Virus record (IMG/VR): IMGVR_UViG_3300027733_001676
Coordinates: 1 to 55,821 of that record
Source: a virus
DNA: 55,821 bases
Reading direction: 5' to 3' (one strand)
Below, piece after piece: positions 1 through 55,821 of the stretch. The position numbers and the translations under genes are program-made. Position 1 is the first letter of the stretch. Each line of letters opens with the position of its first letter. The notes below the pieces were generated by a model. That model did not search any database, was not told the origin of the DNA, and was given only the letters and a program-made list of their open reading frames with translations.

Positions 1-1431
1 AAATTTCCTAAGAACTACGAGTTGGTAGTTGCCGTGGGTTATAAGAAGGATTCATTGATTGAATATTGTACAGTAGCACATCCCGATAGAAAGTTTACGT
101 TTGTTCATGTAGATAAATGGGAAAATCCCAATGTAGGACCTGGTTATTCAACTTTAAAGTGTAAACAACATTTACAAAAGCCATTCTATATAATTACAGC
201 CGATTGTTTAATCGATTCAGAACTTCCTTCTATTGACGGAAATTGGTTGGGTGTATATCCTACTAGTTATCCAGAAAAATATTCAACGATTAACGTAGAT
301 CCAAACGGAAACGTATTAGACTTTAAAAATAAATGTAAAAATGGTTATGACCAAGCATTTATAGGATTAGCCAGTGTTTTCGATTACGAAATTTTCTGGA
401 AAGAATTGGAAACAAATACCACTGACTATGAACTAGTATCAGCTTGGTTTAATTCTAAAAAATATTCTACACTAAAATCGAAAGAACTAAAATGGTTTGA
501 TACTGGCAATTTGGATGATATTCAAAATACAAAATCGCATTTTAAAGACGTTCCATTGTCATTACATAAAAATATAGACGAAATTACGTATAAAATTAAC
601 AATAAATTCTTGAAGTTTAATGCAGATGTTCAGATTACCAATAACAGATGTAATAGAGGACTAAAATTAAGATCATTGGTACCAAATAACTTAAGATCAA
701 ATAACAACTTTCTTTCATATGATTGGACAGATGGCATTACATTATATGAATACAATTCTTATAATATCTACTCTAAGTTTCTGCCATTTTTTAAGAACAC
801 AATTGATAATTCAAAAACGTGGTTAGATTCAAATCTCATTAGTAAATTTTACGTAGATAAAACAAACGTAAGAAAAAAAATGTTTTTAAATTTGTACGGC
901 GATGACTTTCTAAATAAAAGGTTTAATATCAACGACGTTGAATATCCATCAATGTCTGAGTTACTAGATAAAGTAGATTTTCCATCGTTGTCCTCTAATT
1001 TACTATATTCTAATTTTCACGGAGACCTACAATTCGATAATATCATTTATAATACAAAAGATGATAAATTCACATATATTGATTGGAGAGAATCTTTTGC
1101 GGGAGATACTAATGGTGGTGATTTATATTATGATTTAGGAAAACTGTATGGCGGATGTTTGTTACCATACAATTTGTTGAAAAATGCACACTATGTTAAT
1201 TTCACAGCCGGTCATTCTTATATCAAATATGACTATCAAATTAACGATTCTTTAAAGGAATTTACAAGTACATACGAAAATTGGTTGACTAGTAATGGCT
1301 ATAATTTAAACAAGGTCAAATTGATTACAGGTTTAATCTATCTAAACATGTCTCCGCTACATGATTCAAAGTTTAATAAACTTTTATGGTTTAAATCAAT
1401 TGAACTATTAAATGAATGTGTCAATAAATAA
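1..1431 (+). CDS. Sugar/alcohol-phosphate nucleotidyltransferase fused to APH/choline-kinase-like domain (5' end missing)
   Basis: The frame is open from base 1, so the true start lies outside the window; the TTG at 22 is probably an internal codon. The first 170 or so residues resemble the C-terminal part of a nucleotidyltransferase (GT-A-like fold: ITADCL, then a D-F-K-N-K stretch), so the N-terminal NTP-binding loop is missing. The second half is kinase-like of the aminoglycoside-phosphotransferase/choline-kinase superfamily: a catalytic-loop-like HGDLQFDNIIY near residue 334 and a metal-binding IDWRE near 353. LicC/LicA-type pairs make CDP-activated headgroups in this way; here both steps may sit in one chain. 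It overlaps the next gene by 20 nt and heads the glycan operon. The domain calls come from motifs; the substrate is unknown. Confidence 0.7.
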   Translation, partial: KFPKNYELVVAVGYKKDSLIEYCTVAHPDRKFTFVHVDKWENPNVGPGYSTLKCKQHLQKPFYIITADCLIDSELPSIDGNWLGVYPTSYPEKYSTINVDPNGNVLDFKNKCKNGYDQAFIGLASVFDYEIFWKELETNTTDYELVSAWFNSKKYSTLKSKELKWFDTGNLDDIQNTKSHFKDVPLSLHKNIDEITYKINNKFLKFNADVQITNNRCNRGLKLRSLVPNNLRSNNNFLSYDWTDGITLYEYNSYNIYSKFLPFFKNTIDNSKTWLDSNLISKFYVDKTNVRKKMFLNLYGDDFLNKRFNINDVEYPSMSELLDKVDFPSLSSNLLYSNFHGDLQFDNIIYNTKDDKFTYIDWRESFAGDTNGGDLYYDLGKLYGGCLLPYNLLKNAHYVNFTAGHSYIKYDYQINDSLKEFTSTYENWLTSNGYNLNKVKLITGLIYLNMSPLHDSKFNKLLWFKSIELLNECVNK

Positions 1432-2065
1432 GGATACAAAAATATATTGTAGTTTTAGCAAAACAGCCGGTAATAAAGGATGTGAATTCTTTAACAAATC
1501 ATTTGCAAAATATAATATAGATGCCTTATACAAATCGTTTTCTATTAATAATATAAACGATGCTTATAAAGCGGCACTTTGTCTTAAATTTTCAGGTTGT
1601 GCAATTGCTATGCCTTTTAAAAAACAAGCATACGAACTTGTAACATATAAAGATGAAAGTGCCGAATTAAGCAAATCTGTAAATACTATTATATTCGATC
1701 ATAATACAGATACATCTATAGGGTATAATACAGATTATTATGCTACAGACATCATTCTTAAACCTTATATAAAAACCTATAAAATTATTAACATACTAGG
1801 CAACGGCGGATTATCTACCGCCGTTCAAGCTAAATGTCGTGATTTAGGATTTGAAGTAAATCTAATAACAAGAGAAAACTGGAATACAATTAAAGATTTA
1901 AAAGATTCGTTAATATTTAATTGTACGTCTGTTAATAATATAGAGGTAAAACCAAACAACGTTTTTATAGATTGTATAATAGGAACCAGCACAGGCGACG
2001 AGTTTCATAAGTATCAATCACATAAACAATTTACGTTATATACAAATCTAATATATGAAGTATAG
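1412..2065 (+). CDS. Shikimate dehydrogenase-like (AroE-fold) oxidoreductase
   Basis: The 217-aa protein carries the AroE signature in order. A Ser-x-Ser pair (S14, S16) replaces the usual HSxSP substrate loop. AMPFKK holds the catalytic-type Lys (K70). SVNTI is at 89-93, and GYNTD holds the paired Asp (D108). A glycine-rich NADP-loop-like stretch, ILGNGGLS, lies at 128-135. AroE reduces 3-dehydroshikimate; relatives act on quinate or aminoshikimate. It is shorter than the usual 270 or so residues, with the C-terminal part reduced. It lies between a nucleotidyltransferase-kinase and an aldolase-like protein, overlapping both, which suggests a role in making a sugar or cyclitol precursor rather than aromatic amino acids. 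The fold assignment is good; the substrate is inference. Confidence 0.72.
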   Translation: MNVSINKDTKIYCSFSKTAGNKGCEFFNKSFAKYNIDALYKSFSINNINDAYKAALCLKFSGCAIAMPFKKQAYELVTYKDESAELSKSVNTIIFDHNTDTSIGYNTDYYATDIILKPYIKTYKIINILGNGGLSTAVQAKCRDLGFEVNLITRENWNTIKDLKDSLIFNCTSVNNIEVKPNNVFIDCIIGTSTGDEFHKYQSHKQFTLYTNLIYEV

Positions 2066-3050
2066 GTATGGAATAGGAGTGATGTCCAAAAATATTGTAG
2101 ACGAGTGTATAAATTATGCTAATAATTTTAATGTAAACATTGCTTTCATACCATCACGTAGACAAGTAGACAACGATGGTGGTTATGTAAACAACTGGAC
2201 AACCGAAACATTTTCTTATTATGTTAAATCAAAAACGAGTAATATAATACTTAAAAGAGATCACGGCGGTCCACATCAAGGAAAGTACGTAGATGATGGT
2301 ACCATTTCATTATATAATGATTGTATATACTTTGATTCTATACACATAGATCCTTGGAAAATTGCAAATAACTTTTATGAAGGGTGTGTATTAACCAAAG
2401 ATCTTATTAAATTTTGTCACAACAAAAACAAAAATATTTGGTTTGAAATAGGCACAGAACAATCAATATTTCACTATGAATCAGATCAACTACACGATCT
2501 TATCAGTTATTTAAAAAACAATTTGTCAAGTGGTGAGTATGAACAAATCAAGTATGGTGTAATACAGAGTGGTACGTCTTTAAAAGAAAATAAAAACACG
2601 GGGTCGTATAATAATCAAAGATTGGTTGATATGGTCTCTATATGTAAGAAGTTTGGTTTGTTGTCTAAAGAACACAACGGAGATTATCTACCGTTACAAT
2701 TAATCGAAGAAAAGTTTTACTATGGATTAGATGCTATTAATATAGCACCGGAGTTTGGTCAGATAGAAACAAAAACATATCTTGATGAAGTAAGATATAG
2801 TTCGTTGTTTGAAACTTTTTTTGATATCTGTTATTCTTCAAAGAAATGGGAAAAATGGGTTGACAAATCTTTTAATCCATTTATAAATAAAGAACGATTA
2901 ATCAATATATGTGGACACTATGTGTTATCTACAGATAGATTCGTTAACGAAATTAAAAATAAAGTGAGATACGATATAGATAATCTCATACGAGAAAACA
3001 TCAGAAATAAACTAAATGAATTATACAAAACCAAAAACGATATTTTGTGA
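2055..3050 (+). CDS. GatZ/KbaZ-like TIM-barrel protein (tagatose-bisphosphate aldolase subunit family)
   Basis: This is a 331-aa protein. SRRQVDNDGGY near residues 34-44, RDHGGP near 69-74 and INIAPEFGQ near 230 line up with motifs I know from the GatZ/KbaZ family (S-N-Q-V-N-x-x-GGY, GGDHLGP, the V-x-P-E-L-T region). That family is the non-catalytic or chaperone subunit of class II tagatose-bisphosphate aldolase and is itself a barrel related to sugar-phosphate enzymes. It overlaps the AroE-like gene by 11 nt and the HAD gene by 35 nt. I infer a role in sugar-phosphate interconversion for the cassette. The match rests on short motifs, so another TIM-barrel sugar enzyme is possible. Confidence 0.5.
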   Translation: MKYRYGIGVMSKNIVDECINYANNFNVNIAFIPSRRQVDNDGGYVNNWTTETFSYYVKSKTSNIILKRDHGGPHQGKYVDDGTISLYNDCIYFDSIHIDPWKIANNFYEGCVLTKDLIKFCHNKNKNIWFEIGTEQSIFHYESDQLHDLISYLKNNLSSGEYEQIKYGVIQSGTSLKENKNTGSYNNQRLVDMVSICKKFGLLSKEHNGDYLPLQLIEEKFYYGLDAINIAPEFGQIETKTYLDEVRYSSLFETFFDICYSSKKWEKWVDKSFNPFINKERLINICGHYVLSTDRFVNEIKNKVRYDIDNLIRENIRNKLNELYKTKNDIL

Positions 3051-3381
3051 TATAGATGGTACATTAGTTAAACACTATCCTCCTGATATAAATTCCGTGC
3101 CTGACTTTGAGTTAACTTTGTTGTCTGGTACATTGGAAACGCTCAGAGAATGGGATCGTAAAGGATATAATATAATACTTGTTACAGGTAGAAGAGAGAG
3201 TATGAGACAATCAACAGAAAAACAATTAAAAAAAATAGGTATATTTTACGACCAACTAATTATGGGTATAGGCGGCGGACAACGTGTTATAATAAATGAT
3301 TTTAAACCGAACAGTGACGAACCTACGGCAGCACACTTTTGTTTAAAAAGAAACGATGGTATATCAAGTTTAAATTTATAA
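3016..3381 (+). CDS. Small HAD-superfamily phosphatase
   Basis: The 121-aa single-domain HAD protein has motif I FCDIDGT with nucleophile D12 and acid/base D14. Motif II is VTGR near residue 57, and a late acidic motif IIND sits near 92. There is no cap domain, as in KDO-8-phosphate phosphatase or capsule-type phosphatases. The only suitable ATG lies 35 nt inside the preceding gene, so the two are translationally coupled. Its likely job is to remove phosphate from the precursor made by the three genes upstream. A 64-nt gap with a late-type promoter follows, so this gene ends the first sub-operon. Confidence 0.75.
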   Translation: MNYTKPKTIFCDIDGTLVKHYPPDINSVPDFELTLLSGTLETLREWDRKGYNIILVTGRRESMRQSTEKQLKKIGIFYDQLIMGIGGGQRVIINDFKPNSDEPTAAHFCLKRNDGISSLNL

Positions 3382-3435
3382 AACGACATGTATATACAAT
3401 TAAAAAAATCTCAGCAACCGATATAACAGTGATTT

Positions 3436-3443
3436 TATAAATA
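3436..3443 (+). promoter_or_regulatory. T4-type late promoter core TATAAATA
   Basis: An exact TATAAATA on the coding strand ends 2 nt before the ATG at 3446. It lies in the only intergenic gap (3382-3445) of the + strand cassette. T4-like phages use TATAAATA with the gp55 sigma factor. The distance to the ATG leaves almost no room for a leader. Confidence 0.5.
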
Positions 3444-3445
3444 AT

Positions 3446-4117
3446 ATGACAAATAAAGAATTAAGAGCCAAATACGGAGACTTTACAAAACACAATTACT
3501 ACACTTACCCAGATCATTTCTTTAGCCCAAAGGATGATTTTACCCTAAACATTCCTGTTTGGAGTAGTTACTTCACCAGATTTCTTGATCAAGAGAATCT
3601 ACTTTTCCTAGAAATTGGTACTGGTCATGGTAGATCTTCAGTGTGGATGTTGGAAAATGTTTTAACTCAACCAAACTCAAGAATCATTACTGTTGATATA
3701 GAAGATGTACGTAAGTACAAAAAAGGAGACTTATCATTTGACTTTGGCGATTCTTTATCGTTAACATTAACTCAGAATCTTCAACCTTATATTGATAAAA
3801 ATAAGTGTGAGTTTTATGTCACTGACTCCAAAGAGTTTTTACGTAAATTGTATGGTGGCACCTTGGGATCTAAGTTTCTTGGTAGCGATCCTAAGAACGT
3901 ATTTGACTTCATCTACCTTGATGGATGTCACGAACCAGATTATGTTATGCATGAAGCCGCAATTAGTTTTGAATTGTTAAAGAAAGGCGGATTTATTCTA
4001 TTCGATGATTATGGTTGGGGTAAATGCAGATATGGTATCGAAGCATTCTTGGAATGTTATAAGGGTAAGTACAATTTATTAATCAAGGAATGGCAAGTAT
4101 TGATTGAAAAAATATGA
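3446..4117 (+). CDS. Class I SAM-dependent methyltransferase (Methyltransf_24-like)
   Basis: This is a 223-aa Rossmann methyltransferase. Motif I FLEIGTGHGRSS lies near residues 52-63. An acidic residue ends strand 2 (TVDIED). A strand-4 motif FDFIYLDGCHEPDYV is followed by a GGFILFDDYGWG segment. The HEPDYV and FDDYGW signatures are typical of cephalosporin-hydroxylase/Methyltransf_24-type enzymes found in polysaccharide clusters. It is the first gene after the internal promoter, and its stop overlaps the next start (ATGA). It probably O-methylates a sugar of the glycan; the target cannot be read from sequence. Confidence 0.75.
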   Translation: MTNKELRAKYGDFTKHNYYTYPDHFFSPKDDFTLNIPVWSSYFTRFLDQENLLFLEIGTGHGRSSVWMLENVLTQPNSRIITVDIEDVRKYKKGDLSFDFGDSLSLTLTQNLQPYIDKNKCEFYVTDSKEFLRKLYGGTLGSKFLGSDPKNVFDFIYLDGCHEPDYVMHEAAISFELLKKGGFILFDDYGWGKCRYGIEAFLECYKGKYNLLIKEWQVLIEKI

Positions 4118-4944
4118 TAAATATTAATAGTTTTGACGAGTTTAAAACTCTGATGAATAATCATAAAAGTTTTACTGTAAGAAGAGGTCGTGACGGATTT
4201 GGATCCCAAATGTATGCAACTATTATAGGTTTTTGTATATCAAAACAAATTAATAAACCATATTACTATTCAAGTTTATCGCCGATATCATTGATGAATG
4301 TGTCATTGTGGGGAAACTCTACAGAGAAAGCAAATAATGTATTAAGTAAAATAATGAAAAATCTCAACATCGATCACGTTGAGAATAATTCGGGTGGATG
4401 TTTAAGTATACAACTTCCATATGGTTGTACAAACGAACAAACATTCTCAGATAAAACTTTATCAGATTTACATAATAGCTGGCCATTACCAAAACCATCC
4501 TATTTTGAAAGTGATCATGTTATAAGCATTCATATTCGTAGAGGATTAGATATCATTAAAAAAGATAAACATCGATTTTCAAGATGGGTTGAAGACCCAA
4601 ACTTTTATAAAGATATGGTTTATAAATTATCAACAAAATATCCAAAATCTAAAATCCATATTTTCTGTTGGGGAGAATGTGGTTTAGAGGATATAAAAAA
4701 TGATAATTTAACAATTCATAATTCGGGTGGAAATAACTTCATAGAAGACTTTAATGCATTTGTACACTCGGATATGTTAATTGTAGCCGGAAGCACATTT
4801 AGTGTAAGTGCCGCGTTCTTTAATAAAAACACAATATTGTGTTCCAGTAAAATTTTGAAATTTAGTTCTCTCGTAGAAGAGAAATGTTATTCATCACCAT
4901 TTCCAGAAATTTGGGAACAAAATTATAATTCAACGCTTACGTAA
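4114..4944 (+). CDS. Fucosyltransferase-like GT-B glycosyltransferase
   Basis: The 276-aa protein has the two hallmark regions of the fucosyltransferase superfamily. An N-terminal RGRDGFGSQMYA (residues 24-35) corresponds to GGxGNQxF. The GDP-sugar-binding motif is HIRRG (140-144). STFSVSAAFF near 230 matches the family's late Ser-rich motif. Such enzymes add fucose or related deoxysugars from GDP-sugar donors. It is translationally coupled to both neighbours (ATGA upstream, TAATG downstream). A second, divergent member lies at 12778. Donor and acceptor are unknown. Confidence 0.62.
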   Translation: MININSFDEFKTLMNNHKSFTVRRGRDGFGSQMYATIIGFCISKQINKPYYYSSLSPISLMNVSLWGNSTEKANNVLSKIMKNLNIDHVENNSGGCLSIQLPYGCTNEQTFSDKTLSDLHNSWPLPKPSYFESDHVISIHIRRGLDIIKKDKHRFSRWVEDPNFYKDMVYKLSTKYPKSKIHIFCWGECGLEDIKNDNLTIHNSGGNNFIEDFNAFVHSDMLIVAGSTFSVSAAFFNKNTILCSSKILKFSSLVEEKCYSSPFPEIWEQNYNSTLT

Positions 4945-5942
4945 TGAAAATCCAAATATTAGAACTAGAAAAACATCGTAACGAAACAACATTTAGACCT
5001 TATCTAAGTGCAATACAAACGTTTAATGAGTATGGTATTGAATTCGTAAATGAAAACCCAGACATGTATTGGGTTGGTCAAGCATCTGTTGTAAATAAAA
5101 AAGTATCTCTTCAAGAATCAATTGATAACGGATGTAAGTTTTTAGAAAATTTGGATGCTCCTTATGTGTTATTTGATGGTCAAGATTCATCATCGTTGAT
5201 GGGTGTGTGGGACGTATTTAGTAAAATACCAGGCTTTAAATTAGCAAAGAATGTTGTACTAAAAAATTATTCATCTTATACCAAAAAATTTCCAAATGGC
5301 AGATGGTTTTGGGGTGAGAGTGAAACTGGATATAGTGTATCATCGGCTGACCTAGAATTATTAAATAAACGATTGGTACATAGTGGCACAAATTGGTTAA
5401 ATACATTTGGTAACAAGATGGAGTTTGCCAAGATCAATAAAAACAAAAAACATGACGTTGCGGTACTTATTGGTCTATGTCCCGAGAACTATGAATATGG
5501 TAATCGGGTGGATGAATATTACAATGGTCCTCGTAGAAAACTATTTGAAGAAGTCAAGAAACTTGATTGTAATGTAATAACCACTGAAGCTACTGGCAAA
5601 TTAGATAAACAAAAATACATGCAAACTCTATATGATAGCAAACTTTGTATATCACCATTTGGTTATGGAGAAGTAAATATCAGAGAAGTTGAATGTATTG
5701 TCGCTGGTACTCCTACTATCAAACCCAACATTGAATGTGTAAAAAGCACTCCATTTATTTATGGTAATGGATTTACATTGGATTGTAAGTCTGATTTCTC
5801 CGATTTAAAAGATGTTGTTGAATTTGCATTGTCAAACTACGATGATAGTATCAATTTATTAAATCAGCAACGTGAAGTGTTTTATCATAAATCAACCGAT
5901 AACTACATCGTTAAACATGTAATCAAAAATATATTGTCATAA
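4944..5942 (+). CDS. Glycosyltransferase, GT-B/exostosin-like
   Basis: The 332-aa protein's C-terminal half carries KLCISPFGYGEVNIREVE followed by AGTPTIKP (about 232-260), a donor-sugar motif like the E-x7-E region of GT-B enzymes and exostosin-like transferases. A nucleotide-binding-like segment VAVLIGLCPENYEYG precedes it. It starts in a TAATG overlap with the previous stop and ends in another, so it is firmly part of the operon. There is no signal peptide or membrane segment, so it acts in the cytoplasm. Specific sugar chemistry cannot be assigned. Confidence 0.6.
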   Translation: MKIQILELEKHRNETTFRPYLSAIQTFNEYGIEFVNENPDMYWVGQASVVNKKVSLQESIDNGCKFLENLDAPYVLFDGQDSSSLMGVWDVFSKIPGFKLAKNVVLKNYSSYTKKFPNGRWFWGESETGYSVSSADLELLNKRLVHSGTNWLNTFGNKMEFAKINKNKKHDVAVLIGLCPENYEYGNRVDEYYNGPRRKLFEEVKKLDCNVITTEATGKLDKQKYMQTLYDSKLCISPFGYGEVNIREVECIVAGTPTIKPNIECVKSTPFIYGNGFTLDCKSDFSDLKDVVEFALSNYDDSINLLNQQREVFYHKSTDNYIVKHVIKNILS

Positions 5943-6955
5943 TGAAACTATCAAAAAAATATGTCATAGGTACTCACGTCATGTTCTATGAAATAGAAAT
6001 GTACAAGGAGTTTGTTGATGGATTAATTAATCTAATTGACCCAATACAAAACAAAGAAAATATTCATCTACACTTTTGTTTCAACACTTCTCAATATTTT
6101 GAAAAGATTGATACCTCAAAGATTGATGTACATCAACTATCCGATAAGTTTTATGATGGTATACAAAAACTCAAAAATATAGGTATTAATGAGAAAAATT
6201 TAGTAATTGAGTTAAAAACAGATCACGATGAGATTTACAATGTGGCTGATTATAGAAGAGATCTTAATTACAATTATTGTAAAAAGGTTGATTATATTAT
6301 GTGGGGTGAGACTGATAGTTTCTTTCCAAAGGAAGCATTCAATGTAATTGAAAGCATTGCACATTATGGATCATCTGCCAATATACACAAGTATATTATT
6401 AGCTTTGCTGATCGTAAAATGTGGGATGATTCTTGGAAAGTAACAGAACATGTTGACTACGAAAATGTTAAGTTTATTGATACACCAGATCAAGTAAATA
6501 ATAAAAATTATGCCAAGTCTCAATTGAGTATAGAAGAAATGAACACGGTAAATGCAAAAACAACTGAATTTGACATTCGTACATTATCTCAACCCAAGAT
6601 AGATGGTAGTTGTTTGGTATTGTCATCTGACCTAATCAAATCAGGTGTTAATCTTCCACATAGTTTGTTGTTGTATGGTGATGATTCTAGTATTGGTGTT
6701 ATTGCCAAACAAATCATGGGTGATAAGTTTATTCAGTTTGTAATAAAGAATATTCTAAAGGTTCATGCCAGAAGACATCCCAACAAACGTTTATATATTC
6801 TAAATGAAGATAACCCTAGAGGTTTTTGTGGCGATAAAAAGGGTGTGTGGTCAAATGTATTAGATCAACACTCCAAATTTAATCTACACAATATTCTTAA
6901 ATCCCAAAATAAGTTCTTTACCTTTAAAGACGTTTTTGATAAAATAAACCTATGA
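5942..6955 (+). CDS. Putative glycosyltransferase (GT-A-like), cassette member
   Basis: I do not recognise this 337-aa protein with confidence. Its N-terminus (YVIGTHVMFYEIEMYKEFV) and a mid-protein YIMWGETDSFFP near residue 117 resemble a GT-A enzyme, with E-T-D in place of the DxD metal motif. A later HARRHPNKR segment near 275 is basic. It sits between a GT-B transferase and a methyltransferase, with a TAATG start and a 4-nt overlap at its end. Context makes a sugar-transfer role the best guess; a non-catalytic GT-like protein is possible. Confidence 0.45.
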   Translation: MKLSKKYVIGTHVMFYEIEMYKEFVDGLINLIDPIQNKENIHLHFCFNTSQYFEKIDTSKIDVHQLSDKFYDGIQKLKNIGINEKNLVIELKTDHDEIYNVADYRRDLNYNYCKKVDYIMWGETDSFFPKEAFNVIESIAHYGSSANIHKYIISFADRKMWDDSWKVTEHVDYENVKFIDTPDQVNNKNYAKSQLSIEEMNTVNAKTTEFDIRTLSQPKIDGSCLVLSSDLIKSGVNLPHSLLLYGDDSSIGVIAKQIMGDKFIQFVIKNILKVHARRHPNKRLYILNEDNPRGFCGDKKGVWSNVLDQHSKFNLHNILKSQNKFFTFKDVFDKINL

Positions 6956-7518
6956 CTATAGACGAAATACTATCTTTGGTACCAGACAAATTTGAACACA
7001 AAACCACCACTTCAAAAAAGTTTAAGCGTGATGTTTTTACATTCTTTGATAAACCCGAGTTCAAAAACAAAACTGCTTTGGAAATTGGATCCAATTTGGG
7101 TTATACCACCTTTATTCTAAGTTACCTATTCAACCAAGTATATGGCATCAATGAAAAAGAATTTGACAAGGCCGATGAGTTTTGTAAACAAAATGGTAGA
7201 ACCAACGTCAAGTTCTTTGGTCAAGATGTATACAAATACGGGCTTCCTGTTGATACTGCCGATGTAATTATGGTGGATGCTCTCCACACCTACGATGCGG
7301 TCCAAATAGACGTATATAACGCCTTAAAGTTAAAATCGGACGGTAAGAAGTACTTCATCTTTGACGATGTGGGCGCTTATCCAGAAATTATCAACTCACT
7401 CAATGATCTTTTTGAAAAAAATGTTATTAAGCCAATCGTAAAGATCGGTCATAGTGATGAAGAAAAGTTCACCAGGCCATTACATGATTGGGAAGGAGTA
7501 ATTTGCATCGAAGTATGA
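6952..7518 (+). CDS. Class I SAM-dependent methyltransferase
   Basis: The 188-aa compact methyltransferase has motif I TALEIGSNLGYTT near residues 42-54. The strand-4 motif ADVIMVDALHTYDAV is followed by KKYFIFDDVGAYPE, the same FDD arrangement as the enzyme at 3446. It begins in a 4-nt overlap with the preceding gene and ends in an ATGA overlap with the next. It probably decorates the same glycan. Confidence 0.7.
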   Translation: MTIDEILSLVPDKFEHKTTTSKKFKRDVFTFFDKPEFKNKTALEIGSNLGYTTFILSYLFNQVYGINEKEFDKADEFCKQNGRTNVKFFGQDVYKYGLPVDTADVIMVDALHTYDAVQIDVYNALKLKSDGKKYFIFDDVGAYPEIINSLNDLFEKNVIKPIVKIGHSDEEKFTRPLHDWEGVICIEV

Positions 7519-8465
7519 ACATTTGTTTTATCAGTCAAAATGGTCATAGTGGTAAGTTACCAAGAAACTTTGTAAACTGTCGTACAGAGTTTGCGTGGCA
7601 AATTGCTTTGAATGCCGATCACTATAACTTTCAAGAATGGTTTTTATCTAACAAAAATAAAAGTTATGATTTAATTATAGTTTTGTTACCCAAGAAACTT
7701 GAAATTGTTGACACAAATATGTTATTAGAAAGTGTCAAATCTTCTGGTAAGAAGGTAACTGTTATGCAAGAAGGACCAGCTTGGTACTATCAAGATTATA
7801 ATTATGTCAACCAAGTTAATTATATTAACTTTGTGAGTGAGATGGATTTTCTACTAACTCACAATACTAGTGATATTTCATACTTCAAAGGTGTATTTAA
7901 TAAACCTTCATTCAATCTACAATCTCTTATGATTGAAGATACTATCAAAGATGTACCCCGTGAAAACAACAAGATGCCTATTATCGGTGGTAACTTTTGT
8001 AGTTGGTATGGTGGTATAGATAGTTACTTTGTAGCGCAAGTATTCAACAAACCCATCTTTATACCAAGTATGGGTCGTAAAATAGAAAACGAAGATCAAT
8101 TTCCTAGTTTACATCATTTACCATACATGATGTGGAATGAATGGATTAAAGCACTCGCTAATTTTAATGTGGGTATACATTTGATGCGTACTCACGCAGC
8201 TGGTACTTTTGCTCTCAATTGTGCATATCTAGGTATACCATGTATCGGATATAAAGGATTAGATACACAACAAATATTACACCCAGAGTTATCTGTGGAT
8301 ATTGGTGACATTGAACAATCAAAAAAGCTAGCAAATAAACTTAAAAACGACATTTCTTTTTATAATTCGTGTTCACAACAATCTAGAGAATTATATCAAA
8401 TATATTATACAGAACAAAAATGGTTAGATAATTGGAAAACAATATATGAGCAAATCAAAAACTAA
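7515..8465 (+). CDS. GT-B-fold glycosyltransferase
   Basis: I chose the ATG at 7515, which forms an ATGA with the previous stop; an upstream TTG at 7488 would only add residues that overlap the methyltransferase. The 316-aa protein begins MNICFISQNGHSGKLPRNF, as many GT-B proteins do. Near its C-terminus, HLMRTHAAGTFALNCAYLG and IPCIGYKG resemble the donor-binding loop of group-1 transferases. Its 3' end overlaps the UDP-glucose dehydrogenase gene by 20 nt. Family and donor are not resolved. Confidence 0.55.
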   Translation: MNICFISQNGHSGKLPRNFVNCRTEFAWQIALNADHYNFQEWFLSNKNKSYDLIIVLLPKKLEIVDTNMLLESVKSSGKKVTVMQEGPAWYYQDYNYVNQVNYINFVSEMDFLLTHNTSDISYFKGVFNKPSFNLQSLMIEDTIKDVPRENNKMPIIGGNFCSWYGGIDSYFVAQVFNKPIFIPSMGRKIENEDQFPSLHHLPYMMWNEWIKALANFNVGIHLMRTHAAGTFALNCAYLGIPCIGYKGLDTQQILHPELSVDIGDIEQSKKLANKLKNDISFYNSCSQQSRELYQIYYTEQKWLDNWKTIYEQIKN

Positions 8466-9252
8466 AATTGGTATCGTTGGTTATGGATATGTAGGAAAAG
8501 CATTTCATACATTTTTCAAAGATCATTATGAGGTTGTAATTCGTGATCCACTTTATCCAAACTCTGTATCCAAGGAAGAAATTAATCAATGTGAATTGGG
8601 TGTGGTTTGTGTACCAACCCCATCAAATACTGATGGTAGTTGTGATACGAGTATTGTTGAAGAATCTGTATCATGGATGACCAATCCTATCATTCTCATC
8701 AAGTCAACTATTGAAATTGGTACAACTCGTAGGTTGATTGAAAAGTATAATAAGAAGATTGTATTTAGTCCAGAGTTTGCTGGTGAGTCCAAATACTGGA
8801 CTCCACAGGGTTTTACAACTGATGTTAAACAAACCCCATTCTTTATTTTTGGTTCAGATGATAAATCAGTTGGACATAGATTGGTTGACATTTATATGCC
8901 AATCACTGGACCAAGCAAAACATATCGTGTCACAGATAGTATTAGTGCAGAAATCACCAAGTATGTAGAAAACACTTACTTCGCAATGAAGGTTGCGTTT
9001 GTAAATGAACTATATGATTTGTGTGAGAAGAGTGGTACTCATTGGAGTGAAGTACGTGATCTATGGTTGTTAGATCCAAGAACCAACAAGTCTCACACAG
9101 CTGTATTTGCTAATGAACGTGGTTTTGGTGGCAAGTGTTTACCAAAAGATACAAAGGCTATGGTTGGATATGGTGACAAACTTGGTGTGGATCTATCAAT
9201 CTTGAAGACCGTATTAAAGAGTAACGAACAAATGGTAAAACAAAATGGCTAA
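8446..9252 (+). CDS. UDP-glucose/GDP-mannose 6-dehydrogenase, short form
   Basis: This enzyme oxidises the C6 alcohol of a nucleotide sugar to a carboxylate (for example UDP-glucose to UDP-glucuronate) with NAD. The 268-aa chain has the dinucleotide loop GYGYVG (12-17), VCVPTPSN, KSTIEIGTT and SPEFAGES. The catalytic loop is GFGGKCLPKD with the nucleophilic Cys at C231. It stops about 37 residues after that Cys, so the C-terminal UDP-binding domain of normal 390-450-aa family members is absent. Short forms occur in phages; how they bind the nucleotide is unclear. Its product would be the natural substrate for the amidotransferase at 11456. Confidence 0.85.
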   Translation: MSKSKTKIGIVGYGYVGKAFHTFFKDHYEVVIRDPLYPNSVSKEEINQCELGVVCVPTPSNTDGSCDTSIVEESVSWMTNPIILIKSTIEIGTTRRLIEKYNKKIVFSPEFAGESKYWTPQGFTTDVKQTPFFIFGSDDKSVGHRLVDIYMPITGPSKTYRVTDSISAEITKYVENTYFAMKVAFVNELYDLCEKSGTHWSEVRDLWLLDPRTNKSHTAVFANERGFGGKCLPKDTKAMVGYGDKLGVDLSILKTVLKSNEQMVKQNG

Positions 9253-10006
9253 GAATTGCATATTAATGGTCGCTATTGAGGATGAATTATCCAAACATTC
9301 TCATAAAACCTATTTTGAACACACCATCAATAGTTGGCAATATTATTGTAACAAGCATAATATTGACTTCTACGTAGTTAGGATCAAGAGACCAGACGTT
9401 AAGTATAGTGTTTGGCACAAAGAATTTGTATTTGATTATGTAGGAGATGATTATGAAAAAATCGGTGTTGTTGACTTTGATACAATGATCAAATGGGATG
9501 CTCCTAACATCTTTGATTTATACGACGATGAGTTTTGTGGTGTGTTAGACAATGTTTCGATTCAGTGGATTGATAAAAGTCTAAAGGCTTTTAGATCTTC
9601 ATTTGAAGAGTTGTCTGATGTTCCTATGACACTATCTCAATATATTAACGGCGGAGTATTATTTTTTCATAAATCACACAAACCATTTTTTGAAAAACTC
9701 AAGAACTTTTATTTAACCAACAAAGACAAAATGGATAACTGGAGTATTCCAGGTGTTGGTAAGGAACAATCTATCTTGAACTTGTTCTTGGTCAAAGAAG
9801 ACATCAAAAGAAAAACACTTCCATATTGTTGGAATACGGTTGGTATGGTAAAGAAGGGAATGTTATGGCACAATGATAAATTGGATGATAAAACTACCTT
9901 TTTGTTTAAGTATGGGTATATTTGGCACTTCACAGGCATTCCTATTCAAGATAGAAACAATATAATCAATGATGTTTGGAAAAATATAAATCAATTCTAC
10001 AAATGA
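9245..10006 (+). CDS. GT-A/GT8-like glycosyltransferase, copy 1
   Basis: The 253-aa GT-A-like enzyme has KIGVVDFDT with a DxD metal motif at D77/D79. YINGGVLFFHKSH, a GKEQSILN segment and a final YIWHFTGIP are features of GT8/glycogenin-like proteins. It is clearly paralogous to the next gene: both share D-x-D-T, NxFxL, YINGG, G-x-x-Q-x-x-x-N and HFxGIP in the same order. It overlaps the dehydrogenase by 8 nt. Confidence 0.7.
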   Translation: MAKNCILMVAIEDELSKHSHKTYFEHTINSWQYYCNKHNIDFYVVRIKRPDVKYSVWHKEFVFDYVGDDYEKIGVVDFDTMIKWDAPNIFDLYDDEFCGVLDNVSIQWIDKSLKAFRSSFEELSDVPMTLSQYINGGVLFFHKSHKPFFEKLKNFYLTNKDKMDNWSIPGVGKEQSILNLFLVKEDIKRKTLPYCWNTVGMVKKGMLWHNDKLDDKTTFLFKYGYIWHFTGIPIQDRNNIINDVWKNINQFYK

Positions 10007-10776
10007 AAAATATCATTTTAATACCAGCCGTTGTTTCTGCTAACAACGAAAAGAAACTTCGTAATACTCCACTGATTAACAAGATTTATGAATATAGCAT
10101 AAATAGTTGGAAGCATTTTGCTAAAAAATATGATTGTCAAGTGGTTGTATTGGATGAACCATTGATGGATACCAATGTTACTAGTTTGGCATGGCAACGT
10201 TATTATGCGTTGGACTTGTTGGAACAAAGCAATATTAAGTATAATCAAGTATTGATAGTTGATGCTGATACTATTGTACATCCAAATTGTCCTAATTTCT
10301 TTGAATTAACCAACAACAAATATACAGGTGTACACGATGGTGTTGTATATGAATGGGTCATTCGTAGTACCGAGTGTTATAGCAAATTACTATTTAACGA
10401 TTATAAATTAGATGTGTGGAAATATATCAATGGTGGATTTCAAATATTCAATGAATCTCACAAAGGTCATTTAAACTATCTAAAAGAGTTTTATCTTGAA
10501 AATCGTGAACATATTTATCAATTAGAATCTACTATCAAGCTTGGTACAGATCAAACCCCTATGAATTTCTTACTTCAAATGAACAACGTTGACGTAAATA
10601 TTCTACCATATGAATATAATATGATGGGTTTGTTCTTGACGGATGGTTTAACTGATGATTTAATTTTTACAGATTATGGATGGGTTTACCATTTTAATGG
10701 TATTCCTGATACTAGTTATGGTACAAAGGTTGAGTACTATATGAACAAAACCTATAATAAGTTATATAAACCATGA
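10003..10776 (+). CDS. GT-A/GT8-like glycosyltransferase, copy 2 (tandem paralogue)
   Basis: The ATG at 10003 gives an ATGA overlap with the previous gene; an earlier ATG at 9976 would start deep inside it. The 257-aa protein has VLIVDADT (D87/D89), YINGGFQIFNESH, GTDQTPMNF and VYHFNGIP, matching copy 1 motif by motif. The pair looks like a tandem duplication followed by divergence, perhaps to add two successive sugars. Confidence 0.7.
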   Translation: MKNIILIPAVVSANNEKKLRNTPLINKIYEYSINSWKHFAKKYDCQVVVLDEPLMDTNVTSLAWQRYYALDLLEQSNIKYNQVLIVDADTIVHPNCPNFFELTNNKYTGVHDGVVYEWVIRSTECYSKLLFNDYKLDVWKYINGGFQIFNESHKGHLNYLKEFYLENREHIYQLESTIKLGTDQTPMNFLLQMNNVDVNILPYEYNMMGLFLTDGLTDDLIFTDYGWVYHFNGIPDTSYGTKVEYYMNKTYNKLYKP

Positions 10777-11456
10777 AATATACGATTTGCACCGTTGTTA
10801 ATGACATATATTGGGATTTTTTATATTATTTTACAAAATCGGCTCTTGAAAAGTGTAACGACATGGCCGAACTAATTGTATTATATACCGGTGAAAATTT
10901 CAAAGAAGATCCGATTTTCAATAATAACCGAGTTAAAATTGTCAAATACCATGGATCTATTACTACAAAAAATATATGGGATGAGGGATGGCAAAAAAAT
11001 ATTGATCTTAAAACTCAGTTCTTACGTGACTTAGCTACTAAGAAGGACAATCCTATATTTTTAATAGACGTTGATTGTTACTTTTTACATGAGTTTATTG
11101 ATGTCATAGATATGACCAAAGATATAGCTGTTACAAAACGTATACATACGTCGCCATATATAGCATCGTTCGTTGGTTTAATTAAACCAAAGGCTTGTTT
11201 AGAATTCATTGATGTTTGGAGGCACAACATGAGTAAGATACCAACTGTACCAAGAGAATCTACGGCTTTGGTTCGTACAATTCCATCAATGAAAGATAAA
11301 GTTTTAATACAAGAAATCCCAGAAACAACAATCAATTGTATTAATTTTCAGTCAACTCCAACTGAAGCAAGAATTTTACATTTTAAATCACATAAAATTG
11401 GAGATGCTATAGAATTAGTAAAGAAAAGACTCGAAAATCTAAAATCTATTGTATAA
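10773..11456 (+). CDS. GT-A-like glycosyltransferase
   Basis: The 227-aa protein has a short GT-A layout. Its N-terminal strand is YTICTVVNDIYWDF, a DxD-like motif FLIDVDCYF lies at D99/D101, and RILHFKSHK sits near the C-terminus where GT8/GT34-type enzymes keep a metal-binding His. It overlaps both neighbours (4 nt and 1 nt). It is more distant from the two preceding paralogues but probably the same superfamily. Confidence 0.55.
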   Translation: MKYTICTVVNDIYWDFLYYFTKSALEKCNDMAELIVLYTGENFKEDPIFNNNRVKIVKYHGSITTKNIWDEGWQKNIDLKTQFLRDLATKKDNPIFLIDVDCYFLHEFIDVIDMTKDIAVTKRIHTSPYIASFVGLIKPKACLEFIDVWRHNMSKIPTVPRESTALVRTIPSMKDKVLIQEIPETTINCINFQSTPTEARILHFKSHKIGDAIELVKKRLENLKSIV

Positions 11457-12775
11457 TGTGTAGTTTTTATTTTAGTAATCAATATCTAGGTAATCTTGAA
11501 GAACTCAATAAATTCTTGAAACCAAGAGGTCCAGACTATACTAATTTGGTAGAAGTTGATGGTTATACATTGGTTCATAATCTATTGAGTTTGACGGGTG
11601 ATTTTACTATTCAACCACTAAGTAAGAACAACATACATGTGTTGTTTAATGGAGAAATTTATAACTTCAAAGACTTTGATTCAAACGCAAAGTGTGATAG
11701 TGAAGTTATCATAGATCTGTATCAGAAGTATGGCCCAGAGTTTACCAGTAAATTAGATGGTGAATATGCTATTTTGATCTTGGATTTAAATACCAAACGA
11801 ATCATTTTCTCAGCGGATACCTTTAGAACCAAACCATTATTTTATAGTATTGAAGACAAAGCTATATCTGTTTCTACATATACTACCCCTATCTTGTTAT
11901 CAAATTTTAAGAAGGCAAATAAGGTAGAAGCCAATACAACTTATATTTATGATATTAAATCTGGTCAATTAACTACCAGAACAATTACTAACTTCAATCT
12001 TGACCAATACAAAAATAATGTAGATGATTGGATCTCAAAGTTTGATAGAGCTATTGAAAAAAGAACCAAGTTTTCTGCCGATAAGAAGTTCTTTATAGGA
12101 CTTAGTAGTGGATATGATAGTGGAATTATAAGTTGTGCGTTGAATAAAACTAGTATTGACTACAAAGCATATAGCGTTGCTGCATCTGAAAATATTGATA
12201 TAATCAAACAAAGATTTAATATTATCAAGAATAAAGAGTTGATTAATCTTAAAAAGTCTGAATTTGATTATCAGTCTGCAAATTTGTTTGGTATTAAATG
12301 TGAAGATTTTACCAGTCAGGATTTGGGTATTAATATAAGATCAGATAAAGCGTGTTATGGACTTGCTCATATTTGTACATTAGCTCAACGAGATAGTAGA
12401 AAAATATACATATCTGGTCAAGGTGCCGATGAGATCATTTCCGACTATGGTATGAACGGCAATAAAATCTATGGTCATAGTACATTCGGTGGTGTGTTTC
12501 CATCTGATCTAAGATCCATCTTTCCGTGGAAAAATTTCTTCAAAGGTACTCAAGAACTTTATATATCTAAAGAAGAATATGTTGCGGGATCGTTTGGTAT
12601 AGAATCAAGATATCCATTCTTGGATTTGGACTTGGTTCAGGAGTATTTAAACTTATCCACCGATGTAAAAAATAAAAAGTATAAGCATGTAATCCACGAA
12701 TATTTATTGAGAAATAACTTCCCATTTGAACAAAACAAAAAAATTGGGTTTCAAGCAAATAAAAATTTACAATAG
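11456..12775 (+). CDS. Asparagine synthase (glutamine-hydrolysing)-like amidotransferase
   Basis: The N-terminal class II glutaminase domain begins Met-Cys, so C2 would be the nucleophile after Met removal; FNGEIYN (64-70) and DGEYA (101-105) complete its active site. The C-terminal synthetase domain has a PP-loop variant GLSSGYDSG (215-223) in place of SGGxDS, then YISGQGADEI. At 439 aa it is shorter than AsnB (550 or more). Family members in O-antigen clusters amidate uronic acids. With a UDP-sugar dehydrogenase three genes upstream, I infer uronamide formation; free asparagine synthesis is the alternative. Coupled to the upstream stop by a 1-nt overlap. Confidence 0.8.
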   Translation: MCSFYFSNQYLGNLEELNKFLKPRGPDYTNLVEVDGYTLVHNLLSLTGDFTIQPLSKNNIHVLFNGEIYNFKDFDSNAKCDSEVIIDLYQKYGPEFTSKLDGEYAILILDLNTKRIIFSADTFRTKPLFYSIEDKAISVSTYTTPILLSNFKKANKVEANTTYIYDIKSGQLTTRTITNFNLDQYKNNVDDWISKFDRAIEKRTKFSADKKFFIGLSSGYDSGIISCALNKTSIDYKAYSVAASENIDIIKQRFNIIKNKELINLKKSEFDYQSANLFGIKCEDFTSQDLGINIRSDKACYGLAHICTLAQRDSRKIYISGQGADEIISDYGMNGNKIYGHSTFGGVFPSDLRSIFPWKNFFKGTQELYISKEEYVAGSFGIESRYPFLDLDLVQEYLNLSTDVKNKKYKHVIHEYLLRNNFPFEQNKKIGFQANKNLQ

Positions 12776-12777
12776 TT

Positions 12778-13608
12778 ATGTTATTATATAATAATACAAT
12801 AATCGATATTTTAGATGGCGGTCTAGGTAACAAATTCAATGGCTTGTTTCAGGGAATCTATCTACATAAAAAATTAAATAAGAATCTAGTAATTAATAAT
12901 GTAAGAAATCATTCAAGCGATTTTAATCTAAAATTATTATTTGACTTTGATTATGAATATATCGAAAATACTATAACCGAGTTGGATAATAAACTAGATC
13001 TTGGTATTCCAATTTATTTGCATAAAAATCATTTAAACTATAAAAGACGAGTTATAGTAAATAATAATAATTATGTAGACACAACATTTGTATTTTTAAC
13101 AGATAGTCTCGGTGTGTCGGGTGATATTTTGAAAGAATGTTATAAGAGTATAAAAATAACACAATCTATACTGGATCAGGTTTCTAACTTTGTTAACCAA
13201 TATAATATTTCAAAAGAAACTCTAAGTTTACACATACGTGGATCTGATAGTCCTGGTAGAGATGAAAATATAAGAACATCGCTTGATTTTATATCAAAAA
13301 ATAAGGATAAACGATTTTTTATTTGCACCGATGAAAAAACAATCGAAGATCAGTTGAGAGGCAATCCTAATTTAATATTTTACAACAAAACTAGTTATAC
13401 AGAAAAGTATGACAAATCGGCCGGTTGGAATGGTGCTATAGTTGATAATGATAATAGAAAATGGAACTATAATGCAGCACGTAACGAACAATCTATAGTA
13501 GAAGCGTTTATTGAGATGTTAATATTATCAAAAACTACATGTTGTAGTAATAATCGTAGTACATTTTTAGCTTGGTCTAAAAGATTTGGAGAAAGTGGAT
13601 TAATATGA
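12778..13608 (+). CDS. Fucosyltransferase-like/NodZ-like GT-B glycosyltransferase
   Basis: This 276-aa protein has a clear DGGLGNKFNGLFQ near residues 13-25 (the GGxGNQ motif). LSLHIRGSD with H152/R154 is the GDP-sugar site. A C-terminal SNNRSTFLAWSKRFG resembles the S-x-F-S/W-x-A motif. This is the alpha-1,2/1,6-fucosyltransferase superfamily. It lies 2 nt after the amidotransferase stop and ends with an ATGA overlap. It is divergent from the 4114 protein apart from these motifs. Confidence 0.65.
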   Translation: MLLYNNTIIDILDGGLGNKFNGLFQGIYLHKKLNKNLVINNVRNHSSDFNLKLLFDFDYEYIENTITELDNKLDLGIPIYLHKNHLNYKRRVIVNNNNYVDTTFVFLTDSLGVSGDILKECYKSIKITQSILDQVSNFVNQYNISKETLSLHIRGSDSPGRDENIRTSLDFISKNKDKRFFICTDEKTIEDQLRGNPNLIFYNKTSYTEKYDKSAGWNGAIVDNDNRKWNYNAARNEQSIVEAFIEMLILSKTTCCSNNRSTFLAWSKRFGESGLI

Positions 13609-14192
13609 ATATAGAAGAATCAAGAAAACTAGAGCGAGATAAGTATGAATCTATCTACGTAGATAAAGATCAACACTATAGAAAAAGAAATGATTCCAGA
13701 GGATATGGTCGAGGACATTTTGGAAAAAACATAATCCCACACATTTTGAGCTTAAAACCCACATCAGTTTTAGACATAGGATGTGGGTTTGGATACTTCT
13801 GTAATGATGTACAAAAGTCAGGTATTGAAAAAGTATATGGCATGGACATTGCTTCTGTAAAAACCGGCAATGTTATCAATAATCCAAACATCCAATTTAT
13901 AGATGGTGAATCACATCATATTCCTTTTGAAGATAACTCTATTGATATAATAACATCATTTGATTGTTTAGAACACTGTTTGGAAAACGATATAGATGTA
14001 ATTTTTGCAGAAATGAACCGAGTTGTTAAAAATAGATGTGTGTTTTCTATTGCATATAGACAATCAGGTGAAGATACAAAGGGGGTAATACTTCATATGA
14101 CAGTTAAACCAGAAAGTTGGTGGATTGAGAAATTAAATAAACTATTCACCGTAGAGAAATCGGGTAGTTATCTGATATGTATTAAACGATGA
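13605..14192 (+). CDS. SAM-dependent methyltransferase (Methyltransf_11-like)
   Basis: The 195-aa methyltransferase has motif I SVLDIGCGFGYF near residues 55-66, an acidic VYGMDIAS, IPFEDNSIDIITSFDCLEHC (motif 4) and a following EMNRVVKNRCVFSI strand. It differs in type from the FDD-containing methyltransferases elsewhere in the cassette. It is coupled at both ends by 4-nt overlaps. Confidence 0.78.
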   Translation: MNIEESRKLERDKYESIYVDKDQHYRKRNDSRGYGRGHFGKNIIPHILSLKPTSVLDIGCGFGYFCNDVQKSGIEKVYGMDIASVKTGNVINNPNIQFIDGESHHIPFEDNSIDIITSFDCLEHCLENDIDVIFAEMNRVVKNRCVFSIAYRQSGEDTKGVILHMTVKPESWWIEKLNKLFTVEKSGSYLICIKR

Positions 14193-15406
14193 AAATCAGT
14201 TTTATTTTACCCAGCAGAAATAATCTAAAATACTTGAAGTGGTGTTATGACGCAATTCGTTTAAATTTGAGTCACAAAGAACACGAAGTATGCGTTGCTG
14301 ATGATGCTAGTAGTGATGGAACTTGGGATTGGTGTCAAGAAATGATTAAATCAGACCCATGTTTCAAAGCTATTCGTAATGATGGTCCAGAACGAAAGGG
14401 AATGACTGAATTGTACAACACATTGGTTCAAGATGTAGCTACCAATGATGTTGTTATGATTTATCATGCCGACATGTACATTTCAAAGAACGCGGACTTG
14501 TTGATTGAAAAACATTTAAAACCACAGACCATTGTGTGTTTGACCCGTATAGAACCTCCTCTTCATCCCGGTGGACCAGAAAAGATCGTGCAAGACTTTG
14601 GTATGGAACCAGAAACCTTCAAACAAGAATCGTTTAATAAGTGGATGATTGACACAAAATTATCTCGTAAAGAAAAGATTACTGAAGGTGTGTTTGCTCC
14701 ATGGGCAATTTATAAAGAAGACTTTAATAAGATAGGTGGTCACGATTTACTATTTGCTCCGACTTCCAAAGAAGATAGTGATATATTCAACAGATTTTTA
14801 TTGAGTGGATATAAGTTTATTCAGTTGTGGGAAGCTTGTGTATATCACTTAACTTGCAGAGGAAGTAGATTCAATCCAACCATTACTTCAATTGGAAAAG
14901 ATAGTGAAGAGTGGCAAAATCAAAATGTCAAGAGTGCTAGAAACTTCATTCGTAAGTGGGGCCACTTTGTAAAACATAATGACACTATGAAGCCAATCGT
15001 TCCAAATAGATATGACGTTGGTTTTGTAGTCATGAATATTGATGAATATAAACTACTTCTATTAGAACCTTGGTGTGATACCATTTATTCTGATGCACCA
15101 TATGAACGTTATACGAATGCGGAACAAAAGAATACACGAATTGATATTTCCAAGAAACTAAAAAGTCTTGAGGATCAACGTACAAATGATGTGTTGATTG
15201 AGTTTGATGCTACAAAATTAACCAATCAATCTTTTGAGTTTTTCAACGTGATACAATTGATGTTGGAAGATAGTGGACAGATTGGTGTCATGGAATATGA
15301 CATTTTTAAAATCAAAGTTAATAAGTTAGTTGATTATAAAAATAATCTGATTCACACAAATAATGATTGGTATAAAAAGAAACTATTGATTAAAAATGGG
15401 TTATGA
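14189..15406 (+). CDS. Family 2 glycosyltransferase with C-terminal extension
   Basis: The N-terminal 250 residues are a GT2 domain: ISFILPSRNN, VADDASSDGTW (residues 36-46), a DxD-equivalent YHADMY (D95), and a later F-x-P-x-x-x-E-D-S-D catalytic-base segment near 192. The final 130 or so residues form an extra domain I do not recognise. It overlaps the methyltransferases on both sides by 4 nt. GT2 enzymes use UDP/GDP-sugars and often start or extend O-antigen-like chains. Confidence 0.78.
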   Translation: MKISFILPSRNNLKYLKWCYDAIRLNLSHKEHEVCVADDASSDGTWDWCQEMIKSDPCFKAIRNDGPERKGMTELYNTLVQDVATNDVVMIYHADMYISKNADLLIEKHLKPQTIVCLTRIEPPLHPGGPEKIVQDFGMEPETFKQESFNKWMIDTKLSRKEKITEGVFAPWAIYKEDFNKIGGHDLLFAPTSKEDSDIFNRFLLSGYKFIQLWEACVYHLTCRGSRFNPTITSIGKDSEEWQNQNVKSARNFIRKWGHFVKHNDTMKPIVPNRYDVGFVVMNIDEYKLLLLEPWCDTIYSDAPYERYTNAEQKNTRIDISKKLKSLEDQRTNDVLIEFDATKLTNQSFEFFNVIQLMLEDSGQIGVMEYDIFKIKVNKLVDYKNNLIHTNNDWYKKKLLIKNGL

Positions 15407-16053
15407 TTGGGTCAGATTTTAAAAATAGTTGGTTGGGTTGGAATAATCTTCCTGAAATAAGAGAAGGTAGGTGTACCGATGGCTGTCTAGAGTATATGTA
15501 CAATATACTTAAAATTGCTTGTCCAAAAAGTATATTAGAAATCGGTTTTAATGGAGGACACTCAGCTTGTTGTTTTTTAAATGCCAGTCCATCCGCAAAA
15601 ATGTATACATTCGATATATGTAGATGGGGAATAGAAGAAAAAGCATTGTCTGTTTTAAAAGAACATTTTGATATAAATTTAATAAAAGGCGATTCTATAT
15701 ACAAGGTTCCAGAATTTTTGGAAAAGAACAATTTATTATTTGACTTAATTTTTATAGATGGTTGTCATGATTATGATATTGCTTTATTAGACATTAAGAA
15801 CACCATGAATTTTTTAAATAATGATGGTATTTTAATCGTTGATGATCTACATATGGGCGGAGTTTATTCCGCAGTAACCGATTCCGGGATAGATAATATC
15901 TATAATTCTAATGTTGTGGAAATAAAAACTAACAAAACAAATACTTCTACAAAGAAATCTCAATTGTATTGTAGACCCGAATTATTAAACATAAAAAAAA
16001 ATTTAGAAACTATTGTGAGACCATTTGTAATATTTAAAAAAGGAAAACTATGA
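15403..16053 (+). CDS. Class I SAM-dependent methyltransferase (Methyltransf_24-like)
   Basis: This is a 216-aa protein. Motif I is SILEIGFNGGHSACC near residues 44-58. FDLIFIDGCHDYDIALLD and GILIVDDLHMGG parallel the enzyme at 3446 (D-G-C-H-x-x-D-x-x and x-DD). It overlaps neighbours by 4 nt on each side. A sugar O-methyltransferase is the likely role. Confidence 0.72.
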   Translation: MIGSDFKNSWLGWNNLPEIREGRCTDGCLEYMYNILKIACPKSILEIGFNGGHSACCFLNASPSAKMYTFDICRWGIEEKALSVLKEHFDINLIKGDSIYKVPEFLEKNNLLFDLIFIDGCHDYDIALLDIKNTMNFLNNDGILIVDDLHMGGVYSAVTDSGIDNIYNSNVVEIKTNKTNTSTKKSQLYCRPELLNIKKNLETIVRPFVIFKKGKL

Positions 16054-16427
16054 ACTTAGCAGATTTTAATATTCCCTTAATTTTCTGGATATCATTTATG
16101 ATGGTAGTGTGGTTTGAAAGTGATATTATTCAAACCATTGCAACTCTAACCAATACAAGAAACTTACTAAAGATAAATGAGTTTCATAAATACAAAATGG
16201 AAGTTGATGTGATGTCAAGTTATTCAGATTTTCTATATAGTATGTACCCAAGCTACTTTACCAAGTTAATATCTTGTCCAATTTGTTTATGTTTTTGGTC
16301 AACACTAATAACATCCAATCTTTTAGTATATGGTGTTGGTTATAATCAAATCTATGGTTTGTTGATATTTTCTATTAATTATATATCTAGTTTAACTATT
16401 TATTTAATTATTAAGAAGTTGTTATGA
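16050..16427 (+). CDS. Small membrane protein with CxxCxC motif
   Basis: The 125-aa protein has two or three hydrophobic segments, around residues 8-22, 77-95 and 101-122. Between them is a charged loop ending in SCPICLCFW (C76, C79, C81). The arrangement C-P-x-C-x-x-F/W next to a membrane helix resembles DUF1360-type membrane proteins, but I cannot assign a function. It is coupled by 4-nt overlaps to a methyltransferase and to the next small gene, so it belongs to the glycan operon and may anchor or export the product. Confidence 0.55.
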   Translation: MNLADFNIPLIFWISFMMVVWFESDIIQTIATLTNTRNLLKINEFHKYKMEVDVMSSYSDFLYSMYPSYFTKLISCPICLCFWSTLITSNLLVYGVGYNQIYGLLIFSINYISSLTIYLIIKKLL

Positions 16428-16705
16428 CCATAAGTAGCTACCAGCAATTTTTCAATTCTATCAAAGGTAAGAATCTTCCAATAGAAGGTCAATTATCCAA
16501 TTGCATTACTTTGTTAAATAATATTTGTAGTTGTAAGAAACAACAAAAGGCTAATAAATCAGAAGAATGTAATGTGTTGTACATTACATTCATCAAGACA
16601 CAATCAGATGCCTATATTAATTTATTTAGAACAATGACTATAGATGAGTTTATTGTATTTAATCATAATGCTCATCACGAAATCAAACGTATAAAATTAA
16701 GATAG
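16424..16705 (+). CDS. Hypothetical protein, last gene of glycan operon
   Basis: This is a 93-aa soluble protein with no motif I recognise; it contains CSCKKQQK near residue 35 and is mostly helical in appearance. It starts in an ATGA overlap with the membrane protein. Its final 9 nt overlap the end of the convergent dNMP kinase gene. No terminator hairpin is visible at the junction, so the two opposing transcripts probably overlap. Confidence 0.5.
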   Translation: MTISSYQQFFNSIKGKNLPIEGQLSNCITLLNNICSCKKQQKANKSEECNVLYITFIKTQSDAYINLFRTMTIDEFIVFNHNAHHEIKRIKLR

Positions 16706-17344
16706 ATTACTCAGTACGTTGATTTCATACAAAGCATCAGTTACAATTTTTACAATCGTTGGATTCTTCGTAATATCTCCGCCTTGATTTGATACATCTT
16801 CCCACTCAATTTTTAGATCTGCACGTTTTCTAACTTTTGGATCATTGACTAATTCGTGTTCGTTTGGTGCAGTCTGATAAACCTTGGTTTGTTTATTTTT
16901 GCTAAATCTCTTACCTTGAGGCATAGGAGACATTACATACTTTGTTAAGTGAATTAACTTACCAGATTGCTTCAATTGTAACCAAGCACATTCATCTTCA
17001 ATATAGTGATCATATCGTATATCAGTAACAAATGCTATATCAACTTTTGATTTACCAAGACGTTGTTCAACCTTTTGAGTCCAATATTTTCCATCACTGA
17101 TTTTACGCATTACATCACCATATGCAACCAATAGTGGTCTGATAATGTTTTTCTCTTCGGTATTTTCTGTAAAAGCATCAATACCTGTTTTTGCATGAAT
17201 CAAATCTTTAAGATCGCTTTTAAGCTCATAGGCCAAAGCAAATCTCTCTGTTTTAATACCATGTTGTTTTAATACTTCTTGTGCTACGGTTGTAAACAAA
17301 TCTTTACCACTGCGAGCAACTCCTGATATACCAATTAATTTCAT
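16697..17344 (-). CDS. Deoxynucleoside monophosphate kinase (T4 gp1-like)
   Basis: It phosphorylates dNMPs to dNDPs for phage DNA synthesis. The ATG at 17344 puts the P-loop GVARSGKD at residues 8-15; an upstream start at 17386 would overlap the gp62-like gene. RFALAYELKSDL, an YGDVMRKISDGKYW region and VTDIRYDHYIEDE match the lid and nucleotide-binding pattern of T4-type dNMP kinases (the D-x-R-Y). At 215 aa it is close to family length. It starts 1 nt after the stop of the clamp-loader gene, so the two are coupled. Confidence 0.78.
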   Translation of the reverse strand: MKLIGISGVARSGKDLFTTVAQEVLKQHGIKTERFALAYELKSDLKDLIHAKTGIDAFTENTEEKNIIRPLLVAYGDVMRKISDGKYWTQKVEQRLGKSKVDIAFVTDIRYDHYIEDECAWLQLKQSGKLIHLTKYVMSPMPQGKRFSKNKQTKVYQTAPNEHELVNDPKVRKRADLKIEWEDVSNQGGDITKNPTIVKIVTDALYEINVLSNLS

Positions 17345-17345
17345 A

Positions 17346-17822
17346 TTATTCAAATAACTTCTCTGTTTCTTTTTCAGAATAACCATGTGATTTGATCAAC
17401 TCAATCAATTTGATTAAACCTTCTTCGTAAGAAATAAATATGTTGTAATAATCTACAGCATCCTTGGTTCCTACATTAAAATATGTACAAAGACAATTAA
17501 GTATTGTCTCATTTACTGCCTTCTTGCTACTCTTGATATATGGATTAAATCCATAACTCTTTGGTAAAGTATTAATTAATAGTTTATAGAATTGTTTTTC
17601 AGGCAATACCTCAAAGTATTTTGATACATACGAAATTTCCTCAATAATTGTTTTGTCCATACTAAGTACACGTAAAATCATATACTTATTAAATGTTTTT
17701 TGGTCAGATTCACTCAACGAATTATAATAATCAGGATCTTGTGTTTGTCGGATATGTTTCACATGATCAAACAAACCTTTAACCTTTATTGTTTCTTCCG
17801 TTGTTTTCTTTTTTAATTTCAT
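17346..17822 (-). CDS. 62: Clamp-loader small subunit, T4 gp62-like
   Basis: The 158-aa protein matches T4 gp62 in layout. A KYMILRVLSMDKTII helix near residue 46 is followed by LLINTLPKSYGFNPYIKSSKK, like the T4 VPRGKRYGKWAK region. Then YFNVGTKDAVDYY (114-126) mirrors the T4 segment RYQVNTNDAINYK. gp62 with gp44 loads the sliding clamp gp45. gp44 and gp45 are not in the window. Its start overlaps the preceding membrane-protein gene by 44 nt in another frame. The call is by remembered family pattern. Confidence 0.7.
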   Translation of the reverse strand: MKLKKKTTEETIKVKGLFDHVKHIRQTQDPDYYNSLSESDQKTFNKYMILRVLSMDKTIIEEISYVSKYFEVLPEKQFYKLLINTLPKSYGFNPYIKSSKKAVNETILNCLCTYFNVGTKDAVDYYNIFISYEEGLIKLIELIKSHGYSEKETEKLFE

Positions 17823-18039
17823 TACTACTCATTCTAACCCTACGTTTTAATTCATCAAGATCTTTTACCATCTTGATTCGTTCAGCCGCAAGAATTTCCA
17901 ATATTTCAACCATATTGGTTTGCAAATCATCAAACTTTTTTACAAGTTTGTATGTGATAACAATCGATGTAATAGAAAATGTGGTTGCTACTATTAGCAG
18001 CAACCACATAATAACATCGTTAGATGTTGTTTGGTTCAT
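17779..18039 (-). CDS. Single-pass membrane protein with cytoplasmic coiled coil
   Basis: The 86-aa protein has one strongly hydrophobic helix (about residues 10-30: IMWLLLIVATTFSI) followed by a charged helical tail rich in K, D, E and R up to residue 70. The start codon overlaps the preceding stop as TAATG, which supports translation. Its 3' end runs 44 nt into the gp62-like gene, an unusually long overlap for this region. Size and layout recall small phage inner-membrane proteins such as holins or i-spanins, but nothing identifies it as one. Confidence 0.5.
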   Translation of the reverse strand: MNQTTSNDVIMWLLLIVATTFSITSIVITYKLVKKFDDLQTNMVEILEILAAERIKMVKDLDELKRRVRMSSNEIKKENNGRNNKG

Positions 18040-18311
18040 TACTTGGTAGCAGACTTAGCGGAAGTAGCGGTCTTAACTGAGGTAGCAGACTTAACTGGTG
18101 CGGTCGAATTAGACATATAACCAGCATTCAAGACCTCACGTAGTGCCTTAATCTGGCGACCATCTAGGTCAACGCGGGTCTTACCACTACGCAATGTCAA
18201 ACGTGAAGCCTTCTTGGCCTTCGCTAGAGGAGTGGAGAGGTAAATTTCAACACCAGCGGTGTTATGGCCTACGAAGTTAGTCTTGTTACGAGCGTTTGTA
18301 CGAGTATACAT
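18039..18311 (-). CDS. Small basic protein with Ala/Thr/Lys-rich tail
   Basis: The 90-aa basic protein has a first part with a conserved-looking core (RSGKTRVDLDGRQIKALREVL, about 42-62). It ends in a low-complexity Ser/Ala/Thr/Lys tail built from repeated K-S-A-T and K-T-A-T units. A similar A-V-K-T-A-T linker occurs in the gp32-like protein. The gene is more GC-rich than its neighbours. A sigma70-like promoter lies 68 nt upstream and the downstream gene is coupled by TAATG. A nucleic-acid-binding role would fit the charge; I do not recognise a family. Confidence 0.55.
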   Translation of the reverse strand: MYTRTNARNKTNFVGHNTAGVEIYLSTPLAKAKKASRLTLRSGKTRVDLDGRQIKALREVLNAGYMSNSTAPVKSATSVKTATSAKSATK

Positions 18312-18378
18312 ATTATTTTTTTCTTTCTTTTTTATTTGTTTATTTTTTGTTTCGTTAGTGTATCACCAACTTATAATT

Positions 18379-18407
18379 ACTATACACTATTAGTTGTGTT
18401 TCGTCAA
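18379..18407 (-). promoter_or_regulatory. Sigma70-like promoter (TTGACG-17-TATAGT)
   Basis: On the - strand, TTGACG (18407-18402) is followed after 17 nt by TATAGT (18384-18379). It is in the 108-nt gap between the UvsE gene and the small basic protein and points at the latter. Confidence 0.55.
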
Positions 18408-18419
18408 CATCTTTTTCAA

Positions 18420-19328
18420 TCAAAGTTGAAATTCTTTTTCAAACCTTTCCAAAGCATAATCCTTAGCCTTGAATTCAAATTCAAAGTCCACATCTAAATC
18501 AACATATTCAGTTGGCAACTCACGTACATAATCACCATGCGCACGTGGGTTTTTGTTGGTAAGGTCGTTGTCGCTAAAATGGAACAATGATCGGTTGGGC
18601 CATGTTGATTTGGCAAGCATTACCGCATCTTTGGCAGACAACTTGCCTGGATTACAACGTTGGTGCAAATTATCATACGTGATTGGAATACCAGTCTTGG
18701 TATAAATAAAGTCATAAAGCTGTTGTACATTCCAACTATTAGGCTTGTCTTCATTTTCCAAGACTAACCGTGATTTTACATTGATTGGTAAATTATTGTA
18801 GACGTTGATGAATCGATTTGCAATTTCTTGTAGGTCACCTTTGTAACAATTCATATGGATGTTTATAGGAGCATCATATGATTGTGGAAGACCAAACAAG
18901 TCCATCATAGTAGCATGTTTGGTTAATTCAATGATAGATTTAGCAGATACACCTGGGTTACCACTAGCTGGTACAACAAATTGATCGGGGTGTGTACTGC
19001 ACCGAACATTATATTTCTTGATAATATCAGATGCAATCTTGAATTCTTGAAGAACAAGAGTATAGTCTGGAAGTATATTAAGAGAAAGATTAGCTTCTGG
19101 AAGTGTAGCTAGTGGAAATAGATCGCTACTAATTCGATAATTCCAATTACGTTTACCACAAAATTCAATAATCTTACGTGTAACAATTACATTATTAAGT
19201 GTACGTTTGGATACAATAGATAATGCTTCTTTGCGTTCTAAGGCAAGAAAACGAGTTTTGGTCATGGTGTTAGCTTTAACACCTTGTTCTTGAAGTTTTA
19301 GGGAGATACAACACAATGATTTTTTCAT
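18420..19328 (-). CDS. uvsE: UV damage endonuclease, UvsE/UVDE family
   Basis: It nicks DNA 5' to UV photoproducts, starting excision repair without a glycosylase. The 302-aa TIM barrel shows the family's metal ligands in order: HPDQF (H113), NIHMNC (H158), LENED (E191), YDNLHQRC (D219, H222), FHFSDN (H250), AHGDY, then FEFKAKDYAL near the end. I start at the ATG at 19328; a TTG three codons earlier is less likely. In bacterial UVDE a lysine sits two residues before the H250-equivalent; here it is Leu248. T4 itself uses the unrelated DenV. Confidence 0.85.
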   Translation of the reverse strand: MKKSLCCISLKLQEQGVKANTMTKTRFLALERKEALSIVSKRTLNNVIVTRKIIEFCGKRNWNYRISSDLFPLATLPEANLSLNILPDYTLVLQEFKIASDIIKKYNVRCSTHPDQFVVPASGNPGVSAKSIIELTKHATMMDLFGLPQSYDAPINIHMNCYKGDLQEIANRFINVYNNLPINVKSRLVLENEDKPNSWNVQQLYDFIYTKTGIPITYDNLHQRCNPGKLSAKDAVMLAKSTWPNRSLFHFSDNDLTNKNPRAHGDYVRELPTEYVDLDVDFEFEFKAKDYALERFEKEFQL

Positions 19329-19335
19329 TGTATTC

Positions 19336-19363
19336 AATGTAACATGGATTTATAAAATGTCAA
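19336..19363 (-). promoter_or_regulatory. Possible promoter (TTGACA-16-TACATT) for uvsE
   Basis: TTGACA (19363-19358) and TACATT (19341-19336) are 16 nt apart on the - strand, just upstream of the uvsE ATG. The -10 box is weak, and a start site 7 nt downstream would fall at the ATG. Confidence 0.3.
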
Positions 19364-19365
19364 TA

Positions 19366-19767
19366 TTAAACTGATCCACTGACAACTGATCCGGTGGCAC
19401 AACAATTAATTCCGCATATTGGTGTAAAATAGCCAGTAAATGTCCAATTCTTTTCATCAGTTTTACTGGTTTTTTGCCAAGTAGCATATTTATTTACACC
19501 TTGAGATAAAATATATTCATATTGATTGGTTAAATCTGAATATTCATCACTTAAGCTTATAAATTCACTACTATTGTTTTTTCTATAAAATATCTTATTT
19601 TTGTATTTTGTTAGTAATTCACCTTGTTCACCAGTAAAAATATCAGTTGGAGCATCATCTATTTGCGATTTACTTCTGGCGGTTTGCGCAAAATTAGCAA
19701 TTTTCTGGATAAATTTTTGAAACCTATCTGAAAATGTATAATTTGAATTGTCGTTGTTACTCGCCAT
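19366..19767 (-). CDS. Hypothetical protein with Cys-rich C-terminus
   Basis: I start at the ATG at 19767 (MASNNDNS), which gives 133 residues and follows a CTATTTAT motif; an upstream start at 19848 would run into the DruA-like gene. The N-terminal half looks helical and charged. The C-terminus is short and unusual: TPICGINCCATGSVVSGSV. No signal peptide and no recognised domain. Function unknown. Confidence 0.5.
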   Translation of the reverse strand: MASNNDNSNYTFSDRFQKFIQKIANFAQTARSKSQIDDAPTDIFTGEQGELLTKYKNKIFYRKNNSSEFISLSDEYSDLTNQYEYILSQGVNKYATWQKTSKTDEKNWTFTGYFTPICGINCCATGSVVSGSV

Positions 19768-19777
19768 ATTTACTATA

Positions 19778-19785
19778 ATAAATAG
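19778..19785 (-). promoter_or_regulatory. CTATTTAT upstream motif
   Basis: CTATTTAT on the coding strand, 10 nt before the ATG at 19767. It is a variant of the ATATTTAT motif found before many virion genes here; possible late promoter. Confidence 0.3.
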
Positions 19786-19792
19786 TAAATGA

Positions 19793-20971
19793 CTATCTTC
19801 CCACCTCACTAAAATAGGTATTTTTAGCAGTTTGATAATCCATACCAATCATTTGGTTATAATAAAGAATATCATCCTTTAGTCTATTTTCAGCTTTCAA
19901 AGTCTGATATCTAGCAATTGCCTTTGCTTTCCACCACTCCAAAATAGCCTTTTGTGTGTATAAAGGATTGAATATCAATTTACTTTCATCAATCTTACTA
20001 CACAAAAAGTCTTTGGTGTTCTTATATGGACAAGCATAATATGTACCCCGTTCAAATCCATGTACATAGGTGCTTTGTTTAATACCCAACTCTGAGAAAA
20101 TCATACTAATAACCCTAGCTTTTGCTCCGGTTACAGGCCCACTTACACCTTCTCGTTGTGTCATAGCCTTTTGATATTTATCAGCTTTATTGGTTTTAAT
20201 CCAATCATGCCAAACTTTATAAATAACATCATCTGGTTTAATAGACATCTTACCGGCGCTTGCACCACACTTATGCCACCATTTTAGACTATTATACATA
20301 CTATAACTGCCGTAAAGGCTCGTTGTAGTGATTCCAACCAAAAGCTGGTCATATAGAGCCTGCCATGCGTTCCTGACCGTCTCTGCCGTGACTAAAGCAG
20401 CAATTAACTTACCTCCTAGGAAATTATATCCAAAAGGTTGGGTGCTCATGATACAACTACCAATGGCACTATGAGCCAATCGTTTTTTCTTCAACTTATC
20501 ATCTGCAGTCCAACCAATATATTTATCTCGGTCAGTAATAGTAATAACATCACTGGACATACTAATGACTCCCAAATATCTTGGATTGTCTAGATTGCCA
20601 TCTGTAATTAGAAACTTTACGAATCTACCAGGCGTTTGAGCAAACTCCATAGTATGAACAAAGGTTCTAAGCATCAACCAATCATTCTCTAGGATTTTAT
20701 TGTTTACATGTACAACGGTAGGATTTAAGTCTTGGATCTCTTTGATAGTCAACGACTCATTGTGAATATCGGTTGGAGTCCAAATTTTGGCTTTGACCTG
20801 AGAGGCTCTTGAAGAGTAGTTATTTAACTCTTGTACCTCAATCCATTTTTTGTAAAAGGTTTGTTCTTCTACACTCATGGATTTTAAAAAATCCAAGTTC
20901 TCAACCAACTTTTGTTTGTTAACATTATAATCAAATGCTTCAATCCCGAAAAATTCTTGCAGTGCGTCCAT
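19793..20971 (-). CDS. DUF4338/DruA-like protein
   Basis: The 392-aa protein has a central block (about residues 120-265) that follows the pattern I know from the DUF4338/Druantia DruA domain. It has YLGVISMSSDV, DRDKYIGW, RLAHSAIGSC, NFLGGKLIAAL, a V-x-x-x-W-x-x-x-Y segment, then TTTSLYGSYSMYNSLKWW and a G-x-S-x-G loop. In bacteria DruA belongs to the Druantia anti-phage system, and related domains occur in transposase-like proteins; the biochemical activity is unknown. No other Druantia genes are nearby. The ATG at 20971 overlaps a TATAAATA. A role in replication, counter-defence or inter-phage competition is conjecture. Confidence 0.6.
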   Translation of the reverse strand: MDALQEFFGIEAFDYNVNKQKLVENLDFLKSMSVEEQTFYKKWIEVQELNNYSSRASQVKAKIWTPTDIHNESLTIKEIQDLNPTVVHVNNKILENDWLMLRTFVHTMEFAQTPGRFVKFLITDGNLDNPRYLGVISMSSDVITITDRDKYIGWTADDKLKKKRLAHSAIGSCIMSTQPFGYNFLGGKLIAALVTAETVRNAWQALYDQLLVGITTTSLYGSYSMYNSLKWWHKCGASAGKMSIKPDDVIYKVWHDWIKTNKADKYQKAMTQREGVSGPVTGAKARVISMIFSELGIKQSTYVHGFERGTYYACPYKNTKDFLCSKIDESKLIFNPLYTQKAILEWWKAKAIARYQTLKAENRLKDDILYYNQMIGMDYQTAKNTYFSEVGR

Positions 20972-20978
20972 ATTTATA
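20971..20978 (-). promoter_or_regulatory. TATAAATA late-type promoter overlapping a start codon
   Basis: On the - strand TATAAATA ends on the first base of the DruA-like ATG. If it works as a promoter here, the transcript would begin inside the coding region, so a role as an A/T-rich initiation region is as likely. Confidence 0.3.
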
Positions 20979-20989
20979 TATATCCTATC

Positions 20990-21232
20990 ATGAAGTACAA
21001 AAAAATCAATCCCAAAGAAGATACATTCTACATATTCGAAATATCAAGTATCAAGTATGTCATTTATGATAGTGATATGAATGAACCAATTTATTATGGT
21101 AGTTGGAATATGGTTGAGGGTATCATAAAGAATATAAAGAAACACTCCAAGAAAGCAAATATTCTTTATTATGTAAAAGATAAAAGCGGACCCCTGTTAA
21201 TGAGTCCGCTTTGGTCACATAAAGGTGAATGA
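20990..21232 (+). CDS. Possible small + strand gene
   Basis: An 80-aa frame from the ATG at 20990 reads like protein (KEDTFYIFEI, YVIYDSDMNEPIYYGSWNM, a Lys-rich helix, LYYVKDKSGPLL). No - strand gene covers this interval. It is the only + strand gene inside a long - strand block. It diverges from the DruA-like gene 18 nt away. Its last third coincides with a hairpin that serves as terminator for the - strand gene at 21233. No ribosome-binding site is obvious. Unknown function. Confidence 0.42.
   Translation: MKYKKINPKEDTFYIFEISSIKYVIYDSDMNEPIYYGSWNMVEGIIKNIKKHSKKANILYYVKDKSGPLLMSPLWSHKGE
21183..21212 (-). terminator. Intrinsic terminator of the 21233-21598 gene
   Basis: A 9-bp perfect stem (AAAGCGGAC with GTCCGCTTT, 12-nt loop) is followed on the - strand by TTTTATCTTTT, 21 nt after the stop of the - strand gene. 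Confidence 0.7.
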
Positions 21233-21598
21233 TTAAGCAGTTACCTTTTCTGTTGAGACATTTTCAACACCAACTGGTGTTGTTTCCACAACCTTATTGT
21301 CAATCTTTACTACATTAATATTTAGTCCGTCTTTGATAAGACATCCACGATTCTTTGCTTCAAGAATATGTTGTTCAGTGATTGGTGTACAAGCAAGTAC
21401 TACACGTGGACGGCCCTTACCATTATGCAAATAACCAACCTCACCAACTTGTCCATTATCAATGGCCTTCTTGAGGCGAACTCGTAAAGTAATGTTTACG
21501 AAATCACTATTTGCGTTGTTTAGTTCTTCAATAGAAAACAGGTTGGTTGGCCATGTTACTACTAGGTTTGTCTTATTCTTACGATCTGTCTTTTTCAT
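21233..21598 (-). CDS. Small basic protein, possibly winged-helix
   Basis: The 121-aa protein has a segment VNITLRVRLKKAIDNGQVGEVGY followed by HNGKGRPRVVLA (about 35-70), which looks like a recognition helix plus wing; the G-K-G-R-P is also AT-hook-like. It stands alone between its own promoter (21666-21639) and terminator (21212-21183), with a good AAGGAT ribosome-binding site 8 nt from the ATG. A separate unit suggests a highly or early expressed protein, perhaps a DNA-binding regulator. No family recognised. Confidence 0.55.
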   Translation of the reverse strand: MKKTDRKNKTNLVVTWPTNLFSIEELNNANSDFVNITLRVRLKKAIDNGQVGEVGYLHNGKGRPRVVLACTPITEQHILEAKNRGCLIKDGLNINVVKIDNKVVETTPVGVENVSTEKVTA

Positions 21599-21638
21599 TT
21601 TTTATCCTTGTTTTATTGTTATACTGCGATTTAATTAA

Positions 21639-21666
21639 AGTCTACCACGATTATATCATCTGTCAA
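21639..21666 (-). promoter_or_regulatory. Promoter TTGACA-16-TAGACT
   Basis: TTGACA (21666-21661), a 16-nt spacer and TAGACT (21644-21639) on the - strand. It overlaps the 3' end of the CobT-like gene by 11 nt and drives the small gene at 21598. The same -10 box recurs at 24830 and 31521. Confidence 0.62.
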
Positions 21667-23797
21667 CACTTTCTACCATCTTTTTATTAAGAGTAGAAAC
21701 AATCTGATTTAAATTGTTAAAGTTAATAAAATTACTATCTTTACCATACATAATTTTGAACAAAGCACCATATTCAGTTGAGTTTATTGGTCCTGCATAT
21801 TCGGTTACAAAATATGAAATAACCTTGTATCCTGATGTAATAATCTTCTGCACTTGTTTACGAGTGTGTTGTGCAGCACTAGCACCAGTATATGAAACAT
21901 TTGATGTTGATGTAACAATATTAAAACATGGTTCTCCATCACTAATATTGATAAAGTAGTTTTCACTATTCACATCACACTTTGGCAAATGCTTCATAAT
22001 AGCTTCATAACACAATCCTTCTGGAGTAGTACCACTAGTTAAAATATATGGAAACAAATTTCTAATCTTAGAAAACTTATCCTTACGAGAATCATAAGCC
22101 ATAACTACATATGGATTTTTACCATAAGTACTACGAATACTGATACTCACATTAATATTTTCAAGCATAGTAGCTGCCTTTGCAATAGTGGTACACAACT
22201 TGATAGTATTATTCCACTTCTGACCAGACATACTAGAACTAGCATCCAAGCTAATATGAAAATTCATGCTCTTGTACTTATGTACAGCCGTAGTGTAAAA
22301 TATATTTTCTACACCCGCACCGATTTCATGTAAAATACGCTTGTCAATCTTACCAGTTTGACGACGACTAAACTTATCTACATTAATTTCATTACGAAAC
22401 TGAATTCGTTTTGCTAGCTTAACTCCCATAACAATACCCATATTGATATGCTTTTGAAGTTCAATATCTAGATGAGCTTCAGTCTCATTTGTTGATTTAA
22501 GATGTTTAGAATAATATGAATTATACACAACCTTCTTCAGAGGAAACTCGGATGAATCAATCAACTCACGGGTTAGATTCTTCACAACAATGCACTCAAC
22601 AGCACCAGTGCCACCATAGTTACGAACATAATCTTGAGCAACATCTAAGATTTCAACTTGACTCTTTTCCAAAACATCAAGCAAATTTTTTTCTTTCTTG
22701 GAAACCTTTTTCTTTACAATCTTACCATTTAAGAAATCCTTCTGTTTAGAAAAAGCCTTATCGATCTTATTCTGTTTGGTCTTGCTTACATTTGGATCCT
22801 TGCCAATATTCTTGTTTGGGTCTTCTTGACTGGTTATGGATGTAGAATTACCTCCAAAAATATCATCTGTATTAGAAGCATTTGAATTTGATGATGAATC
22901 TGATGAATCACCCATAGCAACTGGGGTTGACGAATTGTTATTATCATCGGTGTTAGGAGTGCCATTTGGATCGGGTGTACCATCTCCATCATTATTCTGA
23001 TTAGATGGACCATTTTGTTTGACATCAGATCCCTGTTTGATATTAGAAAATGCAATTTCTGCAATCTTAAATGCAAGATCATAACGACTTTTTGCAGAGT
23101 CCAAACGAACAATATTACTCAAATCGAGTAGTTTAGCAATATCATACAATCCAGGCAAAGCATTTAGATCGGTATTAACATTGGTCAAATTAATAATACG
23201 ATAAGAATATGACTCAGTTGTTGGTGTACAATATAGTTTGCTATTCAAACCATCATCGATAACCTTGCTGTTAAAGTACTTATCGTAAAGTGACTGATAA
23301 TAACCACGATAACCAGGAGCAGACTTATAGATACAATAATCGATAAATCTATCTTCAATGTAATTAAAAGTCATCTTACAAAACTCAGCAACCTCTTCCT
23401 TTGAAATGTTCAAAGGTTCAGTTAGATTGTAAATACTACGAGGAACATTGCTATACAGATCCTTGTATAATTGCATGTCGCTATAAACAATATGACTAGC
23501 TTCATGTAGTGCCAATCCGACAGCTACATCAAAATTATTCTTGTTGTTTACATCACTACCGATATAAACCACTTCACCATCGGTGCAACTCACATTACGA
23601 TCATTAAACATTACTGGAATAGATTTACCAGTAAGAATGGTAACGTAATTTGAAATTGCACGGCGAGCAGACGACAACCTAATGAGATCAGCAGTAGCTT
23701 GAGTATCAGATGATGATACATCTACCATATCCGAATCATCGCTGAAATCCCAATCGATGTCATAATCTTTAAGCCAAAAGTCGCTGTAGTTACTCAT
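21656..23797 (-). CDS. CobT-like VWA protein with N-terminal HExxH metallopeptidase motif
   Basis: The 713-aa protein has three parts. Residues 40-230 contain LALHEASHIVYSD, a zinc-metallopeptidase HExxH at 98-102. Residues 255-360 are a low-complexity N/D/S/P-rich then Lys-rich linker. From about 505 a VWA domain follows, with a complete MIDAS: D-A-S-S-S near 517, T in SGTTPEG, and D in SDGEP. CobT, the VWA partner of CobS in aerobic cobaltochelatase, has a similar acidic linker, and MoxR-VWA pairs act as metal-insertion or protein-remodelling machines. Its ATPase partner is the next gene upstream, 33 nt away in the same operon. Substrate unknown. Confidence 0.75.
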   Translation of the reverse strand: MSNYSDFWLKDYDIDWDFSDDSDMVDVSSSDTQATADLIRLSSARRAISNYVTILTGKSIPVMFNDRNVSCTDGEVVYIGSDVNNKNNFDVAVGLALHEASHIVYSDMQLYKDLYSNVPRSIYNLTEPLNISKEEVAEFCKMTFNYIEDRFIDYCIYKSAPGYRGYYQSLYDKYFNSKVIDDGLNSKLYCTPTTESYSYRIINLTNVNTDLNALPGLYDIAKLLDLSNIVRLDSAKSRYDLAFKIAEIAFSNIKQGSDVKQNGPSNQNNDGDGTPDPNGTPNTDDNNNSSTPVAMGDSSDSSSNSNASNTDDIFGGNSTSITSQEDPNKNIGKDPNVSKTKQNKIDKAFSKQKDFLNGKIVKKKVSKKEKNLLDVLEKSQVEILDVAQDYVRNYGGTGAVECIVVKNLTRELIDSSEFPLKKVVYNSYYSKHLKSTNETEAHLDIELQKHINMGIVMGVKLAKRIQFRNEINVDKFSRRQTGKIDKRILHEIGAGVENIFYTTAVHKYKSMNFHISLDASSSMSGQKWNNTIKLCTTIAKAATMLENINVSISIRSTYGKNPYVVMAYDSRKDKFSKIRNLFPYILTSGTTPEGLCYEAIMKHLPKCDVNSENYFINISDGEPCFNIVTSTSNVSYTGASAAQHTRKQVQKIITSGYKVISYFVTEYAGPINSTEYGALFKIMYGKDSNFINFNNLNQIVSTLNKKMVESVDR

Positions 23798-23830
23798 ACT
23801 ATGTTGTCGTCTATTGTTATTGTTTATTTA

Positions 23831-24805
23831 TTAGAAAGGAGGCTGCTCAGTCTTTACAGGATCATTGAACAACGTCGCCTTTGTTTCGATCTTTACATAC
23901 TTCTGTACTAGCTGACGTAGATAGGTCCGTTCACTATCCACGCCACCATCTTCACTAAAGTTAGGATATATCGTGGTCTCGGCGATTTCAAGCAAATTAA
24001 ATCCATCAACGATCAATTCTGCAATTTCCACAGTGGTACGAGTTGGAATAAAGTTGGTTAATTTGCTGTCATCTTGTTTGATCTGCTTACGGGTATGATC
24101 AGCAATTTCACAAATAGCTTTGAGAATCTCAAGATGTGAATCATCCGTCAGTTTAAAACGACTCTTAAGTAGATTAAACTCAACGTCCTTGTCAAGAGGA
24201 GTCATTTCAATCTTGACTGGAAAACGTGAAAGTAGAGCACGATCCATTACACGGGTAGCGGTATATTCGTTACCTATGTTAGCGGTGGCGATAAAGGTAA
24301 CACCTTCAGCAACCTTAACAATCTCACAATCTTCCTTTTCATCCAAACGAAGATAACGTTGTAGATCGTCTAACACAGTCATTAGAATATTTACACCATC
24401 GTGATGACTACGAGAAATTTCGTCAAGAAGAATAATAGCATTTGGAGTACGAATAGCTTTAATGAAGGTTGACTCCTTGAATAAAGTACCAGTGTTCTTG
24501 TCGAAGTGAGTATTACCAATCAAAGCACTACGAGCATCCTGCGTAGCACCAAGATTGAAATAGAAAAACTTTTCTTCCTTATTTAGGACGTTAGCAATAG
24601 TTTGCGCAGCGAGAGTCTTGCCACATCCGGTAGGACCAAGAAGTAGAATGTTCTTGCCACGAATAGCAGAACGTACCATGTACTTCCACTTGACATCATC
24701 CATAATCAACGAAGATGGACGAAGGTTGATACAAGTATTGAGATATGACTTGATATCAAAATCAGCTGCGGTTGTCAGGTTAGCGGTATTTTTCGAATTT
24801 TTCAT
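23831..24805 (-). CDS. CobS/MoxR-family AAA+ ATPase
   Basis: The 324-aa AAA+ protein has Walker A GPTGCGKT (57-64), Walker B IILLDE (D128, E129), sensor 1 FIATANIG near 175 and an arginine-finger region RALLSRFP near 193. Length and layout match CobS, the ATPase of aerobic cobaltochelatase, which T4-like marine phages are known to carry; MoxR is the close alternative. It is expressed from its own TAGACT-type promoter and lies directly before the VWA/HExxH gene, so the pair probably forms one complex. Whether cobalamin is involved is not shown by sequence: the reductase here is the B12-independent class I. Confidence 0.8.
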   Translation of the reverse strand: MKNSKNTANLTTAADFDIKSYLNTCINLRPSSLIMDDVKWKYMVRSAIRGKNILLLGPTGCGKTLAAQTIANVLNKEEKFFYFNLGATQDARSALIGNTHFDKNTGTLFKESTFIKAIRTPNAIILLDEISRSHHDGVNILMTVLDDLQRYLRLDEKEDCEIVKVAEGVTFIATANIGNEYTATRVMDRALLSRFPVKIEMTPLDKDVEFNLLKSRFKLTDDSHLEILKAICEIADHTRKQIKQDDSKLTNFIPTRTTVEIAELIVDGFNLLEIAETTIYPNFSEDGGVDSERTYLRQLVQKYVKIETKATLFNDPVKTEQPPF

Positions 24806-24829
24806 ATTGAATGTCTCTTAACTACAATC

Positions 24830-24857
24830 AGTCTACCACCACTTTTTTGAATGTCAA
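24830..24857 (-). promoter_or_regulatory. Promoter TTGACA-16-TAGACT
   Basis: TTGACA (24857-24852), 16-nt spacer, TAGACT (24835-24830) on the - strand, 25 nt before the AAA+ ATPase start. It lies just after the terminator of the preceding gene. Confidence 0.65.
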
Positions 24858-24871
24858 CGGTCCAAATAAAA

Positions 24872-24894
24872 AAACCACCAAAAAATGGTGGTTT
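24872..24894 (-). terminator. Intrinsic terminator of the secreted repeat protein gene
   Basis: A 9-bp stem (AAACCACCA / TGGTGGTTT, 5-nt loop) is followed on the - strand by a T-rich run, 25 nt after the stop at 24919. Confidence 0.75.
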
Positions 24895-24918
24895 GAGTTT
24901 ATATTTAAAATGATACTA

Positions 24919-25260
24919 TCAATGATGATGGTGATGATAATGATGCACTGGACGACCCCAACCACCATATACAACAACTACTGGTTGTGGTTGTACATAT
25001 ACTACAGGTTGAGGTTGTACTACTACAGGTTGTACATAAACCACTGGCTGTGGTTGAACATACACTACAGGTTGTGTATAAACCACTGGTTGTGGTTGTA
25101 CATATACAACTTGTGTTGGGGGATTTACAATTCGATCAATAACGTGAATTACTGCGACTCCAGTCAATACTTTACCAACCGTAGCCCATTCTCTATCTCC
25201 AGCAAATGTTTGAGAAGCTAGAGTTGCACTCAATGCGGCGATAGTAATTAATTTTGTCAT
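24919..25260 (-). CDS. Exported Pro/Val/Tyr/Gln-repeat protein with natural C-terminal His tail
   Basis: The 113-aa protein starts with a textbook signal peptide: MTKLITIAAL, a small-residue stretch, and a cleavage site after QTFA at residue 20. About 25 mature residues follow (a hydrophobic VLTGVAVIHVIDRIV), then seven or so imperfect copies of a P-V-V-Y-V-Q-P-Q unit (about 48-98). It ends in HHYHHHHH. Good ribosome-binding site AAGGA, own promoter and own terminator. It resembles host cell-envelope proteins more than phage ones. A periplasmic or surface metal-binding role is a guess from the His tail. Confidence 0.72.
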   Translation of the reverse strand: MTKLITIAALSATLASQTFAGDREWATVGKVLTGVAVIHVIDRIVNPPTQVVYVQPQPVVYTQPVVYVQPQPVVYVQPVVVQPQPVVYVQPQPVVVVYGGWGRPVHHYHHHHH

Positions 25261-25288
25261 ATTTATCCTTTTTTAGGTATACCCTTAT

Positions 25289-25315
25289 AGTATACCAAAT
25301 TTAAAAAATTGTCAA
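25289..25315 (-). promoter_or_regulatory. Promoter TTGACA-15-TATACT
   Basis: TTGACA (25315-25310) and TATACT (25294-25289) on the - strand with a 15-nt spacer, 29 nt before the ATG at 25260. The spacer is slightly short. Confidence 0.5.
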
Positions 25316-25948
25316 CTACTTCTTTTTAGCTTTACCACCCTTGGTATATTTAATAACTAACTTCTGTAAATTCTTTGGTAGAGTTGGTGGTGTATAGCTT
25401 GGCTTTGGACTCTTGTGTTGAACTTGAGTTTCAAACTTACCAACCGCACGCATTGGTTGATCTGGGTTATCTTTCTCATCGTTCATGTTCTTAGCCTTAA
25501 TGTTCTTGACCACCTTGTTGTTCTTTTCTGGATCAACTAGATTTTGTTCTCCAGCTGCTTTATCGGCCTTCTTACCACCTTCTTTATCTTTACTATTTTC
25601 TACATTACGTTCGTAAGCAGCATCTACGTAGTTTAAATCTTTAGACGCTAAATATTCTTTTACGAATTTCTTAACATCGTCAAATTTCATGAAAAGCTTC
25701 TTGGTTCTATCAGTAGAGTCTTTAAATGCTTGTACATCGCAAATACCATGTACTATTGGTCTAATACTAATATGATATGGTTCACAATCACATATATTGT
25801 AATTGCCAGCATCGTCGAGTTCAATAGGTTTCTTGATTTCTTTTGATAATTCGTCGATTAAATCATTCCAAGAAGACGGAGCATTTGTATATTTTTGCTC
25901 CAATGTTTCTTTTACCAGTTTATTGACTAATTCTTTAGAAGACTTCAT
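25316..25948 (-). CDS. Hypothetical Lys-rich protein
   Basis: I start at the ATG at 25948 (MKSSKELV); an ATG four codons earlier is possible. The 210-aa protein begins with a helical region, then a compact part with NICDCEPYHISIRPIVHGICDVQ (about 50-72) that looks folded. After residue 115 it is a long, charged, probably disordered Lys-rich tail ending in GGKAKKK. The acidic and basic low-complexity tail recalls scaffold or DNA-associated phage proteins. No family recognised. It is preceded by a CTATTTAT motif at 25961. Confidence 0.5.
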   Translation of the reverse strand: MKSSKELVNKLVKETLEQKYTNAPSSWNDLIDELSKEIKKPIELDDAGNYNICDCEPYHISIRPIVHGICDVQAFKDSTDRTKKLFMKFDDVKKFVKEYLASKDLNYVDAAYERNVENSKDKEGGKKADKAAGEQNLVDPEKNNKVVKNIKAKNMNDEKDNPDQPMRAVGKFETQVQHKSPKPSYTPPTLPKNLQKLVIKYTKGGKAKKK

Positions 25949-25960
25949 ATTAATATACAT

Positions 25961-25968
25961 ATAAATAG
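25961..25968 (-). promoter_or_regulatory. CTATTTAT upstream motif
   Basis: CTATTTAT on the coding strand, 12 nt before the ATG at 25948, overlapping the alternative start; possible late promoter. Confidence 0.3.
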
Positions 25969-25985
25969 TATTTGATAGTCAATTA

Positions 25986-26540
25986 TTAATCTTTTTTATC
26001 ATCTAATATTTCTATATGTCCAATGTACCCATGATTATCATTTCTGGTGGCCACTGCTTTAACATTGTATATAGTACCTTCTCTATCAATCATTCTGTAT
26101 ATACTAACACTACTTCTTTCATCTTTAACAGATCTGGCCCATTCTTTTTCAACCATTTCCAAATCTTCACTAAAAATGCCATTTTTCCACCCATTGCCTA
26201 AGAAATAATCCACATCGTGTTTTAATAATTGACAATATTTTTCATTTACCCACGTACATTTACCTTCAGTGTCACATTCAAATATTGGTTCCGGCCTATT
26301 ATCTAACATCCATTTTTGTCGTGTACATATAGTCTTAATCACATTACTATCGTGACTAACCTGTTTGTTTATCTTATCTACATGGTCTTTTAACGACGTA
26401 CCGGAATTGGGTTTGACTTCTTTTAATATTTCTTTTACATTCCGATTCAATGTAAATATCCATTTGAATGCGCCGAATAGAACGCCGCCGGCTGCACTTA
26501 TTACTAATATTTTTTCTAGGTATACAAAAATAGATTCCAT
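25986..26540 (-). CDS. Membrane-anchored PAS-domain protein
   Basis: I chose the ATG at 26540 (MESIFVYLEK). The 184-aa protein has one N-terminal transmembrane helix (about residues 7-30), a 45-residue linker that looks helical, and a PAS domain from about 75. That domain has RPEPIFECDTEGKCTWVNEKYCQLL, a G-N-G-W-K-N-G-I motif, EDLEMVEKEW, YRMIDREGTIYNVKA and a closing GYIGHIEIL strand. PAS domains sense small molecules, light or redox state or mediate dimerisation. No kinase, cyclase or DNA-binding output domain is attached, so it may act on a host partner in the membrane. It is the first gene after the nrdB terminator. Confidence 0.75.
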   Translation of the reverse strand: MESIFVYLEKILVISAAGGVLFGAFKWIFTLNRNVKEILKEVKPNSGTSLKDHVDKINKQVSHDSNVIKTICTRQKWMLDNRPEPIFECDTEGKCTWVNEKYCQLLKHDVDYFLGNGWKNGIFSEDLEMVEKEWARSVKDERSSVSIYRMIDREGTIYNVKAVATRNDNHGYIGHIEILDDKKD

Positions 26541-26563
26541 AATATAAATCAATCGAGATGGAT

Positions 26564-26571
26564 ATAAATAT
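26564..26571 (-). promoter_or_regulatory. ATATTTAT motif directly after the nrdB terminator
   Basis: ATATTTAT on the - strand (in TATATTTATAT), 7 nt beyond the nrdB terminator stem and 23 nt before the PAS protein ATG. Its position supports a promoter function. Confidence 0.45.
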
Positions 26572-26578
26572 AAGAAAA

Positions 26579-26604
26579 AACGAGCACCCATTAAAGTACT
26601 CGTT
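26579..26604 (-). terminator. Intrinsic terminator after nrdB
   Basis: AACGAG / CTCGTT stem, extendable by an inner AC/GT pair past one mismatch, followed on the - strand by TTTT-C-TT. It lies 21 nt after the nrdB stop. Confidence 0.6.
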
Positions 26605-26625
26605 ATATTTTTTAATTATTTACAA

Positions 26626-27684
26626 TTACAATTTGAAATCGTCAAATGCACCTTCTGTAATGGTATTATCAATACCTTTTACATAACTACTCAATTCAGT
26701 TTCTTGAGGAGCTACTTGTAGTTTCTTGCTATCGTAGTAACTATCTAACCACCCAGCTAATGGATTAGTTTTGGTGTTAGGATACAATTTCTTATATCCA
26801 ATACTTGATAGTCTATTATTAGCCAACCACTCAATATATTGCTTTAAACTTTCAGCAGTCAATCCAATCAAACTTCCCTTACTAAATAGATAATCGGCCC
26901 AATCCTTTTCAGCATTAACTGCCATTTCATAAGCAGCATAAACCTTATCTTCGTTCTTTTTAACAAGATCTTGGAATCCTTCATCTGGATTGTTAATCCA
27001 ATTCTTCATAATATTCTGTGTAATAGCGACATGTAGATTTTCATCACGGCTAATAAACTTAATAATCTTACTATTACCTTCCATCTTTCCACGATATCCA
27101 AAGTAAAAACTACAAGCAAATGATACATAGAATATCAATCCCTCAGTAATTTGAGTTGCCAATACCGCATCAAACAATTGTTGTTTAACATTATCTGATG
27201 GAGTTAGTAGTTCATCATACTTCTTACTGATTGCAGTAGCTCTCTTAACAATTTCTTGATCTTCCAACACACTATCAAAGAATTTGGTAGCATCTGGATA
27301 CACATTGTTTAAAATGTATGTATAACTATTACTATGAATAGTTTCAAAGAAACTCCACGCATTCATGCAAATTTCCAATTCACTATTTGTTACGTGTTTC
27401 ATAAGTTCATGAATACTACGACTCAACATACTATCAGTCATAGTTTGAAACTTAAGGTTACTATCAAATACAAATCGTTCTTCAGGTGAAAGGTTCTTGT
27501 AATCACTAATATCTTTAACAAGAGAAACTTCCTGCGGTCTCCAGAAGAAATTCAATTGTTGATCATACAGATCGTAGAATTTAGGATACTTGATCAAGTC
27601 ATATCTCTGTAGAGATAGATCTTCTCCTAAAAACATTGGATTTCTTAATTGGTCTATATTCTTCTTATTTAATACACTCTTCAT
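26626..27684 (-). CDS. nrdB: Class Ia ribonucleotide reductase beta subunit
   Basis: This 352-aa radical-generating subunit supplies the tyrosyl radical to NrdA. Key residues are present at E. coli-like spacing: D58 (VKD), E114 and H117 (FETIH), radical Tyr Y121 (SNSY), then EGLIFY and RDENLH for the second set of iron ligands. The C-terminal tail carries the alpha-binding hydrophobic/acidic pattern (GAFDDFKL). It lies 12 nt after nrdA with a perfect AGGAGG ribosome-binding site, the best in the window, and is followed by a terminator. The reductase is thus a complete class I enzyme. Confidence 0.93.
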   Translation of the reverse strand: MKSVLNKKNIDQLRNPMFLGEDLSLQRYDLIKYPKFYDLYDQQLNFFWRPQEVSLVKDISDYKNLSPEERFVFDSNLKFQTMTDSMLSRSIHELMKHVTNSELEICMNAWSFFETIHSNSYTYILNNVYPDATKFFDSVLEDQEIVKRATAISKKYDELLTPSDNVKQQLFDAVLATQITEGLIFYVSFACSFYFGYRGKMEGNSKIIKFISRDENLHVAITQNIMKNWINNPDEGFQDLVKKNEDKVYAAYEMAVNAEKDWADYLFSKGSLIGLTAESLKQYIEWLANNRLSSIGYKKLYPNTKTNPLAGWLDSYYDSKKLQVAPQETELSSYVKGIDNTITEGAFDDFKL

Positions 27685-27696
27685 TTTATCCTCCTA

Positions 27697-29985
27697 TTAT
27701 AGAGTACAAGCTCCACTTTCACAGCCGGATTCTTGTACTACTGCTTGTTTTGGTTCTGTTTTCTTTTCATCCATGGCGGTTTGTTTGTCGCCATCATCGG
27801 TATTAGCATAATACAAATTCTTCAATCCATACTTGTAGGCCAATAACATATCCTTAATTACTTCTTGAACAGGAACTTTATTCTTCTCATAACGGGATGG
27901 TATATAGTAAGTATTTGTACTAATACTCATATCTGTAAATTTTTGAATAGCTGCGGCTACTTTTAAATAACCCTCATTACTTGGCATATCAAAAGCAAAT
28001 GTATAATTTTCCTTGTACTTATCAATCCCAGGTACTACCACAGGCAAAATATTGCTCTTGCTGCCCTTGAAACTAATAGCACTGCGTGGTGGTTCAATAC
28101 CATTGGTACTGCTTTGAATTACTGAGCTAGATTCTACTGGCATACAAGCTGTAAGTGTACTATGTCTCATACCATGTTTTTTGATTTCTCCACGTAAAGC
28201 CTCCCAATCACAATGTAGAGGTTCAGTGACAAATTCATCAACATCTTTTTTATAAGTATCAATTGGCAAAATACCCTGACTAAACTTAGTACGATCAAAC
28301 TTTTCACACTTACCAACTTCTTTTGCCATTTCAACACTAGCCTTGATTAGATAATAACTTGTCTTTTCCATCCATCTGGCAACAAAGTTTGGAGCATTTT
28401 TATCCCAATACTTCAATCCTTCTTTAGCCAATAAAGCAGCCAAGTTACTTACACCTACACCAAGACTACGACGTTTCTTAGCAAAGTTTTCTGCGGCTGG
28501 TACGAAATAATCTTGATGTTCAATCAAAGCATCCAACATTCTAACAATGATGTCACAAACACTTTCCATTTCTTCATCATCTTTGATTTCTAACCAATTC
28601 AATGCGGCCAAGATACAAACACCAATTTCAGCATCCTTATCATTAACATCAGTGATTGGAATCAATGGATGATTAACTTCAAGACATAGATTGCTTGTAT
28701 CTACTTGATCAAGCCAACTGCCATGTTCATTTGCGTGGTCTACGAACATTGTATAAATTCGTCCAGTTTCAAGACGTTCTTTAGCTAATAGTCCCATCAA
28801 TTCACGTGCAGGTACTTTCTTCTTGAACTTGATGTTCTTATTAGCTTCAGCCTTTTCATATTTTTCCTTGAATCCTTCTAATCCAAATGTATTCCACAAT
28901 GAAGGACATTCATGATAACTAAACAATGTAATATCTTGATTTTTTAAGAACCGTTCAAAGATTAGTTTATCTAAACCAATACAATAGTCCAACTTACGAA
29001 CCCGATTATCATCAGTTCCTTGATTGTTCTTCAATACAAGAATATCTAGAATGTCATAATGAAACCATGCAAAATTAACAGTGGCACTACCCCCTCTAAT
29101 TCCGTTTTGATGACAACTCTTTACAGTAGCTTCAAATGCTTTAGCAAATGGAATTGGACCTGTATGCATTACTTCACCATTACGAATTGGAGCATTTGTA
29201 GCACGTAGTCTTGATAAATTCAATCCAATACCATAACGACTAGCAGTAGCAAAACCAACTGCACTGATATTACTGAAAATACTACGTAAATTATCATCGA
29301 CCGTGAATAGTGAACATGAAGCATAACTCTTCATTACCGTTCTTACTCCAGCCATAATTGGTGTAGGTAGATTAATCTTGTGTTTACTAAAATAATTGTA
29401 CGCTTTCTTGACATAATCCAATCGACCTTCTTTATAGTCTTTGAAAAAAGTCATTGCGATCAACATGTACGCAAACTGCGGTGTTTCATATATCTGTTTA
29501 GTTGCTCTATTTTGTACTAAATATTTATCACACAATTGTTTGATACCAGCATAAGTGAAGTTAAAATCACGATCATGCTTTAGATATTCATCTAGTTTAT
29601 CAAACTCTTGTTTACTATACCAGTTGAGAATTTCACCATCATAGACCAATGATTGAATATTAGATTGAACTAAATCATATAGTTTTGGTGGATTTTTACC
29701 TCCCCAAACTTCTTTACGAAGTTGATAATTCATCAATCTAGAAGCAACATATTGATAATTTGTCTTTTCTTCACTAATCAAATTAGCAGACGCTTCAATC
29801 AACATCTTGTGAATATCTTTTGAATTCATGCCATCAAAGAATGATAAGTGTGCATTCATCGCTACTTCTTCAAAGCCAACACCTTTTATGTCTTCTGTAG
29901 CCCACTGTAAAATCTTATTGATTTTATCTGCGTTAAACTTCTCGGTCTTGCCATCACGTTTCTTAATAAAAATTTCTTTGTTCAT
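27697..29985 (-). CDS. nrdA: Class Ia ribonucleotide reductase alpha subunit
   Basis: It reduces ribonucleotides to deoxyribonucleotides. I use the ATG at 29985; a TTG at 30018 would add 11 residues. The 762-aa chain has an N-terminal ATP-cone (KKRDGKTEKFNADKI). ASCSLF holds the first redox Cys, NLCLE the radical Cys and Glu, and CILAALNW the second redox Cys. TACMPVESSS is present, and the C-terminal tail GCESGACTL carries a CxxxxC shuttle almost identical to E. coli. No intein or split is visible. It pairs with nrdB immediately downstream. An inverted repeat lies between it and the helicase gene. Confidence 0.94.
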   Translation of the reverse strand: MNKEIFIKKRDGKTEKFNADKINKILQWATEDIKGVGFEEVAMNAHLSFFDGMNSKDIHKMLIEASANLISEEKTNYQYVASRLMNYQLRKEVWGGKNPPKLYDLVQSNIQSLVYDGEILNWYSKQEFDKLDEYLKHDRDFNFTYAGIKQLCDKYLVQNRATKQIYETPQFAYMLIAMTFFKDYKEGRLDYVKKAYNYFSKHKINLPTPIMAGVRTVMKSYASCSLFTVDDNLRSIFSNISAVGFATASRYGIGLNLSRLRATNAPIRNGEVMHTGPIPFAKAFEATVKSCHQNGIRGGSATVNFAWFHYDILDILVLKNNQGTDDNRVRKLDYCIGLDKLIFERFLKNQDITLFSYHECPSLWNTFGLEGFKEKYEKAEANKNIKFKKKVPARELMGLLAKERLETGRIYTMFVDHANEHGSWLDQVDTSNLCLEVNHPLIPITDVNDKDAEIGVCILAALNWLEIKDDEEMESVCDIIVRMLDALIEHQDYFVPAAENFAKKRRSLGVGVSNLAALLAKEGLKYWDKNAPNFVARWMEKTSYYLIKASVEMAKEVGKCEKFDRTKFSQGILPIDTYKKDVDEFVTEPLHCDWEALRGEIKKHGMRHSTLTACMPVESSSVIQSSTNGIEPPRSAISFKGSKSNILPVVVPGIDKYKENYTFAFDMPSNEGYLKVAAAIQKFTDMSISTNTYYIPSRYEKNKVPVQEVIKDMLLAYKYGLKNLYYANTDDGDKQTAMDEKKTEPKQAVVQESGCESGACTL

Positions 29986-30030
29986 AAAATATATTGGTAA
30001 AAGATAACTATTCTTCAATAGCCTCTTTGA

Positions 30031-30092
30031 TCCATGTTGTGACTAACTTTTTTAAGTTTTTTTTGACTCTTTTTTTATAGTCACAACTATGG
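30031..30092. repeat. Long imperfect inverted repeat between helicase and nrdA
   Basis: TCCATGTTGTGACTA (30031-30045) pairs with TAGTCACAACTATGGA (30077/8-30093): 15 of 16 positions with one inserted base, around a 32-nt A/T-rich centre that holds a smaller AACTT/AAGTT inverted repeat. It begins 1-2 nt after the helicase stop. There is no T-run after it on the - strand, so it is not a standard terminator; a protein-binding site, an RNA stability hairpin or an attenuator are options. Confidence 0.6.
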
Positions 30093-30093
30093 A

Positions 30094-31482
30094 TTATTCG
30101 TCTGCATCCTCAGAACTGCTATGTACGTTCCACTTATTCTTCAATAACTTCTTGACTTGGTTTTCACCATTCATCATTTCATTTTGAAGTGCTAATCCTT
30201 CTCTTGAAGATTCGCTGAATATTTCAATCTGACCACATCCAGCATTCATCTTACTTGGGAATGTCAAACCATCTGGTCCAAATCGATTCTTAATAATGTG
30301 GAATCTGGCTGTATTGGATTGTTTATCGTTAACTTTACGACTTAGTGACATAACGAAGTCAGCTGTCATGATCTTACGATAACTATCTGAAATGTTATTA
30401 GCCTGAATAATATCTTCATCCATAGCAGCACGATTACTCTGAGAAGCACTCCAGATTGGAACCTGCAATTCACCAGCTACAGCACGAAGTTCTTCATAAA
30501 TACCACCAGCTTCTTGATAACTATTGCTGTTACGATCACTATTAATTGGACGTAGAATATCTGCATAGTCAACAATAATCATATCTACCTTAGTACCCAA
30601 CATAGCCAATCGTTCACAATGAGCCTTCAAGCTCTGAGCGGATACAGTCTTAATTGGAAAGTACTTAATCATCAATTTACCTGGAATTTCTGCAATCTTC
30701 TTCTTAACAATATCAATGTTGTTACGAATGTTTTGGAAATCAATTCCAGTAAAACAAGCATCATAACGTAGACCCACATAATTTTCATTTAACTCCAGAG
30801 TAAAGTGAATTACATTTTTACCTTGTCTCATTGCTTCTGCACCTAGTCTACATAGTACCCAGCTTTTACCACTACCAGCACAAGCTGTAATAATTCCAAG
30901 TTCGCCAGGTCCAAGGCCACCATCCATCAAACCATCAATAACATCCCACTTGGTATTGATAGAATTACGAGCCATTAAGGTCATACGTTTTTCAACATCT
31001 TCGCCATAATCATGTCCGACATTACGTTCCATACCAGCCTTCAAAGCTTCATCAAACTTGGTCTTGATCTTTTCGTATTGACCAACCTTCAAATAGTCAA
31101 CGCTTTCCATGATGGCGTTCTTTAGCTTTTGATTGATACAGAATTCTAAGAACTCTTCCTTGATGAATTTTAGATCGCCGTCATTCATCTTTTGATAAAT
31201 CAACTTTAGATTATCTACAATACTCTTTTTGAGTACTTCATTGGTTACCACTTCCAATTTGACCTTAAACACATTAAGTGTTGGCAAATCACTATACTCA
31301 ATGAAATATTTAATACTTTCCTTGACAATCCACTTATGTGCATCACTTTCAAAGAAGTCTGCTTCAACAATATCACTAATACGCTCAATAAATGGTCTAT
31401 CGGATACAAGACCTGAGATACACTTAACTTGAAACTCACTTCCAAACTTCTTCAAATTGTCAATAATATGCTTATCGTTCAT
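30094..31482 (-). CDS. 41: Replicative DNA helicase, DnaB/T4 gp41-like
   Basis: The 462-aa RecA-fold helicase unwinds the fork. The N-terminal 160 residues are helical, as in DnaB/gp41. The motor domain has Walker A TACAGSGKS (199-207), a VIHFTLELNE segment, Walker B MIIVDYADIL near 295, a SASQSNRA sensor motif and a C-terminal HIIKNRFGPDG with the arginine-finger-like residue. The acidic C-terminus is SSEDADE. It is followed by the FEN and recombinase genes upstream in a replication cluster and has its own TAGACT-type promoter. gp41 and DnaB are not distinguishable by eye. Confidence 0.85.
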   Translation of the reverse strand: MNDKHIIDNLKKFGSEFQVKCISGLVSDRPFIERISDIVEADFFESDAHKWIVKESIKYFIEYSDLPTLNVFKVKLEVVTNEVLKKSIVDNLKLIYQKMNDGDLKFIKEEFLEFCINQKLKNAIMESVDYLKVGQYEKIKTKFDEALKAGMERNVGHDYGEDVEKRMTLMARNSINTKWDVIDGLMDGGLGPGELGIITACAGSGKSWVLCRLGAEAMRQGKNVIHFTLELNENYVGLRYDACFTGIDFQNIRNNIDIVKKKIAEIPGKLMIKYFPIKTVSAQSLKAHCERLAMLGTKVDMIIVDYADILRPINSDRNSNSYQEAGGIYEELRAVAGELQVPIWSASQSNRAAMDEDIIQANNISDSYRKIMTADFVMSLSRKVNDKQSNTARFHIIKNRFGPDGLTFPSKMNAGCGQIEIFSESSREGLALQNEMMNGENQVKKLLKNKWNVHSSSEDADE

Positions 31483-31520
31483 TATATATTCTTTCTATGT
31501 TTTGTTAATACTACTCCATC

Positions 31521-31548
31521 AGTCTACACCCAAGTGTGTAGATTCCAA
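31521..31548 (-). promoter_or_regulatory. Promoter TTGGAA-16-TAGACT with overlapping palindrome
   Basis: TTGGAA (31548-31543), 16-nt spacer, TAGACT (31526-31521) on the - strand, 39 nt before the helicase ATG. A 7-bp inverted repeat TCTACAC/GTGTAGA (31523-31529, 31536-31542) covers the spacer and half of the -10 box, a typical operator position. Confidence 0.52.
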
Positions 31549-31570
31549 CTTATTTTATAATTTATCGGTT

Positions 31571-32638
31571 TTACAATACGAAACTATTGAGTTTGCCCCA
31601 AGTTTCATTCAACCATACCATATAATTTGGTAGGTTACTCCACATTTTATCCTCAGTGATAAGTCTGCTGAATGTCATCTTATCAATCTTAGGAACTTGT
31701 TTCTTGATTATTTCTTCTATTCTTAACTGAGTAAATGATTGAATGCATGTATTCTTTAACTGCATCAGTTCAAAATTACGTTCCAATAGAAGTTTGTTAT
31801 CCAACACACGTTCATAAATCTTATACTTACTCTTATAATTTTCAGAGTAGTTATAAATTTCTTGCATTGTTACTTGTTTATCCTCACCCAAAAATGGATA
31901 TGCTTGAAGAACTCTTTTAATTCCAACGCCATCTAGACCAGGAATGTTATCACTGACATCACCCTCCATAACTCTGTAATAGATAAAATTATTGCAGGTA
32001 ATACCATACTCGTCCACTATTTCTTTACAACCAAAGATTTTCTTCTTGACAGGACTCCAGATTTTAACTCTATCACTTGCCAATTGTAAAAAGTCTTTGT
32101 CTGTGGACATAATAGTAACATTACTATCTTTAAATGTATCTTCAGACAAATAAGCAATTGTGTCATCGGCTTCAATATTATCAATAGCCATTACAGTTAC
32201 TGGTAATACTTCAAGATAACTTACCAATCGCATCAACTCAACTTGAAGATTCTTTTGTTCAAGATCAGATGAACTTAGTTCTTCATATGTTCTATTGAAC
32301 TTAATTTTGGTCTTACGTCCCTTTTTGTAATCAGGATAAAGCTTACGACGTTTTTGTGAACCACCTGTTCCATCAAATACAACGATAACTCTAGTTGGAT
32401 TAATTAATTTAATAGCATATCCAATACTCTTAAGGAACCCAGCAATTCCTCCGATATGCATTCCGTCATCATTCATCGATGGTACTGCCATAAATGAACG
32501 AATGAAGGTGTTTAATCCATCGACTAAGAGGATGTCGGAGTTAGTAGTTTTTTGAATACCACTATCACCGACACCCCCCGTTACGTTCTCGAAAAGAGAG
32601 AACAGTCTTTGTTTTTCACTGGAAGTAAATCCACTCAT
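31571..32638 (-). CDS. 5'-3' exonuclease / flap endonuclease (T4 RNase H-like)
   Basis: The 355-aa FEN-family nuclease removes RNA primers and flaps. Metal-binding aspartates are in the expected order: LLVDGLNTF (D40), IVVFDGTGGSQKRR, DNIEADDTIAYL near 150 and MSTDKDFLQL near 170, then VMEGDVSDNIPGLDGVG (the helix-hairpin-helix and last Asp pair). The basic K-R-R-K-L-Y-P-D-Y-K-K-G-R clamp is intact. It lies 2 nt after the recombinase stop, so the two genes are co-transcribed. Confidence 0.88.
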   Translation of the reverse strand: MSGFTSSEKQRLFSLFENVTGGVGDSGIQKTTNSDILLVDGLNTFIRSFMAVPSMNDDGMHIGGIAGFLKSIGYAIKLINPTRVIVVFDGTGGSQKRRKLYPDYKKGRKTKIKFNRTYEELSSSDLEQKNLQVELMRLVSYLEVLPVTVMAIDNIEADDTIAYLSEDTFKDSNVTIMSTDKDFLQLASDRVKIWSPVKKKIFGCKEIVDEYGITCNNFIYYRVMEGDVSDNIPGLDGVGIKRVLQAYPFLGEDKQVTMQEIYNYSENYKSKYKIYERVLDNKLLLERNFELMQLKNTCIQSFTQLRIEEIIKKQVPKIDKMTFSRLITEDKMWSNLPNYMVWLNETWGKLNSFVL

Positions 32639-32640
32639 TG

Positions 32641-33768
32641 TTATTCGCCAGCGTCATCTTCGTCGGTTGATACTTGAACATCTTCAACGATTTGACTATT
32701 TGGGTCTTTATATTTCATGATACAAGCATCACAAATCTTCATGTAAATTTCTTCCTTTAACTTTGAATCCGATTGTAGTATTGAAATGAAGTCTTTTGAT
32801 TGAAACTTCCATTCAGTACCATCGTTCTTTTGATAGGTGTAGTAAGCGCCGCCTTGTTTAAGAATACCCGCATCTTTCATAACCTTGATCCAACTACTAA
32901 AGTCAGCAATTCCACTATCAAAATAGATATCAAAATTTGCTTGACGTTGTGGTGGTCCCATACGATTCTTCACAACAACAGCTTTACATTCATTACCAAT
33001 AACGAGTTCACCCATCTTTAGTTTGCCTGTATTGTTTAGACGAACACGTACACTACAATGATATGCTAGAGCCTTGCCACCGCTGACTATGTACTTGTCA
33101 CCAAATGCCATAGCATTTAGATTCTGACGCAATTGGTTGGTAAAAATCAACAATACCTTCTGACGACCAATCATGTTGGTAATCTTACGCATTGCTTTGC
33201 TAATAATAATTGACTTACCAGTAGCATAACCATCCTTACCATGATCACTCTCTAGTTCTGCTTTTGTAGAAGCAGCTGCAACGGAATCAACAATAATTGT
33301 TAATAGCAAATCAGGATGATCCTTACGAATAAACGTAATTGCTTTTTCAATTCTGTCGAAGATATCTTCTACAGTCTCAGCTTGAGAATACATCAACTTG
33401 CTTTTAGACAAGTCAACTCCCAAACTCTTCCAGAATTCTCTGGACTCAGAATTTTCTGTGTCAATGAAAAGTGCTTTACCACCTTTTTTTTGTGTATCCG
33501 CAACAATGTGCGCACATACCAAGCTTTTTCCAGTTCCTTCAAGGCCTGTCAATTCAACGATACGTCCCACTGGCAAACCGCCATGAGGACGATTACTAAT
33601 CGCTAGATCTAGCATTGATGAACCGGTACTTACCCAATCACTGATTGTTGAGGGATCTTCCTGTTCATCCAAGAAGAACGCAATTTTACCACCTTCTTTG
33701 TTGGATTTATTGAGTTCATCTGCCAATCTTTCTAGCAGATCATCTTTTTCTGTTGTTTTTTTTGCCAT
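32641..33768 (-). CDS. RecA/UvsX-family recombinase
   Basis: The 375-aa recombinase is for strand exchange and recombination-dependent replication. Walker A is GLEGTGKS (75-82). ALFIDTENS, a Walker B LLLTIIVDSVAA near 155, the L1/L2 region with IFTNQLRQNLNAMAFGDKYIVSGGKAL, and an acidic C-terminus (STDEDDAGE) are all present. The spread of motifs is closer to RecA than to T4 UvsX, which is shorter in this region. It is flanked by a terminator hairpin upstream (after the SSB gene) and the FEN gene 2 nt downstream. Confidence 0.9.
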   Translation of the reverse strand: MAKKTTEKDDLLERLADELNKSNKEGGKIAFFLDEQEDPSTISDWVSTGSSMLDLAISNRPHGGLPVGRIVELTGLEGTGKSLVCAHIVADTQKKGGKALFIDTENSESREFWKSLGVDLSKSKLMYSQAETVEDIFDRIEKAITFIRKDHPDLLLTIIVDSVAAASTKAELESDHGKDGYATGKSIIISKAMRKITNMIGRQKVLLIFTNQLRQNLNAMAFGDKYIVSGGKALAYHCSVRVRLNNTGKLKMGELVIGNECKAVVVKNRMGPPQRQANFDIYFDSGIADFSSWIKVMKDAGILKQGGAYYTYQKNDGTEWKFQSKDFISILQSDSKLKEEIYMKICDACIMKYKDPNSQIVEDVQVSTDEDDAGE

Positions 33769-33784
33769 AACGTATATAACTAGA

Positions 33785-33814
33785 AAGCCGGTGGGGGTAT
33801 AACTCCACCGGCTT
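33785..33814. terminator. Strong hairpin terminator between SSB and recombinase genes
   Basis: A perfect 10-bp GC-rich stem AAGCCGGTGG / CCACCGGCTT with a 10-nt loop. On the - strand it lies 12 nt after the SSB stop and is followed by TTTCTAG; on the + strand it is followed by a longer T-run, so it may work in both directions. Confidence 0.75.
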
Positions 33815-33826
33815 ATTTTTTAATTT

Positions 33827-34672
33827 TTAAGCGCCAAACAAATCATCAAATGCCTTGTTAACATCATCACTTGATCCAGTCTTAGCTTTAACTGCGGTTG
33901 GAGATGCTGTTACAGCGGCCTTTGGTGCTGTTGCGGTTTTAACTGCGGTTGGAAACGGAGCTTCATCATCCGTATCAGTTGCTATAACAGATACAGCAGG
34001 ATCAGCAGCGGTTTCATCAGGATTCAACCACTTATCCATAACTTCCTTGAGTTCTTCATAAGATAGTTCTGGGAATAGATCCATAATGTTAACTTGAGAC
34101 TTGAGAGCATCAAGTAGACTTGAATTATTTGGATCTACAGCAACGCTTGTGTTTGGTTTAACACGAATATTGGTTTCTGGGAAACTCTTGCCTGATTCGT
34201 CACCAGTCTTGAATTCCACAACAATATCACGACCCGAGGTTAGATCGGTAATATCACCAAAATCAGGATCACTGATGATGCTTAGAAGTTCTTGGTAAAC
34301 TTGCTTACCAAATCCCCAGAACTTAACACCTTCTCCCTCTTCACCACGAACAATGACAGGAGCGAATGTACGCATCTTGGGTTCCATTTTCTTACCCATC
34401 TTCCACTCTTCCTTATCGCCGGTCTTCTTCAAACGATTTGAAAACTCAACGATTGGATCTGGACGACCAAAACTATCAGGGCTCATGTAACTCTTACCAT
34501 TTAGGTTGTAGTGAAACTTGAGTTCGATAAATGGATTCTCAGGAGAATACTTGTAAGGTACGATACGAACAACTTGCTTACCAGGCTTTGGTTTCCAAAT
34601 TAGGTTGGATTTCTGGTTTGTGTTTGAAAGTGAGTTCAAACGGCTCTTTAACTTACTAATGTCTAATCCCAT
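33827..34672 (-). CDS. 32: Single-stranded DNA-binding protein, T4 gp32-like
   Basis: The 281-aa gp32-type SSB coats ssDNA and coordinates the replisome. The N-terminal LDISKLKSRLNSL is the basic cooperativity region. The OB-fold part carries LIWKPKPGKQVVRIVPYKY, FHYNLNGKSYMSPDSFGRPDP and KFWGFGKQVYQELLSI as in marine T4-like gp32. An Ala/Thr/Pro-rich linker leads to the acidic tip DDVNKAFDDLFGA. The protein has no cysteine, so the zinc site of T4 gp32 cannot form. A strong promoter precedes it and a terminator follows, as expected for an abundant protein. Confidence 0.85.
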   Translation of the reverse strand: MGLDISKLKSRLNSLSNTNQKSNLIWKPKPGKQVVRIVPYKYSPENPFIELKFHYNLNGKSYMSPDSFGRPDPIVEFSNRLKKTGDKEEWKMGKKMEPKMRTFAPVIVRGEEGEGVKFWGFGKQVYQELLSIISDPDFGDITDLTSGRDIVVEFKTGDESGKSFPETNIRVKPNTSVAVDPNNSSLLDALKSQVNIMDLFPELSYEELKEVMDKWLNPDETAADPAVSVIATDTDDEAPFPTAVKTATAPKAAVTASPTAVKAKTGSSDDVNKAFDDLFGA

Positions 34673-34753
34673 AATTATTTATTTATTAATTGTTTAATTG
34701 ATAATTAGTTAATTCTTAATTCACTTAAATCAAGATGTAACCAACTTGAAATT

Positions 34754-34782
34754 ACTCTACACTAGGTACAGAGAAATGTCAA
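34754..34782 (-). promoter_or_regulatory. Promoter TTGACA-17-TAGAGT
   Basis: TTGACA (34782-34777), 17-nt spacer, TAGAGT (34759-34754) on the - strand, in the 127-nt gap before the SSB ATG at 34672. The rest of the gap is an A/T-rich 5' leader of about 75 nt with short inverted TTAATT/AATTAA repeats, which could take part in autoregulation as for T4 gene 32. Confidence 0.6.
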
Positions 34783-34799
34783 GCGTCATGTAATATATA

Positions 34800-35198
34800 T
34801 CAAATAGAAAATATATTAAATAATTTTAATGAAACGACTTTAACCCCGATTTCATTGGTTAAAATGATACTATCCTTGTATAAATCCCAGTTCAATTGAA
34901 AGTTTTTATCGAACACTCCATTGTTCTCATCTGCGATTAATTTATTCATCGCATTAAGCGTATATAGAGTGTTGGTTTGTTTTTTTCTATGTACACCAAT
35001 TGTACCAGGATACTTTAGTTTATTATTAAAGTCCTTGATAATATTGAAAGTCAAATATATTTCCCGAAGATTCTTTTCATTAGCAAAAACAAATATACGA
35101 TTATCTATCAAAGTATATGTTTGTTGTACTTCTTGTATTACAGATTGATATTTTTGACTGTCTGTAAATGTACAGAGTAATTGTTTTAATTCGTTCAT
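34800..35198 (-). CDS. Hypothetical protein
   Basis: The 132-aa soluble protein starts in an ATGA overlap with the 669-aa gene upstream, so the two are translated together. It contains ENLREIYLTF-like helical and strand segments, IGVHRKKQTNTLYTLNAMNKLI (about 72-93) and LNWDLYKDSIIL. The pattern looks like a conserved phage family, but I cannot name it. It ends just before the SSB promoter. Confidence 0.55.
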   Translation of the reverse strand: MNELKQLLCTFTDSQKYQSVIQEVQQTYTLIDNRIFVFANEKNLREIYLTFNIIKDFNNKLKYPGTIGVHRKKQTNTLYTLNAMNKLIADENNGVFDKNFQLNWDLYKDSIILTNEIGVKVVSLKLFNIFSI

Positions 35199-37204
35199 AA
35201 TGCTATTGCTGTGCCAGGTATTTTACCATAAGGCATTACTAATATTCTACATCCCAATAACAATATTACTTTACCTTTTCTGGTATAAGAAAAATTTTCT
35301 ACTTCTGTAAATCGAGCGTATAAGACTGGTCGATATTGTAAAATTGGATCTTCAGCGTTTTTTGGGGCTGGTAAATTTGGATTGAATAATATGTGGCCTC
35401 GGTTGTCCGTAGAAATTTTTATGCCATTTGGCTCATCTTCACTATCATTATGAAATTCTACATTTAATGTTTCATTTGTTTGAATTAAACAATGAACATT
35501 TTCAGGACCATAGTTGGAGGAATTAAGTTTAAAGTCTAATCCGTAAATTGACATTCCTGCGATTTGTCGAGACTCATCAGTACCATCCAACATATCTATC
35601 CAAACTGAAAATCCTCTTGGTAAAAAGTATATTTCTTTATTTAAACCAATGTTATTTTTAAAAACCGTTGTAACAGATGACTTATTTGCTAATAACAAAT
35701 CTGTTTCTTCTTGTGAGAACATCACATTTGAATCACTTGTTCTGACTTTTTTTGTTTTATCATCAATTTCAAGTGAATATCCGGTTCGAATTGTAGTAGG
35801 ATCAGGTAATTGTTTCGTAGTTTTATCTAGAAAGTTTGCTATGATTTCAGCCCACTTACCCTTTTCACTACCAAGTTTACTGTTAAGATTTTTTATACTT
35901 CCATATTGTTGAAATGGTACCGCAGCTAAAGAAGTAGCAGCGCCTTCTTCGGACCAATAATTGCCGTGTTTATATGATATCCAAAATTTATCTGTGGAAT
36001 TTTCGGTCAATGCTAAATCAGCTTTACCTACACCTTCAATTTTATGGGCACCATTTACATTTACACCAGTATCTCTAAATTCATTTAGTTCATCCGAAAT
36101 ATAAAGTCTCAACGGCACTTTTATGTCATTTTTTATGAACCACGTATTTAAGTTATTAACTTGTAGTTCTTCATAACCAATACCTCTAGCTTGTTTAGCT
36201 ACCAATTCGACTTTGTCACGATTGTTAATATAAAATTGATATACTAATATAGCTCGTTTAAAATCAGGAGATGAAATTGATTTAGCAGCTGACCAGCCAA
36301 CTATTCTTATATTAGAACCAGTTCTTATTTTTTTTGAAGTACCAGCATATGTAATTACAAGTTTACCTTCTTTTTTTAATATACTTTCCAATCCTATATA
36401 ATTTACAGGAGTCGTAAGACCATATTTATTGTTACTACCAGGAGAAAGTGTAACACTTGATATATTTTGATTTAGATTATTGATAATCTCATCATCTGTA
36501 AATCTTTCCAATCCCAATTTTCTTAAAATATCAATATCAGCATTTTCAGCTTTAATACGAGTTTCTGCAATTAACGGCCGAATTATCATTTTTCCAACAT
36601 GTTCGTCAAATATTTGTTCTCCTACATATTCACCTGTCGTGTCATACCAATTAAATCCTTTATTGTAAAATCCACATTTTTTAGCTTCATCAACACTATA
36701 GTTTAACAATGGGGTTTGTCCTTGCAATATCGCAACGTTTGCAATAGCATCTTGTTGTTTTTCCCTTGCAGTTCTGTCATCAACTTTATCATCTGACTCT
36801 GCATCTTTTTGAACTTCTTTATCTACCGATACGATATCAGTTTTTTCTTTTGGCTTTTCTTCAGTAGCACCAGCCGATGATAAATCTCCCGGAACAGAAA
36901 ATATGTTTGATTGAACCTTCTTTGGATTTTCTGCAAAGTGTGTACCCTTATTTACAGCACGATCTCTATACTCTTTACTTGGAAAGGTTACTAAAATTCC
37001 GTCTTTATTATAGGCCTGACGATCAGGAAATCTACCAGCTTCAAATAGGTTAGCTGTTTTGTCAACGATCTCATTGAGAGAATAACCAGCCTTTTCCAAA
37101 TACTCCTGCACAATAAAAACATGGTCTGGGTTCTCTAACTTGAGAACACCATCCTTTATACGGGAATCACAACAAATATCATTTATAATAGATCTAAAGT
37201 TCAT
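35195..37204 (-). CDS. Large hypothetical protein with PD-(D/E)XK-nuclease-like motif
   Basis: In this 669-aa protein, residues 100-155 are a charged, disordered linker; the rest looks folded. Residues 389-414 read I-E-G-V-G-K-A-D-L-A-L, nine residues, then W-I-S-Y-K-H-G. The D396 with S-Y-K412 arrangement, followed by an F-Q-Q-Y-G segment near 428, is the order seen in PD-(D/E)XK nucleases (Asp, then E/S-x-K, then a Gln). I recall phage proteins with a similar ISHK/ISYK block but not a proven activity. It starts after a TATATTTATA motif and lies between the polymerase and replication genes. Confidence 0.5.
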   Translation of the reverse strand: MNFRSIINDICCDSRIKDGVLKLENPDHVFIVQEYLEKAGYSLNEIVDKTANLFEAGRFPDRQAYNKDGILVTFPSKEYRDRAVNKGTHFAENPKKVQSNIFSVPGDLSSAGATEEKPKEKTDIVSVDKEVQKDAESDDKVDDRTAREKQQDAIANVAILQGQTPLLNYSVDEAKKCGFYNKGFNWYDTTGEYVGEQIFDEHVGKMIIRPLIAETRIKAENADIDILRKLGLERFTDDEIINNLNQNISSVTLSPGSNNKYGLTTPVNYIGLESILKKEGKLVITYAGTSKKIRTGSNIRIVGWSAAKSISSPDFKRAILVYQFYINNRDKVELVAKQARGIGYEELQVNNLNTWFIKNDIKVPLRLYISDELNEFRDTGVNVNGAHKIEGVGKADLALTENSTDKFWISYKHGNYWSEEGAATSLAAVPFQQYGSIKNLNSKLGSEKGKWAEIIANFLDKTTKQLPDPTTIRTGYSLEIDDKTKKVRTSDSNVMFSQEETDLLLANKSSVTTVFKNNIGLNKEIYFLPRGFSVWIDMLDGTDESRQIAGMSIYGLDFKLNSSNYGPENVHCLIQTNETLNVEFHNDSEDEPNGIKISTDNRGHILFNPNLPAPKNAEDPILQYRPVLYARFTEVENFSYTRKGKVILLLGCRILVMPYGKIPGTAIAL

Positions 37205-37209
37205 CTATT

Positions 37210-37217
37210 ATAAATAT
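37210..37217 (-). promoter_or_regulatory. ATATTTAT upstream motif
   Basis: ATATTTAT on the coding strand, 5 nt before the ATG at 37204 (ATATTTAT-AATAG-ATG). Possible late promoter. Confidence 0.38.
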
Positions 37218-37225
37218 AGTTAAAT

Positions 37226-38533
37226 TTAACGTAATCTCAAATCGTTGTAGTTATTTCCAGTATATACCTTAACTTTGAACTTTTTATTCTTGATTATGTC
37301 AATTACGTCTTGTATTGTGCGTTCATCAACCTCTGGACTTACATCAAATACAATAGAATCATATACATACAATATTGGCACAATCTTCTTATCAGTTACA
37401 TACTTCAACACATTACCCAAACTATTCAGTCCATATTCGGTTTCTGCAGCCTGAATTATATATGCAAATAACTTGTTTTTATTGGGATCACTGATTTGTT
37501 TTGATGTAATCTTTCGTTTATAAATCGGAGTAGTAACATATCCCTTCTTTTCAAACATTTCCCAATATTTATTTTTTAACTCATCGGTTTTTGCAAAAAA
37601 TGGAATATTAAGATATTGATCTTTGATCTGTCCATACAAGTTAACCATCGTAAGTTTCTTGGACTTGGCCATCAATTCTGAATCAACTTGATTAACATTG
37701 TAATATTGTTTAGCCAAATGTTCATAAATGGTTTCTTCATCAGGTACCTTATAATCGATAAGATTAGCCACAATATAAGGATGAAATCCAGTAAAGTCTA
37801 CCATCAACAAATATCCATCATATCTAGATATAAAACTCTTTCTGCAACCATCCTCCTTGTTTAGAGCTACATAATTTACGTTATCAAAATGATTACTAGG
37901 TCTGCCTGTGGGATTATATATGTTGTATTCTGTATATACAAACCCGTTGTGTGTTTTTGCTTTAAAATAATTTTTAAACGTGGTTGTATCTAATTTTAAC
38001 CCATTCTTTTCAACTTCATATAGAGTATCAACAACAATGTTATTAAAGAATTTAAAGCAATAAGACTCTTTATTTTCAACGTTTAGACTTTCTACATGAA
38101 TAAGTTCTTCATCAAAATCACGTTGATGATTTGCATATGGATATATCATATTAAACTGATTGATATCACCGGTTCGAATCTTAATAACAAAATAAGCATC
38201 TGATTCTTCTTTAACGAGAATTTCGTTATGTTTTAGAAAACTAAAAAGGTTTACATCAATCAAATTACAATCCCCGAGAAAATACTTGTACCTCTTCTTA
38301 TTGTTTACATATATCTCTCGGTCTGTCTTTTTTAGTAACTTTACAAAATCATCATAAGTACTACTGATATTTACATCTGGGTGTGAAAAGTTAAAGTAAT
38401 ACTTTTCTTTAGTAATATAATCATAAACAAACGCAGCAATAACTTTATCACACGCAATATGTTTATTGGTGTTTTGAGTTATAAACTTTAGATATATTTG
38501 ATTAGATAGATGCACACTACAACATTTACACAA
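37226..38533 (-). CDS. Divergent family A DNA polymerase (polymerase domain, no intact exonuclease)
   Basis: The second half has the family A motifs. YNPTGRPSNHFDNVNY and CRKSFIS precede motif A MVDFTGFHPYIVA near residue 254. KKLTMVNLYGQI stands where motif B is expected. AETEYGLNSL follows, then motif C LYVYDSIVFDV near 395 (usual V-H-D-E). The first 165 residues lack D-x-E and other 3'-5' exonuclease residues. At 435 aa it is much shorter than Pol I (600-930). No ATG starts the frame: TTG at 38533 or GTG at 38515 is likely, 17 nt after the preceding stop. T4-like phages normally use a family B polymerase, so this could be a second polymerase or the replicative one. Confidence 0.72.
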   Translation of the reverse strand: MCKCCSVHLSNQIYLKFITQNTNKHIACDKVIAAFVYDYITKEKYYFNFSHPDVNISSTYDDFVKLLKKTDREIYVNNKKRYKYFLGDCNLIDVNLFSFLKHNEILVKEESDAYFVIKIRTGDINQFNMIYPYANHQRDFDEELIHVESLNVENKESYCFKFFNNIVVDTLYEVEKNGLKLDTTTFKNYFKAKTHNGFVYTEYNIYNPTGRPSNHFDNVNYVALNKEDGCRKSFISRYDGYLLMVDFTGFHPYIVANLIDYKVPDEETIYEHLAKQYYNVNQVDSELMAKSKKLTMVNLYGQIKDQYLNIPFFAKTDELKNKYWEMFEKKGYVTTPIYKRKITSKQISDPNKNKLFAYIIQAAETEYGLNSLGNVLKYVTDKKIVPILYVYDSIVFDVSPEVDERTIQDVIDIIKNKKFKVKVYTGNNYNDLRLR

Positions 38534-38550
38534 ATGTTCTAGAATGTCAA

Positions 38551-38937
38551 TTAAAATCCACGCCAGAATTGTCTGGGATTATTTAATATCGTCGAAATCT
38601 GAGGAAACACTTGAGCTGCTTGATTTATTCTAAGTATATTATAATCCACAACACCCGTGGTTTCAAGCATTTTTCCTTTGTACACATTAAACTCAACCCC
38701 AGATACTTTCCAAGTTATTTTGGTCTTTTTGAAAAAACCAGAGTTTGTTCCATTATAACCTCTAGCATTGGTTTCGGTTATATTAGAATAGTTAATGTTG
38801 CCAACAAAATATCGGGTTATATAACCATATTCATAGTCCGATGGTTTGATGGTTGGAATGTATGATGCTGGAATAAAGTAATTGTATCCACCCAATCCAA
38901 CAATATTTCTCGTTTTTACTGGTGTGTCATCAATCAT
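38551..38937 (-). CDS. Hypothetical protein of the baseplate cluster
   Basis: The ATG at 38937 forms an ATGA with the stop of the hub gene, giving 128 aa. The protein is rich in Gly, Tyr, Asn and beta-type segments (VGLGGYNYFIPASYIP, YITRYFVGNINYS, KITWKVSGVEFNVYKG), consistent with a virion component. It ends NNPRQFWRGF. Coupling to the hub suggests a small baseplate or tail-associated protein. I do not recognise a family. Confidence 0.55.
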   Translation of the reverse strand: MIDDTPVKTRNIVGLGGYNYFIPASYIPTIKPSDYEYGYITRYFVGNINYSNITETNARGYNGTNSGFFKKTKITWKVSGVEFNVYKGKMLETTGVVDYNILRINQAAQVFPQISTILNNPRQFWRGF

Positions 38938-41900
38938 ATATTTATATATTTTAAATTGGTTCCAGCAATACATCTTAATAATGCTGTAATATTTGTTTCC
39001 CATTTACCTGATGCTATATTATGTTCGACTTCTAATATTTGAAAAATGACATTACCAGGCACATATGGTTTAGGCAAATTACTGATTGCGAATACTTGTA
39101 GATTTCTAAACCCATACAATCCATCCAACGTCATTGATATTTGAAAGTTATCAGACACACCACTATATTTTGCAATATTACCAGATATATCACCATCATC
39201 CAACATTCTTCTCAATTTAGCCTTCATGCTGGGTGGTAAACACAAATACTTCCAATTATATATTTGTGTTTGTTCATTCCTGGCTTGGTCGCTTGAGTTT
39301 GTTTGGAGGCCGAGAGACTTTCGGAGATCTGACTGAAAATTAGCCAAACTTCCTCTGGGAACAAGTGTGGAATTTACACCATCTACATTCAAGAATCTCA
39401 TACATAAAATGTCATTACGGGACATTTCACCATAAACCTGAATATTTGCTATGTCTCTATTTTCATCTTTAAAATCAACATTTGTGCCTGGTATATTGCC
39501 GGATTGTTGAGCTTTCTCCAAATCTTTACCTTTTAATTTTGCAATCTGCTCCAGTTGGAATGCGTCTAGTCTATCTCTAAACTTGATAAATGGTGTATTT
39601 GAAACTTGAGTTATCACAATATCAAGTTCTGCTTTAGTATTTGCATTATTTATTTTGTCTTGAATCTTTTCAGTCAAGCTTGGTGAATTTGTGCCAGCAA
39701 ATAAAACATTGTTAGCTTGTTCATTAGTCAAACTAACATCAAAGTTTATAGATTTTACAACATTGTTGGTCTTTGCCAAATCAAACATATATACCTCTTT
39801 TAATATATCCATGTTGATTGTGTTTTTATCTACAATTGATAATCTTCCATTTAAACCATCCACTATATCAAATTGCCAAAAATCATCAACTGCGTTGTTT
39901 ATTGTACTCAATACGGCCGTGACAAATTGTTTAATCGTCTTTACATTTTCATCTTTTGCGATTTCCATCAACCGAGTTTTTGATATAAGAAGATTCTTCA
40001 AATACCCATAATAGTATTTTTTGTATTTTTTGGTCACATCTACTCCTTCATCGTCATAGAATAATTTATCCTCGACAAATGGAAATGATGCGAATCCAAG
40101 AGGCCATTTATTTGGGCCATTGTAATAGAACCAATTAATTACTCTATCCAAATCATCACGATACAAACCAGATGTACCAAATGTTTTCTGTGCATTTAAT
40201 GCAGCTAAAAGTAGTGACTGATCAGAATCAATATTTTTATCTTTTTTATTTACCTTCAGAGCATTCTTGAGTTGTAAAGTTAAATCAGGTTTATTTCTTT
40301 GAGGATTAACAAATTCATTTTTTGTTATTTCCTTTTGTTCAGTAGTTAAAAATTTTCCACCATTATTTATTTTTGGCGCAACAGGATTTGGTATCAATAC
40401 ATTTTTATCACATGATATTAAGTTTGGATGTGCATTTATAATAATGTCAGTGTTATCTATTACGTACAAATTATTACGTGGGTTTGAACAGAATAAATTA
40501 AGTAATTCAAACACAAAGTCTAGTTGAAGCCAGACTTCATCATTTGTATCATTAGCATCAAAGTCTGTTTTGCTGTCATCAAATGATACTTGTTGTTCAT
40601 AGTAATTGGCGGGATATTGTCGAATCGATCCATACTCAATTACGGGAAATTCAGCTGGTGCCGATTTTTGATAAGGAGGTGCAAAATATCCTGGTCCACC
40701 TGATGGTATCGTTGTTGATGTAGGAGGATTTACATACTCAACTTTTGTTTTTCCAGGTTGTCTTGCAGCTTTATATATGTCTTCTCTTCTGCCAACAAAA
40801 ATTCTATCTTCAGCATTACCACTATAAAAAGATGATTTACCAGCCTTGGTCGGCCCAGCAGACGCTCTAATAGCCGTCAATATATTTTCACGTTTTTGTT
40901 TTTCTGATTGTTGTGCGTTAGCCTCAGCATCTGCAGCGGCTTTTTGAGTCTCGGCGTATTTGTTGGCAATCGCAATTCTATTATCGATTGCATAATCAAC
41001 AAAATTACTTCTAGACTTAATTACATCATTTATGGAAGGTAGATAGATGTTAATAAAATTTTTTAAATTTATATACTCAACGCTTTCTGCTCCGGCATTT
41101 TGAGTAGCATTGTTGTCAGTTCTGAATCCTGCAAACAATCCTTGTCTTGATGTACACTCAACATTACACTCATACAAAAATCCATTTTGTGTGGTAAAAT
41201 TATATTTTGTAACAATTCCGGTTACACATCCGTAGTTACCATATGAAAGATTAGATCTGTCTAAAGCCGTTTGTGGTTCTGAAACAATCTTCCAACATTC
41301 TTCCCGAGACAAATTTAGTAAGGATTTTTGATTGAACAAATTCCAACCAAACTCAATAAACATATTGATGCCAGGAGTCAAAAAGAATGGCATCATATAT
41401 TCAAGTTGAGCCAAACTATAACAATTGAATTTAAATGATGCAAATGTAAGCAATTCTCTGCTTTGTCTTAATTGTACAGATACAATACCTGGGGGTGGTA
41501 GTATAGATGATACCACATTATCTTGTGGAAAATTGTTGTCAACTCTGGATTGATAATTTGTTAGTGATCTTAACCTTGGATCAATAAAGTGTGGTTCACC
41601 AGTAGCCTGATAACCAATAATAGCACCCTTTTGTGTAAGTGGTGTAGTATTGTTATAACCAAACGCATCATAAAAACCATCTCCACCTTTTAGAATAAAT
41701 CCATCATATGGGTTTGAATCATTTGGACTTTGACCACCAGACTTGTTTAAATAAGCACTTCTTGGTACCAACCCATTTGAAATTTGACCTGTACCACTTG
41801 AAAATATTCTAACCCAAGGAGTCATCGAACCCTTGTACTTACTATGATTATTTGCAAAGTCAAACGTAGCATTAACAAACGGATTTGGTATTTGCATACC

Positions 41901-42014
41901 AATGTTATTGGTATTATTACGACGGCGTAATTCTCTTACCATCTCGGTTGGAATGTTTTGTATTTCCCACCACGTTGGTGCATTTCCTGTTATCTCATTA
42001 GTGTTAGCTGCCAT
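38934..42014 (-). CDS. Baseplate hub protein (gp27-like, enlarged)
   Basis: The 1026-aa protein is likely to form the hub at the tip of the tail tube. Residues 200-330 hold SLAQLEYMMPFFLTPGINMFIEFGWNLFN, GIVTKYNFTTQNGFLYECNVEC and a following SRQGLFAGF, which I associate with gp27-like hub domains. A disordered, Gln/Ala-rich then Pro-rich stretch lies at about 355-455. The C-terminus has QILEVEHNIASGKWETNITALLRCI, the usual last strand pair of hub and tube-like domains. It is more than twice the length of T4 gp27, so extra domains may be fused. It lies 3 nt after the LysM-like gene. Confidence 0.62.
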   Translation of the reverse strand: MAANTNEITGNAPTWWEIQNIPTEMVRELRRRNNTNNIGMQIPNPFVNATFDFANNHSKYKGSMTPWVRIFSSGTGQISNGLVPRSAYLNKSGGQSPNDSNPYDGFILKGGDGFYDAFGYNNTTPLTQKGAIIGYQATGEPHFIDPRLRSLTNYQSRVDNNFPQDNVVSSILPPPGIVSVQLRQSRELLTFASFKFNCYSLAQLEYMMPFFLTPGINMFIEFGWNLFNQKSLLNLSREECWKIVSEPQTALDRSNLSYGNYGCVTGIVTKYNFTTQNGFLYECNVECTSRQGLFAGFRTDNNATQNAGAESVEYINLKNFINIYLPSINDVIKSRSNFVDYAIDNRIAIANKYAETQKAAADAEANAQQSEKQKRENILTAIRASAGPTKAGKSSFYSGNAEDRIFVGRREDIYKAARQPGKTKVEYVNPPTSTTIPSGGPGYFAPPYQKSAPAEFPVIEYGSIRQYPANYYEQQVSFDDSKTDFDANDTNDEVWLQLDFVFELLNLFCSNPRNNLYVIDNTDIIINAHPNLISCDKNVLIPNPVAPKINNGGKFLTTEQKEITKNEFVNPQRNKPDLTLQLKNALKVNKKDKNIDSDQSLLLAALNAQKTFGTSGLYRDDLDRVINWFYYNGPNKWPLGFASFPFVEDKLFYDDEGVDVTKKYKKYYYGYLKNLLISKTRLMEIAKDENVKTIKQFVTAVLSTINNAVDDFWQFDIVDGLNGRLSIVDKNTINMDILKEVYMFDLAKTNNVVKSINFDVSLTNEQANNVLFAGTNSPSLTEKIQDKINNANTKAELDIVITQVSNTPFIKFRDRLDAFQLEQIAKLKGKDLEKAQQSGNIPGTNVDFKDENRDIANIQVYGEMSRNDILCMRFLNVDGVNSTLVPRGSLANFQSDLRKSLGLQTNSSDQARNEQTQIYNWKYLCLPPSMKAKLRRMLDDGDISGNIAKYSGVSDNFQISMTLDGLYGFRNLQVFAISNLPKPYVPGNVIFQILEVEHNIASGKWETNITALLRCIAGTNLKYINI

Positions 42015-42017
42015 AAC

Positions 42018-42308
42018 TTAATTTAAATTTTTGAGATTATTTAGTATCTGAGAAACGTTGCCTGGTATTCTTAATTGTTTACCTAGTGGTATTGATAATT
42101 TACCTTTACCCAAGTTGTTAGCTTGTGCTATAACCCACCAGAAACTTTCGTCACCATAGTATTTTTTAGCCAAGCTATCTAAATAATCAACCTCACTTGC
42201 TATGATATATGTATCATCGATAGAATGTGGAATAATAGGATAATAAGTTGTTCTGTATACATTCTTACCATCCCATCTTTTATAAACTGGTGTAAATTGA
42301 TATCTCAT
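42018..42308 (-). CDS. LysM-like baseplate protein (gp53/tail protein X-like)
   Basis: The 96-aa protein has a C-terminal half that is a LysM-type module: DYLDSLAKKYYGDESFWWVIAQANN followed by LSIPLGKQLRIPG (about 40-80). Short LysM proteins in tail clusters sit between hub and wedge or at the tube base (T4 gp53, tail protein X of P2-like phages). It is placed between the tube-cap-like and hub genes, 3 nt and 9 nt away, which fits. Confidence 0.7.
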   Translation of the reverse strand: MRYQFTPVYKRWDGKNVYRTTYYPIIPHSIDDTYIIASEVDYLDSLAKKYYGDESFWWVIAQANNLGKGKLSIPLGKQLRIPGNVSQILNNLKNLN

Positions 42309-42317
42309 GCTATATAA

Positions 42318-44897
42318 TTATGGTATATTCGACGCATTGATCTGATTAAGCCAGTTGTTATCATACCTAATATTCTTTGAGAAATTATTTTTAGCTGTGT
42401 CACTACTTCTGTCATAAAACTCGGTGAGTGGAGCGTTTTTGTCAGCTTTAGTCCTAGAGTCAATCGGCCCTATAAAATTTGGATTAACTGGATCAGGCAA
42501 TTGCAATTGACTAACAATTGATACAGGAGCATCGCCCCAAATAGCTTTACCTGTATATGGACGATCTTTTTCAAGAACATTCATCTGAACACTAATTTCC
42601 GCTGTTCTTGGAAATTGAGCAACTCTTCCTTTGGATCTAGCTTTGTTACCTCTAGGATCTATGATCGTATCAGAACTCTGCCATTGTATAGCTTTATTTG
42701 GTCCATAATACCAACTTTGTCCATTTTTATCAGCTTCCTCTGGAATTGTTTCCCAAGATGTATCATCTGGTATTGTGACGTTACAACTTGTTATTACAAC
42801 AAAGTGGTTTTTGTAAAAATCACCCAATGTTAATTGTACCATTGGTGGTACCATATATCCACCCTCTTGTTGTAATGTATAATTAGCTGGTCTTGTTAAA
42901 CCCACCAAATAGTTTATTCGTTGCCACATTGGCATCAACTCTTTTACGCTATGCGCATTAACGGTGAAATTAAAGCTTACTTGACGTTCAAATCCTTTGT
43001 AATAGAACAATTTGTCTGGACGACCCAAATATTCAACCGTTTCCCAACTTGCATTGTTGTTGTCAGTAATTGATTTTACGGTAGCATTAAATGGAATATA
43101 TTTTTGGTTAACGATATCATAAAAATAAAACTTAATAATATCTGGTCCATATATGCCAAATTTATCTGTAGCAGAATATTGTTTAGTAAATTCCTCTTGG
43201 TTTAATACTTGAAGTGAGTTAACATAATCAACGTTGTTGGTTGGATAAATATATCGATCATTTGGTCCTTCTCCTAAACGAGTTGGTACTTTATTACCCA
43301 ACGTTTCGTCTCTACGAAAACGACCTTGATATGTATCATTTTTAATAGTTGGATCATTTAGTTTTGTAGGATCAAGTTGTTTTAAGTAATTTGTTCCTAT
43401 ACGTGTGCCATCGTTACTAAATTTAGCAAATTGAAGAGGTTGTAAATTTTTTCTGTTGGTACTATATTTGCTTTCATTTGCACCACCAATGTCGTTAATA
43501 GCCTTGTCAAGATTATCAATGATGTCCTTAACTACGTTACTTTGTTGATCACTAAATGTGGTTTTGAATCCAGATTGATTATCTAAATAAGTTTTATAGT
43601 TTAGTATTTGATCTGAATATTCGTTATCGTCATCTACTTTTACTACATCACTATATCTGTTTGAATCTCCACTTGGAGTAATTGCCTTCTTAGTTAACTT
43701 AGTACTTAGTAAGTTATTTTTATCTTTTGATAAAACACCAATTTCTTTTGTATAATCAACCGCTTGTTTTTTGATATTTCTTACTATAATCAATCTGTTC
43801 AAAGATGTTTTATTCTTCGACTTACCATAAAAACGTTGATTAACAGCTAACGAATAATCAGCCTTTTTTCCAAATCCAAGTGAATTCAACAAACCACTCA
43901 AAATACCACCACCCGCAATACCATTTTGAGTTGGATCAAACAACTTACCCGCGTTTAACATCATCTCATATGTTTGTTCATCCGCACGATATGTTGCTGG
44001 CCATGGTTGTTTTGGTGGCAAAATACCACCTAACAATGTATTGTTTTGAAAAAATCTTCCAACACCAGTTATTAATCTACTAAAAAAGTTACCCCCAGCA
44101 TTTGTCATCCAACGTTGATATCTTGGATTATTATAAGCATTTGTAGCAGTGTTACCTCTCAATAAGTCTTTTACACCATCTCTAGCAATTGATGTAACAA
44201 CTCGACTGGAATTATCCCCACCTCCCACCAAAGAGGTTAGTGTTGACAATCCCAATCCACCACTCGCTGCACTAGCAACACTGCTACGAGGTGGTGATGG
44301 TTGTGGAGGTGCGCTACCCAACAATTGTCCTACAGCACTTACAGCATTACTAAGACCAGTACCACCCAATAAGCCTGTTAATATGTTACTTGTATCTATG
44401 TGACGAGTTGGACGATCAACCAAACCAAAAGTAGCGGATCGTATAGCGGCAATCAACGGCGAAGCTGGGTTATAGACCTTGGTTTCATCGAATGATTGAA
44501 ATCCTTGTAGTATAAGTTGTTTTCCTGTAAACTTTATACCAGCACTTGATCCCAAAAACTTTCTAATTCTGGTAGCATCTTGTATAGCAGCACTTAATGG
44601 AAGTGATCTATTGCCACCAATTTTTGTACGTTGACCCTCGTTTGGGTTTTTGTAAATATATTGTTGAGATGTAACCAATCCCTTCAAATAAAGATCTTGT
44701 GGTTTGTTCTTGGTATATAAAACTCGATCATTACCATTTGTTAGAAACAATGTCTCTAATTTACCACCTCGTCTGATATTAATAAACGACGAAGCGTTAG
44801 GAGGCAGTGAAAGACCTGATCCTTGAACTTGGGATAAAGTGGTGATTTGACCTTCTGCTCCACCAAAACCCTCTACGAATGTTTGACTATTTGCCAT
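42318..44897 (-). CDS. Baseplate/tail tube cap protein (gp48/gp54-like)
   Basis: This is an 859-aa virion protein. Residues 1-460 are low in cysteine and rich in Gly, Ser and Asn with several hydrophobic Gly/Leu patches (LTGLLGGTGLSNAV). The C-terminal third looks like a tube-type domain: FGIYGPDIIKFYFYDI, ASWETVEYLGRP, ERQVSFNFTVNAHSVKELMPMWQRINYLVG, then PPMVQLTLGDFYKNHFVVI. That last block is what I expect in baseplate-tube junction proteins such as gp48/gp54. Its place, directly after the tape measure, agrees with the T4 order 29-48-54. It is two to three times longer than the T4 proteins. Confidence 0.6.
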   Translation of the reverse strand: MANSQTFVEGFGGAEGQITTLSQVQGSGLSLPPNASSFINIRRGGKLETLFLTNGNDRVLYTKNKPQDLYLKGLVTSQQYIYKNPNEGQRTKIGGNRSLPLSAAIQDATRIRKFLGSSAGIKFTGKQLILQGFQSFDETKVYNPASPLIAAIRSATFGLVDRPTRHIDTSNILTGLLGGTGLSNAVSAVGQLLGSAPPQPSPPRSSVASAASGGLGLSTLTSLVGGGDNSSRVVTSIARDGVKDLLRGNTATNAYNNPRYQRWMTNAGGNFFSRLITGVGRFFQNNTLLGGILPPKQPWPATYRADEQTYEMMLNAGKLFDPTQNGIAGGGILSGLLNSLGFGKKADYSLAVNQRFYGKSKNKTSLNRLIIVRNIKKQAVDYTKEIGVLSKDKNNLLSTKLTKKAITPSGDSNRYSDVVKVDDDNEYSDQILNYKTYLDNQSGFKTTFSDQQSNVVKDIIDNLDKAINDIGGANESKYSTNRKNLQPLQFAKFSNDGTRIGTNYLKQLDPTKLNDPTIKNDTYQGRFRRDETLGNKVPTRLGEGPNDRYIYPTNNVDYVNSLQVLNQEEFTKQYSATDKFGIYGPDIIKFYFYDIVNQKYIPFNATVKSITDNNNASWETVEYLGRPDKLFYYKGFERQVSFNFTVNAHSVKELMPMWQRINYLVGLTRPANYTLQQEGGYMVPPMVQLTLGDFYKNHFVVITSCNVTIPDDTSWETIPEEADKNGQSWYYGPNKAIQWQSSDTIIDPRGNKARSKGRVAQFPRTAEISVQMNVLEKDRPYTGKAIWGDAPVSIVSQLQLPDPVNPNFIGPIDSRTKADKNAPLTEFYDRSSDTAKNNFSKNIRYDNNWLNQINASNIP

Positions 44898-44902
44898 TTA
44901 TT

Positions 44903-44910
44903 ATAAATAT
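44903..44910 (-). promoter_or_regulatory. ATATTTAT upstream motif
   Basis: ATATTTAT overlaps the tape measure stop codon region and ends 5 nt before the ATG at 44897 (ATATTTAT-AATAA-ATG). Possible late promoter. Confidence 0.38.
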
Positions 44911-47342
44911 CAGATTGCATTAGTTGCTTGACCAGAAACTCCAAATTTTAAAGTTCCTTCAGCCAATTCTTTACTTACCTTGACTCTATCCATGTAAACC
45001 GCAATCTTTCCTGAGGCCATCATACCAGTCAATACATCGATCTTTTGAGCTACTAAATCAATTCCTTGTCTCAACATAGCTGTTTCTTCACGTTTAGCTT
45101 CATTGGTCTTGGCTAGTGAATTAATAGCCGCAGTATCGATACTGATGTCAAGATTTGGAAGTTTAACTCCAGATAGTTCTTTGAGTGATGATACTGCTAA
45201 TGAAACACCTTCGGCAGCCGCACTCATCGCAGTTAATTGTGTGGTAATATTTGTTAATCTACCCACATCAATATTGATATTAAGATTTGGAACTTTAAAT
45301 CCGGACAATTCTTTAAGTGATTTAAGTGATTCAATTGTCAACGACAGACCCGAGGCAGCCGCACTCATCGCAGTTAATTGTGTGGTGATATTTGTTAATG
45401 TACCCAATGGAAACAATCGTAAACTAACATTTAGAACACCCAACGCGTATCCCATAGCACCAACCCCAAGTGCAGCCACAACCAATCCGGGCCCGACAAA
45501 TGCTAACTTAACCAAGTTTGTAGTAACAGATCCTAATAATTCTGGTAGTTTATCCAAAACCTTCATTAATGTATCAGCTAAAATCGATGCCAATCCCAAA
45601 AACAACGTTGATATTGCTGCAATTGCCGGAGCAGCTGCACCAATTCCTTGACCAATTAATTTTAAAGCATATCCCAAACCAATTAAAGCGAGTGTAATTA
45701 CACCAATCGCAAGAATAGCCATTGGTGGTATAACTAAAAATTGTACAGATCTTCCAAAGTTTCTCAGTCCCTTGCCAATTCCTTCCAATCCTTTACCAAT
45801 ACCTTCACCCACTTTCTGAGCAGCATTTCCCATAGCATCTGCTAAAAAGTCCGCTACAAGTTTAATACCCTTCTTGAATGCAAAAAATGCAATTGTTAAT
45901 CCAGCCAATCCGGCAATTACTATTCCAGCAGGTCCACCAAAATCCGCAATGGTTGCCAACAATTTGAAAAAGCTAATTTGTACAGTTCTAACCAAATCCA
46001 TCAGTGGTTTCATAGCCTTACCCAAAGCCAACATAGCTTGTTCTTTTTGTGCATCTAGTATTTTGCTTCTTTCCTTCGCAACCTCTCCTATAGCAGCTAA
46101 TTCATTGGCTCTTTTTTCTTGTTCTACTTTGGATCCAGAAATCTTGGCTAACTCTTTTTCTAGTTTTAAACGTTCCTTAGCTAAGTCTGGATTATCTTGA
46201 TCGATTTTCTGTTGTGTTTTCTTCAACGAACCAATCTTCTGTAATTCATTAATGTCTTTACCGGTCAATTCAGATAAAGCTTTACGTTGAAAATAGTTTA
46301 ACTTATCAATATCTCCAACTCTTTCAAGTTCTTTTTGTAATGCTTTTTCACCCTCAGCAATTTTACCTTCAAAAAACAATCTACGTGATTGATTAAAATT
46401 GATGTTTTGACCCAACAATGCACTAGCTTTTAACTCAGCGCCAACCGACGATTCAAAGTTTAATAATGATTCAGCTGATTTTGCAGCTTGATCAAGACTA
46501 CTACCAATCTTTCTTAACTCAGCTGCTTGTTTGATTAACTCAATCGTGTTGCCTTTAAATATTGTACGTACACTAGAACTAGCTCCACTTACATCTTTAA
46601 TAACCTTACCCAATGGTACTCCGGCAGCTTTTGCGGCAGCATCAGCTACTCCAGCCATGTTTTGTTGAGCTTGTAAACTGGTGTTACCAATTTCTCCTAA
46701 TGTAGCAAAAAATTGAGCACTGTCTGTAGCGCTTATTCCAATCGATTGTGAAAGTTGTGCAGCTCTCATTGCAACCTGTGGCATATACTCGGCGGCCATC
46801 ACACCAAGATTGTTATTTAACTCAGCAACTGCCTCAAGTGCTTCTGTCAGATTTACAACAAGACTAGTTGACGAAGCAACAATACGTTGCATTATAACTG
46901 CTTGTTTTTCAGACTGAACTCTACTAATTCCTTGTTTTACAGCATTATCCGCCAGCAATTTGTCGTACTTATCATATGCATCTACAAGTTTTATTAACGT
47001 GTCATATGCAAGTGCCATTACCGTGGCTTGTCTTTTTGTCGCAGATAATTGTTTTTCTGCAAGTGCAAGTTCATGTTTCTTGCGTAAAATAATATGTTCA
47101 ACGTCTTTGTTTTCTACATCACGTTGTCTCTCTAAGTCAGCAAGTTCTGAGCTCAATTGACCGACTACTAAACTTTGCGCTTCCAAATTTTTCTCCACAG
47201 CCTTGAGTGGATTTATTGAATTTTTAATCTTTCTGCCAACGTCATCCCAAGTTTCAGAGTATGATTGTGTTTCAGCTCTGGCTCTTTCTAGCTGTTTAAT
47301 TAAATCCGCTACGGATTTCTCTGTTGGTGAAGATGCTGCCAT
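44910..47342 (-). CDS. Tail tape measure protein
   Basis: The 810-aa protein is largely helical. Long coiled coils lie at about 20-110 and 370-440 (ELADLERQRDVENKD, KKTQQKIDQDNPDLAKERLKLEKEL), and strongly hydrophobic segments between about 475 and 640 (GPAGIVIAGLAGLTIAFFAF, IPPMAILAIGVITLALIGLGYAL). This is the usual tape measure layout, and it follows the gp26/gp51-like pair as expected for the gene after tail-assembly chaperones. Near the C-terminus a 47-aa unit (LTNITTQLTAMSAAA to the ELSG-x-K-x-PNL block) is duplicated in tandem. T4 gp29 is the functional counterpart. Confidence 0.75.
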   Translation of the reverse strand: MAASSPTEKSVADLIKQLERARAETQSYSETWDDVGRKIKNSINPLKAVEKNLEAQSLVVGQLSSELADLERQRDVENKDVEHIILRKKHELALAEKQLSATKRQATVMALAYDTLIKLVDAYDKYDKLLADNAVKQGISRVQSEKQAVIMQRIVASSTSLVVNLTEALEAVAELNNNLGVMAAEYMPQVAMRAAQLSQSIGISATDSAQFFATLGEIGNTSLQAQQNMAGVADAAAKAAGVPLGKVIKDVSGASSSVRTIFKGNTIELIKQAAELRKIGSSLDQAAKSAESLLNFESSVGAELKASALLGQNINFNQSRRLFFEGKIAEGEKALQKELERVGDIDKLNYFQRKALSELTGKDINELQKIGSLKKTQQKIDQDNPDLAKERLKLEKELAKISGSKVEQEKRANELAAIGEVAKERSKILDAQKEQAMLALGKAMKPLMDLVRTVQISFFKLLATIADFGGPAGIVIAGLAGLTIAFFAFKKGIKLVADFLADAMGNAAQKVGEGIGKGLEGIGKGLRNFGRSVQFLVIPPMAILAIGVITLALIGLGYALKLIGQGIGAAAPAIAAISTLFLGLASILADTLMKVLDKLPELLGSVTTNLVKLAFVGPGLVVAALGVGAMGYALGVLNVSLRLFPLGTLTNITTQLTAMSAAASGLSLTIESLKSLKELSGFKVPNLNINIDVGRLTNITTQLTAMSAAAEGVSLAVSSLKELSGVKLPNLDISIDTAAINSLAKTNEAKREETAMLRQGIDLVAQKIDVLTGMMASGKIAVYMDRVKVSKELAEGTLKFGVSGQATNAI
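45160..45430 (-). repeat. 47-codon tandem duplication in the tape measure gene
   Basis: Two copies offset by exactly 141 nt, for example GCAGCC at 45214 and 45355, followed by a nearly identical 28-nt stretch. Each encodes LTNITTQLTAMSAAA, a variable serine/leucine helix, and ELSG-x-K-x-PNL. A recent in-frame duplication. Confidence 0.75.
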
Positions 47343-47355
47343 ATATTATATAATA

Positions 47356-47363
47356 ATAAATAT
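47356..47363 (-). promoter_or_regulatory. ATATTTAT upstream motif
   Basis: ATATTTAT 13 nt before the tape measure ATG and 4 nt after the stop of the frameshift extension. Possible late promoter. Confidence 0.36.
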
Positions 47364-47367
47364 CCAG

Positions 47368-47580
47368 TTATCTAAAAGATGGTTTATCTATTTTAGACTT
47401 GGCAGATTTAGATTCGGATTGTTTATTCTCCCGTTCCTTGACATCGACGAGTTTTTTGTAATAAAAGTTGCGTAGATGAATAGGTAAAGCATACACCTCA
47501 GATGGTGTAAACCCATTACCATAATAACATAAATCAAATATTACGTGCTGTATGTAAACTCTGTGTTCAGGAGTTAGGCC
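47368..47580 (-). CDS. 51: gp51-like extension reached by frameshift from the gp26-like gene
   Basis: A 70-codon frame (first codon GGC at 47580, stop TAA at 47370-47368) in the +1 frame relative to the gp26-like gene. It reads GLTPEHRVYIQHV, IFDLCYYGNGFTPSEVY, ALPIHLRNFYYKKL and then a Lys/Glu-rich tail. The G-F-x-x-x-E-V-x-x-L-P-x-x-L-R-x-F-Y core and charged tail match what I know of T4-type gp51 and of T-domains of tail chaperones. The frame has a TGA just above the overlap and no ATG, GTG or TTG before its conserved part, so it must be entered by frameshift at the T7 run. The fusion would be about 336 aa. A homopolymer sequencing error would give the same fusion. Confidence 0.7.
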   Translation of the reverse strand, partial: GLTPEHRVYIQHVIFDLCYYGNGFTPSEVYALPIHLRNFYYKKLVDVKERENKQSESKSAKSKIDKPSFR

Positions 47581-48379
47581 AAAAAAATTGAACCGTCATT
47601 GGTACGGCTACCCTTTCTTGGTTAGAACATTCAGTACAGCAAAAGTTGAATCGGCTATCAACATCGGGAGAAAAAACCTTCGCATGTTGTCTAAAAGCGC
47701 TGCTATCTTTTGCCAACATATTATTATCAATAAAAGACTTGATCTTGACTTTATCAGTATCTCCGTTGATTGCTGTAATCATATGTTTCAACCGAGTGGT
47801 AATTTCACTTGAAGATTCCTTCTTTAACTTTGCAAATCCTTCAATATCACGTTCAATCATTTTTTCATCAGCAGCAGTCAATAACTTGAACTTGATTGTT
47901 AGTTTTGATGTTGGTAAGGTATATTCAAACTCATTTACACCCTTTGGATATGCATCAAAATCAATTTCTTTGTAGTTGATTTCTGATAAATCTACATTTT
48001 GTTTATTTGCCGCAGAACATTTTGGACATGTAATTTCTACAGGACCATATGTGTCACCATAAGCCAATCGTCTGATTGCAAAAATTAAAGCATTTTTGTC
48101 ACCCACAAGAATTTGATCCAAATCAATATCCTTATCAACAACTAATGATTCAATCAACTTTTCTACAGCAAGTCCTTTTTTAAGCAAATTTGGGCTGGTA
48201 AGAATATCTTCTTCTTTTGCCGTCATCAACTTAACTTCCAATTGGCCAGTAGACAATTTACTATTTGGCGGGTAAAAGTGTCCTCGACTTGGCAGATCAA
48301 CTATTTCTGTTGGAAACGTTGGAGCTGCAGGTTTTGGATTAACAACTGATTGTCTTGTAATAGAAATTTCGTCACTCAT
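47567..48379 (-). CDS. 26: Baseplate hub / tail-assembly protein, gp26-like, with zinc-ribbon cysteines
   Basis: The 270-aa protein has an N-terminal IVDLPSRGHFYPPNS and LMTAKEEDILTSPNLLKKG. The middle part is AIRRLAYGDTYGPVEITCPKC (C118, C121) and a late CCTEC (C248, C251), forming a potential zinc ribbon. This is the pattern of the T4 gp26 family (baseplate hub assembly). It is longer than T4 gp26 (208 aa). Its last codons before the stop are CAA TTT TTT TGG, where a shift of reading frame leads into the gp51-like extension; in T4, genes 26 and 51 are separate neighbours. The tape measure follows. The short and long products would correspond to lambda G and GT. Confidence 0.7.
   Translation of the reverse strand: MSDEISITRQSVVNPKPAAPTFPTEIVDLPSRGHFYPPNSKLSTGQLEVKLMTAKEEDILTSPNLLKKGLAVEKLIESLVVDKDIDLDQILVGDKNALIFAIRRLAYGDTYGPVEITCPKCSAANKQNVDLSEINYKEIDFDAYPKGVNEFEYTLPTSKLTIKFKLLTAADEKMIERDIEGFAKLKKESSSEITTRLKHMITAINGDTDKVKIKSFIDNNMLAKDSSAFRQHAKVFSPDVDSRFNFCCTECSNQERVAVPMTVQFFWPNS
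47581..47587 (-). promoter_or_regulatory. T7 slippery run, candidate programmed frameshift site
   Basis: Seven T residues on the - strand (CAA TTT TTT TGG in frame 0). A +1 slip of the Phe tRNA re-pairs fully on TTT and is favoured by the Trp codon TGG next in line; a -2 slip gives the same frame with one more Phe. The -1 frame hits TAA after two codons and is not useful. Confidence 0.6.
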
Positions 48380-48425
48380 AACTTTATAACAATATATAGA
48401 ACTTTATATAACTTTTTCAGTTATT

Positions 48426-49205
48426 TTATTTAATATTAACACCCTTTTGTGCATCTTGAGCTGTTTTAGTAAGTATACCAGCTCTGGTTCTGATTTTATT
48501 GATAGCATCCTTAAACTTTGATTCTGGTCCAACCAATGCATCCATAAAACTATCTTCTTCATATATCATCTTTTTGATAATAGCTTTAATCTTTTGTTTT
48601 TTTACTTCATTCATAGGTTTTAAAATTTTATGTATACTCTTAACAACTTGAGGTTTAACGCCTGGATAGTTGGTTGCGAAGTTTTGAAAATCATTGTTTT
48701 TTAAATCTTGTCTTAATGTACTAGCGCTTATACTTTGACCATTTTTATCGTCAGTTCTTCCCATATAGTTACTAGGAGAATCATCGGTCATATCAACTAC
48801 TTGTACACCTTTTGGTGCAGTTAGTCCATCTTTAGTTGCCTTGATTTTGTATCTTTCAATTGCCGCTACAAAGATTTTGCTACGTTTTGCATCTTCTGGA
48901 CTTTTTGCACTAGCACCCAAAGCAATGGTTTCTGTACTATTTCTTGGTAACCCAAATACATATCCAAATGCAGCATTCATAGGATTATCATCTTGTACAG
49001 CAACTACTTCAACTTTTGGGTTTTTGGTTAGTAAGTTCCAAATAGCTAAACTTTGTTGACGATTGATACCATCACGTTCAGTGGGACCAACCATTACAAT
49101 TACTTTCTTTACATCACCACGACTAGCAAATTTATTAGCTAATCCCAAATGTCCCACATGAGGTGGTTTAAATCCGCCGGGCAAAAGTACTGTTACTTGA
49201 TCCAT
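48426..49205 (-). CDS. Cytidylyltransferase-like nucleotidyltransferase in the tail module
   Basis: The ATG at 49205 is chosen because an intrinsic terminator lies immediately upstream; a longer frame from 49262 would cross that hairpin. The 259-aa protein has the HxGH-type nucleotide-binding motif LPGGFKPPHVGH (8-19) and the ISxSxxR-type motif ISASTLR (159-165). These define the adenylyl/cytidylyltransferase superfamily (NMN adenylyltransferase, PPAT, glycerol-3-phosphate cytidylyltransferase). The last 55 residues are a helical Lys-rich addition. It may serve NAD salvage or activate a headgroup; its place between tail tube and gp26 is unusual for an enzyme. Confidence 0.72.
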   Translation of the reverse strand: MDQVTVLLPGGFKPPHVGHLGLANKFASRGDVKKVIVMVGPTERDGINRQQSLAIWNLLTKNPKVEVVAVQDDNPMNAAFGYVFGLPRNSTETIALGASAKSPEDAKRSKIFVAAIERYKIKATKDGLTAPKGVQVVDMTDDSPSNYMGRTDDKNGQSISASTLRQDLKNNDFQNFATNYPGVKPQVVKSIHKILKPMNEVKKQKIKAIIKKMIYEEDSFMDALVGPESKFKDAINKIRTRAGILTKTAQDAQKGVNIK

Positions 49206-49209
49206 GAAT

Positions 49210-49217
49210 ATAAATAT
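49210..49217 (-). promoter_or_regulatory. ATATTTAT motif between terminator and start codon
   Basis: ATATTTAT lies between the tail-tube terminator and the ATG at 49205 (4 nt away). As transcription should stop at the hairpin, this is a good place for a new promoter. Confidence 0.45.
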
Positions 49218-49228
49218 CAATAAAACAA

Positions 49229-49256
49229 AAAACCCCACAAATAAATGTAGGGTTTT
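49229..49256 (-). terminator. Intrinsic terminator after the tail tube gene
   Basis: AAAACCC / GGGTTTT plus inner ACA/TGT with one mismatch, 6-nt loop, followed on the - strand by TTGTTTTATT. 18 nt after the tail tube stop. Confidence 0.75.
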
Positions 49257-49274
49257 AAACATATGATGTGAATA

Positions 49275-49766
49275 TTAGTATTGGAGAATGCAATAGTCTG
49301 GTTGAATAGTCATACTGATTGTTACAGCATCACCATCGTTAGACCAATCCAATTCATTGAATGTTGCTTCGGTAATGAAGGCACCCTTTAGTGTCCATTC
49401 TTCTACCTTGTCACCAACTGGACCTAGAACATTAATGGTCAAATCCTTCTTATAAAAGTCTTGATAACCATCACGACCAGTAACAGATTCGTGGTGTAGA
49501 CGAACCCATTCCATTACAGCTTGAGCACCAGAAGGAACAATTGGATCATATAGTTCTAACGTCATTGTACCCCAAGTAGTTTTACCTTTGTAGTAGGTCT
49601 TGATGTTGATGTGGTCCAACTCCTTAGAAGCTTGTGTAATTTTTGGACGATCACATTTCTTGATGACGAAAGATGGAATACCATCAACGTATAGAATAAA
49701 TCTATTTTTTACCTTTGGTTCAAATGCTGTATAAAAAATTTCTGATGGATTTAGTAGTTCTGCCAT
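49275..49766 (-). CDS. 19: Tail tube protein (gp19-like)
   Basis: The 163-aa tube subunit is of normal family length. NRFILYVDGIPSFVIKKCDRPKI near residue 21, IKTYYKGKTTWGTMTLELYDPIVPSGAQAVMEW, and a closing FNELDWSNDGDAVTISMTIQPDYCILQY follow the T4 gp19 pattern (strand, long loop, terminal strand pair). It has a canonical TATAAATA late promoter, a good AAGGAA ribosome-binding site and a dedicated terminator, which fits a very abundant virion protein. The sheath gene is not in the window. Confidence 0.85.
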   Translation of the reverse strand: MAELLNPSEIFYTAFEPKVKNRFILYVDGIPSFVIKKCDRPKITQASKELDHINIKTYYKGKTTWGTMTLELYDPIVPSGAQAVMEWVRLHHESVTGRDGYQDFYKKDLTINVLGPVGDKVEEWTLKGAFITEATFNELDWSNDGDAVTISMTIQPDYCILQY

Positions 49767-49788
49767 ATGTTTTTTCCTTTAAGATTCT

Positions 49789-49796
49789 TATTTATA
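49789..49796 (-). promoter_or_regulatory. Late promoter TATAAATA of the tail tube gene
   Basis: Exact TATAAATA on the - strand, 22 nt before the ATG at 49766, leaving room for a leader with AAGGAA. An overlapping ATATTTAT (49801-49794) is also present. Confidence 0.6.
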
Positions 49797-49829
49797 AATA
49801 TAGTAAAGTTTTAATACCTGATGTTTTTT

Positions 49830-50993
49830 TTATATTTTATTGATCTCTTTATCGTAAATTGATTTTACATTTTGTCTTAGTTTGGAAATATATCCTGTGG
49901 ATCTTAGTAATTTGAATACCAAATTTTCCACACTATACTCACCATCGTTACTTAAACCAGCTTCTCTCATGTCATATAGACGTTTAATAACGGTCTTCAT
50001 TAAGTCTATATCACCTTGGTTTATAGCTGTATTAATCATATCCACATACTGGTTATATTTCTTCTTGATAGTTTCTTTATCAACCTGTATTCCTTGATAC
50101 TCTGGTTTTTTAACCCACACATTATTAATAATACTATATACCGCTTGACTTCTGTTAACATCGTTTATATCTTGTATATAAACCTCAACTTGATGATCTC
50201 CAATGTGAATATCATGTTCTTGATTCCACGTGTTTTTCAATCCGTCAACATATTTCTTAACTAATTCTTTGTTTGGATCTATCTTGCTAAAATCAACCAA
50301 TATATGAAGATCTATATCACTATTTGGAGTCCAGTTATATCCAGCCGTACTTCCCAAAAAATAAATATCTTCAATTGGCACATTTAATTCAACGCTTTTA
50401 TAAAATTCATTAGCCACTTTAAGCATTTTATCCAATACTGCCGGCTTTAAAACACCTGATTGCCATAATTCGGGATTTAAAACACTGTTATAAATTCTAT
50501 GTTTTTCTTTTACCCCAAGAATTTCCTTAAGTTTATTAATAGTGCTTATAGCATCCGTATGCAAAATACCAATACCACCTGCTTTATTAAACTCATCAAT
50601 CGTTACAGGTTTATCATCGATTAAGATAGTATCAGATTTAGCATAATTAGCCTTGTCCTTACGACGACGTACTAAATTTGAAACAGCTGTTATATTATTA
50701 TTTTTTAACCAAGTTAATTTACCAGCACTTGATTCCTCATCAGTTGAATGCGTCAATATTTCTATTGGTAAATCTTTTATAAAATTATATAACACTTTGC
50801 CGTCAGACATCCAATCCATGGTTGCATAAAAATCAGGGCTATTTTTCCTTACAAACTCATACAGGTTAACCGATCCATGTTCGGCTTCATAAGTTTCCAC
50901 AGGTATACCACCACTATAACGCTTAAACTGCTTCTCCCAGTCGGTAAGTACGCCATCCATATCCACATAAATCTTATACTTGCTATTAATCAT
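49830..50993 (-). CDS. Fusion of HAD phosphatase and pol-beta-type nucleotidyltransferase
   Basis: The 387-aa protein has two enzyme domains. Residues 1-160 are a HAD phosphatase like phage/bacterial 5'(3')-nucleotidases: VDMDGVLTDWE (D11, D13), ILTHSTDE, a Lys/Arg-rich loop and ILIDDKP. Residues 200-330 are a minimal nucleotidyltransferase: FLGSTAGYN with the GS at 214-215, then D226 and D228 in SDIDLHILVD (GS-x10-DxD), and a third carboxylate candidate in VEVYIQD near 263. The C-terminal 60 residues are helical. One domain could add and the other remove a nucleotide or phosphate. A promoter with repeats precedes it. Confidence 0.75.
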   Translation of the reverse strand: MINSKYKIYVDMDGVLTDWEKQFKRYSGGIPVETYEAEHGSVNLYEFVRKNSPDFYATMDWMSDGKVLYNFIKDLPIEILTHSTDEESSAGKLTWLKNNNITAVSNLVRRRKDKANYAKSDTILIDDKPVTIDEFNKAGGIGILHTDAISTINKLKEILGVKEKHRIYNSVLNPELWQSGVLKPAVLDKMLKVANEFYKSVELNVPIEDIYFLGSTAGYNWTPNSDIDLHILVDFSKIDPNKELVKKYVDGLKNTWNQEHDIHIGDHQVEVYIQDINDVNRSQAVYSIINNVWVKKPEYQGIQVDKETIKKKYNQYVDMINTAINQGDIDLMKTVIKRLYDMREAGLSNDGEYSVENLVFKLLRSTGYISKLRQNVKSIYDKEINKI

Positions 50994-50998
50994 TTATA

Positions 50999-51006
50999 AT
51001 AAATAT
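50999..51006 (-). promoter_or_regulatory. ATATTTAT upstream motif
   Basis: ATATTTAT, 5 nt before the ATG at 50993 (ATATTTAT-TATAA-ATG). Possible late promoter in addition to the TTGACA promoter at 51111. Confidence 0.38.
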
Positions 51007-51016
51007 TAGCATGCTT

Positions 51017-51088
51017 AGCGCTTGTAGTGCTTATTTAACTTGAATTAATAAAGAAGATTAATAACGTATAGCGCTTGCATTTGCTTAT
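51017..51088. repeat. Pair of direct repeats in the promoter region of the HAD-nucleotidyltransferase gene
   Basis: AGCGCTTGTAGTGCTTAT (51017-51034) and AGCGCTTGCATTTGCTTAT (51070-51088) share 16 positions. The second overlaps the -10 box of the TTGACA promoter and the first lies downstream of it. Each contains the palindrome AGCGCT. Possible operator pair. Confidence 0.5.
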
Positions 51089-51111
51089 ACTTTATATAAA
51101 CAGGATGTCAA
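51084..51111 (-). promoter_or_regulatory. Promoter TTGACA-16-TATAAG
   Basis: TTGACA (51111-51106), 16-nt spacer, TATAAG (51089-51084) on the - strand, upstream of the HAD-nucleotidyltransferase gene, in a 119-nt gap. Confidence 0.6.
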
Positions 51112-51112
51112 T

Positions 51113-51391
51113 TTATTTTAAATTAGGCTTGAAAGTACCATCTTTTAAATTAAGGCTGCCATCACCATACTTTTCAGCCAATGTATTAATAAGCTTCTGT
51201 TCAACTACTTGCAACTCTTGCCATTTCTTAAGCACATCAGTACGATTATTTTTAATTTCATCAAGCACATTTTGTGCATTAATTTCATCAAGCTGTAATT
51301 GGCCAAGCGCAAATATCTTTTCTTGATATGACTCTTGAAGTGTTGCGATTTCAACCATCTCTTGTTCAGTAAATTTAATTGTATTATCCAT
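51113..51391 (-). CDS. Small coiled-coil protein
   Basis: The 92-aa protein is almost entirely helical in appearance (EQEMVEIATLQESYQEKI, QLQLDEINAQNVLDEI, WQELQVVEQKLINTL) with a short Gly-rich C-terminal tail. It starts 2 nt after the preceding stop. It has the look of small chaperone-like or structural phage proteins that occur near tail genes; no family name can be given. Confidence 0.55.
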   Translation of the reverse strand: MDNTIKFTEQEMVEIATLQESYQEKIFALGQLQLDEINAQNVLDEIKNNRTDVLKKWQELQVVEQKLINTLAEKYGDGSLNLKDGTFKPNLK

Positions 51392-51393
51392 AA

Positions 51394-51747
51394 TTATTGC
51401 TTTCTTAAAGGGGTTATTAAACTATCAGTATCATCTGCGAAATTCTTAAAATTTGATTGTGGTTGACTGTTAGCCTCAACCGATGTAGGTTTGTATGGTC
51501 CAGTATATTCTTCAGGATCAAAGCTGACTATCTCTGATTCTGACATATTGTTAGTACTAAATATTTTAGTCAAATCGTTCTGATTAATTGTACTCAAAAC
51601 AGCTGTCGCTTTGCGTCTAGACATTTCTGTACGAATTAATGTTATATCATTCTTGTAATTCTCAATAAGTTCCAACAAATCAAAACCTATAGATTTCAGT
51701 TCCAAATCGGAATATTCAAATAAAGGTTTTTGGTTATTATCAATCAT
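51394..51747 (-). CDS. Hypothetical protein
   Basis: This is a 117-aa protein. The first 60 residues form two predicted helices (YSDLELKSIGFDLLELIENYKNDI, RTEMSRRKATAVL). The rest is acidic and probably disordered (SFDPEEYTGPYKP). It begins in an ATGA overlap with the glycosyltransferase gene and is followed after 2 nt by the coiled-coil gene, so all three are one unit. Unknown function. Confidence 0.5.
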   Translation of the reverse strand: MIDNNQKPLFEYSDLELKSIGFDLLELIENYKNDITLIRTEMSRRKATAVLSTINQNDLTKIFSTNNMSESEIVSFDPEEYTGPYKPTSVEANSQPQSNFKNFADDTDSLITPLRKQ

Positions 51748-52769
51748 ACGTTTATATATAGATTTATAACTTTACTTATATTTTTTATAAATTGTTGTTT
51801 GGTATATACAGAAGCGTCTAAAGAAGATTGTTTTCCTTTATAAACAACTTGATCTCGGTTATTATAACAATATCTCATCATATCTATAAACTCTTCTTCT
51901 TTAAACTCACTCCACTTACCCCCATAGTCACCCCAACACCTTTCACTATAAACTTCATCATATCCAACTTCAAACCCATTATTTTTATTGACAAACTCTG
52001 ATAACCCTCCATAGTTGGTATAGATTATGGGTCTGCCACAACACATACTTTCTTGTTGCATCATACCCCATCCTTCACAAGTCGCTCCACTCAGATAAAC
52101 ATCCAAATTATAATACCAATCACGAAGATCATTTTTAGTCAACTTTTGTGATACATATTTTAACTTGATATCAAATGTTTTCTGAATGTTTTCATTAGTC
52201 TTTATATGCATTTCAACATCATTACAACCCTTAAAAGCCTTAAGAAAACACTTTGTTACCTTGGTTAAATTTTTACGTGGATCTTCATTTGATATTCCAA
52301 AAACAAACTTATTTTTAGATTGTGGCTCCTTATAAATATAATGATCTGAATCACAAAATAATGGTAATACATCAATTTTAGTTGTTAAACCCTGATCTAT
52401 AAAATTCAGTTTATTATAATTGTTGGGAACCAATACGTGAGTATAATTGTTTAAAATTTCTATCATCAAGTCATTTATTCTGGTACTTTCCCACATCGTA
52501 TAAAGAACGCGGGGTCTATCAAAATTCATATAAAGAAATACATTTGTAGTACCCAAATCATTCGTTAAACTCAATAAACTCAAATCCAAAACATTCGGGT
52601 CAACAATCTTCTTGTTACTAAAATAATGCAAAAACTCATCGTTAATAATACTATATGTTCTGGGAACAACATTGTATCCAACATTGGGAAGTTCATCTAA
52701 TAATACACGTAATACTTCTTTATATCCAGACCCAAAATTATAAAACGAACTTAATGTAACATCTTTCAC
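51744..52769 (-). CDS. Group-1 (GT4-like) glycosyltransferase in the virion module
   Basis: The 341-aa GT-B enzyme has a central KNKFVFGISNEDPRKNLTKVTKCF, where the phosphate-contacting Arg-Lys pair is expected. The donor-binding region is LSGATCEGWGMMQQESMCCGRPIIYTNYGG (about 229-258) with the E-G-x-G and E-x7-P pattern of GT4. It is far from the + strand glycan cassette and lies just downstream of the fibre gene, so the fibre or another virion protein is a possible acceptor. It has no signal peptide or membrane segment. Confidence 0.72.
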   Translation of the reverse strand: MKDVTLSSFYNFGSGYKEVLRVLLDELPNVGYNVVPRTYSIINDEFLHYFSNKKIVDPNVLDLSLLSLTNDLGTTNVFLYMNFDRPRVLYTMWESTRINDLMIEILNNYTHVLVPNNYNKLNFIDQGLTTKIDVLPLFCDSDHYIYKEPQSKNKFVFGISNEDPRKNLTKVTKCFLKAFKGCNDVEMHIKTNENIQKTFDIKLKYVSQKLTKNDLRDWYYNLDVYLSGATCEGWGMMQQESMCCGRPIIYTNYGGLSEFVNKNNGFEVGYDEVYSERCWGDYGGKWSEFKEEEFIDMMRYCYNNRDQVVYKGKQSSLDASVYTKQQFIKNISKVINLYINV

Positions 52770-52774
52770 TAATA

Positions 52775-53056
52775 TTAAGTATTTGGTATATAATAAGAAT
52801 TAATAACTTCTGTAGATGAGTCCAACAACTTTTTAGCAGATATAGATAAAGAACCACTCAATAAAGAAAACGCCAAATCAACACATTCCTCGGTGGTCTT
52901 ACCAAGATGTTGTGATCCAGTCAATGCAATTTCATGATACGACTGCTTCTCAACGTTATCTTCTCTTTCAACAATAAAACCCACACATCTTCTGGTACTA
53001 TTTTCAGCACCAGTTTGAAGTTCATAACGCACAATTTTAAATCTAATATTTTCCAT
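52775..53056 (-). CDS. Hypothetical protein downstream of the fibre gene
   Basis: The 93-aa protein starts as a beta-rich part (IRFKIVRYELQTG, CVGFIVEREDN, SYHEIALTG) followed by a helical part (TEECVDLAFSLLS). It lies between the fibre and the glycosyltransferase and is preceded by an ATATTTAT motif. Possibly a small fibre-associated or chaperone protein; no family recognised. Confidence 0.55.
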   Translation of the reverse strand: MENIRFKIVRYELQTGAENSTRRCVGFIVEREDNVEKQSYHEIALTGSQHLGKTTEECVDLAFSLLSGSLSISAKKLLDSSTEVINSYYIPNT

Positions 53057-53065
53057 AATATATCT

Positions 53066-53073
53066 ATAAATAT
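53066..53073 (-). promoter_or_regulatory. ATATTTAT upstream motif
   Basis: ATATTTAT 9 nt before the ATG at 53056, in the 23-nt gap after the fibre gene. Possible late promoter. Confidence 0.36.
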
Positions 53074-53079
53074 TTGTGT

Positions 53080-55821
53080 TTATGAATAAACGGCGAGATA
53101 TTTTGTACCAGCAGTAAATGCGTTCACCGCGCCATTCATAACGTTACTATCTATATAAATTCTAATATATCCAGCCAATGCTCTACCAGTACTTGATGTG
53201 GTAGCAATACCATTACACGTGTTAATATATAAGAAATTAGAACTGGTACCTTCACCAATAACCGTGAATCTAGCGTTAGCATTGGCACTACCACCTACAC
53301 CAAATCTACTATTTGTAGTATCGTGATAAATAAATGTACTATCTTTCAGCGTTGTAGTAGATGTTGAATAAATTACTCTATCGTTAGCAGTAAATGACCC
53401 ACCACTAATACCACTTGTACCAGCTGGAGCCGCTAAACCGCTTGTACCAGTAGTACCATTCGTTCCACTAGTACCATTATTACCAGTTACACCATTGGTA
53501 CCACTGACACCATTGGTACCACTGACACCATTGGTACCACTTGTTCCATTTGTACCAGATGTAAATGCACCTGATCCGCTATTACCATTGTTGCCATTAG
53601 CACCATTTGTACCACTTGTACCATTGCTGCCACTTGTACCACTTACACCAGATGTAAATGCACCTGATCCATTTGTACCATTAACACCATTTGTACCACT
53701 TGTACCATTGCTGCCACTTGTACCACTTACACCAGATGTAAATGCACCTGATCCATTTGTACCATTAACACCATTTGTGCCGCTTGATCCATTTGTGCCA
53801 GATGTAAATGCACCTGATCCGCTATTACCATTGTTGCCATTTACACCATTTGTGCCGCTTGATCCATTTGTGCCAGATGTAAATGCACCTGATCCGCTAT
53901 TACCATTGTTGCCATTTACACCATTTGTACCGCTTGATCCATTTGTGCCAGATGTAAATGCACCTGATCCGCTATTACCATTCACACCATTTGTGCCGCT
54001 TGTACCGGCACTACCAGATGTAGCGCTTGTACCACTTGTTCTGGCACCTGTACCACTTGTACCATTGGTACCATCCGCACCACTACTACCACTGGATCCA
54101 TTACTACCACTTGTTCTGGCACCTGTACCGCTTGTACCATTGGTACCATTTACACCGCTACTACCACTACTTCCATTTGTGCCAGATGTAAATGCACCTG
54201 ATCCGCTATTACCATTGTTGCCATTTACACCATTTGTACCGCTTGATCCATTTGTGCCAGATGTAAATGCACCTGATCCGCTTACACCACTTGTACCATT
54301 TGCACCATTTGTACCGCTTGATCCATTTGTGCCAGATGTAAATGCACCTGATCCGCTATTACCATTCACACCATTTGTGCCGCTTGTACCGGCACTACCA
54401 GATGTAGCGCTTGTACCACTTGTTCTGGCACCTGTACCACTTGTACCATCCACACCATTTGTGCCGCTTGTACCGGCGGTACCAGATGTAGCGCTTGTAC
54501 CACTTGTTCTGGCACCTGTACCACTTGTACCATTGGTACCATCCGCACCACTACTACCACTGGATCCATTACTACCACTTGTTCTGGCACCTGTACCGCT
54601 TGTACCATTGGTACCATTTACACCGCTACTACCACTACTTCCATTTGTGCCAGATGTAAATGCACCTGATCCGCTTACACCATTGGTACCATTTACACCA
54701 TTTGTACCACTACTTCCACTTGTTCCAGATGTAAATGCACCTGATCCGCTTACACCACTTGTACCATTTACACCATTTGTACCACTTGTACCATTGCTGC
54801 CACTTGTACCACTTACACCAGATGTAAATGCACCTGATCCGTTTGTACCATTTACACCATTTGTACCACTTGTACCGGCGGTACCAGATGTAGCGCTTGT
54901 ACCACTTGTTCTGGCACCTGTACCGCTTGTACCATTGGTACCATCCGCACCACTACTACCATTGGATCCATTACTACCACTTGTTCTGGCACCTGTACCG
55001 CTTGTACCATTGGTACCATCCGCACCACTACTACCATTGGTACCACTACTACCACTTGTTCTGGCACCTGTACCGCTTGTACCATTGGTACCATTTGCAC
55101 CGCTACTACCACTACTTCCGCTTGTTCCAGATGTAAATGAGCCTGATCCGCTTGTACCATTGGTACCATTTGCACCATTACTACCACTACTTCCGCTTGT
55201 TCCAGATGTAAATGAGCCTGATCCGCTTGTACCATTGGTACCATTTGCACCACTACTACCACTACTTCCGCTTGTTCCAGATGTAAATGAGCCTGATCCG
55301 CTTGTACCATTGGTACCATTTGCACCACTACTACCACTACTACCACTTGATCCAGATGTAAATGAGCCTGATCCGCTTGTACCATTGGTACCATTTGCAC
55401 CGCTACTACCACTACTACCACTTGATCCAGATGTAAATGAGCCTGATCCGCTTGTACCATTGGTACCATTTGCACCGCTACTACCACTACTACCACTTGA
55501 TCCAGATGTAAATGCGCCTGATCCGCTTGTACCATTTGCACCGCTACTACCACTACTACCACTTGATCCAGATGTAAATGCGCCTGATCCGCTTGTACCA
55601 TTTGCACCACTGGATCCACTTGATCCACTTGATCCAGAAGTAAATGCGCCTGATCCGCTTGTACCATTGGTACCATTTGCACCACTACTACCACTACTTC
55701 CGCTTGTTCCAGATGTAAATGCGCCTGATCCGCTTGTACCATTGGTACCATTTACACCGCTACTACCACTACTACCACTTGATCCAGATGTAAATGAGCC
55801 TGATCCGCTTGTACCATTGGT
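53080..55821 (-). CDS. Very long collagen-like tail fibre/virion protein (5' end missing)
   Basis: The glycine frame is open from the right window edge to the stop at 53080, at least 913 residues; I checked each line between 54454 and 55821 for in-frame stops and found none in those I read codon by codon. A GTG at 54453 is only an internal Val codon. About 790 residues are collagen-like G-x-y triplets, mostly GTS, GTN, GSS and GAN, interrupted regularly by SGSGAFTSG or SGSGSFTSG and TGARTSG blocks. The last 115 residues form a non-repetitive head (GGSFTANDRVIYSTSTTTL to GTKYLAVYS) that may trimerise or bind the receptor. Typical of long virion fibres. Confidence 0.8.
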   Translation of the reverse strand, partial: TNGTSGSGSFTSGSSGSSGSSGVNGTNGTSGSGAFTSGTSGSSGSSGANGTNGTSGSGAFTSGSSGSSGSSGANGTSGSGAFTSGSSGSSGSSGANGTSGSGAFTSGSSGSSGSSGANGTNGTSGSGSFTSGSSGSSGSSGANGTNGTSGSGSFTSGSSGSSGSSGANGTNGTSGSGSFTSGTSGSSGSSGANGTNGTSGSGSFTSGTSGSSGSNGANGTNGTSGSGSFTSGTSGSSGSSGANGTNGTSGTGARTSGSSGTNGSSGADGTNGTSGTGARTSGSNGSNGSSGADGTNGTSGTGARTSGTSATSGTAGTSGTNGVNGTNGSGAFTSGVSGTSGSNGTSGTNGVNGTSGVSGSGAFTSGTSGSSGTNGVNGTNGVSGSGAFTSGTNGSSGSSGVNGTNGTSGTGARTSGSNGSSGSSGADGTNGTSGTGARTSGTSATSGTAGTSGTNGVDGTSGTGARTSGTSATSGSAGTSGTNGVNGNSGSGAFTSGTNGSSGTNGANGTSGVSGSGAFTSGTNGSSGTNGVNGNNGNSGSGAFTSGTNGSSGSSGVNGTNGTSGTGARTSGSNGSSGSSGADGTNGTSGTGARTSGTSATSGSAGTSGTNGVNGNSGSGAFTSGTNGSSGTNGVNGNNGNSGSGAFTSGTNGSSGTNGVNGNNGNSGSGAFTSGTNGSSGTNGVNGTNGSGAFTSGVSGTSGSNGTSGTNGVNGTNGSGAFTSGVSGTSGSNGTSGTNGANGNNGNSGSGAFTSGTNGTSGTNGVSGTNGVSGTNGVTGNNGTSGTNGTTGTSGLAAPAGTSGISGGSFTANDRVIYSTSTTTLKDSTFIYHDTTNSRFGVGGSANANARFTVIGEGTSSNFLYINTCNGIATTSSTGRALAGYIRIYIDSNVMNGAVNAFTAGTKYLAVYS
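53480..55821. repeat. Degenerate tandem DNA repeats encoding the collagen-like region
   Basis: Nested repeats of 9-nt units (Gly-x-y) grouped into longer units of roughly 90-130 nt that recur with high identity, each holding an A-C-A-T-C-T-G-G-style insertion block and several GGTACC palindromes. The array continues past the window edge. High identity makes it prone to unequal recombination and to assembly collapse. Confidence 0.8.

Follow-up and report, generated by a model that had tools for sequence, protein, structure and literature searches.

The window analysed here is the 55,821-nucleotide stretch covering positions 1 to 55,821 of the viral record IMGVR_UViG_3300027733_001676. It opens, at positions 1–3381, with four plus-strand frames, each overlapping the next, and continues into an island of glycan-related genes:

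1..1431, +, gene 1: 3′ part of a cupin–NTP transferase–APH kinase, open at its 5′ end, 476 aa left
1412..2065, +, AroE-like oxidoreductase of the HI0607/PRK12550 type, 217 aa (PRK12550 4.6e-32; 1NPY 6e-21)
2055..3050, +, GatZ/KbaZ-like TIM-barrel, putative ketose(-phosphate) C4-epimerase, 331 aa (tblastn, profile and model)
3016..3381, +, minimal (capless) HAD phosphatase, 121 aa (Acid_phosphat_B 2e-8; HAD_PNKP 9e-7; Pnkp1 1.3e-7)
3446..16427, +, glycosyltransferase/methyltransferase/amidotransferase island (Pfam matches)

Frames, families and relatives agree with the initial annotation, which had described four overlapping genes of these enzyme types. The island matches Methyltransf_24, Glyco_transf_11, UDPG_MGDP_dh, Asn_synthase/GATase and Glycos_transf_2 in Pfam, with a weak Glyco_transf_8 match, and the four-gene module would feed into it.

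Enzyme families of the module

Gene 1 has no start codon, and its frame runs open to the contig edge, leaving an NTP transferase (NTase) remnant (~1–552) and a kinase (~553–1428). It aligns to the section of its L002 and L003 homologues that lies after a cupin and a GLGTRL motif, and its full-length relatives (~640 aa) carry an N-terminal mannose-6-phosphate-isomerase-type cupin and the NTase GxGxR motif; the cupin is absent from the window because the contig cut through the gene. The initial annotation was therefore right to call both an NTase and a kinase domain but missed the cupin, which lies beyond the contig edge. NTP_transferase and APH matches are marginal in the truncated protein and clear in full-length relatives. 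The kinase motifs HGD..N and DWR are invariant in 43 relatives, and the NTase GxGxR/NK/D and cupin QYH/E/H motifs are conserved across relatives. Read from its domain alone, the cupin may be an isomerase. The NTase-half profile matches CTP:phosphocholine cytidylyltransferase (6e-12) and CTP:inositol-1-phosphate cytidylyltransferase (7e-7), and glucose-1-phosphate thymidylyltransferase scores equally well; with thymidylyl- and cytidylyltransferases matched about equally, nucleotide specificity is not readable from these matches. No close solved relative was found for the APH-type kinase half, so its phosphorylation site is a guess.

The GatZ/KbaZ-like barrel proposed earlier is well supported. 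The window protein has no Pfam match (PF08013, the family of the F6P/T6P C4-epimerase GatZ/KbaZ), and a bacterial module GatZ from locus L106 passes that model (33.8 against a cut-off of 26.7 bits). Searches with tblastn against GatZ/KbaZ-annotated proteins give E values of 1e-33 to 3e-39, the profile matches E. coli GatZ (2FIQ) at 9e-8, and the predicted model (pLDDT 95.4) is closest to 2FIQ (Z 30.8), followed by tagatose 4-epimerase/UxaE (24–26). Residues D69, H70, E135 and H207, invariant in 56 sequences, align on D87, H88, E171 and H257 of 2FIQ; in the E. coli enzyme, H88, H257 and E171 are the zinc ligands and D87 the base of an experimentally shown C4-epimerase (PMC11907403), an activity that the earlier reading overlooked. 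Fold, zinc ligands (H/H/E) and catalytic Asp are thus those of GatZ/KbaZ, whereas the window protein is shorter, shares ~15% identity, has I32 and N229 (the latter invariant) in place of E. coli E44 and K279, and adds the invariant arginines R35 and R68. These replacements and additions mean that its substrate need not be fructose-6-P. Also unlike GatZ/KbaZ, no GatY partner was seen and the context is biosynthetic.

The small HAD protein, whose family assignment is supported by Pfam and PHROGs, has residues D12, D14, T57 and D95 that are kept in relatives. In PHROGs, the NTase–kinase and GatZ-like proteins are without assignment and the AroE match is at chance level. The HAD beside bacterial GatZ is KdsC-like (TIGR01670 2e-19) and unlike the small phage HAD, and the presence of two unlike HAD types next to GatZ favours a phosphatase step on the GatZ product.

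The AroE-like protein keeps its catalytic Lys and Asp, as first reported: K70 and D108, together with S14, N91, Q206 and G130/G132, are invariant in 43 sequences of 25–63% identity. S14, N91 and Q206 correspond to shikimate-binding positions of AroE. The protein matches Shikimate_dh_N in Pfam (4e-12), and all its NCBIfam AroE scores, that for PRK12550 included, fall under the curated equivalog cut-offs. Its predicted model (pLDDT 96.6) reaches Z 20–25 against shikimate dehydrogenases, including 5-ketofructose reductase. It shares the AroE fold, catalytic Lys/Asp and glycine-rich cofactor loop with HI0607-type (PRK12550) proteins and 5-ketofructose reductase but differs from them in lying within a sugar-activation cassette and in a cofactor domain ~50 residues shorter (217 aa against 271 in HI0607, with the gap in the NAD(P)-binding domain). 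A true shikimate-pathway AroE was rejected on the sub-cut-off scores and because no shikimate genes occur among the island proteins. The amino-shikimate parallel drawn in the initial annotation is likewise not supported: among the island proteins scanned, in a window that is itself a fragment, there was no dehydroquinate synthase, AHBA-synthase or PLP aminotransferase family to represent that pathway's set of aminoDHQ synthase, AHBA synthase and kanosamine kinase/phosphatase; the module can do without AroE, and keto-sugars are known substrates for some AroE-family enzymes, 5-ketofructose reductase being one (PMC7954740).

Recurrence and cassette exchange

The gene set is widespread in many aquatic phages and some bacteria, and the window carries part of it. 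Among 57 non-redundant viral loci seeded on GatZ, the kinase is present in all 57, the NTase in 56, the cupin in 53 and the small HAD in 44; conversely, GatZ occurs in 16 of 20 viral loci seeded on the NTase–kinase. Bacterial operons run KdsC-like HAD, GatZ, glycosyltransferase, cupin, NTase/kinase and C-methyltransferase; Polynucleobacter sp. MWH-Jannik1A5 (L112) is one bacterium that has the operon. When a single phylum was sampled without selection, GatZ lay two genes away in 4 of 6 new NTase–kinase loci. Some module relatives have no recognised HAD nearby. Because it recurs in dozens of independent loci, across viruses and bacterial operons, the set exceeds chance neighbourhood and bears out the earlier view of one module. 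Our literature search, thin on subscription journals, found no description of this gene set.

Bacterial genomes yielded no GatZ to a single-sequence query and 204 to a profile query. Standalone GatZ proteins in marine flavobacteria are 50–55% identical, but these bacteria were rejected as the host source: the three genomes searched lack the NTase–kinase, and GatZ there neighbours beta-lactamase-like, M28 peptidase or succinate-dehydrogenase-type genes. Listeria phage GatZ matches lie on unannotated contigs, and the corresponding Listeria gene adjoins a fructose-type PTS.

AroE lies outside the core of the module and distinguishes one of two activation cassettes that can replace each other. It is present in all 33 loci with a fused cupin–NTase–kinase and in 2 of 58 with a separate short cupin, and its distribution requires 4 changes on the NTase–kinase tree against 21 on the GatZ tree. 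The phage islands L018 and L014 are 75–95% identical throughout except at the activation cassette (31%), where the cupin–NTase–kinase and AroE of L018 stand in place of the cupin and NTase–kinase of L014; GatZ and HAD are retained in both. That AroE belongs to such a swappable cassette was missed by the initial annotation. The gene between NTase–kinase and GatZ in AroE-less phages is no obvious AroE substitute; in L014, L027 and L030 it looks SAM methyltransferase-like by eye.

Because AroE comes and goes with the activation cassette, and given the precedent of 5-ketofructose reductase, it probably acts on the compound being activated, as a keto-sugar reductase. A non-catalytic role, as a degenerate or accessory subunit that stabilises the fused cupin–NTase–kinase, strikes us as improbable. 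The shortened cofactor domain, the strict co-occurrence with the fused protein and the failure of a putative, homologous SDH from C. pasteurianum to act on 5-ketofructose (PMC7954740) would all fit such a subunit, but the catalytic Lys/Asp, GxGG and substrate-pocket residues are unchanged or nearly unchanged across the 43 sequences, and the bacterial loci L104, L108 and L119 have a full-length AroE beside a separate cupin and NTase–kinase.

A candidate route to a nucleotide-activated sugar

From the gene set, its conserved catalytic residues, its recurrence and the cassette exchange, we propose, with a probability of roughly 0.6, that the module is a self-contained route to a glycan precursor, either a non-standard sugar activated with a nucleotide or a reduced form of such a sugar, probably starting from a simple sugar phosphate and serving an unusual surface glycan. 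The GatZ-like barrel would first invert C4 of a ketose (phosphate) through metal-assisted retro-aldol/aldol chemistry, as E. coli GatZ converts fructose-6-P to tagatose-6-P (PMC11907403). The PMI-type cupin N-terminal to the NTase could then interconvert ketose and aldose phosphate, the HAD enzyme could take off the phosphate, and the APH-type domain could phosphorylate the sugar again, with the anomeric or a terminal OH as the likeliest site. The NTase domain would then form an NDP-activated product that the neighbouring glycosyltransferases could use. The window has the AroE variant, in which the AroE-like enzyme would oxidise or reduce the sugar with NAD(P)(H) after GatZ and before the kinase/NTase, and thereby change which compound becomes activated. 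We infer every substrate, the order of the second to fourth steps and the redox direction. The enzyme types, set within a glycosyltransferase/methyltransferase island, fit the original proposal, in which an unusual sugar or polyol is made, dephosphorylated, phosphorylated and activated.

Known systems offer partial parallels. MupP–AmgK–MurU also uses a HAD phosphatase, an APH-type kinase and an NTP transferase to take a sugar phosphate through the free sugar to an NDP-sugar (the module's order being the presumed one), but it serves salvage rather than biosynthesis, whereas the module fuses kinase and NTase, adds cupin, GatZ and AroE, and scores 28.8 bits in L002 against a MurU equivalog cut-off of 370. 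The GDP-D-glycero-D-manno-heptose pathway (GmhA–HddA–GmhB–HddC) also occurs in glycan clusters and likewise combines an isomerase, a kinase, a HAD phosphatase and an NTase, and the module NTase is weakly HddC-like; the module, however, has an APH rather than a GHMP kinase, a cupin rather than GmhA, and the extra GatZ and AroE, and neither GmhA nor HddA was found in the window's island. ManC-type mannose-1-P guanylyltransferase/PMI fusions also join a PMI-type cupin to an NTase, but there the cupin is C-terminal, the NTase is of another subfamily and the kinase domain is missing.

In the likeliest alternative, which we nonetheless consider unlikely, the GatZ-like protein forms a C–C bond, either in an aldolase-type condensation or in an intramolecular aldol reaction that closes a ring, and AroE then reduces the resulting cyclic ketone, giving a cyclitol or ulosonic-type product. 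The fold is that of the class II aldolase superfamily, the substrate-contact residues depart from E. coli GatZ, the bacterial partner phosphatase belongs to a KdsC-like family acting on ulosonic-acid phosphates, and AroE keeps its residues at the shikimate-binding positions. Against this, the zinc ligands are of GatZ (H, H, E) rather than aldolase (three His) type, catabolic relatives adjoin PTS, HAD and Fsa/transaldolase genes, a setting that suits ketose phosphates, and activation of the GatZ product does not depend on AroE, since most loci lack that gene. It is very improbable that the NTase–kinase activates choline or another small alcohol in the manner of LicC/LicA, with GatZ, AroE and HAD forming a separate neighbouring pathway: APH domains include choline kinases and the cytidylyltransferase matches would fit, but the thymidylyltransferase scores equally, the kinase half has no choline-kinase match, the NTase–kinase bears a fused PMI-type cupin, and GatZ and cupin accompany it almost always.

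More tentatively than the activated-sugar pathway itself, we suggest that phages and bacteria may share an undescribed route to an NDP-activated rare ketose-derived sugar, with the AroE form activating a redox-modified version, and that cassettes may be swapped behind a shared GatZ/HAD front end so that a single swap changes surface-glycan chemistry. If true, this would be a nucleotide-sugar route with GatZ-type C4 epimerisation as its first committed step; GatZ-like proteins would gain a biosynthetic function beyond catabolism, the orphan HI0607-like AroE branch would gain one too, and there would be concrete enzymes to assay. The cassette swap between near-identical phage islands would then be a case of phages reshaping glycan precursors, with relevance to the way they change host surfaces or coat virions.

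Gene content of the module and its surroundings

This 55.8-kb viral record, probably a fragment, opens with four genes in its first 3381 bases, each overlapping the next. Because the contig begins within gene 1, that gene lacks a start codon in the window.

1-1431 (+): gene 1, NTP transferase/APH-type kinase
1412-2065 (+): gene 2, AroE-like
2055-3050 (+): gene 3, GatZ/KbaZ-like
3016-3381 (+): gene 4, small HAD phosphatase with a Pnkp-like core
downstream of the module, to about 16.4 kb: glycosyltransferase/methyltransferase island
rest of window (-): replication genes (ribonucleotide reductase, DnaB-like helicase, exonuclease, DNA polymerase)
35195-37204, 38934-42014, 42318-44897, 44910-47342 (-): four proteins of 669-1026 aa without a Pfam or PHROGs match

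The glycan island includes an AsnB-like glutamine amidotransferase/asparagine synthase (11456-12775), and 8446-9252 encodes a 268-aa shortened UDP-glucose/GDP-mannose dehydrogenase-like protein matched over its central domain and part of the NAD-binding domain. A DruA-like protein (Druantia defence component, PF14236, 6.5e-22; 19793-20971, -) adjoins a UvdE UV-endonuclease (18420-19337, -), and a 913-aa collagen triple-helix repeat protein (PF01391, 3.7e-24; 53080-55821, -) has a frame open to the contig end.

Recurrence and exchange of the activation genes

The initial annotation had proposed looking for the same four-gene order in phages and bacterial capsule clusters; the gene set recurs in viral loci and in distant bacterial operons. 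We gathered viral relatives by three separate seeds (GatZ, AroE and NTase-kinase) and genomes by GatZ. The 57 non-redundant GatZ-seeded viral loci lean to near relatives because they derive from the closest 80 of 180 matches. All 57 have the kinase domain and 56 have the NTase; cupins occur in 53, small HADs in 44 and AroE in 15. Scoring used profiles each made from the few relatives that were collected first, and a locus of 16 kb may include a cupin or HAD that has nothing to do with the module. Loci seeded by NTase-kinase carried GatZ in 16/20, some of the remainder ending at contig edges. The bacterial operon runs KdsC-like HAD, GatZ, GT-like protein, cupin and NTase/kinase, often followed by a C-methyltransferase, in genera as distant from one another as Prochlorococcus, Nitrotoga, Polynucleobacter, Solidesulfovibrio and Geobacter, with some members varying or lacking parts. 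In an even sample of one phylum, NTase-kinase occurred in 7/299 genomes, 6 of the 7 new; GatZ lay two genes upstream in 4 of these six, and in a fifth AroE adjoined a long cupin. These results show that the association is genuine and does not depend on which seed was used.

AroE accompanied all 33 non-redundant fused enzymes (cupin, NTP transferase and APH kinase in one protein), 2/58 separate short cupins and 4/7 long cupins. On quick trees without a mixture model, the fusion took a single change on the NTase-kinase tree and AroE took four (shuffled mean 33), while the AroE label required 21 changes on the GatZ tree (shuffled 31) and 14 on the HAD tree. Between loci with and without AroE, GatZ proteins were up to 91% identical, whereas NTase-kinases of the two classes reached about 40% at most, six divergent AroE loci left out. 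The clearest example is the pair of loci L018 and L014, which share 18 neighbouring genes at 75-95% identity. Where L018 has the fused enzyme and AroE, L014 instead has a cupin, a methyltransferase-like gene and an NTase-kinase that is 31% identical. Viral contigs can be chimeric, but such swaps are visible in several independent pairs. From these co-occurrences, trees and identities we infer that GatZ and HAD are a common front end, and that AroE is part of one of two exchangeable activation cassettes.

Residues and folds of the enzymes

Full-length phage relatives of gene 1 (L002 and L003, about 640 aa) have three domains in this order: a cupin (mannose-6-phosphate isomerase C-terminal type), an NTP transferase whose G-x-G-x-R motif is intact, and an APH-type kinase. 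Kept residues comprise HGD and DWR in the kinase, GxGxR, NK and Asp in the NTase, and Q-Y-H, E and H in the cupin. Judged by eye, marine virus AG-345-E15 has an additional set of activation genes (L005:3172-5029), in which the APH-like kinase stands alone and the NTP transferase is joined to a HAD of the same small type.

The gene 3 protein itself has no Pfam match, but its alignments with proteins annotated as GatZ/KbaZ reach 1e-33 to 3e-39. Conversion of fructose-6-P to tagatose-6-P by E. coli GatZ and KbaZ has been shown by experiment, and modelling of the GatZ mechanism assigns His88, His257 and Glu171 as Zn ligands and Asp87 as base (PMC11907403). In a profile alignment to 2FIQ, these correspond to His70, His207, Glu135 and Asp69, invariant in 56 GatZ-like sequences. 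The substrate may nevertheless differ from that of E. coli GatZ, since Ile32 and Asn229 take the place of Glu44 and Lys279, and two invariant arginines, Arg35 and Arg68, have been added. The AlphaFold model (pLDDT 95.4) is closest to GatZ 2FIQ (Z 30.8), followed at Z 24-26 by tagatose 4-epimerase and by UxaE, an epimerase of fructuronate/tagaturonate, with class II aldolases ranking after these. The genes next to catabolic relatives of this branch encode a fructose-type PTS, a HAD protein and either transaldolase or fructose-6-phosphate aldolase, a setting that suggests ketose phosphates. In marine flavobacteria (L088-L099, L103, L121), a GatZ-like gene with 50-55% identity to that of the phage stands alone; NTase-kinase was not found in three of these genomes (L089, L091, L097).

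Gene 2 is nearest to HI0607 (1NPY) and the PRK12550 family, reaches none of the curated AroE cut-offs and has a cofactor domain about 50 residues shorter than that of HI0607. All 43 sequences compared keep the catalytic Lys and Asp noted earlier, Lys70 and Asp108, and likewise Ser14, Asn91, Gln206 and Gly130/132. Its model (pLDDT 96.6) matches shikimate dehydrogenases and 5-ketofructose reductase (Z 20-25). The AroE family includes 5-ketofructose reductases, which reduce a keto-sugar (PMC7954740); cyclic imino-sugars, too, are reduced by shikimate dehydrogenases (PMC9881201).

A putative sugar-activation pathway

The most parsimonious pathway would be sugar activation in five steps, with putative substrates, nucleotide and final glycan: a ketose phosphate would be epimerised at C4, isomerised by the cupin, dephosphorylated, re-phosphorylated and joined to a nucleotide by nucleotidyl transfer. 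The same logic operates in MupP-AmgK-MurU, where AmgK is an APH-type anomeric kinase. MupP is the HAD phosphatase that converts MurNAc-6-P to MurNAc (PMC5371407). Given the KdsC-like phosphatase of the bacterial operon, the product may instead be ulosonic or cyclised. Under the five-step activation pathway, AroE would work on the sugar due for activation.

Follow-up and report, generated by a model that had tools for sequence, protein, structure and literature searches.

In lambda-type phages the tail assembly chaperone gene lies just upstream of the tape measure gene. The chaperones come in a short and a long form with a common N-terminus, and a programmed frameshift makes the two (Atkins et al. 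2016, PMC5009743). The same review names T4 as the exception to this conserved frameshift, and describes a +1 shift in the chaperone gene of the archaeal myovirus HSTV-2 as very likely. The two-gene arrangement of T4 is credited to Vladimirov et al. 2022 in a passage by the PRFect authors (PMC10885494), and a passage of a 2025 paper, again citing Vladimirov et al. 2022, treats poly-T -1 signals as known in T4-like chaperone genes (PMC12846349).

This work concerns one chaperone gene in the virus record IMGVR_UViG_3300027733_001676. The window, meaning the whole stretch of DNA analysed, covers positions 1 to 55,821 of that record and is 55,821 nt long. We are confident, from comparison of sequences, that this one gene yields short and long tail assembly chaperones by a programmed +1 ribosomal frameshift. 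The features that the argument needs are listed here.

49275 to 49766, minus strand: gp19-like tail tube protein of the same cluster, upstream of the chaperone gene (PF06841, phrog_4542)
47567 to 48379, minus strand: short form of the chaperone, gp26-like, 270 aa in the zero frame (PF12322, phrog_150)
47576 to 47587, minus strand: putative +1 shift site TTT TTT TGG CCT (near-invariant columns -6 to +5 in 80 sequences)
47368 to 47580, minus strand: extension read at +1, 70 codons and a stop, predicted C-terminal domain of the long form (144 of 145 relatives, three predicted helices, purifying selection)
47368 to 48379, minus strand: predicted long form via the +1 shift, 336 aa, the apparent equivalent of T4 gp51 (gp51 profile match, prob 78.7, E 1.7e-5)
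47557 to 47575, minus strand: weak 3' hairpin AACTC...GAGTT (-3.5 kcal/mol, z -0.87)
44910 to 47342, minus strand: likely tape measure protein, an 810-aa ORF directly downstream (from position and length)

One gene and two reading frames

The zero-frame protein matches the Pfam family T4_baseplate (PF12322) at 45.0 bits against a cut-off of 24.5, and phrog_150 (baseplate hub) with an E value of 2.2e-13. PF12322 occurs at a single place in the 55,821-base record, which may be a fragment. The zero frame ends CAA TTT TTT TGG CCT AAC TCC TGA, with CAA at 47590-47588 and the run of seven T at 47587-47581 on the minus strand. The +1 frame is closed by a stop a few codons 5' of the site. From GGC (47580) it is open to a stop at 47370-47368, a stretch of 70 codons that begins GGC CTA ACT CCT GAA and reads GLTPEHR...KPSFR. 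Skipping one base joins the two frames into a protein of 336 aa. No start codon (ATG, GTG or TTG) lies ahead of the conserved core of the extension in the window. The initial annotation had described this end of the gp26-like frame, the 70-codon sequence running to the stop at 47368, the lack of a start before the core and the stop just above the overlap, and all of these hold when the window is read again.

The chaperone gene (47368-48379) stands between the gp19-like gene (49275-49766), which matches PF06841 at 30.4 bits (cut-off 28.2) and phrog_4542 at E 5.4e-31, and the long ORF at 44910-47342, taken as the tape measure gene by position and length. This 810-aa ORF has no family match in Pfam and phrog searches; annotated tape measure genes occupy the equivalent place in the phages immuto and LIS04. 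A cytidylyltransferase-like ORF (window 48426-49262; phrog_395, with a Pfam match just under the cut-off) lies between the tail tube and chaperone genes. The ORF at window 49830-50993 has a deoxyribonucleotidase-like N-terminus (phrog_2643) and a nucleotidyltransferase-like C-terminus (phrog_36119, with weak Pfam nucleotidyltransferase matches). The analogy with lambda G/GT that was drawn at the outset stands: the gene order before a likely tape measure gene, the extension in another frame and the conserved shift site are all here. Compared by arrangement and frame, the systems differ in that lambda shifts by -1 and the window would shift by +1, at UUU_U with a UGG codon.

Conservation of the frame, the extension and the site

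Two scans of viral contigs establish the frame of the extension. A search with the zero-frame protein, in which the shift site was outside all search patterns, gave 80 loci of 43-54% identity, and the extension is in the +1 frame in every one (79 read directly, L057 by hand). The second scan was led by an alignment headed by phage RM378, with patterns far from the site. It also gave 80 loci, 15 of them on contigs already seen when compared by contig name; the extension is +1 in 64 of the 65 new ones. Taken together, the scans cover 145 distinct related contigs, and the extension is at +1 in 144 of them, far beyond chance. This agrees with the proposal that the shift would be something other than -1. 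The initial annotation had also suggested looking among relatives for separate genes, a direct fusion or the same run; the answer is the +1 extension just described, and a zero-frame fusion occurs in none of the contigs and cultured phage genomes compared. The sole contig of the 145 that does not fit, L251 (near 2200-2260), reads TTC TTC TGG and has its extension at +2, with what looks like an insertion of 10 bases shortly after the site.

The same +1 relation is found in cultured phages whose genomes are complete. Flavobacterium phage immuto (TTT CTT TGG CCT) and Microcystis phage Mel-JY01 (TTT TTT TGG CCT) are the cultured phages with the TTTYTTTGGCCT site. Rhodothermus phage RM378 (TTT TTT TGG AAT), Bacillus phage SP-15 (TTT TTT CAC), Listeria phage LIS04 (TTT TTT AGT) and Streptococcus phage GXN1 (TTC TTT CGT) also have the extension at +1. 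SP-15 as a search query matched itself alone, and tblastn with a short approximate T4-type N-terminus query gave no phages beyond those already found.

The extension has changed by 543, 370 and 1229 substitutions at +1-frame codon positions 1, 2 and 3, as in a sequence under purifying selection in that frame. AlphaFold given 67 homologous extensions predicts three helices (mean pLDDT 85); its model of the 336-aa fusion from the single sequence is poor (pLDDT 36). Fold searches with the extension gave no significant match, and neither did a PDB sequence search with the fusion profile.

The site itself is conserved too. Across the 80 tabulated sequences, columns -6 to +5 form the near-invariant 12 nt TTTYTTTGGCCT, with 1.39 bits or more in each column and close to 2 in most. 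It is kept at the nucleotide level though most of the proteins are 43-54% identical to that of the window. Clustering at 70% identity gives 46 clusters; 38 have the exact 12-mer TTTTTTTGGCCT and the others are 1 to 3 bases off. GGC encodes the Gly that follows the shift in 75 of 76 sequences but makes up 14.6% of the remaining Gly codons of these extensions; TTT is the first Phe codon in 78 of 79, compared with a share of 78% in other places. Codon choice at the site is thus held more narrowly than the protein encoded in either frame would require. The perfect slippery run of seven T that was first pointed out is present in the window; the conserved unit is TTTYTTTGGCCT, not the T run. Relatives with interrupted runs (TTTCTTTGG, TTCTTTTGG and TTTCTATGG) keep the +1 frame; TTT CTT TGG and TTC TTT TGG are broken runs of this sort. 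TTT or CTT followed by T is found in 78 of the 80 sequences, which fits YUU-U re-pairing at +1. The A-site codon at the shift is UGG, UAC or UUC, and never a stop codon among the relatives examined.

The proposed shift and its alternatives

We infer the occurrence of the shift, its level, the exact tRNA that slips and the roles of the chaperones, as follows. Most ribosomes would reach the TGA, and their product would be the short, gp26-like form. Some would slip by +1 while tRNA-Phe is paired with UUU in the P site and the A site holds UGG, the tRNA re-pairing on the overlapping UUU. In the CUU variants tRNA-Leu, instead of tRNA-Phe, would slip from YUU to UUU; TTT CTA TGG and TTT TTA TGG would be better explained by slippage at the first TTT, the codon before. 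Decoding would then resume at GGC, and the 70-aa helical domain added in this way would complete the long form, which is gp51-like. If lambda gpG and gpGT are a guide, the short form may coat the tape measure protein, whose gene comes next, and the extension may serve the long form in recruiting tail tube subunits.

Escherichia coli prfB (CUU UGA C) and yeast Ty1 (CUU AGG C) are +1 sites in which a YUU codon re-pairs one base forward, and several relatives of the window have CUU UGG C. The window site differs from these in having no A-site stop codon and no Shine-Dalgarno three bases upstream, and its UGG is not rare. HSTV-2, likened here by description, has a suspected +1 shift in a myovirus tail chaperone gene; its host is archaeal.

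We looked for a stimulator of the shift and found no Shine-Dalgarno-like element three bases upstream, and columns -10 to -7 are variable in the 80 sequences, with no purine block. A rare A-site codon was not found, UGG not being rare in the window, and no strong 3' structure was found after the window site. These negative results weigh against the shift proposed for the window. The AACTC...GAGTT hairpin is probably not a conserved element in the window's phage. We rejected a downstream hairpin as a general stimulator, as it is weak in the window and missing from many other loci, and an abundant +1-frame tRNA-Gly as the cause, as GGC is uncommon in the window (7.8 per thousand against 33 for GGT). 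A covarying 7-bp hairpin 4 bases after UGG is present in 13 loci only (L012, L015, L017, L019, L023, L025, L032, L044, L048, L063, L071, L073 and L077), with 94.5% of cells paired and a covariation of 0.364 against 0.195 in shuffles.

Other explanations of the two frames have to be weighed against these data. A -2 ribosomal shift at the same site would give FFFGL rather than FFGL and an identical downstream frame. The run of seven T permits -2 re-pairing, and in L076 the second codon of TTT TTA TGG re-pairs better at -2 than at +1. However, on TTC TTT TGG (L010, L185) and on TTC TTT CGT (GXN1) a -2 shift puts tRNA-Phe on UCU, whereas a +1 shift leaves it on UUU or UUC. We favour +1 for this reason and consider a -2 shift improbable. 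Transcriptional slippage would alter the T count in part of the mRNA with no ribosomal shift at all, and seven identical bases in the window are the kind of run it would use. Yet the relatives with broken runs keep the frame, and conservation reaches through GGCCT, which slippage does not need, so we judge this account very improbable.

The extension could also be a separate small gene with its own start. Short ORFs are annotated here in immuto, SP-15 and Mel-JY01, and some ATG, GTG or TTG does lie in the open stretch in 54 of 79 loci. The initial annotation had named relatives with an own start codon as a finding that would count against a frameshift, but in the remaining 25 loci, as in the window, there is none ahead of the core. 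Conservation begins at GL directly 3' of the site, and an own start does not account for the conservation of TTTYTTTGGCCT at the nucleotide level; we find this explanation scarcely credible. Finally, a sequencing or assembly error in a homopolymer could disguise a plain in-frame fusion, an objection also foreseen in the initial annotation. Such runs invite errors, and the record is metagenomic in origin. The same +1 relation in 144 of 145 contigs and in complete genomes of cultured phages refutes the objection, and its probability is negligible. The programmed +1 ribosomal frameshift is the reading we retain.

The gp26 and gp51 pair and the history of the family

The arrangement of the gene, its frame, the conservation of site and extension and the relation to gp26 and gp51 are established by sequence comparison. 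T4 gp26 (208 aa) and gp51 (249 aa) are paralogues, both matching phrog_150, which covers the window protein as well. The match ends at profile position 235 for gp26, 280 for gp51 and 233 for the short form of the window, so the shift sits where gp26 stops and gp51 continues. Compared as a profile, the 336-aa fusion matches T4-type gp51 all the way to the C-terminus (prob 78.7, E 1.7e-5). Matched directly, the extension alone and the gp51 C-terminus give a probability of 1.8, which is not significant. A bridge links the extension of the window to that of Kyanoviridae (prob 77) and the latter to the gp51 C-terminus (prob 98), probabilities that need caution because one column-shuffled control, made from a gappy alignment and set aside, gave 99.8% and 99.7%, the remaining seven shuffles giving at most 1.2%. 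We relate the extension to gp51 on the basis of the full-length match and this bridge. By these comparisons the unshifted 270-aa product corresponds to T4 gp26 and the predicted shifted 336-aa product to gp51. The idea of a hidden gp51-like gene fused to a gp26-like gene has to be replaced: gp51 is a gp26 paralogue with a C-terminal extension.

The T4-type phages (Straboviridae) have homologous short and long chaperones from two paralogous genes, whereas the window would have both products from one. That the T4 equivalents are separate was correctly stated at the outset: gp26 and gp51 are separate genes in 7 of the 8 fetched T4-type phages with gp51, gp51 alone being read in the stretch from RB49. 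T4 gp26 ends KEFFELL (TTC TTT; L086:3303-3929), with Phe-Phe where the relatives shift frame.

Kyanoviridae-like phages have the same gene, with a homologous extension joined at the same place, but they shift in the other direction. Starting from Methylophilales phage Melnitz-2, the extension is at -1, at T TTT TTN, in 78 of 78 assessable loci, and in these relatives (L098-L177, L087) the zero-frame stop is within a few codons of the site. The annotation of Melnitz-2 labels part of the extension as a separate 'baseplate hub assembly' gene. The jumbo phages Agrobacterium Atu_ph07 and Pseudomonas PA5oct have the extension at -1 at T TTT TTC in the same place. These -1 sites, and the one that an uncultured 595-kb phage apparently has as well, are in L093 (near 3780-3828), L094 (near 3760-3810) and L096 (near 3690-3771). 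The two-gene Straboviridae and the -1 relatives reach the same short and long pair, which supports our reading of the window products as short and long forms.

A tree of the shared domain, with a midpoint root only and some long branches, unites gp26 and gp51 of T4-type phages in a single branch (96/89) and joins this to the -1 Kyanoviridae (100/100); across the split lie the +1 phages, as do the jumbo phages that read at -1. Since frameshifting is present on both sides of the split, this suggests that it is the older state, and that the Straboviridae swapped it for duplication.

A fused chaperone made by a shift other than -1 had been thought new for T4-type tails. The -1 sites of the Kyanoviridae-like phages, and the poly-T -1 signals in the passage cited above (PMC12846349), mean that a frameshifted chaperone of this kind is already known; the +1 variant and its site may be new. 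The novelty would seem to lie in the forward direction of the shift, in the site and in how widely it occurs. More tentatively, and with somewhat less than even confidence, we suggest that TTTYTTTGGCC may be an undescribed class of +1 signal, acting at a sense codon without a stop, a rare codon, an upstream Shine-Dalgarno or an obligatory 3' structure, and kept in a large uncultured group as well as in phages of Flavobacterium and Microcystis, RM378 having a close variant of it. On the same tentative footing, the direction would have switched between -1 and +1 within the family, and duplication would have replaced the shift in the family of T4.

In the annotation of such phages the long chaperone is missed, or its end appears as a separate hypothetical protein. 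With its conserved 12 nt, the site lends itself to the study of what drives a ribosome forward on a sense codon. It is important to realize that this gene family frameshifts on both sides of its tree, and that the relatives of T4 would be the branch that adopted two genes.
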